Assembly (NCBI RefSeq): GCF_000346505.1
Contig: NZ_ANOH01000107.1
Location: 1 to 39,350 of the forward strand
DNA: 39,350 bases
Source: Aporhodopirellula sallentina SM41
GTDB lineage: Bacteria; Planctomycetota; Planctomycetia; Pirellulales; Pirellulaceae
Direction of reading: 5' to 3'
Position 1 is the stretch's first letter, and every line of letters begins with the position of its first letter. Positions 1 through 39,350 of this stretch are shown here, in pieces. The translations under genes were made by a program, and so were the position numbers. Under the pieces are notes generated by a model. The model made no database searches, was not told the origin of the DNA, and saw nothing but the letters and a program-made list of their open reading frames with translations.

Positions 1-1456
1 TTTGACGAGAAAACGTCAACAACTGTTTCGTTAAACTCGCACCTCGTCGACCGCTCCTTTGCACATCCTCGAGAGCATCGCGAAGGCCGGGCGGCAACGC
101 ACCAAAATCATCACTGAGCAAAAAGTCGACGTTGCAGAGAATGCCACACAAGAGGTTGTTGAACTCATGAGCGACGCCAGCGGCGAGTTGCCCGATGGCG
201 TCCATTTTCTGACTATGCCTGAGTTTCTGTTCGAGGGATCTTTTTTCCGTGATGTCGTACTCCGTCGTAAAGATCAGCGATCCCTCACCTTCAATGTCAA
301 TCCGGTTTGCATGAACTGCCACTGGGAAACTCGAACCGTCTTTTCGAACATGCATATTCTCAACGTAAAACGGTTTGCCCGTCATGATTTGTTTTGTTCG
401 TGTCTTCACGAGCCGACGTCCATTCTCATCATCGACATCCGCCACGGGCCTTCCAATGAATTCGTCTCGTGAATAGCCATGCAGGATGTAGGCAGAACGA
501 CTCGCATCAACAATGATTGGAATGCCGTCTTCGGTATTGGGATCGAGGATCATGCAGTAGTCTCCGGCCTGCTCAAAGAGTGCTCGAAAACGCTTCACGC
601 TAGATTTCAATCTTTCTTCGGCCTCCTTGCGTTCCGTGATATCCTGCACCGTGCCAAACAGTCCGACGGTTTCACCTTTCTCATTACGGTAGACTTCCGC
701 TTCGTTGCGTATCCACACGATCGATCCGTCACCTCTGACCGCCCGGTACTCACACTCAAACCAATTTCCGGTCTCAACCGCATTGGCGACTGTTCTGGAC
801 CAATACTCGAAATCCTCGGGATGGGTAAGCGACTTTGCCATCTCAAATGACGGCTTCGATTCGTTCGGATCAACACCGAAGATGCGGTAGGTTTGGTCCG
901 ACCATGTCACCTCACCGGTTGCGACATTCCAAGAAAAACTCCCTATCTTCGCGATCTGCTGCGCCCGAGATAGGTCCGCCTGCATGAATCGCAGAGACTC
1001 ATTCGACTTCTCCAATTCCCTCGTGCGAGATGCGACCGCTGCCTCGAGTTTATGCGCTCTCTGGACGAGTTGGCGATGGACAGCCCGATGCACATGCCGA
1101 ATCAGTTCCCCAGGATCACCCGCCTTTTCTACATATGCAAACGCGCCCCAGTTGATGGCGTCTTTGGCTGACTCGTACGAACTGTAGCCGGTATGAATGA
1201 TCAGCGGCACAGTATCCGAAAATTCACTGAGGCGTTTGAGAAGCGTTGATTCCTCTAAATCTGGCAAACGGAGGTCGACCACCGCGACATCGATCACACC
1301 GTCTTCGAGCTGTTCGATCGCGGACATGGCAGTCCCGCAGGCAATGACTTCGAACTCTTCAGCCTCAAGGATCATTGCAATCGTATCGCGCAGGTCTTCC
1401 TCATCATCCAAGAGGAGAACTCGCTGCCTAGCCGGACTTTGGACGGCGTCAATCAT
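1..1456 (-). CDS. Receiver-PAS-PAS histidine kinase, 3' end outside the window
   Basis: Reading the minus strand from ATG at 1456 gives 485 codons with no stop before the window edge, so the gene is partial. Residues 10-120 form a receiver domain with acidic residues DDEE near 17-20, phospho-acceptor D61 and conserved K111. Two PAS domains follow at about 170-280 and 290-415; the first ends in a DITERK-type motif. A HisKA segment then begins with phospho-accepting H430 in AHEFNN, so the ATPase domain should lie beyond the edge. A run of G (minus strand of 1463-1467) is the likely ribosome site. The gene lies 47 bases downstream of another kinase on the same strand, so the two are probably cotranscribed. 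A kinase with an N-terminal receiver probably takes its input from another kinase as well as from its PAS domains. The ligand cannot be told. Confidence 0.9.
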   Translation of the reverse strand, partial: MIDAVQSPARQRVLLLDDEEDLRDTIAMILEAEEFEVIACGTAMSAIEQLEDGVIDVAVVDLRLPDLEESTLLKRLSEFSDTVPLIIHTGYSSYESAKDAINWGAFAYVEKAGDPGELIRHVHRAVHRQLVQRAHKLEAAVASRTRELEKSNESLRFMQADLSRAQQIAKIGSFSWNVATGEVTWSDQTYRIFGVDPNESKPSFEMAKSLTHPEDFEYWSRTVANAVETGNWFECEYRAVRGDGSIVWIRNEAEVYRNEKGETVGLFGTVQDITERKEAEERLKSSVKRFRALFEQAGDYCMILDPNTEDGIPIIVDASRSAYILHGYSRDEFIGRPVADVDDENGRRLVKTRTKQIMTGKPFYVENMHVRKDGSSFPVAVHANRIDIEGEGSLIFTTEYDITEKRSLEQKLRHSQKMDAIGQLAAGVAHEFNNLLCGILCNVDFLLSDDFGALPPGLRDALEDVQRSGRRGASLTKQLLTFSRQ

Positions 1457-1503
1457 TGATCACCCCCGTTGTTTCTGATCAGACGTTTGCCTGTCATTCG
1501 AGG

Positions 1504-4482
1504 TCACGCATCCCGGTACGGAAGTGAAATGCGGAAGCAAGCACCGGGCGTTTCGTTCTCCACGACTTCGATCTGCCCCCCATGTCGCTGAACAATCTGT
1601 CGGCAGATGGACAACCCCAATCCGGTTCCGGTCACCTTCGACGTGACGAGCGGTTCGAACAGATTGTCTCGCAATTTTTGCGGAATTCCGGGCCCACTGT
1701 CCCGGACACAAATCACGTTGACGGAGTCTCGACACGTTGCGCTGAACGAAAGCTCGCCTTTGCCGCCCATCGCTTGAACCGCGTTGCGAATCAGGTTCGA
1801 TATCACTTGCCTAAATTGACCAGCGTCAACGTGAAAGACGAACGGATCCGGATCGAGGACGATCGAGACCTTTACCCCCGATACCCCTTCCGTGCTTGAA
1901 ATAGCCTCGTCAAGAATTTCACGCAAATCGACTCGTTCGGTAACAGGTTCTTTCGCCCGGGTCATTTCCAAAAGGTTGTTGATGATTTGATCCGCCCGGC
2001 CCGTCTGTCGATCGATCACGTCAAGGAATCGCGTTGACTTCCCATCGTCATTCAATCCGTAATTCTTCAGATAGTAGGCGGCAGTCCGCAGCGCACCGAG
2101 TGGATTCCTGAGTTCGTGTGCGATACTCCCCGACAACTGTCCCACCGCCGCCAATCGCGTTTTGCGAACGAGCTCTTCCCGCGTTTTCTCGAGTTCAGCT
2201 TCCACACGCAACTTGGCTTCGTTCTGTTGCTCGAGCAATTGTTGCTGCGTCACACGGTACTTCGCCTCCGACCGACGCCGTTCGACAATCTCTCCAATCA
2301 ATCGCGCGGAACTCGCGACATGCTCTTTCGCCATTTCAATAATGTATTTGGGACGAGGTTTGTAACTCGACGCGGCTTGACGAAGCACCTTCACGTCGAC
2401 CTGATACTCATCGGCGATCTTCTTGAAAGATTCCGAGTGAAACTCCGGCACACGTTCCCAGACGCTGATTGCACCTACAACGTCGTCCCCGGACCGAATT
2501 GGCACCGCATAGACTCTGCTGCCGCAGTTACTAACATGATTGACCGGTCGTCCGCATTCGATTGCCGATGCCGCGGCGCGGTCCCAACTTTGCACGTGAT
2601 GGATCCACTTACCTGACCGAAGCGCCTCGCGATTGTCGCTGGTATCACACAGTTTGCGAGAGCTTTGATCCAAACACCGGCACCATTCTGAATAGAGCAA
2701 ACGGCATGCGTAATCACCATTGCTTTCATACACACTGATACTTGTCCCTAGCAACGACATCAGCTCAACGGCGATATCATGCAAGGACTTTCGACCGACC
2801 GAGTCGGCAATCAAACGACACTCATTCAACTCGGTCAGGTCACCATACGCAGGTTGCTTATCAAGCTCCTGCAAAATTCCCGACACGGATTTTGTAAGCA
2901 GCCATTCGATCCGACGCAGTTCTTCTTCCGTGCTCTTGCGTTCGGTAATGTCTTGAGCCATACCGACAAACTTCAACGGCCCTCCGACGTCATTGCAGAC
3001 GATTTCCACCATGGTATGAATCCACGCAATCGCGCCGTCAGGGCGAACGATACGAAACTCGTATTCGAACGGCCCCGAACCTTTGCGTATCATGTGCTCC
3101 ACGTTCTCTTCCCACCACGGAAGATCATCCGGGTGGACTAATGAACGTACCAGATCGAAGGTGGGCTTCTGAAATCTCACGCCGAAGACTTCGTACATGC
3201 TGGCGGACCATTTCAGATCTCGCGTTGCAATGTTCAGTTCCCAACTACCCGCACGTGCGATGTACTCAGCCTGCTCTCGGATTCGCTGATTCTCGCTCAG
3301 TTCATTCAGGGCGAGTTGGCGTTCCTCGGCCAAACGTATTAGTTCTCTTTCGGCCTCTTTTTGCGCCGTCGTTTCGAGTACCTCGACGACGTAGCCGATG
3401 GTATCGTCCTTGATTCGAAACGGGACCACGTGCATATCGAGGTCAATCGTCCCGGAGCGGTTCGTTGGAAACTGCAACTGCTCTTTCGCCGAATCAAAAT
3501 CGAACTCGGCTGAAATCTGTACCGCGTTACCCTTCTTCAATTCGGCGCCATCTTCAGGCGATAATTTGGGGTCATCCCAAAAGTTGAAGTTCTTCAGAAA
3601 ATCCAGGTTCTCGAGACCGAACAGTTCCAGGGTTTTCTGATTCACACGAATCAGATTTCCCCGAAGATCGTATAGCTGAATCGCTACCGAAGATTGCTCA
3701 TAGAGACTGCGGAACTTTTCTTCACTTTCGACCAGTTGCTGCTGCACCCGTCGGTGATCAGTGATGTCCCACGTGGCGACCTGTACTCTCTCCAGCGTCT
3801 CTTCCGCACCAGGCAGAACTGCCCATTTGAGATAGACAGGAACTTCATTTCCGTCGATCGTTTGAACAACGCATTCTGCTTCAACCACCGTTCGTTTTTC
3901 CGCGATCGCAACGAGTTGTTCTTCAAAGACTCGAAACGCGTCTTCGGTGAACACCGCTGAAAGATTGGCGAGTAGCATTTCTTTGGACTCGGCACCGTGC
4001 AATCGCATCGCCGCAAAATTGACATCGACGATCTGCAACAAGTCGGCACATGTTTTCACCGCATCCGGATTCTCCCGGAAATACTCGCGAAAGTTTTCGA
4101 CTCCCTCACGCCGCCGCTCCTCAATGAAGTCCTTGATGTGAGAGTAATTGTCCTCCCAAAGCGGCACCGGCGAATTTTCAAAGAACGCGTAGTAGCTGTC
4201 AGTGGCCTGATCCGACGAGCGGCGTTCTAACGTCGTCGCGGCATTTCGGGCTTCACCGATGGTATCTTCCGAGGAGACACCCATGTCACCCGAAGACACC
4301 ACACCGGTACCAGGCACATCAGGCTGAGGACAGTCATCCATCGTACCGGAGCACAATGCCTCGAAGACTTCCTCCGTTTCGGCCAAACGTCTTCGCAGCC
4401 CTTCAATTTCAGAACGCATTCTTTGTGCTTTCAAAGTATGCGATTCCGACGAGTCCCGCAGGGATGTGTCTCCCTCTTTCAT
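1504..4482 (-). CDS. PAS/PocR-like sensor histidine kinase
   Basis: This is a 992-residue sensor kinase with no clear membrane segment. Three PAS-type segments lie at about 80-220, 230-365 and 380-500. Residues 565-690 form a Cys-rich PocR-like sensory domain (C593, C601, C603, C612, C643, C653), with an AVPI motif near its end. A coiled coil leads to HisKA with H789 in AHELRNPLGAL, then HATPase_c with the N box NLIRNAVQAM and G boxes DSGPGIP and GTGLGLS. There is no receiver, so it must act on a separate regulator; the FixJ-like protein upstream is a good candidate. I chose ATG 4482 because GGAGGG lies 6 bases upstream of it. A GTG at 4545 would add 21 residues but has no such site. A ligand for the Cys-rich domain (metal, redox or small molecule) is inference. 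Confidence 0.92.
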   Translation of the reverse strand: MKEGDTSLRDSSESHTLKAQRMRSEIEGLRRRLAETEEVFEALCSGTMDDCPQPDVPGTGVVSSGDMGVSSEDTIGEARNAATTLERRSSDQATDSYYAFFENSPVPLWEDNYSHIKDFIEERRREGVENFREYFRENPDAVKTCADLLQIVDVNFAAMRLHGAESKEMLLANLSAVFTEDAFRVFEEQLVAIAEKRTVVEAECVVQTIDGNEVPVYLKWAVLPGAEETLERVQVATWDITDHRRVQQQLVESEEKFRSLYEQSSVAIQLYDLRGNLIRVNQKTLELFGLENLDFLKNFNFWDDPKLSPEDGAELKKGNAVQISAEFDFDSAKEQLQFPTNRSGTIDLDMHVVPFRIKDDTIGYVVEVLETTAQKEAERELIRLAEERQLALNELSENQRIREQAEYIARAGSWELNIATRDLKWSASMYEVFGVRFQKPTFDLVRSLVHPDDLPWWEENVEHMIRKGSGPFEYEFRIVRPDGAIAWIHTMVEIVCNDVGGPLKFVGMAQDITERKSTEEELRRIEWLLTKSVSGILQELDKQPAYGDLTELNECRLIADSVGRKSLHDIAVELMSLLGTSISVYESNGDYACRLLYSEWCRCLDQSSRKLCDTSDNREALRSGKWIHHVQSWDRAAASAIECGRPVNHVSNCGSRVYAVPIRSGDDVVGAISVWERVPEFHSESFKKIADEYQVDVKVLRQAASSYKPRPKYIIEMAKEHVASSARLIGEIVERRRSEAKYRVTQQQLLEQQNEAKLRVEAELEKTREELVRKTRLAAVGQLSGSIAHELRNPLGALRTAAYYLKNYGLNDDGKSTRFLDVIDRQTGRADQIINNLLEMTRAKEPVTERVDLREILDEAISSTEGVSGVKVSIVLDPDPFVFHVDAGQFRQVISNLIRNAVQAMGGKGELSFSATCRDSVNVICVRDSGPGIPQKLRDNLFEPLVTSKVTGTGLGLSICRQIVQRHGGQIEVVENETPGACFRISLPYRDA

Positions 4483-4915
4483 ATTGTGCCCTCCATCGTG
4501 TTCCGCTTGCCCCGATGTCCCACTCACGGCGATCTTCCTGATCACCGGTTGAGCGGTCGCTACTCGTTACATCTGATGTAAGTGAGTTGCACGGATACCC
4601 CTTCCGCGTCACTCCACACACGGCCGCATTACCAACACGACCGAGTCCCCCACACCGCTGTACAGTCCATGCCGCGATACAGTCCATGCTGCTGTACAGT
4701 CCATTCCGCTGCGCTACCCACACAGCTTCGACAGCTCATGCCAGGCTACCCAAATGGTCTTTCCACCACCTGCCTATTTCATAGAGCAAGTTAGGTAGCC
4801 GCGCCGCCAAACGCGAGCCATCTACCAATGGTACCGCTTGGGAACCCCCACTCCAACCGCAGTCCCTGCCTCCGCAACGCTCAAATTGCAATCAACCGTC
4901 GTAACGTCCGGCCGC
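4483..4915. other. Non-coding interval between the regulator and kinase genes
   Basis: These 433 bases separate the minus-strand FixJ-like regulator from the minus-strand kinase. I see no convincing gene. The only clear structure is a three-copy 17-base tandem repeat, listed separately. The promoter of the kinase gene is expected here, but I could not pick out -35 and -10 elements with confidence. Confidence 0.5.
4657..4707. repeat. Three tandem 17-base repeats upstream of a kinase gene
   Basis: Three contiguous units start at 4657, 4674 and 4691. The consensus is GCTGTACAGTCCATGCC; unit 2 has GCGAT at the start and unit 3 has ATTCC at the end. The period of 17 is not a multiple of three, so this is not a peptide repeat. 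Each unit carries a TGTACA or TATACA-like core. The array sits 175 to 225 bases upstream of the kinase start at 4482, a plausible place for a regulator array, but no binding protein is known from the sequence. Confidence 0.8.
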
Positions 4916-5554
4916 CTATGTCCCCGGTTTTGCCTCGACGGCCAGGCGGTGCTCGGTAACCATGGCCACGAGTTGGGCAACCGATTCCACCTTCATCCGT
5001 TTGGTGATCTTGCTGCGGTGAACTTCAACCGTCTTGGGAGAGATATCGAGCCGAGACGCGATGTTCTTGGTCGCGAGCCCGTCGACCACCAGGTACATGA
5101 TCTCACGTTCGCGTGGACTGAGCCCCTCAATCAACTGCCCAATTTCATCGAGGCGTGACTGGCGGCTTCGCGACACTTGGTCGGCTTCGATCGCATCGGC
5201 CACGCGTTGTTTCAGATGCGTGATATCGAGCGGTTTCTCCAGAAAATCGACTGCCCCGAGGCGAAGGCTCTTCGTTGCATCTTGGATACCGGCATTGCCA
5301 GACATAAACAGAATCGGAATACGAATCTCCCGCTCGACCATCGCCTCCTGAAGAGCATGCCCACTCATGCCGGCCAGGCACAGATCGAGTACCAAACATC
5401 CTGGCCCGACGTCGCAATACTGTTCCAGAAATGACTCCGCCGACGGCAATGCAACCACTTCATGTCCGACTTGCTCAAGGCACCGAACAACGGCTCGTAG
5501 AACAACTTCGTCGTCATCGACAACATAAACGGTCGATCGCATCTCGAAACTCAT
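4916..5554 (-). CDS. FixJ-type response regulator (receiver plus LuxR-type HTH)
   Basis: This is a two-component transcription regulator. From the start at 5554 it has 212 residues, the usual FixJ length. The receiver shows VVDDDE, phospho-acceptor Asp in LVLDLCLAGMSG (residue 57) and Lys in FLEKPLD (residue 107). The C-terminal third is a LuxR/FixJ helix-turn-helix with LSPREREIM and SPKTVEVHRSKI. An upstream ATG at 5626 would add 24 residues; neither start has a strong ribosome site, and I prefer 5554 because family members begin only a few residues before the first receiver strand. It lies upstream of two PAS kinases on the same strand and divergent from the H-NOX operon. A phosphorylated regulator acting on this shared intergenic region is plausible but not shown. 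Confidence 0.9.
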   Translation of the reverse strand: MSFEMRSTVYVVDDDEVVLRAVVRCLEQVGHEVVALPSAESFLEQYCDVGPGCLVLDLCLAGMSGHALQEAMVEREIRIPILFMSGNAGIQDATKSLRLGAVDFLEKPLDITHLKQRVADAIEADQVSRSRQSRLDEIGQLIEGLSPREREIMYLVVDGLATKNIASRLDISPKTVEVHRSKITKRMKVESVAQLVAMVTEHRLAVEAKPGT

Positions 5555-5819
5555 GTCAACGTATCGTGAGAGTTGACTCGAATACTGCTCGGGAAACAAA
5601 GGTCGAGCAATGTCGCGAACGTTCATTCACGATCGGACACTCGGAAGTTTCGACGTGCCCCATCAAATCAACGAACCCGAGAGACACGCGGCGAATTCCG
5701 CCTCGCAATCCGGCGACCTAATCGACGTGCCCCTTAAAACCGTTTCTCTCCTCATCAGCCAAATTCCAACGGCGACGTCTTTTAACGAGAGTCAGGGTTA
5801 TCACGATCGTATGAGAAAA

Positions 5820-5909
5820 ATGGCCAGCCCACCAGCCCGACCTGCTTGCCCCAAGCAGATCTGACGTTCCGACGACTGGGTTATGTCGAGACGCTGGTGG
5901 GCTGGCCAT
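5820..5909. repeat. Perfect 17-base inverted repeat with nested hairpin
   Basis: ATGGCCAGCCCACCAGC at 5820-5836 is the exact reverse complement of 5893-5909. Inside the 56-base spacer, CTGCTTG at 5842-5848 pairs with CAAGCAG at 5852-5858 across a 3-base loop. CGAC at 5838-5841 can also pair with GTCG at 5885-5888. A cruciform or a structured leader RNA is possible. There is no T tract after it, so a plain terminator is unlikely. It lies in the divergent promoter region of the H-NOX operon. Confidence 0.75.
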
Positions 5910-6237
5910 GGAAGAAGTAATCGGCCACGTCGCCCGCATTTCCACATAAGGGAATCCCTATTCTTGTGCGGAATCGACCGATGCTCAAATTACGCAAGCT
6001 ACTAGTTGAATGTGAAGAAGCAGACAGCACCACTTTGCGGTGTTTTCTGCGTCTCAGCACGGGCACATGCTTGAGAGCACACACAGAGGGCAATCCAATG
6101 ATTTTCCAAAACACACGTCGATCAACCAACCTGACAACTCGGTCCACGAGTTGTTGCACCTCCGGCAGAAGGCTGCTGCACCGGTGCGGATCGATCGATG
6201 ACATTGACGGAGATCTCAATCCGGATCTGTGTGGCGA

Positions 6238-6253
6238 TTCGCCGTTCGGCGAA
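6238..6253 (+). repeat. Short hairpin in the leader of the PAS/H-NOX operon
   Basis: TTCGCC at 6238-6243 and GGCGAA at 6248-6253 form a 6-base-pair stem with a GTTC loop, ending about 40 bases before the PAS gene start. It could be a leader RNA stem. No T tract follows, so I do not call it a terminator. Confidence 0.35.
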
Positions 6254-6295
6254 GTGCTTCTCAGCGTGTCCTAATTTTCAACAAGGGGCCTATTG

Positions 6296-7378
6296 ATGTA
6301 TCCATCACTCTTCTTTCGACTCAACTTCATCCGGATCAACCGATATCTGTTCGCAATTGTTCTTTCAGCAACTGCGGCTCTGTTCCTCATGCGTGCGTGC
6401 TTACGCGGTGCGCAAAAGCAAAGCTGGTCATCAGTTACGTCGGCAATAATTCCAAACGAATCGACTATTGACGCGTCCGCTCTGCTAACGGATCTCCTTC
6501 AAACCGGCCCCGTCTCGCTGCTGCCGGCCTCGGTAATGATCCTGTGTGGCATCGTCGCGGCCGTTGTGTCGACAACCTTCCGAAACCCGCTGCGACATGC
6601 ATGCGCTATTTCACAGGGACATGCCGGGGCATCCTTTTCTCATTCGGACGTTTCGTTCCACGAAGCACTTTCTGCAGTCGCAACCGTTTCAGACTCGCAT
6701 CAAGTTGCAACGTTCACGCCACGGTCAAAACCCGAGCCCGACGCGAGTGTTGAATCTGACGAAACGCAGCAGTGGACTGTCGAAAAGCTACGCACGTTCA
6801 GCCGCGTTGTTCAACAGAGTCCCGCTTCCGTCGTGATCACCGATTCGAAAGCTAAGATTGTTTACGTGAACCCGCGTTTCGAAGAAGTCTCCGGTTACAG
6901 CGCAGCCGAAGCCATTGGGCAAACGCCTCGAATTCTCAACTCGGGCATCCATCCGCCCGAATTCTATACCGAAATGTGGAAAACACTCGGCCAGGGCAAA
7001 ATTTGGCGCGGCGAGATTTGCAACCGGCACCGATCCGGCGAACTCTTTTGGGAAGACACATCTATCACCGCGGTCTTCGACGACAACGGCAAAATCGCCA
7101 ATTACGTGGGGATCAAAATCGACATCACGACTCGAAAACGCATGGAGACTCAGCTAAACGCGCAACTCGAGTCACTCGAAAAAATGAATCGATCACTCGA
7201 GGAACTCAGCCAACGAGAAAAACAAACCAGTCAATCACTGCAGAACAAGATTGAAGAATTGGAGGCGTTCAACCGGATCGCCATCGGCCGCGAGATGCGA
7301 ATCATCGCACTCAAGAATGAAATCAATCAATTGTGCGTCGCCAACGGCGGAGCACCAAAGTACGAAATCGCAAAATAG
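6296..7378 (+). CDS. Membrane-anchored PAS domain protein, first gene of the H-NOX operon
   Basis: This is a 360-residue protein without kinase, GGDEF or other output domain. Two hydrophobic segments at about 18-37 and 68-92 suggest it is anchored in the inner membrane. A variable linker leads to one PAS domain at about 165-285, with NPRFEEVSGY, GQTPRILNSG and the W-x-GEI-NRH segment seen in NifL/MmoS-like PAS domains; FAD binding is possible but unproven. A coiled coil follows, and the end carries the GREMRIIALKNEINQL motif common at the C-terminus of PAS sensor modules. I chose ATG 6296 because AAGGGG precedes it by 7 bases; TTG 6293 is the other option. The H-NOX gene starts 11 bases after its stop, so it is probably cotranscribed. 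It may act as a membrane redox or partner sensor for the adjacent kinase; that role is inference. Confidence 0.85.
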   Translation: MYPSLFFRLNFIRINRYLFAIVLSATAALFLMRACLRGAQKQSWSSVTSAIIPNESTIDASALLTDLLQTGPVSLLPASVMILCGIVAAVVSTTFRNPLRHACAISQGHAGASFSHSDVSFHEALSAVATVSDSHQVATFTPRSKPEPDASVESDETQQWTVEKLRTFSRVVQQSPASVVITDSKAKIVYVNPRFEEVSGYSAAEAIGQTPRILNSGIHPPEFYTEMWKTLGQGKIWRGEICNRHRSGELFWEDTSITAVFDDNGKIANYVGIKIDITTRKRMETQLNAQLESLEKMNRSLEELSQREKQTSQSLQNKIEELEAFNRIAIGREMRIIALKNEINQLCVANGGAPKYEIAK

Positions 7379-7389
7379 GACACAGCAAG

Positions 7390-8013
7390 ATGAAGGGCGT
7401 GGTCAACAAGGGGCTCCAAGAGTTGGTCGAACATACGCACGGCGAAGAAACCTGGGAAACCATCCGCCAGGTCGTCAATTGCGACGTGAATTCGTTTTGG
7501 CCGGCACAAGACTATCCCGATGAATTAACCATCGCTCTCTTCATAGCGACGGCTCGGCACCTTCACGTCTCACCCGACGAAATCATGGTGGAGTTCGGAA
7601 AATTCTGGCTCAACAACACCGGTAAAAACGTCTACCCCAAACTGTTTGCGCTGGTCGGCAATAACTCTCGCGACTTCCTGCGGAAATTGGACTTCATCCA
7701 TCAACAAGCCACGATCAGTCTCCCGGGAACCCGCGGATTTCAACTTCGTTCGGAAGAACTGCCCGACGGCGGTCTGAGAATGTTCTACACGTCGGACCTT
7801 CCTCTTTGCCCTGTACTACATGGGTTGATCTTAGGCGCCGGAATCCATTTCAACCAAACCCTTCAGGTTCAGGAGATGCAATGCACCCGTCGAGGCGATC
7901 CGGAATGCGCCTTCGACGTGCACTTCACCGACGCATGTCCTGCCACGACTCCTCCCGCAGCAGCAGCAGCAGATTGCCGTGATGAGATCGAATATCAGCA
8001 GGTGCTGCAATGA
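7390..8013 (+). CDS. H-NOX (HNOB) heme nitric oxide sensor protein
   Basis: This 207-residue cytoplasmic protein starts with [13 protein letters not shown] and continues with GEETWETI, the typical H-NOX N-terminus. H104 in LDFIHQQ fits the proximal heme ligand and P112 the heme-contacting proline. The propionate-binding motif YxSxR reads Y133-T-S135-D-L137, so the arginine is leucine. By hand alignment the position of the distal tyrosine that stabilises oxygen in O2-binding members is V142, which favours NO over O2 sensing. C140, C165 and C173 match three cysteines of the zinc site described in gammaproteobacterial members, while the fourth ligand (His) is E162. A Pro/Ala-rich tail of about 25 residues follows. 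The stop overlaps the next ATG by 4 bases (ATGA), tying it to the HNOBA kinase. An AGGA lies 9 bases before the start. Confidence 0.93.
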
Positions 8014-10541
8014 ATACAAAGATGGACTCGATCGACATCCAATCACTCACCCGTCTTGGCAGTTGCGTCCTAGTTGTTGACGCCTCCGACGAAATTCAGT
8101 GGGCGTCCGACTGCGTCACCCGTCTCGCGGGCCGCGATTTGGTGGGGACCAAGCTCGACGAGATTGTCACCGAATCGGACCGCCCGATCGTCGCCTTTTC
8201 CATCCGAACGCCAGGCCCGCTGCCATGCCCACTGCGTGGTGCTTGGCTCCCAACAGGCGACGAAGCCCATCGATGCTTCGTCGGATCTCCCGTTCCCAAT
8301 TCAACGGAAGAGATGACCCAAATCGGTCTGCAAATCGATGACTTCGTCGAAAGCGATAGCTGGTTGAGCTATCTCATCTTGGCCGACGAAGCCGCAGCGA
8401 CGGAACAGGTAACCGCGGCCCGAATCGAACGCCTCAAGGAAGAACAAAAGAAACTCGGCGAAGCCAACCGTCACCTGGAGGACGCGCGGCAAGCAACCCT
8501 GAACATGATGTTCGACTTGGAGGAGGCTCGTCACGCCGCCGAAGAAGCCACCCAAGCGAAAAGTCAATTTCTCGCGAGCATGAGTCACGAGTTGAGAACA
8601 CCGCTCAACGGCATCATCGGCATGTCCGATCTGCTCGCCGGTACCAACCTCACCGCCAAACAATCTCAGTTCGTTGATGCCTGCCGCAGCAGTGGCGAAA
8701 CACTACTCACCCTGATCAACGACATCCTCGACTTCTCCAAAATCGAAGCCGGCAAGGTGGAACTGGAGACGCATGAGTTTGACCTCGAACTGCTAGCGAC
8801 CGACACCGTCGATGCGATGACATGGCGTGCCAAACAGAAAGGGCTGGAGATGCCATGCCGCGTCGCGCGGGACGCATGTCTTCTATTCGAAGGCGATTCC
8901 GGACGTTTGCGTCAAATCTTGACCAACCTCCTCAGTAACGCGGTCAAGTTCGCCGACGAAGGGGAGATTACCCTATCGGTGGAGGTCGTCGATCAATCCG
9001 CTGACGAAACCACGATCAGGTTTGAAGTCGCCGATACCGGAATCGGCATTCCCGAGGATCGAATCGATCGCCTCTTCGGGGCCTTCTCTCAAATTGATTC
9101 CTCGGTCACTCGTAAATACGGCGGCACCGGACTCGGACTATCGATCTCCCAAAGCCTCGTCAAGTTGATGGGAGGCACGATTGGTGTTGAGAGCGAAGAG
9201 GGAGTCGGGTCCACCTTCTGGTTTGAAATCCCGTTCGGCACCGGGACCCCCAAAATCAAACCGGTTGGATGCTCGACCAAGATCACCGCTCAACGCATCC
9301 TGATCGTTGACGACAACAAGACCAACCGCACCGTGCTAGCAGAGTACACGTCAGAGTGCGGGCACGTCAGTACGCCGGTCGCCTCGTTCGAAGAAGCAAT
9401 CGCTGCTATCGAAACCTCGAACGAACACAACCAACCGTACAACTTGGTTTTCACTGACTATCACATGCCGCATCGCGATGGCCTGGAACTGGCGACCGCG
9501 ATCCACGATCAATACGACATTCCTATTGCTTTGATTTCATCCATCGGTCTCGACCTCGAACCGGACGAACTAAAGCAATACGGAGTCGACCGAGTCCTCC
9601 ACAAACCGCTGCGTCGCGGCGATATTTGCGAGACGATTCGTTCTATCATTGGGAAACACGGCCAGCCCGATTCGCAAAAACAAGACACGCATCGCATCGC
9701 CGGCGATGACATCAACAGCCATCTTCTGTTGGTCGAAGACAACGCCATCAATCGCATGTACATGGTTGAGGTCATTCAACAACTCGGTTGCACATGCGAC
9801 ACAGCCTGCAACGGCGAAGAAGCAGTCGATGCGATCCAAAGAAACCACTACGACGTCGTATTGATGGATTGCCAAATGCCGGTCATGGATGGGCTCGAGG
9901 CAACTCGGCGAATTCGACGCATCGAATCTGAAACGAATTCATCCTCTCCCCTGACGATCGTGGCGCTGACGGCAAACGCAATTAAAGGCGATCGCGAAAA
10001 ATGCATCGAGGCGGGAATGGACGACTATCTGACCAAACCCATCAAGGTCGAGAAGGTGAGAGAACTGCTAGAGACGTTGCATCACACGCAGACCTCGGAT
10101 CCCGAGACGGAAACGGCCCCCTGCGAAATCGAACCGTCGACGAACAGGGCAACGCCATCGCCGGCAATCGAAGCAAACTCAATGCTCTCACGCTGCTTTG
10201 GCAACCTGGAGTTTGCTTGTTCGTTGTTGGACGAATTGGAATCCACCGGACTCCAACGGGTCGAAGACATCCGTGTCCCTGCTCTGGAGCAAGATGCCTC
10301 CGGGATGGCGGGAGCCGCGCACTCACTCAAAGGTGCCGCCGGCATCCTCTGTGCCGAAGCGTTACAGGACATCGCCGCCAGAATTGAACAAGCAGGCCGG
10401 GAGTCAGAGCTAGATAACGTCGACACCATGCTCGCGGAACTCAGCTCTGAAATGCGTCGCTGCCTCGACTATCTGCCCATCCTAAAAGAAGAACTCAAAT
10501 CTGCCACCTGCGAGAAAGAACATGGAAGTCTTAGTAGTTGA
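8010..10541 (+). CDS. HNOBA hybrid histidine kinase with two receivers and HPt, partner of H-NOX
   Basis: An 843-residue multidomain kinase. Residues 10-150 resemble the HNOBA (H-NOX-associated, PAS-like) domain: RGAWLP, a FVGSPV strand, then IGLQIDDF and a run into a coiled coil at about 128-185. HisKA has H193 in [10 protein letters not shown]. HATPase_c lies at about 290-410, with [16 protein letters not shown] and GGTGLGLS. Receiver 1 (430-545) has its Asp in FTDYHMP; receiver 2 (573-690) has it in [11 protein letters not shown]. The C-terminal HPt has H771 in AHSLKGAAG. The order is that of a BarA-like phosphorelay kinase. No membrane segment is seen, so it should be cytoplasmic and controlled by direct H-NOX contact. 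It overlaps the H-NOX gene by 4 bases and the HD-GYP gene by 20, so translation is probably coupled. The HPt can be expected to feed the receivers of the next two proteins; that is inference. Confidence 0.95.
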
Positions 10542-11601
10542 TGACGAGGTTATCTCCCGCCGCATGATTGAGAACACGCTTCAAGAAGGCGGCTATCAGG
10601 TCACGACGGCGACCAACGGTTGTGAAGCTCTCGAAATTCTAAAGCAACGTCCCATCCAACTGGTGGTGGTCGATTGGGAAATGCCGGTGATGGATGGAAT
10701 CGAGTTTTGCCAGTCGGTGCGCAGCGGCGACTCGTCACGCTACGTGTACATCGTCATGCTGACCTCTCGCAGTCAACCGAGCGATGCGATTTCGGGCTTG
10801 TCAGTCGGTGCGGACGACTTCGTTACCAAACCATTTGATCCGGTTGAACTCATCATGAGAATCCACTCCGGAAGACGCGTCGTCGCCATGGAAAGCCGCG
10901 ACCTGATGATCTTTGCATTGGCAAAACTGGCAGAATCACGAGACCCCGAAACAGGTGCTCACCTCGACCGTGTCCGCAACTACTGCCGCATACTCGCCCT
11001 GCATCTGCAACGGCAGGTTCGCTTCCAAGACGAAGTCGATGATGAGTTCATTCGCTTGCTTTATGACACGAGCCCCTTGCATGACATCGGCAAGGTCAGC
11101 ATCCCGGACCACGTGTTGCTTAAACCCGCTCGGCTGACCACCGATGAATTTGAGATCATGAAGACACACACGATCCGTGGAGCCGAAACGATTGAATCCA
11201 TGATGGAACAATTTCCCAACGCAGCGTTCCTGAAAATGGCCCGTGACATCACGTTGTCACACCACGAGAAGTACGACGGGCGCGGGTACCCACATGGAGT
11301 GGCCGGCGAGCAAATCCCGCTCTGCAGTCGCATCGTTGCCGTCGCGGACGTTTACGACGCGCTGACCTCCAAACGAATCTACAAGAAAGCGTATTCACAC
11401 AGCCGCGCCAAATCCGCCATCGTCGCCGGATCGGGAAAGCACTTTGATCCCGCGATCGTCGACGCCTTCCTCGACAACGAAGATTCATTCATCGCGACAC
11501 GGAAACGCTTCCAAGACAACCTCACGTGCACAACTCACGGCATGCCTGTGACGAACACACCATTTGAATTAGTTCCCGCCATGATGGGACAAGAGCTATG
11601 A
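10522..11601 (+). CDS. Receiver-HD-GYP response regulator, probable c-di-GMP phosphodiesterase
   Basis: A 359-residue response regulator. The receiver (1-120) has acidic residues D7-D8, phospho-acceptor D51 and K103. The HD-GYP domain (about 125-325) is intact: H187-D188 in [13 protein letters not shown]247-H248-E249, and the signature D252-G-R-G255-Y256-P257, followed by [13 protein letters not shown]. Known members hydrolyse c-di-GMP to pGpG or GMP using a metal centre built from these residues. About 40 residues of unassigned tail follow. The start lies inside the kinase gene (20-base overlap), and its stop overlaps the HDOD gene by 4 bases. It should be the output that links NO sensing to c-di-GMP level. 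In the H-NOX network of Shewanella the comparable HD-GYP protein is degenerate and regulatory; here the catalytic residues look complete. Confidence 0.95.
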
Positions 11602-13496
11602 GCACCACAATTGACCAACAGGACTATCACGCACTGGTTGTCGACGACGACCCGATTGTACGACGGATGGTTTCATTCGCATTGGCCCAAGAAGGCTTCC
11701 ATTGCAGATCGGCAAACGACGGCCAAGACGCGCTTTCGCAGCTCAGCGACTACGCGTACGACCTACTCGTGACCGATCTCCGCATGCCCAAGAAACACGG
11801 ACACTCGCTCGCGGTCGACGTGCTCTCCCAAGGATTGTGCCCAACGATCATTGTTCATACCTCCGTCGGAGACGCACGACTAACCAAAGATTTGATCATC
11901 CGCGGCGTCCATGATGTCGTCTACAAGCCGACCGATTACGAAACGTTCGCCGCCAAAGCAAAGGGGCTCGTGGTTCGCGAACGAAAACAAAACCTGTCAC
12001 CACCGCCACGCACAAAACCGACCTCCGCGGATAGCCAACAGATCGCTCGGACCAAAGCACCTCCGCCTCCGGCACCGGCCCCCGAATCCATTGCAGAATC
12101 CATTGCTGAACCTGCCCCTACGCGGACCGACAACGAACCAAACACCCCCACACAGCCTGAGCCCGCGACGGCCTCACCCCCCACCGCAGCCACCAAAAAC
12201 GAACGGCCCAAACCGGACGGCTGTGCGCCGATCGAAATGGCCGAAATGCAGGACCGTTTGACCGACGTTTCGAAAGTGCTGCCGATCTCCCACGCCGCCG
12301 TCGACGTTGCCAACATGGCCGTGTCCGGAAACTTCGACGCCGACCGACTCGTGGCCGCGATGCAGCGAGACTCCACGGTCGAGTCGAAAATACTACAACT
12401 CGCAAACCATCCCTTCTACAACCCCGGCGGGAAACGCGTTCGAGACATCAAGCAGGCGGTACTGCGGATGGGTCAAAAACGCACCGGCGAGTTGGTGCTC
12501 GCAACGAGTGCTTTCTCATCGATCAAACCTGACACACTCCCGTGGATGGACGTTGAACTGACGTGGCAACAGAGCGTCGCTGCTGGCATTGCACTGGAAC
12601 TACTCATCAAAGCCGGGATGAAAGTCAGCGTATCCGAAGGCATGCTCTTCAGCACGTTGATGAATTCCGCCGGAAGAGTCGTGCTCGGATCACACTACCC
12701 CGAGTATTACGAATCGATGGCGAAAGCCTGTGCCAAATACAGCCAGCCGTTGATGATGTACGAGGAACAATTGTTCCCACAAAGCTACGCGGAAGTCATG
12801 TGCGGCTTGCTCGCCGATTGGGACATCCCGAAAAACGTGTTTGATCCCCTTCAGCACATTCTGGAGCCTTATTCTGCATTGGCGAAGCTTCCCGATCCGA
12901 TGCGAACCAAGGTCGAACTCGTCAAACTGGCCACTCTGATCGGCCACATCGCAGTTGGCCGATGGGAGCCTTGGGAGATGGTCGAACTGCCTCGAAATAG
13001 CGTCTACGAACGACTCGGCATCACCTCCATCTCGCAGGTGATCGAGGATACCCGATCGCAATTACCGGGCATTCCCTGCCTGCGTAATACGGAAGGTCAT
13101 CTATCAAATGGCCAGAACACGCCGAGTCAGGCGGCAACGGATCAACACAGCGTGCGAAAACTCGACTACATCAATCTTTCAGACGAGAAGCACGATTTCC
13201 TCGCCGACATTGTTTCGTCGATGGGAATCCAGTTGGAAGAACACCATTTCAAACAAGGCAAAGGAAGCAACCACGTTCTCATCAACCGCATCGGCGCCGA
13301 ACAGAGTCAGAAGAAATGCAAGATCGTCGCTAGTGTCGACTGCGATACGATTGTCATCGTCCGCGATTCTCTGAACGACGCAATTGCTCCTGCCTTGGTC
13401 GGCCCTGGACTCGAGCTGCCGTGCAGTTTCGCGAGATTGCAGTCGGCCTGCCTCAATGCCGCCACGACCGACGACAAAACGGCTCAGCCAAACTAG
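11598..13496 (+). CDS. Receiver-HDOD signalling protein, last gene of the H-NOX operon
   Basis: A 632-residue protein. The receiver (10-120) has acidic residues VVDDD, phospho-acceptor D60 and K110. A Pro/Ala/Thr-rich linker at about 130-205 leads to an HDOD domain at about 210-420, with VLPISHAAVDVANMA and a SKILQLANHPFYN segment followed by IKQAVLRMG. HDOD proteins resemble HD phosphohydrolases but lack the metal-binding His-Asp pair and act as signalling scaffolds. The last 110 residues form a separate segment I cannot assign. The gene overlaps the HD-GYP gene by 4 bases (ATGA). It is probably a second phosphorylation target of the H-NOX kinase; its downstream partner is unknown. The next gene is convergent and begins 37 bases away, with no clear terminator between. 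Confidence 0.9.
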   Translation: MSTTIDQQDYHALVVDDDPIVRRMVSFALAQEGFHCRSANDGQDALSQLSDYAYDLLVTDLRMPKKHGHSLAVDVLSQGLCPTIIVHTSVGDARLTKDLIIRGVHDVVYKPTDYETFAAKAKGLVVRERKQNLSPPPRTKPTSADSQQIARTKAPPPPAPAPESIAESIAEPAPTRTDNEPNTPTQPEPATASPPTAATKNERPKPDGCAPIEMAEMQDRLTDVSKVLPISHAAVDVANMAVSGNFDADRLVAAMQRDSTVESKILQLANHPFYNPGGKRVRDIKQAVLRMGQKRTGELVLATSAFSSIKPDTLPWMDVELTWQQSVAAGIALELLIKAGMKVSVSEGMLFSTLMNSAGRVVLGSHYPEYYESMAKACAKYSQPLMMYEEQLFPQSYAEVMCGLLADWDIPKNVFDPLQHILEPYSALAKLPDPMRTKVELVKLATLIGHIAVGRWEPWEMVELPRNSVYERLGITSISQVIEDTRSQLPGIPCLRNTEGHLSNGQNTPSQAATDQHSVRKLDYINLSDEKHDFLADIVSSMGIQLEEHHFKQGKGSNHVLINRIGAEQSQKKCKIVASVDCDTIVIVRDSLNDAIAPALVGPGLELPCSFARLQSACLNAATTDDKTAQPN

Positions 13497-13533
13497 CTAA
13501 CCTTCGACCGGCTCCAAAATCCGCAACGACACT

Positions 13534-15795
13534 TCACTCGGTCGTTCGAAACGGAAGCTCACGAGCAGTCAACCATACCGACGGCTGCAGATCCTTCCCG
13601 CCGTCCTTCATTCCCAACAACACGACCTCGATTTCCTTTCCGAGGAACGTCTCGTCGACCGGGAAATAGTACGTGTACCCTGTTTTGTATTTTCGAACCG
13701 GATACTCCCACGCGTTCGTCGGGTACGACACAGCTCGATTCGCCGCTCCGATAAACTGCCCGTCCATCTTCAGAGCCGCGTAACAACCTTCCACACCATG
13801 CTCGCCGTCGACGGCAACGCAGAGATACGAGGTCGGCGTAACTTCATCGAGCGTGACGTTCGCGGACCATGATCCGACGGCCGGAACCGCCTGGGGATGT
13901 GCAAAGAGATTGCTACCTCTCCATTGGTCACGAGGCAAGATAGTATCGTCTTTGTACGCCTCCACCTCAGCGATCCGTTCAGGACAATAACGCATTCTCA
14001 AATAACGCCACGGTCCCGGTTTGGGATAGATTCGCAATCTCGATGCATTCTGAACGACCTCTTCCACAGGCGCCCAATTGGCCAAATCATTGCTCGTCTG
14101 AGCTTTGAAATACTTGTTGCGAATCAAAGTTCGGTCGTTCGCCTGCGTCTCGATCACAATTTTGTCAAAATCGATCGGCTTCGCAAAATCAACGCGAAGG
14201 CACCCACTCGCGATCCGTTGATCCTTCGCATTGACGTAGATGTCGAAGACCGTGCCGGGATCTCCATCGAACATGAAATCATCCCAAAGTGCACGCGACT
14301 TGATCAGTTCCTGTCCGACGAACGCCTGACGGGCGTTTTCGACCGCGGGAATGTCGGTCGGCCCGGAACGTTCGAGGCTGCGTATCTCCAGTGCGTTGTT
14401 GTCGGCTGCGAAACAGGTTGATTCATAATAGCCCTGCCAATCACCAGGTAGCTTCGACGGTTCGAGATCAGCGAGCTTGCGGTGCCATGGCTTTTTCAAA
14501 GCAATCGGTTCGAGCCGTTTGATAACCGACTGCTCTCCCACCACATTCTTGATGACTCGGTAAGGCCCCTCGGCGATAGACGGCTCATCACACCCAGCGG
14601 TGGTCGCCATGATCAACGCCGCGCGAAACGGATAGACCGTCACCTTCACCGAGTCGGTAGGACTGTAGTCCGTTCCGATCACTTCCTCGTACGGATGAAA
14701 CAACCGCACCTCACGCGGCTCCTCTCCCACCAATCCGACGCTTTCGTCCAACGCGATCTCATACGTCACCGGTTCCCACGTCAGATTGCGCAGCGTGATC
14801 AATCGGGTTTGCTCGTCTCCCCGAGAAACCGCATGCGGCCCGTATTTGTCCTCTGGCAAAACCATGCCGTTGACCAAGATGTCTCGGTAGCGTCGATGTA
14901 GATTGAAGATCCGAGCCAACTTCGGGTACTCATCATCCCGCAGAAACCACGGGCTGCCATAAATTTCAGGTGCGAGAATCATCGACCGGTTGAACGCCTG
15001 CAGAATGAGATCGTCGTCCCAATAGTCCAGGCAGGATGAGATGCAGACACCATGATCTTCAGCCAAACGCTTCAGTTCTGGCGGCAGACCGCGACTGAGT
15101 GCTTGAGCGCGGTTGTGCGTGGCAGGCTTTCGATTTGCCATGTGCACGCCTATATAGGTCTCGGCCCCTTCCCACAGAAACGTCGTCGCGTGCGGCGTGG
15201 CCGGACCGAGATTCAACCGGTGATTCAGCATGATGAGGTCTGGACTGTGCTTGCGACACTCCGTCATTAGCTCCGCAAACGCTTGCTGTTTCTCCGTTCG
15301 TAACTGCCCGCACACCGCATCCATCTTGAACAACTCAAACTGATGGTCACGACAGAGCGACGCTAGCAGGTTGATACGTTGTTGCTTTTCCGATTCGGTA
15401 TCGCCAAAACCATCCGGTCCCAACCACACCCCCAATCGCCCGCCAAAGCCCTTTGCTTGTTCCGCATAAGGAGCAAATCCATTTGGAAACTGTTCACGAA
15501 ACTTGACCGTGTTTGGCTTCCCGTAGTAATGCGGTGCATCGATCGCCCCGGCGTCAAAGGCATAGATGTCCAGCGTCATGCCGTACTCATCCTTGAGCCA
15601 TTGGAAGAACGCAAGATTCGCTTCGGTTTGCCCCGGGGCAGGCCCCTCGTTCGTGTTGTTGATCCAGGTGAAGTAGTGTGCCCTCGAAGGCGACGACTCA
15701 TCCGCACCGGGGTAGACGTCCTCTCCGACGATTGAATCGGGTGGAAGCAGCAAGGCGATCGCTGCGAGAAGAACGACGAGCATACGACGATTCAT
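13534..15795 (-). CDS. Secreted glycoside hydrolase-like protein (GH-D clan type) with C-terminal beta-sandwich
   Basis: From ATG 15795 this is 753 residues, starting with a signal peptide (MNRRMLVVLLAAIALLLPP, probable cleavage after about residue 24). The N-terminal half reads as a TIM barrel of alpha-galactosidase type: LDIYAFDAG early, GRLGVWLGPDG, and FKMD, which fits the K-x-D nucleophile motif of clan GH-D. A region at about 500-640 resembles a discoidin/F5-F8-type binding fold (IDFDKIVIETQ, WRYLRMRYCPERIAEVEAY). A second beta-rich part at the end resembles NPCBM-type domains. The upstream codons to 15924 are in frame but precede the signal peptide, and a GGAA lies just before 15795. 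The substrate cannot be read; a sulfated or complex glycan would suit the sulfatases elsewhere in the window. Confidence 0.8.
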   Translation of the reverse strand: MNRRMLVVLLAAIALLLPPDSIVGEDVYPGADESSPSRAHYFTWINNTNEGPAPGQTEANLAFFQWLKDEYGMTLDIYAFDAGAIDAPHYYGKPNTVKFREQFPNGFAPYAEQAKGFGGRLGVWLGPDGFGDTESEKQQRINLLASLCRDHQFELFKMDAVCGQLRTEKQQAFAELMTECRKHSPDLIMLNHRLNLGPATPHATTFLWEGAETYIGVHMANRKPATHNRAQALSRGLPPELKRLAEDHGVCISSCLDYWDDDLILQAFNRSMILAPEIYGSPWFLRDDEYPKLARIFNLHRRYRDILVNGMVLPEDKYGPHAVSRGDEQTRLITLRNLTWEPVTYEIALDESVGLVGEEPREVRLFHPYEEVIGTDYSPTDSVKVTVYPFRAALIMATTAGCDEPSIAEGPYRVIKNVVGEQSVIKRLEPIALKKPWHRKLADLEPSKLPGDWQGYYESTCFAADNNALEIRSLERSGPTDIPAVENARQAFVGQELIKSRALWDDFMFDGDPGTVFDIYVNAKDQRIASGCLRVDFAKPIDFDKIVIETQANDRTLIRNKYFKAQTSNDLANWAPVEEVVQNASRLRIYPKPGPWRYLRMRYCPERIAEVEAYKDDTILPRDQWRGSNLFAHPQAVPAVGSWSANVTLDEVTPTSYLCVAVDGEHGVEGCYAALKMDGQFIGAANRAVSYPTNAWEYPVRKYKTGYTYYFPVDETFLGKEIEVVLLGMKDGGKDLQPSVWLTARELPFRTTE

Positions 15796-16670
15796 TTCGT
15801 TTCCATGGAAAGCTGAGCTTTGATACGGCCCACCAAACTCGCGACATTCTCGCTCGCGCTGGCGGGTGTTTTTCGATTGGCTGCCGATCGGGTAATCAAC
15901 ACATTTGTAAACGGCACTGCGCACAAACGTTCAAAGCTTTATCTGATCGTCGGCGCGTAGCATCCGTGATATCCACTCGATGGCGAAATTCAATGCCCGC
16001 CCTCCTACAGAAGCGGAAAAGGGTGCCACACGCATCGTTAATGGGAGCTTGTGGAAACGCCCCAAAGCCCAGCAGACAGCCGCGATCAGATGCGCACAAA
16101 CAAGGAGCCTCCCCCTGAACACACCGTTCGGCAGGCATTCGCCGCAGCGACCGCGCGATCACCCCGACGCGTCTAGAGAAAACCAAACAACAGCGACAAC
16201 AGAACCGTTCCGATGACGGAAACGATGATCGAGCCGATACAGCCGAGGCGGTTGGAAAAGAAAGCGAACATTTTGCAGGCAATTTACAGACAGAGAATCG
16301 GGAAGCGGGCAAACGCGTTGACCTTCACAACACGTTCCGGGCATTCCCGCCTTTCATTATCACAGCTTCACTGCCACACCGCTCGCATTTTCTGTTCCAG
16401 ATTCAATTCTCGTTTCAACCGCGGTCGCGTAGCCGCCTATGAGGCTTTGCATACAAATCATCGACTCACCGACATCCTCTCCGAACAGCGAAACCATACC
16501 TCCAACGAGACGTCCCAATCTCGATCCATCTGTCATCGGATTCCAATCCATGAGCGAGCGTCATCGGAACGCAGTATGCAGGTTCCCTTCGCAAGCAGCG
16601 TCTCTGACCGAATGGTCTCCCTCCCACTCGCTGCCTCCCTTTCCCCATCCGTTTCAACTAAGGAGAACCG
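15796..16670. other. Gene-poor interval
   Basis: About 875 bases lie between the glycoside hydrolase and the DUF4142 gene. Apart from a possible 32-codon minus-strand gene (16173-16271) I see only open frames without recognisable sequence or good ribosome sites. The last 20 bases carry the AAGGAG site of the DUF4142 gene. The divergent promoters of both flanking genes should be here. Confidence 0.45.
16173..16271 (-). CDS. Possible 32-residue single-pass membrane peptide
   Basis: The minus strand from ATG 16271 encodes a peptide beginning MFAFFSNRLGCIGSIIV and ending in a hydrophobic stretch with a stop at 16173-16175. It has one predicted membrane helix, a short charged segment (NR) and a GCIGS motif. 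Very short membrane peptides with a similar NRLGC-GSI pattern are, as far as I recall, common in planctomycete and proteobacterial annotations. No clear ribosome site precedes it, which lowers confidence. The function is unknown. Confidence 0.4.
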   Translation of the reverse strand: MFAFFSNRLGCIGSIIVSVIGTVLLSLLFGFL

Positions 16671-17450
16671 ATGATGAAAACAACCCGTTTGCTAATGGCA
16701 ACACTCGTGATCGCCACAACCACCGGCATCACGACCGCCCACGCTCAGCAGAACTCCACCGAAATGCCCATCAACCCGACCAGGATTGAAACCGATCAAT
16801 CGCGGTCAAACGACCCGACAACGGGGTCGGCAATCGATCAAAACGATCGCTACGAAGCACGTCGAGTATCCCCACAATCGGATCGCGACGGGACCTCTGT
16901 AAAAGATGCGATTCTGAAAAAGTTGCTGAAAGCCAACCAGGCAGAAATCGAGCTTGCCCAACTGGCAACGCAAAGGACTCAAAATCAAGAAGTGAGGCAA
17001 CTTGCTCAAACCATGATCGAGGACCACCGCAGCCTCAATGAAAGCATCCAGCGAGCGAGCAACGACCAGCCAAACCACAACGCCTCGGCGCCTCATCAAT
17101 CGCAAAGCAACTCGCGTCAGCACATGAATCGAGGCGGTGCGTCTAATCAATCGACGACCGTACCTGAACAGCTTTGCAAGATCGCGGAACAAGCCTGCGA
17201 TAATTCTTTGCAAATGACCAAAGACATGCTCAACCGCTACGAAGGGCAAGACTTCGAAATGGCGTTTCTCGGTCAACAATGTGTTGCCCACATCAACATG
17301 CTGGCTGAACTGAAAGCTGTTGAGAGCAGCGGACCGAGTGAGCTGCAATCGATTGCCCAGAAAGCGATCGAGAAAGTCGAGAATCACCTGCAGAAGTGCA
17401 AACAGCTCGCTAAGAAGCTCGAAGATGATCGTGAGAAGAGTCAATCATAA
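16671..17450 (+). CDS. DUF4142 domain protein, exported
   Basis: A 259-residue protein starting at ATG 16671 with AAGGAG about 6 bases upstream; a second ATG follows at once. Residues 1-25 are a signal peptide with an AHA-Q cleavage site. After a low-complexity stretch rich in Asn, Asp, Thr and Ser, a helical DUF4142 domain covers about 80-250: KLLKANQAEIELAQLA, then VRQLAQTMIEDHRSLN, then a Gln/Ser/His-rich insert and ending with KAIEKVENHL and a Lys-rich tail. DUF4142 proteins are periplasmic or outer-membrane four-helix proteins of unknown function, often called putative outer membrane proteins. A small membrane protein gene follows 142 bases downstream and may be cotranscribed. Confidence 0.85.
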   Translation: MMKTTRLLMATLVIATTTGITTAHAQQNSTEMPINPTRIETDQSRSNDPTTGSAIDQNDRYEARRVSPQSDRDGTSVKDAILKKLLKANQAEIELAQLATQRTQNQEVRQLAQTMIEDHRSLNESIQRASNDQPNHNASAPHQSQSNSRQHMNRGGASNQSTTVPEQLCKIAEQACDNSLQMTKDMLNRYEGQDFEMAFLGQQCVAHINMLAELKAVESSGPSELQSIAQKAIEKVENHLQKCKQLAKKLEDDREKSQS

Positions 17451-17592
17451 CACTCTTTGACATCAAACTCCTGGCGCCGCAAGCATCTCGTCTGCGGCGT
17501 CTTTGCGTACCTGGCGGCGACAAGCCTCATGGCACCGCATATCGCTGCCCGCCAGCAAACAAAATCGCCAATAACAACAAAGGACATCAACA

Positions 17593-18051
17593 ATGTTACC
17601 TGCCACCAATCAACGCGTCGAAAATCACACCGCCGATTCGATCAATCGGGAAATTGCCGAACAAACTCGCAGACGCATTCAGTACTACGCGTCCCGATCG
17701 ACCGACGAGATTTCCCACCGGATCAATGAACTCGACCATGAATGGGACGTCGAACGTGCATTAGAGTGCAATGCCTCCGCCCTCGCGTTTTCGGGCGTGG
17801 TGTTGTCGGCCACCGGAGACAAGCGATGGCTACTACTGCCCGGCATTGTGACCGGCTTTCTGTTCCAACACGCGTTGCAAGGCTGGTGTCCGCCACTGCC
17901 AATACTGCGCCGCTTAGGCTTTCGTACTGCCGCCGAGATCAACGAGGAACGGTACGCGCTCAAAGCTCTCCGAGGTGATTTTGATCGTGAGTTTTCGAGC
18001 GCGAAGGTGTCAACGAGCCCGGCCTCCGCACTCGCTTCCGCGAGTCAATGA
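17593..18051 (+). CDS. Small membrane protein of DUF2892/YgaP-like type
   Basis: A 152-residue protein from ATG 17593, with AAAGGAC about 8 bases upstream. A charged, helical N-terminal half is followed by a hydrophobic stretch (about 62-100) and then GWCPPLPILRRLGFRT with an E-I-x-E-E-R-YALKALRGDF tail. The G-W-C-P-P-L-P signature after a membrane segment is that of DUF2892 (YgaP-like transmembrane) proteins. The function is not established. The Ser/Ala-rich end is variable. It faces the convergent beta-helix gene across 82 bases. Confidence 0.75.
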   Translation: MLPATNQRVENHTADSINREIAEQTRRRIQYYASRSTDEISHRINELDHEWDVERALECNASALAFSGVVLSATGDKRWLLLPGIVTGFLFQHALQGWCPPLPILRRLGFRTAAEINEERYALKALRGDFDREFSSAKVSTSPASALASASQ

Positions 18052-18133
18052 CTCGTCGTCGATCGCCTCGGTGTTCCATGAAAGCTGCGTCGAAACACGT
18101 TGCCACGGACCGCGTTAAAAACGTTGAGTGTTT

Positions 18134-19588
18134 TCATTCGAGTGCACCAACATTCGTCCAACCGCCGACGACGGAAGTTTTCAGCAGATCCAGTCCGCCG
18201 TTGTTCGAAATCGTAATCCCGGAGTCAATGGCGGGAGATCCTTTCTGAAGACGATACCCGACCAAATCCTCCATGGTGGTAAGGTCGATCCCCGTCTCGG
18301 TCTGTCCCGGTTGCGTGAACCGCGGATCACCTACGAGCGGTTGAGTATCGGAAGGGTGAGGATCAATGTTGAAGTACAGGTTGTTGCGGAAAACGGTATT
18401 GATACCGACGGCGTTTCTCCCCCACTGCCCAGCGCCTTCAAAGTAGAAAATGTTGTTTTCGAATCGCGTGTTGACCGGGGTGCGTCCGTTGACAAAGACT
18501 TCGACATCTAGCCCCGCGCGAACGAAGTGCGTGTTGTTGTAGATGTGAACGTTCTCTGCCTTCTTCTCTTTATCGAACCCGTAGAAATAGATTCCCTCAC
18601 GATCATTTTGGCTGATATTGTATCGGATCACGACGTTGCGTGTCGGCCGTTTCATGATCCCGCAAAACCAATTGTTGTCGTGGCTGTAATTGTACTGAAT
18701 GAAGGTGTTGATGCAGTTGTAGTCGGCGTCAAAACCACCGCGGTCGATTCCGCCTTCGCCTCGGTTCCCGTACGCTTCGTTGTATTGGATCTTCATGCCG
18801 TCGGTATTGAAACAGAAGATACTGTGCCCCGTGCTTTCACGACTGCTGTTGGCCAGCGTGTTGAACTCATAGACCGCGTCCTTGCTGACCCGAGCGATGA
18901 CATTGTTCCGTCCGGTGGTATCAACATGATTGCCCGCGACATAAACACGAGTCCAAAGATTCCGGCTCTCATGACGGCCCGGCAGCAAACGGACTCGTCC
19001 GCACGAAGAATCGTTACCGATCCCGACGCCGCCCACGTTTTCGACCACGTTGTTGGTGATACGCAGGTCATCAAAGGTCGACTCGCGTAGCTTGCGAATA
19101 TGGACGTGGATGCCTCCACGCCGTTTCCCAGGCACCATGCCATTGACGTCATGAACGTGACAATCGTCGATGTAGACGTGACGATACACACCCTCCGTTT
19201 CATCAGCGACCACGTAGATGCCGAACAGATCGCCTTGGTCCTTGTTCGTGCCGTTGGTGTTGGTAATTTCCAAACCATCGACTTCCCAAAAAGATGGTTC
19301 CTTCAACAACAGCCCCGCAACATGTCGTCCCTCAGCCTGAATCACCGGACGTTTCCCCTTGCCATAAGCCGTCACGCGAATTGGCTTCCCTTCGACTCCC
19401 TTGCCCGTCGGCGCCAACATCCCGCGAAACGTTTGTCCGCGTTTGAGCAGGATGCTGTCACCGGGATTCAGTTCGATCGAGCTGACTTCATCGAATTTCC
19501 GCTGAGAATCGACGCGGTATTCGGCAGCTTGGCCGATGCTCGATAGCGTCAAAACGCAAATGGTGATGTAGATATTTCGGCGTATCAT
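18134..19588 (-). CDS. Exported right-handed parallel beta-helix protein
   Basis: From ATG 19588 the gene encodes 484 residues. Residues 1-22 are a signal peptide (MIRRNIYITICVLTLSSIGQ, cleavage near QAA-E). The body has short Asn-rich turns repeated every 20-25 residues (NNVVENVGG, YNYSHDNN, RYNISQND, IYNNTHF, ENNIFYF), the mark of a right-handed parallel beta-helix such as NosD or pectate-lyase-like proteins. The end, GSPAIDSG, is common to secreted members in marine planctomycetes. Many members degrade or bind uronic acid polysaccharides; no catalytic motif is certain here. The start overlaps the stop of an ECF sigma remnant by 4 bases. Upstream in-frame codons to 19792 belong to that region in another frame and are not part of this gene. 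Confidence 0.85.
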   Translation of the reverse strand: MIRRNIYITICVLTLSSIGQAAEYRVDSQRKFDEVSSIELNPGDSILLKRGQTFRGMLAPTGKGVEGKPIRVTAYGKGKRPVIQAEGRHVAGLLLKEPSFWEVDGLEITNTNGTNKDQGDLFGIYVVADETEGVYRHVYIDDCHVHDVNGMVPGKRRGGIHVHIRKLRESTFDDLRITNNVVENVGGVGIGNDSSCGRVRLLPGRHESRNLWTRVYVAGNHVDTTGRNNVIARVSKDAVYEFNTLANSSRESTGHSIFCFNTDGMKIQYNEAYGNRGEGGIDRGGFDADYNCINTFIQYNYSHDNNWFCGIMKRPTRNVVIRYNISQNDREGIYFYGFDKEKKAENVHIYNNTHFVRAGLDVEVFVNGRTPVNTRFENNIFYFEGAGQWGRNAVGINTVFRNNLYFNIDPHPSDTQPLVGDPRFTQPGQTETGIDLTTMEDLVGYRLQKGSPAIDSGITISNNGGLDLLKTSVVGGWTNVGALE

Positions 19589-19860
19589 TCGTTTGACTTC
19601 TGTGACAGACAAAAATAGGGGATGGGCCAACGAGTCGGTTCTCTCAAACCCTGCGGGTCGTAGCTCGGAAGCTCTCGCGTGAGTGACAACAGCACTTGCT
19701 GCGTCACATCTTCGATGTCGCTGGCGGCCACACCGAGCTGTTTGAGAACGTAGAAAATGAAACGTTGATAGTATCCAACAAACTCCTCCCACGCTTGCTC
19801 ATCGCGTCGGTCGTGTGCTCGCGCTAAAAGCGAACAGCGGGCCTGACCGGAGTGATCCAT
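19585..19860 (-). pseudogene. Truncated ECF sigma factor (region 2 only)
   Basis: From ATG 19860 the frame encodes 91 residues. The first 65 match a planctomycete ECF sigma region 2: RAHDRRDEQAWEEFVGYYQR, then an LGVAASDIEDVTQQVLLSL segment and ELPSYD. After that the sequence stops resembling a sigma factor, and there is no region 4 or promoter -35 recognition helix. The stop at 19585 overlaps the ATG of the beta-helix gene. A functional ECF factor needs about 160-190 residues, so this is most likely a remnant left by deletion or fusion. It could still be translated and couple to the next gene. Confidence 0.75.
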
Positions 19861-19958
19861 AGATTCCAAGCCTAGCTTATCCGAATTTGAAATACCATGG
19901 TCACCGGCCAGCCAAAACACCATCGACGAAAGTGGCCATTCGATCACCAAGCACGGCG

Positions 19959-20999
19959 TCAATGAGGAGGTTGGCTCGCGAGCATCTGCAGTGCCTCCAG
20001 AGTACGAACCGCTTGCGGTTCACTCAGCATGAGATACCGATCGCGACCACTGGCGTCTTCTTCGAACCCGGTGACCCCATCGCTGGCAACCCTAACCGTC
20101 CCCCGTGGCGACAAACCGAAATAATCTCGGTCAGGCCGCACCAACTGTAAAACGCATGTCAAATCCCATGTGGGCCGGTCGTGTGGTGGTGGTTTGTAGG
20201 CAACGTATGCTTCCGAGAGCGGATGATGCATCACATACCCGTAGTCTTGCTCAATACTTTGATGCGGATAACGCAGAGCAATTCCGATCTCGTACCCGCT
20301 CCAAAGTATTGGCGTCGGCCATTCCTTCGACAGCTTCTGCGCCGACTGTAAATCCTTGATGACGTTGTACTCCTTGTGATCGTACAACACTCCCTGGTCG
20401 TTTCTGATCTTCGTGAAGGTCCCGGCCATCACGCTGATCATTTTCACTTTCTTCTCGATTAGCTCGCGGCCTGTCAACGGACTGACATCGTCAGCGGGAG
20501 CGTCCAACAAATCAGCGAGGTTTGTCGAGAAGCCAACCTGCGCGATCACGACGCTGTTGTCTTTCGCGTCGGAGAGTGCTTGGCGAAGAACCTCGATCGC
20601 GTCAGGAACATCGCTACCGCGCCGCAAATCATGCGGAAAACGATCCTCTTCCTCATCCTGCACTTCGGCCAAACCGTTGAAGCTTCCCTCATGAGGGGTC
20701 ACACCACTATGGCAAACACCAATGGGAATGTCGCCTCGACCATAGAAGGTGTTGATCGCATCCGCGAATGGAGCGGCCAACTCATGGTCCTTGGTAATCG
20801 TGACGGCCAACAATTCGCATTCCCCCCGGGATTGCAGCGCATGAATCACGCCCATCGCGAGCACGTCATCAACGTCGTTACCAAGGTCCGTGTCAAAGAT
20901 CAGTGGAACCGGCGGATCGGCCTGAACCGCAACACTTTTCCCAATAACAGCAACAACCCAAAACACCAGTATCGCGAATAAACGTTTCGTTCGAGGCAT
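19959..20999 (-). CDS. Exported inosine-uridine-type nucleoside hydrolase
   Basis: From ATG 20999 this is 346 residues with a signal peptide (MPRTKRLFAILVFW, cleavage near VQA-D). The family signature DTDLGNDVDD at 36-45 supplies the Ca2+-binding aspartates of the ribohydrolase active site. A further family-type segment is KVKMISVMAG near 180. The enzyme should cleave the N-glycosidic bond of ribonucleosides, or act on a related substrate outside the cytoplasm. Purine or pyrimidine preference cannot be told. A TTG at 21041 would add 14 residues ahead of the signal peptide and is less likely. The truncated sigma gene follows 98 bases downstream. No Shine-Dalgarno site is visible. Confidence 0.88.
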   Translation of the reverse strand: MPRTKRLFAILVFWVVAVIGKSVAVQADPPVPLIFDTDLGNDVDDVLAMGVIHALQSRGECELLAVTITKDHELAAPFADAINTFYGRGDIPIGVCHSGVTPHEGSFNGLAEVQDEEEDRFPHDLRRGSDVPDAIEVLRQALSDAKDNSVVIAQVGFSTNLADLLDAPADDVSPLTGRELIEKKVKMISVMAGTFTKIRNDQGVLYDHKEYNVIKDLQSAQKLSKEWPTPILWSGYEIGIALRYPHQSIEQDYGYVMHHPLSEAYVAYKPPPHDRPTWDLTCVLQLVRPDRDYFGLSPRGTVRVASDGVTGFEEDASGRDRYLMLSEPQAVRTLEALQMLASQPPH

Positions 21000-21290
21000 G
21001 ACAACAACCAAGGCAGGTGGGGAGAGATGGAAGGGGAGCAAAGACCCAAGCCTTCACTCGGATTCGCAAATGGAAACCGGGGAACAGCATAGCCGATCGA
21101 TGGTTCTCTTTTCCGAAATGAATGACCTATCTTGCGCCGAGTTGTGCCCACCTGATCAATCGTTCAAAATGTGACACCACAATCGCCCGATTCGAACGAT
21201 CAGTGTTCGTCGATACAGTGACGTTGGCCTCGAGAGTAACGTTGCCCGGTCGCCCGCGAATCACCCCTTGAGCCTCCCGTCGAAAGTCTT

Positions 21291-22184
21291 ATGCGAGTTA
21301 TCTTGAACGGCAAAAAGGCGGGTCTCGCGAGCGTGCGTTCCGCTATTGAACGTGCCCGCAACGAATTTCCAGTGCAGGTGCGTGTCACCTGGGAAGCCGG
21401 AGACGTTCTACGACTGGTGGCCGAAGCGATCGCAGAAGGTTGCTCGCGGCTTGTCATTGGCGGTGGAGACGGATCGGTCAAAGAAGTTGTTGACGCCATC
21501 CTGCGACAACCACCAGATCAAAGACCGCAGTTGGGCATCCTACCTCTCGGCACCGCGAACGATTTTGCGACGAGCTGTGACATCCCAATCGACTCATTCG
21601 AAGCACTTCGTCTCGCCCAACATGGTGATGCCCACTGGATCGATGCCGTTGCCGCGAACAATGAGTACTTCATCAACATTGCCAGCGGTGGATTCGGTGC
21701 CCAGGTTACCGCCAACACTCCGATCCCCCTCAAAAACTTTCTTGGTGGTGGAGCATACACGCTTTCCGGTTTAGTACAGGCACTCCACTTCGAACCCTAC
21801 GACGGAGAAATTCGCGTGCCCGGCGAGAGCATTCCTGGCAAAGTTGTTGTGGGAGCGGTTTGCAACGGCGCCCAAGCCGGGGGTGGCCAACAAATGGCTC
21901 CTTCGGCGCGGATCAACGATGGCATGTTGGACGTGGTCGGACTGCTAGACTTCCCGCCGTCGAGCGCCAAGCAAGTCCTCGACGAACTCATGACTCCGGA
22001 TGTCAGCGGAATCTACGTCAAACGATTTAAAGCACCTTGGGTTGAGTGGGAGTCCGAAACGACAATGCCCATCAACCTCGACGGAGAACCCATTCGCACC
22101 AACAAAATCCGCTTCGAGGTTCAACCCAACGCGGTGCAACTCATCTTGCCTCCGAACTGTCCGATGCTCGACACCGGACCTTAG
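21291..22184 (+). CDS. yegS: YegS/DagK-type lipid kinase
   Basis: A 297-residue protein of the diacylglycerol/sphingosine kinase-like family. Key motifs are GGGDGSVKEVVDAI at 57-70 (ATP-binding GGGDGT/S) and LPLGTANDFA near 85-95, followed by NIASGGFGA and a beta-rich C-terminal half with NLDGEPI. Relatives phosphorylate lipids such as phosphatidylglycerol or diacylglycerol at the membrane using ATP and Mg2+. The N-terminus begins at the first strand, without signal peptide or membrane segment, and the length is normal. The start at ATG 21291 has only a weak ribosome site. The gene lies divergent from the nucleoside hydrolase across about 290 bases. Confidence 0.9.
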   Translation: MRVILNGKKAGLASVRSAIERARNEFPVQVRVTWEAGDVLRLVAEAIAEGCSRLVIGGGDGSVKEVVDAILRQPPDQRPQLGILPLGTANDFATSCDIPIDSFEALRLAQHGDAHWIDAVAANNEYFINIASGGFGAQVTANTPIPLKNFLGGGAYTLSGLVQALHFEPYDGEIRVPGESIPGKVVVGAVCNGAQAGGGQQMAPSARINDGMLDVVGLLDFPPSSAKQVLDELMTPDVSGIYVKRFKAPWVEWESETTMPINLDGEPIRTNKIRFEVQPNAVQLILPPNCPMLDTGP

Positions 22185-22228
22185 CGTGCGACCGACTCAG
22201 TGGACAGCGTGTTCCCCGAATAACGCGT

Positions 22229-23266
22229 TCAGCGAACAACCGTTGCTCCGGATTTGGTTGGCAAACGTGGCAAGACGATTTCAGGGAAACGTCCTTCGAG
22301 CGATTTCATGAATGACTCGAGATCGGCCACCTGTTGATCAGTCAACTCTTCATCGACTTGGGTGATCGCCATCACCCGAATCGCGTCCGCGAGAGTCTCG
22401 ACCTGACCGTTGTGAAAGTAGGGTGCCGTCACCGTGATGTTACGCAGCGTAGGGACTTTGAAGTAATGGTCGTCGCCCGGATCTCCTGACGAGGCAGATC
22501 GCCCCTTATCGGAAACCAAGTCATACTTCTCGATCAGTTCAGACTCGGTGAAACGAGGAAAGTCGAGAAACTCCGCATCGTCACCCGGCTCCCAACCGTT
22601 CAACGCCGGTCCGTAGTGACATTCCGTGCAGCCGACAGACTCAAACAACTCCATGCCGCGAATCTGCGCGTCACTCAGCGCGTTTTCGTCTCCACCGAGA
22701 TAGCGATCCAGTGGCGCGTTAGGTGTGATCAAAGTACGTTCGAACGCAGCAATCGCTTCGACGGCGTTCGTGATCGAGACAGGATCATGCGGCCCGAAAA
22801 CGTCGCGAAAGGCCGTGACGTAACCAGGGATCTTTTCAATCCTGCTGAGCACTTGATCGTGGCCCACCATGCCCATCTCGACATCCGCGACCATCGGACC
22901 TTTGGCTTGCTCTTCGAGCGTTGGTGCCCGACCGTCCCAAAACTGAGATCCTTGGAACACCGAATTCCACACCGTTGGCGCGTTTCGTGGCCCCGTTAAA
23001 CCGTCGACTCCCATGGAGGTCGCGCGAGCATCATCGCCACCCTCCATCAAATTATGGCACGTGTTGCATGAAACCGTCCCTGTACGGGAGAGTCGAGGAT
23101 CAAAGTACAGCATCTTGCCGAGTTCAATCTTCTCGGACGTGTCACCAGACTGCGCCGCAGAGGTCGGAAGCACGGCCAAGTCTTGAGCATTTGACCTTCG
23201 CACCCCAATTGCAACGGCGAACAAGACCACACAACAGATGCATAACTTCCCAGGAAACGGTTTCAT
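22229..23266 (-). CDS. Di-heme cytochrome c peroxidase (CcpA/MauG family), exported
   Basis: From ATG 23266 the protein has 345 residues. Residues 1-27 form a signal peptide (MKPFPGKLCICCVVLFAVA). Two c-type heme sites are present: C67-N-T-C70-H71 and C213-T-E-C216-H217. Between them are the FDPRLS segment and GQ-W-DGRAPTLEEQA of the family, and after the second is VPTLRNITVTAPYFHNG. Bacterial cytochrome c peroxidases reduce H2O2 in the periplasm with electrons from cytochrome c; MauG relatives do protein oxidation. The sequence does not decide between them. Upstream in-frame codons to 23401 precede the signal peptide. The di-heme oxidoreductase gene lies 422 bases upstream on the same strand. 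Confidence 0.92.
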   Translation of the reverse strand: MKPFPGKLCICCVVLFAVAIGVRRSNAQDLAVLPTSAAQSGDTSEKIELGKMLYFDPRLSRTGTVSCNTCHNLMEGGDDARATSMGVDGLTGPRNAPTVWNSVFQGSQFWDGRAPTLEEQAKGPMVADVEMGMVGHDQVLSRIEKIPGYVTAFRDVFGPHDPVSITNAVEAIAAFERTLITPNAPLDRYLGGDENALSDAQIRGMELFESVGCTECHYGPALNGWEPGDDAEFLDFPRFTESELIEKYDLVSDKGRSASSGDPGDDHYFKVPTLRNITVTAPYFHNGQVETLADAIRVMAITQVDEELTDQQVADLESFMKSLEGRFPEIVLPRLPTKSGATVVR

Positions 23267-23688
23267 CGTTTTGACAATTCGCGGAGAGGAAAACAAAAAG
23301 CGAGGGCAACGTGCACGCTTCATACAGCAACTGCACACCTCAGGCCCTTCGAGCGATTGCATCTCAAACACCACCTGCTGTTGAAACACACACGACAACA
23401 ATACTTATATCGTCACATCCCGACATGTCCACATTTCAGCAGTGCGGCAGGTTGACGCACGTCACGCTCGAACGCTCCCCGCGGTGTTTTCAAGCAGTGT
23501 TTTCGCGCAAGGTTTTCACGCAAGGTTTTCACGCGAATAGATAAGCACGTGAGCAGACAACGCGTGAGCATGGCCAGCCACGAATAGAAGCCCCCCAACG
23601 ATCGCGAGGCTCTCGCAAATCGACACACACACCACTTTCGAGATTCCATCGTCGACCGTAGCGCGAAAAAGATTGCAGATCGCGAAAA
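23267..23688. promoter_or_regulatory. Intergenic region upstream of the cytochrome c peroxidase gene
   Basis: These 422 bases separate two minus-strand cytochrome genes. No gene is supported. The region contains a four-copy 13-base tandem repeat (listed separately), placed about 215-265 bases upstream of the peroxidase start. The promoter of the peroxidase gene should be here; I could not place -35 and -10 elements. Confidence 0.4.
23481..23532. repeat. Four tandem 13-base repeats upstream of a cytochrome c peroxidase gene
   Basis: Four contiguous 13-base units begin at 23481, 23494, 23507 and 23520. They read GCGGTGTTTTCAA, GCAGTGTTTTCGC, GCAAGGTTTTCAC and GCAAGGTTTTCAC. The last two are identical and the GTTTTC core is in all four. 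A period of 13 is close to helical repeat and is not a multiple of three, which suits protein binding sites rather than coding repeats. Confidence 0.8.
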
Positions 23689-25458
23689 CTACTCCGATGG
23701 CGCCTTCAAGCTGTTTAGAAATTCGAGCAGCAGTTCCGTTTGGCCATCGCTGAGGTTTACAAACTTTCGCTTGGCGTGTGCCGCCTCACCCCCGTGCCAC
23801 TCGATCGCATCGGTCAACGTTTTCGCACGCCCGTCGTGCAGATAGGGTGCAGAATCCGCGACGCCCCATAGAGGAGGTGTCTTCCATTCTCGCTGCAACG
23901 CGTCCCAAGAATTTCGAGCTTTCCCCTGCAGATCCGCATGCGTGACACTCCCCCATGGAAACTGCGGCTGATCGGGATAGTCCAATGCAACCGCCGCGGG
24001 CATCACTGTCGAGACCATCGTGCCCAACTCATTCCGGCCCAACTCATTCCGGCCCAACTCATTCGGCCCCATCTCCTTCGGCCCCGGTCTCCCACCATTG
24101 CTTCGCGAGTTTCCGCGTTTTGAACGCCTTCCCGAACCGTAAGAGGATGCACTTCCTCGGCCATATTGGTGTTGATAGGCACTTGTCGGCTCTGCCGATT
24201 GAAACCCGGTCAGTTCCAACATCGGCGCCGGCAACGGATCTTGCAGCTCCTTACCCATGTCGTGCAATAACAAATCACTGTAGATCCCACTCGCGGGGCG
24301 CAAGTCGCGAACGTGACAAACCGAACATCCTACGGCATTGAAAATGATCTCACCTCGCCGCACCCTTTTGCGTTCTTCCGATGACAACACCTGCTTGGGC
24401 GGTGCTGGCAATTCAGCGACATATCGGGTCAAGTCCGCGACCTGCGTTGGCGAGATGTCGGGAGCCAAACTGCGATAACGAGGGTCAGCGGGATCAGCGG
24501 CCTGCCGGGCGACCTCGCCCACATTGAGTCCCAACTCCGTCGCACAGGCTCCCACCACAAATCCGGCCAACGTTTCGACTTGTCCCCGCCATCCATACTT
24601 CCCGGCGACTCGCCCGGTCACCCGCCCACCGGACGCGCGAGATTGCGTTAGAGCCAGCGTTCTCAATTGCCCCGCAGAGATCTTTTCGATATCCCCCATG
24701 CCATAGAGCGGCGGCGTATTGCGTTGACTGAGGTAGTAGTCGATCGATGCGGATCGGCCGGCAATCACCGGGCGCTTCGCAAGCGCCTCGGCGGTTCGCT
24801 CCTTCGGACTGAACCATTCCGGAGCGATCCCCTCGGTCACACCAAACTCCAAACGCTGGCGAATCGCGTCATAACCAGGACGCGTCGAATGGTCATGCAC
24901 AACCGTGTGCAAATCCAACGTATTCGCAGACACCAATCCTGGAAAGAGATCCAACACGGAACCCAACGCAGCCCCTCGATCACCTCGTCCCGCCGGATCA
25001 TTGAGCAGCGGCGAGCGAGGGTCAATGGTGAGCGTGGTCACGTTGTGCTCCACTCCCGACGCACCACCACTTGGATGACATGCGGCACAAGAGACCGCGT
25101 TGTACAGCGGCCCCAATCCATCGGCAGGAAACCCATCGGCAGGAAACATTGCCACATCGGCGGGGAACAATGACCTATCGGCGGGAAACATCGACGCCGG
25201 ATCGCCACCCCGGTCGTGACGCCGCGGGTGGGGACCTCGCTGTCGCCCATGCCTGCGCCCTCGATCCCCAAACTGCTCTCGATGTGGCATGGGGCGTATG
25301 AAATCAGATTGTTCGATCGCCGGGGCCCGCTCCACAAACTCCCATTCCCGCTCGAACAACTCCCGGCCGACACCTGGATCCTGTGCAGACGCGATGCAAG
25401 GCACGGCAAACCAGAAAATAACCGTTCCACCCACCCCAAACCGGTGCCTGCAACCCAT
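23689..25458 (-). CDS. Exported di-heme oxidoreductase (DHOR family) with peptide repeats
   Basis: From ATG 25458 the protein has 589 residues. The start is favoured by GGGGG 7-8 bases upstream; an in-frame ATG at 25479 adds 7 residues. A signal peptide ends near ASA-Q26. Heme sites are C124-A-A-C127-H128 and C378-S-V-C381-H382, with the family segments TPPLYGMGDIE, GRFGWRGQ-like GKYGWRGQVETLAGF and TPPLWGVADSAPYLHDGRA. DHOR (thiol oxidoreductase-like) proteins are periplasmic di-heme enzymes related to peroxidases. Two low-complexity inserts are unusual: FPAD repeats at 91-113 directly before the first heme, and NELG repeats at about 465-479 before the C-terminal part. These probably form flexible loops. 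The usual iron-uptake partner (imelysin) is not beside it in this window. Confidence 0.88.
   Translation of the reverse strand: MGCRHRFGVGGTVIFWFAVPCIASAQDPGVGRELFEREWEFVERAPAIEQSDFIRPMPHREQFGDRGRRHGRQRGPHPRRHDRGGDPASMFPADRSLFPADVAMFPADGFPADGLGPLYNAVSCAACHPSGGASGVEHNVTTLTIDPRSPLLNDPAGRGDRGAALGSVLDLFPGLVSANTLDLHTVVHDHSTRPGYDAIRQRLEFGVTEGIAPEWFSPKERTAEALAKRPVIAGRSASIDYYLSQRNTPPLYGMGDIEKISAGQLRTLALTQSRASGGRVTGRVAGKYGWRGQVETLAGFVVGACATELGLNVGEVARQAADPADPRYRSLAPDISPTQVADLTRYVAELPAPPKQVLSSEERKRVRRGEIIFNAVGCSVCHVRDLRPASGIYSDLLLHDMGKELQDPLPAPMLELTGFQSAEPTSAYQHQYGRGSASSYGSGRRSKRGNSRSNGGRPGPKEMGPNELGRNELGRNELGTMVSTVMPAAVALDYPDQPQFPWGSVTHADLQGKARNSWDALQREWKTPPLWGVADSAPYLHDGRAKTLTDAIEWHGGEAAHAKRKFVNLSDGQTELLLEFLNSLKAPSE
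24022..24066 (-). repeat. In-frame 15-base repeats coding NELGR
   Basis: Three near-identical 15-base units, GCCCAACTCATTCCG on the plus strand, start at 24022, 24037 and 24052 inside the di-heme oxidoreductase gene. On the coding strand they give repeats of N-E-L-G-R. Because the period is a multiple of three, unit number can change without breaking the frame. Confidence 0.8.
25120..25188 (-). repeat. Degenerate in-frame repeats coding FPAD
   Basis: Residues 91-113 of the di-heme oxidoreductase contain four FPAD tetrapeptides (FPADRSL, FPADVAM, FPADG, FPADG). The DNA shows matching CATCGGCAGGAAACA-like units with variable spacing. They lie directly before the first heme-binding motif and are not typical of the family. 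Confidence 0.7.
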
Positions 25459-26222
25459 CGAACATCCCCCGGCATTCATTGAAAAGAAAAGCGCAAAAGC
25501 GGCTTGCAAATCCCCACATAAAGAAAGGGCGGAAGGCATCCGAAAATGCAACGCCCGCCCCGAGCACGGTCACGACGGGAAACGCCCTCGGGGAACGGTG
25601 TCTCCCCCTGACAACTCCCCCCCGACGCCTCGCTGCACCGTGCCATGCTCGATCATGCGAACAGGACCGCGAACAAGAAAGGCACCCCCATTTTCCTCTC
25701 GTGCTTGAATCACCGCGATCCAACACTACCGCGCACAAAACACCAAAAACACTCCAATAGTGCGTGACCCCTTTTGAAAAAGCAGCATTTTTCGCACTAA
25801 GAAATTCTTGCGCGACACAACGATGCATTTTGTGAGATTCCCCACCGTTACCTCTCCATAAACCCAACCTGTCTCCCCTCACTACGGGCACCTCACCATC
25901 GACATCAGCACACGCTCAAAAGGGGCAAGCCTCCGCGATCTGACAATGCAAACGAGACCACCGCTAAGCAGCGGTTTTCGGTGATTGAAACGTTCACTAA
26001 CTTCGTTGTGCGCACCGGCACAATGATGCAACGATATATCGCAATCGAATCTTTCTGCTCGCATCTATAGTCACTCGGCAGTGTGATGAGTCGTCACTCG
26101 AGTTCACACGTTTTGACCTTCGCCCCACGAGTTGAGTCAACACGTTCTGAACACCATGAAGACGACCGCACGACGTAGAGCAATTCCGCTCGTTTCGATT
26201 CGACCTTAATTTGAGAAAGTAG
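25459..26222. promoter_or_regulatory. Divergent intergenic region before the first DUF1559 gene
   Basis: About 764 bases lie between the divergent di-heme oxidoreductase and DUF1559 genes. I see no gene I can support. It contains a small stem at 25961-25974 (CCGCT, AAGC loop, AGCGG) followed by TTTT, and an operator-like dyad at 26127-26145. The promoters of both flanking genes should be here. A stretch near 25580-25650 is very rich in C on the plus strand. Confidence 0.4.
26127..26145. promoter_or_regulatory. Possible operator dyad upstream of a DUF1559 gene
   Basis: ACGAGTTGAGTCAACACGT is a 19-base dyad centred on 26136, with GTTGA and TCAAC arms and outer ACG and CGT; only one base pair is broken. 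It lies 78 bases before the DUF1559 start. Binding by a dimeric regulator is possible but unproven. Confidence 0.35.
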
Positions 26223-27443
26223 ATGTCTAGGAAAAAAGTTAATAGCGGTTTCACTTTGGTGGAGTTGCTCGTGGTGATCGCCATCATTGGTGTGTTGGTT
26301 GGATTATTGCTTCCTGCAGTCCAAGCAGCGCGAGAAGCAGCACGACGAATGAGCTGCAGCAATAACTTCAAACAACTCGGCTTGGCACTGCATAATTACC
26401 ACAGTGCGTTCAATCAGATTCCACAACACGGAACCGGCACCACCGCTCCGGCCAGCAACAGCAGCAACCGATACATGCTCAGCGGATTCCCAGGCATGCT
26501 TCCTTTCATGGAACAGCAGGCTTTGTGGGAACAAATCAAAAACCCCGCCAACGGTATCCAGCCGATGGGAATTGCACCGGATCAATCGTTCGGTCCTTGG
26601 GATACCGAAATCCCTACACTGCGTTGCCCGAGCGATCCCGGCGTCGGATTGCCATCGGCAGGCCGAACCAACTACGGGTTTAGCGTTGGCGATGCGTTGT
26701 ACCTGGTTCACAGTGGCGGCAAGAACCGAGTCGGCGCATGGGACTGGGAAAACAGCGGCAAAACAGACAGCCGCGAAGCAGCCGATGACAGCGACTTCAC
26801 CAACGCCAACAACAGCTCCATCGCCGCCGTCGCCCGCACGACGAACCGTGGTTTCTTCTGGGTACGCACCGCTACCAAGTTCCGCGACGTTGTCGATGGC
26901 CTGGCAAACACGATCGCAATGGGCGAGCAAGCTACCAGTTTGGGAACTGGCGAAATCAACTCGGACTTTGTACGTCACTTGAACGCGGGGCAGGGGATGC
27001 CACTGATGGACAACCCGAGCTGGTGCAACGATCTCTACATCGACCCAGCCCGACCTCAGTTCTATCTCGGCAGCGGTCTTCCCAACAGCGCCGTGGTCCA
27101 ACAAGACGGTGGCTCGAAAGGTTACCGATGGGCCATGTTCCGCGGAGCCCACACGTCGGTATACACCATCCTCCCACCCAACAGCATCTCTTGCTTCACC
27201 GGAACCACTAACTCTCAGGGTATCAATTCCATGGGCAGTCGCCATCAAGGCGGATGTCACATCCTGATGGGTGACGGTGCCGTTCGTTTCGTCACCGAAA
27301 GCATCGAGGCCGGTACGCAAACCTCACCTCCGGTCGGATCCAGCGCAGCCGGTGCACCTGCTCCGGGTGCCGCGAGTCCATACGGATTGTGGGGTGCCCT
27401 GGGAACTCGTGGCGGTAAGGAAGTGATCGACGGAGAATTCTAA
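26223..27443 (+). CDS. DUF1559 prepilin-type protein, copy 1
   Basis: A 406-residue protein of the planctomycete DUF1559 family. The N-terminus has a type IV prepilin-like signal: cleavage between G9 and F10, with T-L-V-E14 and a hydrophobic helix LLVVIAIIGVLVGLLLP. The family motif AAREAARRMSC-NNFKQ-GLALHNYH follows directly. The conserved end has RHQGGCHILMGDGAVRF (the H-x9-DG motif) and GLWGALGTRGGKE. Planctomycetes carry tens to hundreds of such genes; the function is unknown, with pseudopilin or surface roles proposed. A paralog of identical length lies at 33099. It is followed by a strong terminator. The start is ATG 26223 after a weak GAGAAAG. Confidence 0.95.
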   Translation: MSRKKVNSGFTLVELLVVIAIIGVLVGLLLPAVQAAREAARRMSCSNNFKQLGLALHNYHSAFNQIPQHGTGTTAPASNSSNRYMLSGFPGMLPFMEQQALWEQIKNPANGIQPMGIAPDQSFGPWDTEIPTLRCPSDPGVGLPSAGRTNYGFSVGDALYLVHSGGKNRVGAWDWENSGKTDSREAADDSDFTNANNSSIAAVARTTNRGFFWVRTATKFRDVVDGLANTIAMGEQATSLGTGEINSDFVRHLNAGQGMPLMDNPSWCNDLYIDPARPQFYLGSGLPNSAVVQQDGGSKGYRWAMFRGAHTSVYTILPPNSISCFTGTTNSQGINSMGSRHQGGCHILMGDGAVRFVTESIEAGTQTSPPVGSSAAGAPAPGAASPYGLWGALGTRGGKEVIDGEF

Positions 27444-27473
27444 TCCGTCCACACTACTGCCATCGCATCACAC

Positions 27474-27510
27474 AAAGCCCTGAAAGACTTCAAACTCTTT
27501 CAGGGCTTTT
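27474..27510 (+). terminator. Strong intrinsic terminator after DUF1559 copy 1
   Basis: AAAGCCCTGAAAG at 27474-27486 pairs perfectly with CTTTCAGGGCTTT at 27497-27509 across a 10-base loop, ending in a T run. It lies 31 bases after the DUF1559 stop. The A run before the stem means it could also act on the minus-strand DUF421 gene that ends at 27609. Confidence 0.85.
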
Positions 27511-27608
27511 CTCGTTAACGGACCAAGCAAACAGGCTGCCGTTTTCTTTCCCGAATCAGCCTGAGTTGAATCAAACAGCCTGCGTGATCAAGCATGCCTG
27601 ATCAACGG

Positions 27609-28154
27609 TTAGTCCACCCAGTCCGGCGCAGAGACATCACTCAATAACTTCGCTTCACCGAATGTCATGGCCCCCTGCGGGATAACGGTCAAGCTGCCAT
27701 CGGTTTCGATGACCACCCAATTCGCTTCGTCAAGAGATGTGAATCCCTTCTCGCGTAACTTGGCGATCACTTCTGATTCAGAGATCCGTTCTCGTTGCAT
27801 GTTCTCGGTAACGAACTGACCTTTGTGAGTCAGCAACGCCGGCTTCGGTTTGACCACCTGTCGAAAAATCGAGCTTCGCAACACGAGGTACGTGGTCAAC
27901 CACTGCAGCGAAGCCAGAATTGCGATTGCGATGGTCGCATCAGTGATAGAAACGTCTTTCAACAAAATTCCAGACCCGACGAGGCTTCCGATTGCGATGT
28001 TGACGATCCAGTCGAAATTGTTCATCTGACTGGTCAATCGTTTTCCAGAAACTCGAACGACCAAGATCACGAACAGATAGAAGTAAACTGACGCAATCGC
28101 GACACTTTCGATTCGGTCGACGCTATTGAACCAAGTATCGATTGATTCCTTCAT
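27609..28154 (-). CDS. DUF421 (YetF-like) membrane protein
   Basis: From ATG 28154 the protein has 181 residues. An AGGA lies 7 bases upstream. It has three hydrophobic segments in the first 95 residues (IASVYFYLFVILVV, IVNIAIGSLVGSGI and a third near IAIAILASLQWLTTYLV) and a cytoplasmic C-terminal domain. Family marks are RVSGKRLTSQMNNFDWIVNIA and the tail WVVIETDGSLTVIP. The DUF421/YetF family has no settled biochemical role. The N-terminal extension that is open to 28385 lacks family resemblance and precedes the ribosome site, so it is excluded. The kinase gene at 28560 is divergent. Confidence 0.88.
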   Translation of the reverse strand: MKESIDTWFNSVDRIESVAIASVYFYLFVILVVRVSGKRLTSQMNNFDWIVNIAIGSLVGSGILLKDVSITDATIAIAILASLQWLTTYLVLRSSIFRQVVKPKPALLTHKGQFVTENMQRERISESEVIAKLREKGFTSLDEANWVVIETDGSLTVIPQGAMTFGEAKLLSDVSAPDWVD

Positions 28155-28559
28155 GACAGTTCCTTTTTCTTTCCCGAATGATCCGGTTGTGGAGATCTCG
28201 CTCAACTTGGTGAACAAATCCTGTGCCATTCGGGAGATCGACTCTCGCAGCGCAAACCTGCCTTGGTGACCGCCGCGCCAGACCCTGCACAGACGACCAC
28301 CAACGCGGCGTATGGGCTCCGACGAAACCTCCATCGAGAACGTCGAACTTTCGCCAGTAGCGATCACTTCGCTTGACAGCTCCAAACGGTGGACCGTGCT
28401 CTAGGAAGCTCGAAGGGGGTCACGATATCTTGTCGCGGCATCCACGCAGACAATCGCGAAAAGACGCTTGTCGCGGGCTGCCGTGGATCCTGCCGATAGT
28501 CATTAGATCCGCTATCATTTCGCCGCCCGTTGCGCCCCATCCGTATTGTGAGACACGTT
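28155..28559. promoter_or_regulatory. Divergent intergenic region between DUF421 and kinase genes
   Basis: About 405 bases separate the minus-strand DUF421 gene and the plus-strand hybrid kinase. No gene, repeat or terminator is recognised. Both promoters should lie here, but I could not identify them. Confidence 0.35.
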
Positions 28560-31500
28560 ATGGCCGATCATCAGAGCGTCGATCGCGTTTCTGATCCGAA
28601 CCGTTTGACCAGCCTTCGAGCAACGAAATTGCTTGATAGCCCGCCGGACGCAGCGTTCGATCGGCTAACCCGTCTCGCGTCGAGGCTGCTGAAATGCCCG
28701 GCCTCGGTGGTCACCCTCGTCGACGAAGACCGTCAATTTTTTAAAAGCTGCATTGGCTTGCCTGAACCATGGGCATCGCGACGTGAAAGCCCTCTGACCT
28801 ATTCCTTTTGTCGCCAAGCCGTCCTGTGCGATGAACCGTTCATTGTCGCTGACGCCACAACGGACCTCCGGGTCGCGGACAACCCCGCGGTGGCGGAATT
28901 TGGAGTGAGAGCCTACGCCGGCATCCCCATCCGAACTGCCGATGGCCACGTGCTTGGTTCTCTTTGCGTGTTCGATTCCGTACCTCGAGAGTGGAAAGAC
29001 GCGGAGATCGAAATCCTCGCTGAGTTGGCATCGTCCGTCGAGTCGGAGATTGAACTGGTAACGATCTCCGCACGGGAACGCGAGCAGCAACAACTCCTCG
29101 CCGTCATCATCGAACAGTCGCCACTCGCGGTCTGCGTGATGGACAGCGACACACGCGTGCATCTTTGGAACCAATCGGCCGAACAGATGTTCGGTTACAC
29201 CTCGGACGAAGTTCTCGGTGAGGCATTGGCAATTGTCCCGCCGGAAAAAGAAGGCGAGTGCCAAACCATTCGTGAAACGATCGCCAAAGGTGAATCAACC
29301 ATTGGCCTTTCAACCTATCGAGTGCGTCGCGATGGAACGGTCGTTCACGTCAAACTCGCGGCCGCCCCTCTCCGAGGCTTCGAGGGCGAAGCCGGTCGAA
29401 TGCTGTTGATGTTCGATGACATTTCCGACCAAGTTCGAGCAGATACCGAACGCGACGAACTGCTCAGCAAGCTGCAAGAAGAAACTTCGTTGACCAGCGC
29501 GGTGCTCAACCAGTTGCCCGCCGGTGTCATCGTGGCCGATGCACAAAGCCGCAACGTTCTGTCAATCAACGAGCATGCCCATGAACTGGTTGGTCGGCAT
29601 GTCTCTGCGGGAGGCAGTTCGGACGCGTTGGCTTCATCAGTGGGTTATCACGCAGACGGCACACGCTATCGACCGGAAGAGTGGCCGACCGAACGTACCA
29701 TCCGTCACGGTGAAGCAGTCTCGAACGAAGACATCCTCTTCGAACAAGAAGATGGAACCCGCCGACGAATATTGACGAGCTCCAAACTCGTCACCGATGC
29801 GCACGGCAAGCAAGCCAGGGCGATCACAACGTTCACGGATGTCACGAAGATTCGAGAACTGGAAGCTGCACGCTACCGGAGCGAACAACAGGCAAAACAG
29901 ATTCTGGCGAGCAGTCAAGACAGCATCAAGATTCTCGACTTGCAAGGTTGCCTGGTTTCGATGAACCCCGTTGGAGCTTTGCTTCACGAGATCGACAATG
30001 TTGAGGAATTGGTCGGCACGCCATGGGTTGATTTCTGGCAAGGAGAGGATCGGGAACGGGCAGCGAACGCGATCGCCGAAGCGGTTGCCGGTCGCTCAGG
30101 AAGGTTTCGTGGCATTCGCCCAACCCGCAGGTCAAAGCTCGATCGTTGGTGGGATGTCGTCGTAACGCCCATTCGCGGCGAGGACGGTGAACCGGAACAG
30201 ATCCTCGCCATCTCACGTGATATCACCGAGTCGGTCAGAGCCGAACAGCAACGTGAGAACCTAGTTCAGAACGAGATTCAAGCACGACGTGATGCCGAAT
30301 TGGCGAAAGAAAAGTACCGTAGCCTGGTCAATGGCCTCGACGCCATCGTTTGGGAAGCGGACGCCAATACATGGGAATTCAATTTCGTAAGCCAGCGTGC
30401 CGAGCAGATCCTCGGCTACCCGATCGAACGCTGGCTTTCGGATCCCAGCTTTTGGCCAAATATCATCCACCCGGATGATCGCGAACATTCCGTCGCACTG
30501 TGCCAGAATGCAACGCGCGAATGCCGAGACCATGACTTTGAATATCGTGCGGTAACCCAAGACGGACACACCGTTTGGCTTCGAGACATTGTCTATGTCG
30601 CTTCGGATGATGAAGGGAAGCCCAACCATCTTCGAGGTGTGATGGTCGACATCTCCGCGAAAAAGGAACTCGAGCGAGAACTTCGACAACGAGCAGAACA
30701 GCTATCCGAAATGGACGCTCGCAAGAATGAGTTTTTGGCTGTGCTCGCTCATGAACTTCGAAACCCCTTGGCTCCGATCAGCAACGCGGCTGAACTGCTA
30801 CCGCTGTGTAAAGACAATCCCATCGAAGTCGCAGAGATTGCGGAAATACTGCAAGGACAGTCGTCTCAACTCGTGCGGCTGATCGACGACCTCATGGATC
30901 TTTCCAGGATCACGCGAGGCAAGATCCAGCTTCAAAAAGAGTGTGTGTCCATCGTGGACATCCTACAAACGTCAGTCGCGTCAGTCCGGCCCTCCTGCGA
31001 CGCTCGCGGGCATCAGCTTCACGTGAACCTAACTCCCGGAGATGGCCTGACCGTGACAGGGGATCGTGTGCGTCTCGCGCAGGTGTTTACAAACATCCTG
31101 AACAACGCCTGCAAATACACACCAACCGGTGGCGTGATTGAACTGCAATGTGCACGGGTGGACGACTTCATCGAAGTCTCAATCGCAGACAACGGTGTTG
31201 GAATCTCTCCCGAAGATGCCGAGGGAATCTTCGAAATGTTCACCCAAGTGGAGAGCTCGGTCACACGAAGCCAAGGCGGCCTTGGGATCGGACTCACACT
31301 CGTGCAACAACTCGTCGGCTTTCACGACGGCGCCGTCATTCTGGACCAAACCTACGAAGGCGCCGGCAGTCGTTTCGTCGTTCGCCTCCCAATCTCCGAC
31401 GAAACAGAGGGCGATCGCGAGCAGGTGAACTGCACACCGCCGGAGACAACGCTGAGTGTTGTCGTGATCGACGACGTTCGAGCAGTTGCCACGATGCTGG

Positions 31501-31823
31501 TGAAACTTATCGGCGTCCTCGGACACGAAGCACAGATGGCACTCGGTGCGGAGGAAGGCATTCAGGTTGCCAGGGAGACCCAACCTGACGTTGTTTTCTC
31601 CGACATTTGCATGCCCGGTCATTCCGGCTACGAAGTCGCTGCCGCGCTCTTACCCTTAAAGGAATCCTCAAAAACAACCTTAATTGCGATGACAGGAAAC
31701 GGTCAGCCCGAAGACATCAAGAACGCCTACGCCGCAGGCTTCGACCATCACCTCGTAAAACCAGCCAGCATACAAATGCTACAAACGGTCTTCAAAGAGA
31801 TCGTCGCAGAAAAAAACGCGTGA
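28560..31823 (+). CDS. GAF-PAS4 hybrid histidine kinase with C-terminal receiver
   Basis: From ATG 28560 the protein has 1087 residues, with no membrane segment. A GAF domain lies at about 18-165 (VTLVDEDRQFFKSCIGL, YAGIPIRTADGHVLGSLCVFD). Four PAS domains follow, starting near 178, 310, 443 and 585. HisKA has H731 in LAHELRNPLAPI; HATPase_c has NILNNACKYTP, DNGVGIS and GLGIGL. The C-terminal receiver has phospho-acceptor D1015 in FSDICMPG and Lys in HHLVKPAS. It can phosphorylate its own receiver; a partner regulator is not adjacent. A TTG at 28530 would add 10 residues and is less likely. The signal sensed cannot be told; the GAF sequence GIPIR-A-G-LGSLCV is of the common redox or small-molecule type. 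The gene is monocistronic, followed by a 1.27 kb gene-poor stretch. Confidence 0.93.
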   Translation: MADHQSVDRVSDPNRLTSLRATKLLDSPPDAAFDRLTRLASRLLKCPASVVTLVDEDRQFFKSCIGLPEPWASRRESPLTYSFCRQAVLCDEPFIVADATTDLRVADNPAVAEFGVRAYAGIPIRTADGHVLGSLCVFDSVPREWKDAEIEILAELASSVESEIELVTISAREREQQQLLAVIIEQSPLAVCVMDSDTRVHLWNQSAEQMFGYTSDEVLGEALAIVPPEKEGECQTIRETIAKGESTIGLSTYRVRRDGTVVHVKLAAAPLRGFEGEAGRMLLMFDDISDQVRADTERDELLSKLQEETSLTSAVLNQLPAGVIVADAQSRNVLSINEHAHELVGRHVSAGGSSDALASSVGYHADGTRYRPEEWPTERTIRHGEAVSNEDILFEQEDGTRRRILTSSKLVTDAHGKQARAITTFTDVTKIRELEAARYRSEQQAKQILASSQDSIKILDLQGCLVSMNPVGALLHEIDNVEELVGTPWVDFWQGEDRERAANAIAEAVAGRSGRFRGIRPTRRSKLDRWWDVVVTPIRGEDGEPEQILAISRDITESVRAEQQRENLVQNEIQARRDAELAKEKYRSLVNGLDAIVWEADANTWEFNFVSQRAEQILGYPIERWLSDPSFWPNIIHPDDREHSVALCQNATRECRDHDFEYRAVTQDGHTVWLRDIVYVASDDEGKPNHLRGVMVDISAKKELERELRQRAEQLSEMDARKNEFLAVLAHELRNPLAPISNAAELLPLCKDNPIEVAEIAEILQGQSSQLVRLIDDLMDLSRITRGKIQLQKECVSIVDILQTSVASVRPSCDARGHQLHVNLTPGDGLTVTGDRVRLAQVFTNILNNACKYTPTGGVIELQCARVDDFIEVSIADNGVGISPEDAEGIFEMFTQVESSVTRSQGGLGIGLTLVQQLVGFHDGAVILDQTYEGAGSRFVVRLPISDETEGDREQVNCTPPETTLSVVVIDDVRAVATMLVKLIGVLGHEAQMALGAEEGIQVARETQPDVVFSDICMPGHSGYEVAAALLPLKESSKTTLIAMTGNGQPEDIKNAYAAGFDHHLVKPASIQMLQTVFKEIVAEKNA

Positions 31824-31981
31824 CAGCCTTCAATATATATCGACATCAATTGGCGCATTCACGTCCGGTTCCGTTGCGTATCAATACAACAGCATCACAT
31901 TTAAAACAGCGACCATGATTCGACTTTTAAGGCCGCGAAGCCCCCATCGCCCCAACACCATCTTATACAAGGATTACACCC

Positions 31982-32210
31982 CGTAGCGAAAGTCGCCAAG
32001 ACTTTCGGCGATTCCCCTAACCTGCCGAAACTCCCGGCGGGCTGCTAATCCACTAGCCCGCCGCGCAAGCAAGGGATCACACAAAACACTCGTTTTTGCA
32101 TCGCGTCAACACCCTATCATCAACCTCGACGCTTCCCATTTAATCAACAAACCTCAAAGACATTCGGCGATTCGCGTGGCCTGCCGAAGCTCTTGGCGAG
32201 TTTCGCTACG
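31982..32210. repeat. Palindromic REP/BIME-like element
   Basis: The 229-base segment is bounded by an inverted repeat: CGTAGCGAAAGTCGCC at 31982-31997 matches the reverse complement of 32195-32210 at 15 of 16 bases, and similarity continues for about 26 bases at each end. Each end also contains a direct repeat of AAGAC(T/A)TTCGGCGATTC followed by CCTGCCGAA(A/G)CTC, at about 31998 and 32156. A 9-base stem (32035-32043 with 32055-32063) lies between. No transposase gene is inside. I recall similar TTCGGCGATTC-containing dispersed repeats in Rhodopirellula genomes, unverified here. Confidence 0.75.
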
Positions 32211-32419
32211 CTTGTGTTTTTAGTATCTGACGTGTCCGATCATTGCATCTGAAATCCTTTGCATACAGCGCTCAGAAGCCTCGCGACATCGACACATCAT
32301 TTCCAAGGTCGTTCATAAACACAGAAGAATACACCTGTCCGTGTATCATCTTCTGCCTGGCAACTACCACCGCAAACAACTACGACGGTGGCCATTCGAG
32401 AGAGACAAAACAGGATCGT

Positions 32420-32475
32420 TCACTTGGGATAAAGAGCCCAAACGCGTCTCCAAGTTCTGAAGTTATCCCAAGTGA
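32420..32475. repeat. Perfect 13-base inverted repeat
   Basis: TCACTTGGGATAA at 32420-32432 is the exact reverse complement of TTATCCCAAGTGA at 32463-32475, across a 30-base spacer. No T tract follows. It lies in the gene-poor interval, so it may be the end of a mobile remnant, a cruciform or an RNA hairpin. Confidence 0.7.
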
Positions 32476-33098
32476 CAATGCAAGGACGGTATTGTATCGG
32501 CAGTGAACAATGGCCGAACAAAAGCTCGCAACGCATTGAATATCCCGCGCGCCGCTTGCCATGCATAATTGGAAATCGCCGCGTGAATGCACGTCATTGA
32601 CATCATCCGTTCGCGTAACTCAGCCAAGCCCTCTCCCCCCTCCGTTGCCGACATCAGTCTCCGTCTGCTTGGCGCAGCAAAAATGAACGTCGCAATCACA
32701 CAACAGCGATTAACCCAAAATTCATATACCGCGACTGATCCGTAAGACTCGCTAGTTGCATGTTTTATGGCACTCCATCCACCGAACCGCCCGCTCGCTT
32801 CATCAACAGTGATCGAATCGATGCGGCAGCCACTAACGAGATTTCTCGACTCGCACTACACTTCCCCGCGCTGCTTTTCCTGTCCAAACCAGCCCAGTCA
32901 AATTTTTCCAAGAAATGATTGAATTCATTGTCCAGTGCTTTCACGTCGCGCATGTAGACGAGTGCGGTAGGTTTTCTGCTCCGACTCCTTCGGTAATTGA
33001 GACGGCACCTATTGCTTGACGAGCTTATCTCGGTATTCCAATCGGGCTTTGTGCTTGTCCAATAACCCTATGATTTCAATGAACAAAAGAGGTAGATT

Positions 33099-34319
33099 GT
33101 GTTAAGAGACTCTCGAAAGAAGTATGGATTCACGCTCGTTGAGCTACTCGTGGTGATTGCGATCATCGGAGTATTAGTAGGCTTGCTTCTTCCAGCCGTT
33201 CAGGCTGCACGCGAAGCAGCACGCCGCATGAGTTGCGGCAACAACTTCAAGCAAATTGGACTCGCGCTCCACAACTATCACTCGGCATACAACCAACTGC
33301 CCGTGCAACGTGGCGGTACCGACGGTGGTGGTTACCTGGGTGGTCACTACGCGAGTTCCAACATAGACAATCGGCTTCAACTGAGTTTCTTGGTGGGGCT
33401 GATGCCTTTCATCGAGCAAACCGCGCTTTGGGAACACATCAGCAACGGCGACCCAACTCTTCCGGTTGCGCCGAACTACTACCCACCCATGGGACCAACT
33501 CCGAATCAAGCAACGTTTGTTCCTTGGGTGACTGAGATCCCAGCATTCCGCTGCCCGAGCGATCCTGGCACAGGGTTGCCAGCGAACGGAAGAACGAACT
33601 ATGCCGCGTGCATGGGCGATGCAATTGAAAAGATCAATTCAGGAGCCTACGACTGGAACCTGACACCTCCCGATAGCTCGCGCACCGAAAGACTGCGTGC
33701 ATCTCAACGGGGGATGTTCGTGCCAATGGAACGAACCAAGTTTCGTGACGTTCTCGACGGACTATCCAACACGCTCATGTGTGGTGAAATCCCGACCGAC
33801 CTCGGGGACAACGATGTTCGTACGCAGCCTCACATCGGCAAAAAGGCATGGGCCGCTGTCATGAATAACCCTAGCTATTGCGAACAGTTCCGCGATCCCG
33901 AACGCCCCCAATTCTGGGATCCCAGCGTCAACAGTGACCTGCAAAACGCGTCGGCTCCTGACCGGGCACGCGGCTTCCAATGGGCCTCAGGTTACTTGCT
34001 TCACACTGGCTTCCAAGCAATCCTCCCTCCGAACCGTGAGTTCTGCGTCGACAACAACCAAAAGGCGAACTCGCTGAAGTCCGTGCAAATGGAAGCCTTG
34101 GCTTCTGCCGGCAGTCGCCATCAAGGCGGAGCCCACGTACTGATGGGTGACGGAGCCGTGAAGTTCATCACCGACTCCATCGACGCCGGCAACCAGTCCG
34201 CCAAGACCGTTCGTGCCATTAATTCGGCACCATCCAATGCGGGTGCTCAGAGCCCATTCGGGTTGTGGGGAGCTCTCGGGACTCGTGCGTCGAGAGAAGT
34301 CATCGACTCCGAGTTCTAA
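33099..34319 (+). CDS. DUF1559 prepilin-type protein, copy 2
   Basis: A 406-residue DUF1559 protein starting at GTG 33099, with AAGAGG 6 bases upstream. The prepilin-type signal has cleavage between G10 and F11, and T-L-V-E15. The motifs match copy 1 closely: AAREAARRMSCGNNFKQIG early and RHQGGAHVLMGDGAVKF plus GLWGALGTRASREVIDSEF at the end; the middle is divergent. Planctomycete DUF1559 genes are often linked to small lipoproteins and sigma factors, as here: a 65-residue lipoprotein, an ECF factor and a FecR-like protein follow. The function is unknown. A short stem follows it without a T tract. Confidence 0.95.
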   Translation: MLRDSRKKYGFTLVELLVVIAIIGVLVGLLLPAVQAAREAARRMSCGNNFKQIGLALHNYHSAYNQLPVQRGGTDGGGYLGGHYASSNIDNRLQLSFLVGLMPFIEQTALWEHISNGDPTLPVAPNYYPPMGPTPNQATFVPWVTEIPAFRCPSDPGTGLPANGRTNYAACMGDAIEKINSGAYDWNLTPPDSSRTERLRASQRGMFVPMERTKFRDVLDGLSNTLMCGEIPTDLGDNDVRTQPHIGKKAWAAVMNNPSYCEQFRDPERPQFWDPSVNSDLQNASAPDRARGFQWASGYLLHTGFQAILPPNREFCVDNNQKANSLKSVQMEALASAGSRHQGGAHVLMGDGAVKFITDSIDAGNQSAKTVRAINSAPSNAGAQSPFGLWGALGTRASREVIDSEF

Positions 34320-34341
34320 CACCGAACTCAACTAACCATTC

Positions 34342-34371
34342 ACGCTGGATGTCTTCTTGGGTATCTAGCGT
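34342..34371 (+). terminator. Weak stem after DUF1559 copy 2
   Basis: ACGCTGGAT at 34342-34350 pairs with ATCTAGCGT at 34363-34371 (one G-U pair) across a 12-base loop. No T tract follows, so it may only be a partial terminator or mRNA end stabiliser, allowing read-through into the lipoprotein and sigma genes. Confidence 0.35.
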
Positions 34372-34516
34372 TGCCGGCCGTGGCGATTGCTGCTGATCGG
34401 ATTATCGAGCAGCGAGGCAGATCACAGCGAACGAGCGGCATCTACTCACCCAAACATTCCCCTCCCCATCACTGCGCAGAGCTCAATAGCGAGCGCATCC
34501 AAAACCAGGAATTCCA

Positions 34517-34714
34517 ATGCGAAGGTTCGCAATCAGCGGCGTCATTGCTTGCACACTTTTCATCCCTGCAGTCGGCTGCAGTGGTAGTTCAGAGCCCAAG
34601 GTCATCATGGACCTGCAAACAGCAGCCAACATTCAAGCCGAGCGAGATGCTCGCGATAAAAAAGCGGCTCAACAGGCTGCTAAAGAAATGAAGTCGGCAC
34701 CCAAGCAACGATGA
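34517..34714 (+). CDS. Small lipoprotein
   Basis: A 65-residue protein from ATG 34517, with AGGAA about 6 bases upstream. Residues 1-20 are a signal peptide with a lipobox P-A-V-G-C21, followed by S-G-S-S-E-P. The mature part is short, charged and helical (KKAAQQAAKEMK). Small lipoproteins of this type often follow DUF1559 genes in planctomycetes; the function is unknown. The stop overlaps the ATG of the ECF sigma gene by 4 bases, so the two are probably cotranslated. Confidence 0.8.
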   Translation: MRRFAISGVIACTLFIPAVGCSGSSEPKVIMDLQTAANIQAERDARDKKAAQQAAKEMKSAPKQR

Positions 34715-35298
34715 TGGACCGAAGTGAAATGCTCAGCATTCTGATGCAAGAGAGAACCAAGCAAGTCGCGCTTGCTTGGTCGATCTTGCGTCAGTCTCAA
34801 CTAGCCGAAGATGCCTACCAGGACATGCTGGTGAAGGTCTTCGAAAACGAGAACGTCTTTGAAGGCCCGCGTCACCTGCGTGACTGGTCATGGAAGGTTC
34901 TCCGTCGCCGCTGCTATGAGTTCATCCGCCGACAAAATTATCGACCATCTCTCCTAGACGAGTCGATTTTGGATTTGGTGGATGCGGATCTCGAGTACCG
35001 TGACGCCGACGAAATTAGCTTGCGTGTCGACGCTCTCCACCAATGCCTCTCCAATCTAACCGTTCACTGTCGCGACGTGGTTCGGCTTCGGTTCTCCGAA
35101 GGATTGAGTGGCATCGAAGTAGCGGAAAAACTGGGACGCACCCCGGACACGATTTACAAAACGTTGCACCGAATTTACAGCACGTTGGGCGCATGTGTTC
35201 AAGACCGTTTGGGTGCGTGGAACGAGGAGACATCCCACTATGACAGAAGAAGAATTTCAACAACTGACAACGCGCTACCTCGAGGGTGTACTCAATGA
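34711..35298 (+). CDS. ECF sigma factor, Rhodopirellula/Verrucomicrobium type
   Basis: A 195-residue sigma factor. Region 2 is at about 15-85: LAEDAYQDMLVKVFE and RHLRDWSWKVLRRRCYEFIRR. Region 4 is at about 108-165: LSNLTVHCRDVVRLRFSEGL, then GIEVAEKLGRTPDTIYKTLHR as the helix-turn-helix. The layout and the FecR-like partner fit the family of planctomycete/verrucomicrobial sigma-70-like factors. It should direct RNA polymerase to a small regulon, perhaps the genes around it. The start overlaps the lipoprotein stop; its end runs 59 bases into the next gene, which suggests coupled expression with that anti-sigma partner. Confidence 0.92.
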   Translation: MMDRSEMLSILMQERTKQVALAWSILRQSQLAEDAYQDMLVKVFENENVFEGPRHLRDWSWKVLRRRCYEFIRRQNYRPSLLDESILDLVDADLEYRDADEISLRVDALHQCLSNLTVHCRDVVRLRFSEGLSGIEVAEKLGRTPDTIYKTLHRIYSTLGACVQDRLGAWNEETSHYDRRRISTTDNALPRGCTQ

Positions 35299-36601
35299 GG
35301 ATGAACTCGAAAGACTCGGCTATGAACTGAGCGGCTGCCACGAGCGAGTGAAGCAATTCAACGACGTTCGATTGCTGACAGGTTTGATTCACGAACACGG
35401 TCAGAATGCCCCCAATCCGGAGTTTCGCTTAAAATCCGCCGCTGCGATTGCTTCGCCGGGGTGGATGAAATCGAGGTGGATATTCCTTGCCGTTCAAGCG
35501 GGATTGGCAGCGTCGATCCTGTTGGCGATCGTGTTGGTGCCTCGTTTCTTCGCTGCGTCACCGGTCGCGACGTTGATCTCAGGAGAAAATGCGTCCTGGG
35601 AAAGTGCCCTCCCCACCACCACGGGATCAGATCTCGCCGCAGGTCTTCTAGATCTGAAGACAGGAATGGCGACCATCCAATTCCGATCCGGCGTTGACGT
35701 TTCCATCCAAGGGCCGGCCCGCCTGGAACTGATTTCGCCAATGCGAGGCAGAATCTTGTCCGGCAGGGCGAGAATCGACGTTCCAAAGTCCGCCATCGGT
35801 TTCATCATGGAAACCCCGAATGGCTACGCGGTTGACCACGGCACCGAGTTTTCGGTGAGCGTCGACCCGTCTAAGAATAGCTCCAGTTTCAAAGTCCTAG
35901 ACGGTGAAATTTCTGTCTACGTTGCATCAACCGGTGAAAACACGCGTCTGCGCGGAGTAGGCAAGGCGATCACGGTTGAGTCGAACGAACTCGTCGAAGG
36001 AAGACCGACAGAGCCGGAACTCGGCCCTGCCCCCGGTCCCCAAACGTTGATTGTCGGTACCGGCGGGCGTGAAGGAACTGCAATCCGCAATGACCGACGC
36101 GACTTCATCCATCCGAAATACTTGACCGTGAACCGCCTACTGAAGAAGCAATGGGATCGACGGTCATTTTTCGCCTTCGATCTCTCGAACGTTGACTTCG
36201 ACGAGGTCGATTCCGTCCTACTTCGCCTTAACCTTGTCCCCTTTCCCTACGGTTTATTCAGTAGCCTACCGGAACTGAATCGATATGCGATCTACGGAAT
36301 CACGAACCCGGACAAGGCTGGCTGGGACGTCGAATGTCGTTGGCAAGACTCTCCCAGTCCCGACGACGGTGTGATCCTCGGAACCTTTGACGTGCCGCGA
36401 AGTCAACAGCAAGGAAGCTTTGCAATCAGCAACAAGAGGCTGCTTCAATTCCTGACAGAACGCGAAGGTACCGAAGTCACCTTCGTCATCGAACGACAGA
36501 ACCTCCCACTCAAGACCAACGACGTTCCCTGTCATGCCTTTGCGGGTGTTCCGCATCCGGAAGCCAGCGAACCGAAACTTGAGTTCACTTTGAAGCAATA
36601 G
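35240..36601 (+). CDS. FecR-like anti-sigma factor with DNRLRE/CBM96-like domain
   Basis: From ATG 35240 (GAGGAG about 10 bases upstream) the protein has 453 residues. An N-terminal cytoplasmic part (MTEEEFQQLTTRYLEG) fits an anti-sigma domain. A single membrane helix lies at about 83-105 (IFLAVQAGLAASILLAIVLV). FecR domain at about 145-245 has the segment GRARIDVPKSAIGFIMETP and TEFSVSVD. The C-terminal part (about 290-453) reads as a DNRLRE/CBM96-like beta domain: RSFFAFDLSNVDFDEVDSVL and EPKLEFTLKQ at the end. Combined, it should sense an outside glycan or surface signal and release the sigma factor. The gene overlaps the sigma gene by 59 bases. Two sulfatase genes follow on the same strand 77 bases downstream. 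Confidence 0.88.
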   Translation: MTEEEFQQLTTRYLEGVLNEDELERLGYELSGCHERVKQFNDVRLLTGLIHEHGQNAPNPEFRLKSAAAIASPGWMKSRWIFLAVQAGLAASILLAIVLVPRFFAASPVATLISGENASWESALPTTTGSDLAAGLLDLKTGMATIQFRSGVDVSIQGPARLELISPMRGRILSGRARIDVPKSAIGFIMETPNGYAVDHGTEFSVSVDPSKNSSSFKVLDGEISVYVASTGENTRLRGVGKAITVESNELVEGRPTEPELGPAPGPQTLIVGTGGREGTAIRNDRRDFIHPKYLTVNRLLKKQWDRRSFFAFDLSNVDFDEVDSVLLRLNLVPFPYGLFSSLPELNRYAIYGITNPDKAGWDVECRWQDSPSPDDGVILGTFDVPRSQQQGSFAISNKRLLQFLTEREGTEVTFVIERQNLPLKTNDVPCHAFAGVPHPEASEPKLEFTLKQ

Positions 36602-36678
36602 CATTCAAAGGTCGCCCGCATAAATTGCGGACTCTTCAATACCATCAACCAAGACATGTGATTGCCTAAACAGCATCA

Positions 36679-38181
36679 ATGTCGCGCCCCCATCCGATCT
36701 ATTCTCGGAAGCCTACCGAAGTGATTTCAAAATACACCATCGCCATATCATTGGCAGGCTGCTTGTTATCGACATCTGTCGCTGACGCCCAACAAGAACG
36801 CCCCAACGTCTTGATGATCTGCATCGATGACATGAACGACTGGTGCGGATTTCTCGGCGGTCACCCTGACGCAAAGACACCGCACATGGACAGGCTGGCT
36901 GCGAAAGGCGTTACGTTCACCAACGCACATTGCACCGCGCCGGGATGCTCTCCCAGTCGCAACGCGTTACTCCTGGGAGTCGAGCCCCATAAATCAGGGC
37001 TTTATCCGTTTTACAAACTGAAACAAGTCGATCGGAAGGTGCTCGATCGCTACACAAACCTTCCCCGTCATTTCAAAGAAAACGGTTACACCACCTGTGG
37101 AGTGACCAAGGTGTTTCACAACCCTGACAACACCTATGAAGAAGACGAAACCTGGGACGAATACGCTTCCTTCGGCGATATCAAAATCAAAGGAGCCGAT
37201 GGAAAAGGGTTCATGGCGGACAACAAAGACAGGAAGAATCGATATTTGAGAGTTTGCGCGGCAACCAACCCGCTCGACCATTTTGTTGACCACCGGACTG
37301 CTTCCCATGCGGTCAGTTTCCTGCAGAAGCAGCACGAAAAGCCCTTCTTTCTCGCCGTTGGGTTCATTCGTCCTCACATCGAATTCATCACACCGGAAGA
37401 AAACTACGACCGCTTCCCCGACGAGATTGCACCACCGCCAATGACACAGTCTGACCTGGAAGACATTCCCCCGGTTGGCCAGTCGATGGCATTCCAATCC
37501 GTCGTCGACCGCTTTGGGCAGCATGACTGTTGGAACGAAGTCCGCCGTGGTTATCTGTCGTGCATTTCTTTTACCGATGACAACATCGGTCGCGTGATGA
37601 CAGCGCTCGAAGAAAGCACGTACCTCGACAATACCATCGTGGTTCTCTGGTCGGACCACGGATTCCACCTCGGTGAAAAAAGGTCCTACACCAAATTTTC
37701 ACTGTGGGAAGAATCCACCAGGGTCCCGTTCATTATCTGGGACCCGCGAGGCCAGGATGGCAACGGGAAACGATGTTCTGAACCGGTTGGACTCATCAAT
37801 GTTTATCGAACATTGTGTGACCTAACCGGCCTTACACCGCCGGAATACGTGGACGGAATCAGCTTGGTGCCGTGGTTGAAAGACCCCAAAAAACCGATCG
37901 ACCGACCGGCGATGACCACTTGGGGGCGTGGCAACTACACCTTGCGAACGAAGAACTGGCGCTACACCCGCTATTTCGACGGCACTGAAGAACTCTACGA
38001 CCACACAAGAGATCCCAATGAATGGACCAATCTAGCGAGCAACCCAGAACACGAACCAATGAAGCGTGACCTTGCCGAAAAATGGCTACCGAAATCGGAG
38101 GCGCCGAAAGTGCTTTCCGGCAAAGCGTTGGACAATGTCAGGGATGCAGACTCCCCCAATCGCAACCTAACTAACAGATAA
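36679..38181 (+). CDS. Secreted sulfatase (iduronate-2-sulfatase-like)
   Basis: A 500-residue sulfatase. The signature C90-S-P-S-R has the Cys converted to formylglycine in the active site. D50-D51 in MICIDDM and D-H in WSDHGFHLG supply metal ligands, and LLLGVEPHKSG and RPHIEF are typical of iduronate-2-sulfatase-type enzymes. A signal peptide ends near ADA-Q38. A GTG at 36721, with GGAAG upstream, would remove 14 residues and give a shorter signal peptide; I keep ATG 36679 as the more standard start, though neither is certain. The substrate is probably a sulfated polysaccharide sugar. It follows the FecR-like gene by 77 bases and precedes another sulfatase by 3, so it is likely part of one operon. 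Confidence 0.93.
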   Translation: MSRPHPIYSRKPTEVISKYTIAISLAGCLLSTSVADAQQERPNVLMICIDDMNDWCGFLGGHPDAKTPHMDRLAAKGVTFTNAHCTAPGCSPSRNALLLGVEPHKSGLYPFYKLKQVDRKVLDRYTNLPRHFKENGYTTCGVTKVFHNPDNTYEEDETWDEYASFGDIKIKGADGKGFMADNKDRKNRYLRVCAATNPLDHFVDHRTASHAVSFLQKQHEKPFFLAVGFIRPHIEFITPEENYDRFPDEIAPPPMTQSDLEDIPPVGQSMAFQSVVDRFGQHDCWNEVRRGYLSCISFTDDNIGRVMTALEESTYLDNTIVVLWSDHGFHLGEKRSYTKFSLWEESTRVPFIIWDPRGQDGNGKRCSEPVGLINVYRTLCDLTGLTPPEYVDGISLVPWLKDPKKPIDRPAMTTWGRGNYTLRTKNWRYTRYFDGTEELYDHTRDPNEWTNLASNPEHEPMKRDLAEKWLPKSEAPKVLSGKALDNVRDADSPNRNLTNR

Positions 38182-38184
38182 ACC

Positions 38185-39350
38185 ATGATGCCTCTACTCA
38201 AAACAGCCGTGTGGAAACGATGGCTGTTGCTGGTGCTCGCTGCTTTCGCCGCCTATCCGGTCCAGGCCAAGCAAAAAAACGTGTTGTTCATTGCGGTGGA
38301 CGATCTCAAACCGCTGCTGAATTGCTACGGACACGAACACGTTCACTCACCCAACATCGATGCGCTTGCCGCATCCGGAATGGTCTTCCAAAACGCACAC
38401 TGCCAACAGGCGTTGTGCGGCCCATCTCGCATGAGCCTACTGACCGGTTACTATCCCGACACGCTCGGCATCTATGGAATGGGCCCGGAACGATACAGGT
38501 TTCGTCCGCGATTTCCTGACCTGGTCACACTGCCACAGCACTTCAAAAACAATGGCTATGTCACCATTGGGACCGGTAAAATATTCGACCCACGCAATCT
38601 GGACGGCGACTGGAACGGACCACAGGACGCAGCGTCTTGGACCCATTTCTTCGGACGAAATCCCTATAACGCGAAAGTCGGTGGGCCGATCATCAGCGGT
38701 CGCTATCACAACCCTGCCTTGGAAGATCTCGTAGCCGACCAAAAAAACAGAGGTTCAGAATTAGGTCTTAAACACAAAAAGCTGCAGCAATACGTACGTG
38801 ATCACGGCGGTGGTCCGGCCGTGGAATGCTATGACGTTCCCGACGACGCCTACCAAGACGGTGCGATCGCCAATCGCGGAATCGAACAATTGGAATCGCT
38901 CAAGAACTCGAGCAAGCCATTCTTTCTGGCGATCGGTTTTGTCAAACCACACCTTCCCTTTGTCGCTCCGAAGAAGTACTGGGACCTCTACGATCGCGAG
39001 ACCCTCGAACTCGCTGCCTACCAGCGATATCCTCAAGACGCGCCGAAGTGCGCTGAAACCAAATACGTAGAAGCCCGCACCTACAGTGGTGTGCCAAAGA
39101 CCGGCCCCATCTCATCAGCCACCCAGAGAGAACTCATCCACGGCTATCTCGCCTGCGTGTCCTATGTCGACGCTCAGATCGGTCGCTTGATAGCGAAGCT
39201 GAAAGAGACCGGCATGCAGGAAGACACGATCATCGTGCTTTGGGGTGATCACGGATTCCACCTCGGCGACAAGCAACTTTGGGGCAAACACACCAATTAC
39301 GAGCAATCGACTCGAACTCCATTGATCATCGCAAGCCCAGACCTTCCTGG
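38185..39350 (+). CDS. Secreted sulfatase (iduronate-2-sulfatase-like), 3' end outside the window
   Basis: From ATG 38185 at least 388 residues run to the window edge without a stop. A signal peptide occupies residues 1-28 (VLAAFAAYPVQA-K). Metal ligands D39-D40 are in IAVDDL, and C78-G-P-S-R is the formylglycine motif. Further family segments are FVKPHLPFVAPKKYW and LWGDHGFHLGDK. It begins 3 bases after the stop of the previous sulfatase, so the two are almost certainly cotranscribed; a second ATG at 38188 is an equally good start. The two sulfatases share family motifs but differ through most of their length, so they are probably different in substrate and not a recent duplication. Confidence 0.92.
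   Translation, partial: MMPLLKTAVWKRWLLLVLAAFAAYPVQAKQKNVLFIAVDDLKPLLNCYGHEHVHSPNIDALAASGMVFQNAHCQQALCGPSRMSLLTGYYPDTLGIYGMGPERYRFRPRFPDLVTLPQHFKNNGYVTIGTGKIFDPRNLDGDWNGPQDAASWTHFFGRNPYNAKVGGPIISGRYHNPALEDLVADQKNRGSELGLKHKKLQQYVRDHGGGPAVECYDVPDDAYQDGAIANRGIEQLESLKNSSKPFFLAIGFVKPHLPFVAPKKYWDLYDRETLELAAYQRYPQDAPKCAETKYVEARTYSGVPKTGPISSATQRELIHGYLACVSYVDAQIGRLIAKLKETGMQEDTIIVLWGDHGFHLGDKQLWGKHTNYEQSTRTPLIIASPDLP

Follow-up and report, generated by a model that had tools for sequence, protein, structure and literature searches.

A planctomycete operon that reads as an H-NOX/HNOBA head on an RpfC/RpfG-like relay with an HDOD protein

Results

We analysed a window of 39,350 nucleotides (the whole stretch of DNA under study) from Aporhodopirellula sallentina SM41. 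Five co-directional genes, all starting with ATG, occupy positions 6296-13496 of the forward strand (Table 1). Pfam searches gave the order membrane-PAS, H-NOX, HNOBA-HisKA-HATPase-REC-REC-HPt, REC-HD-GYP and REC-HDOD for genes 1 to 5, and the junctions between successive genes measure +11, -4, -20 and -4 nt. On one side the operon is flanked by a divergent gene whose end lies at 5626, and on the other by a convergent gene at 13534. Open reading frames, Pfam matches and motifs bear out the gene content, the packing, the HNOBA kinase and the intact HD-GYP described in the first-pass annotation.

Table 1. Genes of the operon and features within them, in window positions
Feature	Position	Strand	Evidence
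Gene 1: membrane protein, one NifL-type PAS, C-terminal coiled stub	6296..7378	+	Pfam, NCBIfam, structure matches
Gene 2: stand-alone H-NOX, HNOB residues 2-161	7390..8013	+	Pfam
His104, proximal heme ligand, kept	7699..7701	+	His in 95/99 other H-NOX
Phe117 replacing conserved proximal Pro	7738..7740	+	Pro in 88/99 other H-NOX
Leu137 replacing YxSxR Arg; Y133, S135 kept	7798..7800	+	Arg in 88/99 other H-NOX
Cys140, Cys165, Cys173 three-Cys site (first to last codon)	7807..7908	+	spacing of S. oneidensis Cys139/164/172
Gene 3: HNOBA-HisKA-HATPase-REC-REC-HPt hybrid kinase	8010..10541	+	Pfam
HNOBA domain, C-terminal half of Pfam model	8232..8513	+	Pfam; own profile
HisKA (SHELRTPL) and HATPase_c	8556..9236	+	Pfam, motif
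Two receiver domains, phosphoacceptor motifs in both ([16 protein letters not shown])	9294..10070	+	Pfam, motif
HPt domain with AHSLKGAAG	10224..10445	+	Pfam, motif
Gene 4: REC-HD-GYP, HD and GYP motifs intact ([17 protein letters not shown])	10522..11601	+	Pfam, alignment
Gene 5: REC, Pro-rich linker, HDOD, ~200-residue C-terminal region	11598..13496	+	Pfam

The 8.19 Mb genome contains eight HDOD matches (three of them above 70 bits) and eight HD_5 matches (two within one frame), and the HNOB match of gene 2 is its only one. Since these domains are so few, their co-occurrence within 7 kb is not due to chance. The GC profile lies between 0.51 and 0.60 with no break at the H-NOX/kinase junction, and thus offers no hint that the region was recently imported or misassembled, although this is a weak argument. 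Scans found no promoter-like sites where 3.4 were expected, and 11 terminator-like sites compared to 10.8 in shuffled sequence. A protein of the DUF1559 family, a planctomycete hallmark, is encoded at 26223.

Gene 1 encodes a protein with hydrophobic segments at residues 15-38 and 71-97 of its frame and a PAS domain at nt ~6797-7129 (PAS_9, E 2.6e-15), and a domain search found no output domain or kinase in it. The PAS domain scored 100.8 bits against the NifL model, which is under that model's whole-protein cut-off. Its structural matches are the sensors 3ewk (the best, listed as 'sensor protein', which we take to be MmoS) and 2gj3. Judging by this similarity to MmoS and NifL, the domain may be a flavin (FAD) PAS. 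A C-terminal motif of gene 1 was considered as a common linker and dropped, as its pattern is absent from all of the other ~12,500 frames.

Gene 2 matched the HNOB profile with E 2e-35 (122.6 bits; cut-off 25.5), and among solved structures its closest relative is the H-NOX Alr2278 (E 1.6e-23). Trp73, presumably a distal-pocket residue, is invariant in a nine-row alignment. At the heme-propionate motif YxSxR the protein reads YTSDL and so departs from it. The zinc site of the S. oneidensis H-NOX is given as Cys139/164/172 and its heme ligand as His103 in the portion of PMC7108781 that describes them; the cysteines and heme histidine of gene 2 lie at these positions shifted by +1 (His 103 to 104). 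The fourth-ligand position of this zinc-type site is Glu162, instead of the expected His or Gln, and the stretch from Cys165 to Cys173 contains no further Cys to correspond to Cys177 of V. cholerae. All three cysteines occur in 36 of the 104 H-NOX rows (the window included) and exactly two in none; 31 of these 36 keep the Arg of YxSxR, so the three-Cys site alone does not mean a heme-free protein. The proximal His is lost in 4/99 other planctomycete H-NOX, one of them (L110) within an H-NOX/kinase/HDOD/HD-GYP operon. For the counts out of 99, 4 of 103 other rows lacked a needed column. Before counting, a 60-row set was cleared of the own locus and of G512, G423 and one row of G494, all three fragments; a 53-row set was cleared of the own locus, three rows already in the class set, four G360 fragments and the second G295 row. 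In the H-NOX tree, gene 2 sits on a long branch (1.45) as sister to the 20 H-NOX rows that come from HNOBA loci (support 82).

Gene 3 showed no hydrophobic segment in a sequence scan. Its HNOBA match (PF07701, E 3.9e-6, 26.9 bits, cut-off 23.4) spans only model positions 116-205 of 216; our own profile gave 82.6 bits but was grown from this set and is therefore not independent. The HPt domain was found with E 1.5e-8. Gene 4 (HD_5, E 5e-29) has the HD, H, HH and D ligands and the GYP motif at invariant alignment columns and is thus a predicted c-di-GMP phosphodiesterase. Its three nearest named relatives are planctomycete MAGs, and its top NCBIfam match is NosR, at 175 bits against a cut-off of 400. 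With 11 GGDEF matches in the genome, nine of them strong, there is capacity to synthesize the messenger, which supports the earlier reading of a two-component system leading to c-di-GMP. Gene 5 (HDOD, E 5e-24) reads NSAGRV where the HDOD proteins of four recurrent H-NOX operons read HD[I/V]GK.

The first-pass annotation regarded the layout as probably undescribed and proposed a search of planctomycete H-NOX neighbourhoods. In the literature searched, no paper joined 'H-NOX' with 'planctomycet' or with 'HDOD', which is in line with that claim. The combination itself, however, is recurrent: HD-GYP and HDOD genes accompany 10/36 stand-alone H-NOX loci in the class/genus set and 3/39 in the phylum set, 13/75 in total. 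Like the operon, L061, L064, L065, L067, L068, L072, L078, L110, L162 and L163, and also L122, L136 and L143, hold H-NOX, kinase(s), HDOD and HD-GYP together. Of these, L122 alone carries an HNOBA kinase as well; its H-NOX belongs to the clade nearest that of gene 2. Adjacency of the three genes is thus not unique in planctomycetes, yet these operons differ from the present one. In each of them an HD-GYP is missing one or both catalytic motifs, the HNOBA-HPt hybrid kinase is absent from all, and the HD-GYPs, like the H-NOX of the first ten, are of other lineages. That the operon is a copy of this recurrent type was ruled out, because its H-NOX is placed outside the ten, its HD-GYP clusters with L218-L220 (SH-aLRT 97) and its HDOD relatives lie elsewhere. 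A single clade of gene 4 with the four intact H-NOX-linked HD-GYPs was rejected (p-AU 0.023); a first tree that had placed it with H-NOX-linked HD-GYPs (support 0.86) was overturned by wider sampling. The HD-GYP tree has long branches elsewhere.

The closest sequences and gene order among the frames compared were found in family loci with no adjoining H-NOX: L317, L323 and L331 for genes 3-5, and L314 and the MAG locus L218 for genes 3-4. Kinase core, HD-GYP and HDOD scored 474/435/316 bits against L323 and 445/407/363 bits against L317, in the same order and with close junctions, and 306/433/153 bits against L331, where the HDOD lies in a split frame. In L333 (521/335 bits for kinase core and HD-GYP) the third gene is a REC-Ser/Thr-kinase and there is no HDOD. 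The kinase heads, unlike that of the operon, are CHASE+PAS (L317), ETR1_N+PAS, i.e. ethylene-receptor-like (L323, and likewise L334 and L329, two loci where HDOD is present and an HD-GYP gene is missing), ammonium transporter+PAS (L314 and L218, with HD-GYP but no HDOD) or a weak PAS (L333); a domain search found none in L331. The trio is not uniform, as only 5/26 loci around HDOD-search matches have an HD-GYP gene; among these five, the kinase of L316 is a different one and split, and L333 lacks HDOD.

According to the first-pass annotation, finding these genes apart from H-NOX in other genomes would refute its reading, and they were found apart from it. Our own profiles detected H-NOX or HDOD in 0/80 loci of HD-GYP relatives. 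H-NOX (PF07700) is absent from 11 of 12 genomes with HDOD or HD-GYP relatives, a survey that included the genomes of L323 and L317 and left those of L331 and L333 outside; the exception is G757, with an H-NOX 113 kb from its HD-GYP relative. A search for HDOD relatives matched at least 23/241 genomes (five candidates scored per genome). Among the 22 others, the match of G799 belongs to a receiver in a different protein; G746, G811 and G872, with short receiver frames, were set aside. No H-NOX was found in the remaining 18 family genomes: 16 were read with PF07700 (11 genomes plus G442, G447, G641, G644 and G714; G746, unread, was likewise negative), and G791 and G792 rest on a weaker protein search, which missed some H-NOX found by PF07700 (e.g. 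that of G274). The output genes apart from H-NOX indicate modularity, not an absence of function here.

In the kinase tree, the gene 3 core groups with L317, L321 and L323, with a support of only 82. Holding the gene 3 kinase with 17 HNOBA kinases gave p-AU 0.18, and holding the HNOBA kinases alone gave 0.67. An earlier strong rejection of this grouping (p 3e-37) was dropped, as the held group had not been controlled alone.

Discussion

The operon resembles several known systems. In the Hno network of S. oneidensis and V. cholerae, a stand-alone H-NOX likewise lies beside a kinase and c-di-GMP response regulators. That network has the EAL regulator HnoB in its operon, whereas no EAL match was found among the five genes. 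HnoD is a degenerate HD-GYP, whereas the HD and GYP motifs are intact here; the HNOBA-HK-REC-REC-HPt kinase, the HDOD protein and the membrane PAS protein are additions, and the H-NOX is without the YxSxR Arg. The RpfC kinase of Xanthomonas has a membrane DSF sensor domain. In the operon, this input domain is replaced by HNOBA and a separate H-NOX, the kinase is soluble and has two receivers, and an HDOD partner is present. Common to both is an HK-REC-HPt hybrid kinase beside a REC-HD-GYP protein, to which the kinase relays in the RpfC/RpfG model as defined in the relevant passage of PMC3749722. NosP/NosK/NosR is similar in combining an auxiliary NO sensor, a kinase and an HD-GYP regulator, but its sensor is a FIST domain instead of H-NOX, and its NosR is described as a degenerate HD-GYP in an excerpt of PMC12570481. 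MmoS and MmoQ (3ewk and 3p3q, the latter listed as MmoQ) are the best structures for the gene 1 PAS and the gene 5 HDOD; gene 1, however, has no kinase, and the operon is a different one.

Because the same output genes occur elsewhere with other sensors, the operon appears to have arisen by a change of sensor on a signalling module that was already there. Its sequence suggests that an RpfC/RpfG-like relay with HDOD existed beforehand and received an H-NOX/HNOBA head, and we consider it probable that an H-NOX/HNOBA pair was put over a kinase/HD-GYP/HDOD module that works as set out below. The domains, motifs and packing, and the matches of genes 3-5 in the same family loci, speak for the swap. 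Against it, the kinase tree leaves room for the whole kinase having come with its HNOBA domain, and only the latter half of the Pfam model is matched by the HNOBA domain.

The interactions, the phosphotransfer route, the ligand and the sign of the response are inferred, as is any effect on attachment. The H-NOX would bind the HNOBA-containing N-terminus of the soluble gene 3 kinase, and its heme/NO or thiol redox state would alter kinase autophosphorylation. In Shewanella, control of kinase autophosphorylation by H-NOX is established, according to parts of PMC8846402 and PMC7108781. Phosphate would pass from His to receiver to HPt and on to the receivers of genes 4 and 5. The phosphorylated gene 4 receiver would switch c-di-GMP hydrolysis, the HDOD protein of gene 5 would probably be a non-catalytic binder of partners, and gene 1 could add a membrane redox input through its flavin-type PAS.

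For the input, the first-pass annotation proposed that NO is turned into c-di-GMP changes. A classical NO sensor, in which NO binding to a heme-loaded H-NOX inhibits the kinase, with lower HD-GYP activity and a rise in c-di-GMP as the result, is a possibility that we hold somewhat short of probable. It accords with the retained His104, Tyr133 and Ser135, the invariant Trp73 and the relationship to Alr2278, and the sign would be that of S. oneidensis as reported in a section of PMC8846402. NO sensing is uncertain: the loss of Arg (to Leu) and of the proximal Pro (to Phe) in the heme pocket makes it less certain, and an apo form of sGC has been seen before with an R139 mutant, as noted in an extract of PMC3212528. 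Copper nitrite reductase, the only NO-making enzyme sought and a would-be sign of the cell's own NO production, has no match in the genome, although NO may come from outside. The losses alone do not prove a lack of heme. For sGC alpha, missing heme residues were once blamed for its lack of heme, whereas structures point to an N-terminal extension, as stated in a passage of PMC8196705; motif loss alone is therefore a weak argument, and gene 2 has no extension of that kind.

Redox input is a live alternative to NO on these residues. In that case the heme would be weak or absent and oxidation would be sensed via the zinc-type Cys140/Cys165/Cys173, as in the heme-free V. cholerae H-NOX. We regard this as somewhat doubtful. 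The spacing of the three cysteines, the absence of rows with just two of them and the lost heme Arg and Pro argue for it, and the NifL-like, flavin-type PAS of gene 1 supports a redox theme; the Glu at the fourth ligand, the missing counterpart of V. cholerae Cys177, the retained heme His and the Arg kept by most three-Cys rows argue against it. It is improbable that the signal in fact enters through gene 1 or through the kinase, with H-NOX decaying or no more than a structural subunit. The long branch, the altered pocket and the His losses in other planctomycetes would fit such decay, but the frame is open and overlaps the kinase gene by four bases, the Cys site is complete and the HNOBA partner domain is present.

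The sensor swap that we favour has a further, unlikely form, in which the H-NOX would have given up heme gas sensing to act as a zinc-thiolate redox switch that, with the membrane flavin PAS, commands through HNOBA a swappable kinase/HD-GYP/HDOD output module, which relatives place under ethylene-receptor-like, ammonium-transporter or CHASE heads. If this were true, one output module would read several small-molecule inputs by exchange of heads. With its broken heme-propionate motif and complete three-Cys site, gene 2 is a test case for H-NOX redox sensing in nature. Related kinase-HPt/HD-GYP outputs, some with HDOD, under four types of head amount to a natural experiment in sensor exchange. 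A comparison of them may reveal how sensors are coupled to a conserved relay and which part HDOD proteins play next to HD-GYP enzymes.

Gene content of the operon

The first-pass annotation had described five genes separated by 11 bases and then overlapping by 4, 20 and 4 bases; their positions and junctions were reproduced, and the domain assignments held in a domain search. The HNOBA hybrid kinase encoded by gene 3 has a complete set of relay parts: a SHELRTPL phosphoacceptor, a HATPase, two receivers that have their Asp motifs, and an HPt domain bearing AHSLKGAAG. The HD-GYP protein (gene 4) keeps both LHDIGK and the GYP-side motif. Its best solved relatives were 4r8z and 4mcw, whose entries name a cyclic di-GMP phosphodiesterase and a metal dependent phosphohydrolase, respectively; we take 4mcw to be the HD-GYP enzyme PmGH. 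Gene 1 encodes two hydrophobic segments and one PAS; an output domain is absent. Its C-terminal end reads REMRIIALKNEINQLCVANGGAPKY, followed by a short tail, and among about 12,500 frames examined, no other had this motif pattern. The HDOD protein (gene 5) has NSAGRV at the site that reads HD[I/V]GK in the HDOD proteins of four H-NOX operons of the recurrent type described below. Other HDOD proteins are known to lack catalytic residues (PMC4114195). The last 200 residues or so of the gene 5 protein had no Pfam match, and a profile of this region matched 19 of the 26 loci considered next.

The output module occurs without H-NOX

A search with the gene 5 protein gave matches in at least 22 other genomes of the 241 in the host's family. 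We examined the gene neighbourhoods of such matches at 26 loci (12, one of them from the host genome, plus 14); the window kinase core played no role in picking them. An HDOD frame was present in 25 of these loci, and no H-NOX was found within the stretches examined. Five (L316, L317, L323, L331 and L333) contained an HD-GYP gene, with HDOD beside it in four and a receiver-Ser/Thr kinase instead in L333. All three output genes (kinase, HD-GYP and HDOD) of L317 and L323 match those of the window, in identical order. The window kinase core nevertheless had its top matches in these loci, namely L333 (521 bits), L334 (508), L323 (474) and L317 (445), with L218 (388) next. H-NOX is linked to none of the seven highest-scoring kinases; the best H-NOX-linked kinase reached 349 bits, scored against the whole protein. 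The kinase tree placed the window kinase with L317, L321 and L323 (support 82), but a shared clade of it and the HNOBA kinases was not rejected (p-AU 0.18). PF07700, the H-NOX domain, was absent from 11 of the 12 searched genomes with HDOD or HD-GYP relatives, those of L317 and L323 included; in the exception, genome G757, the H-NOX lies 113 kb away from the HD-GYP relative.

The N-terminal kinase heads were CHASE plus PAS in L317, the ethylene-receptor N-terminal domain (ETR1_N) in L323, L334 and L329, and a weak PAS in L333, while the domain scan found none in L331. The ETR1_N kinases of L334 and L329 stand beside HDOD genes, with HD-GYP absent. An ammonium transporter forms the head in L314, from the same genus, and in L218, both beside HD-GYP, with HDOD absent. 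The plain reading of these domain architectures is that heads have been exchanged, the window version being HNOBA with a separate H-NOX partner; the direction and date of the exchange we infer.

Coordinates of features in the window and in compared loci
Feature	Sequence	Positions	Strand
Divergent gene bounding the unit	window	4916-5626	-
Convergent gene bounding the unit	window	13534-15924	-
Divergent pair: PAS-PAS-PocR-HisKA kinase and receiver-LuxR-type response regulator	window	1504-5626	-	
C-terminal end of gene 1	window	7289-7375		
C-terminal region of gene 5	window	12885-13493		
ETR1_N hybrid kinase, locus with REC-HDOD in the host's family	L323	11903-16153		
ETR1_N hybrid kinase, locus with REC-HDOD in the host's family	L334	5369-9556		
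ETR1_N hybrid kinase, locus with REC-HDOD in the host's family	L329	11144-14068		
Ammonium transporter fused to PAS-HK-REC-HPt hybrid kinase, REC-HD-GYP directly after	L314	4217-8050		
Ammonium transporter fused to PAS-HK-REC-HPt hybrid kinase, REC-HD-GYP directly after	L218	6019-9954		
H-NOX fused to Ser/Thr protein kinase domain (HNOB + Pkinase)	L077	8998-10527		
H-NOX fused to Ser/Thr protein kinase domain (HNOB + Pkinase)	L087	3404-4984		
H-NOX fused to Ser/Thr protein kinase domain (HNOB + Pkinase)	L100	8962-10581		

H-NOX neighbourhoods in planctomycetes

Of the sampled genomes, 42 of 392 for the phylum and 54 of 397 for the class contained HNOB, as did 3 of 13 from the genus. From these, 102 H-NOX loci (58 class/genus, 44 phylum) were scored with profiles built on the proteins of the window, which can miss very distant domains. 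In the class/genus set, a stand-alone H-NOX was a frame of at most 330 aa, and neighbours were counted up to 8 kb away on its strand. Such an H-NOX was present in 36 of the 58 loci, with a kinase in 29, HD-GYP in 16 and both HD-GYP and HDOD in 10. The phylum set had 39 stand-alone cases among 44 loci (kinase in 32, HNOBA in 19, HD-GYP in 5, HD-GYP with HDOD in 3), and only one locus, L122, combined HNOBA, HD-GYP and HDOD.

H-NOX together with HD-GYP and HDOD is found in 13 loci (10/36 and 3/39 of the stand-alone cases), so this company recurs. All 13 contain at least one HD-GYP that lacks one or both catalytic motifs by motif pattern (that of L136 retains HDLGK), and four have an intact HD-GYP in addition. 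Among the H-NOX loci scored, HNOBA, HDOD and an intact HD-GYP occur together only in the window.

Ten recurrent operons (L061, L064, L065, L067, L068, L072, L078, L110, L162 and L163) encode H-NOX, PAS-HK, REC-HDOD and a degenerate REC-HD-GYP, often with a second HK and lone receivers; an intact HD-GYP is present besides in 4 of the 10. A different arrangement, HNOB fused to Pkinase, was seen in all three long H-NOX frames scanned with Pfam, out of 22 in the class/genus set.

Judged by its sequences, the window operon is a lineage distinct from the recurrent H-NOX operons. Across the 241 family genomes, the closest H-NOX shares 32% identity with that of the window. The tree of 103 H-NOX domains made the window H-NOX, on a long branch, sister to 20 rows from HNOBA-kinase loci (support 82; in one of these loci, L150, the HNOBA match is weak, at 18.5 bits), and the H-NOX of the ten recurrent operons lie elsewhere. 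For HD-GYP, the query was an alignment of the gene 4 protein and four H-NOX-linked relatives, and 80 loci were kept of at least 589 matches. Window-derived profiles detected H-NOX or HDOD near the relative in none of these 80 loci, whose flanks vary in length and include some short contigs; a kinase gene adjoined it in 47. In the HD-GYP tree the window protein clustered with three proteins from planctomycete MAGs (support 97). A single clade of the window HD-GYP and the four H-NOX-linked ones was rejected (p-AU 0.023) in this tree, which has long branches elsewhere.

No paper on H-NOX together with planctomycetes, or with HDOD, was found in the open-access papers searched, which does not prove absence in print. 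For planctomycetes and HD-GYP, the matching papers in this collection mentioned neither in their titles or abstracts.

Nature of the signal

The first-pass annotation had proposed NO as the signal. In its favour, His104 is retained in the window H-NOX, as in 95 of 99 others, but Leu replaces the Arg of YxSxR and Phe replaces the proximal Pro, each of which is conserved in 88 of the 99. YxSxR stabilises the heme propionates (PMC8196705), and for sGC an apo form is mentioned that had already been seen with the R139 mutant (PMC3212528). For the heme-free sGC alpha subunit, missing residues were blamed first, and an N-terminal extension proved to be the real reason (PMC8196705). Motif loss is therefore no proof of heme loss, and we rank NO sensing as likelier than heme-free redox sensing. 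The latter draws on a full set of three Cys, placed as in the zinc site of S. oneidensis; Glu occupies the fourth ligand position. The heme-free V. cholerae H-NOX senses oxidation at that site, upon which its kinase is inhibited (PMC7108781). The three-Cys set occurs in 36 of the 104 rows surveyed, window included, and two of the three in none; because 31 of the 36 keep Arg, the Cys site is no proof of a heme-free state. The nearest matches of the gene 1 PAS were 3ewk, which we take to be MmoS, among solved structures and NifL among models. MmoS and NifL both bind FAD. The input may be NO, oxidants, or both.

Four of the 99 planctomycete H-NOX domains lack the heme His (L110, L113, L153 and L158); that of L110 lies inside an H-NOX/kinase/HD-GYP/HDOD operon.

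Proposed mechanism

By analogy with Hno (PMC8846402) and RpfC/RpfG (PMC3749722), the state of the H-NOX would set the activity of the gene 3 kinase. Phosphate would pass from receiver to HPt and on to the receiver of the HD-GYP protein, perhaps also to that of the HDOD protein. The HD-GYP protein would then degrade or spare c-di-GMP, presumably supplied by GGDEF proteins of the host, whose genome has 11 GGDEF matches, 9 of them strong. Should the response have the same sign as in Shewanella, hydrolysis would fall upon ligand binding or oxidation, and attachment would be favoured.
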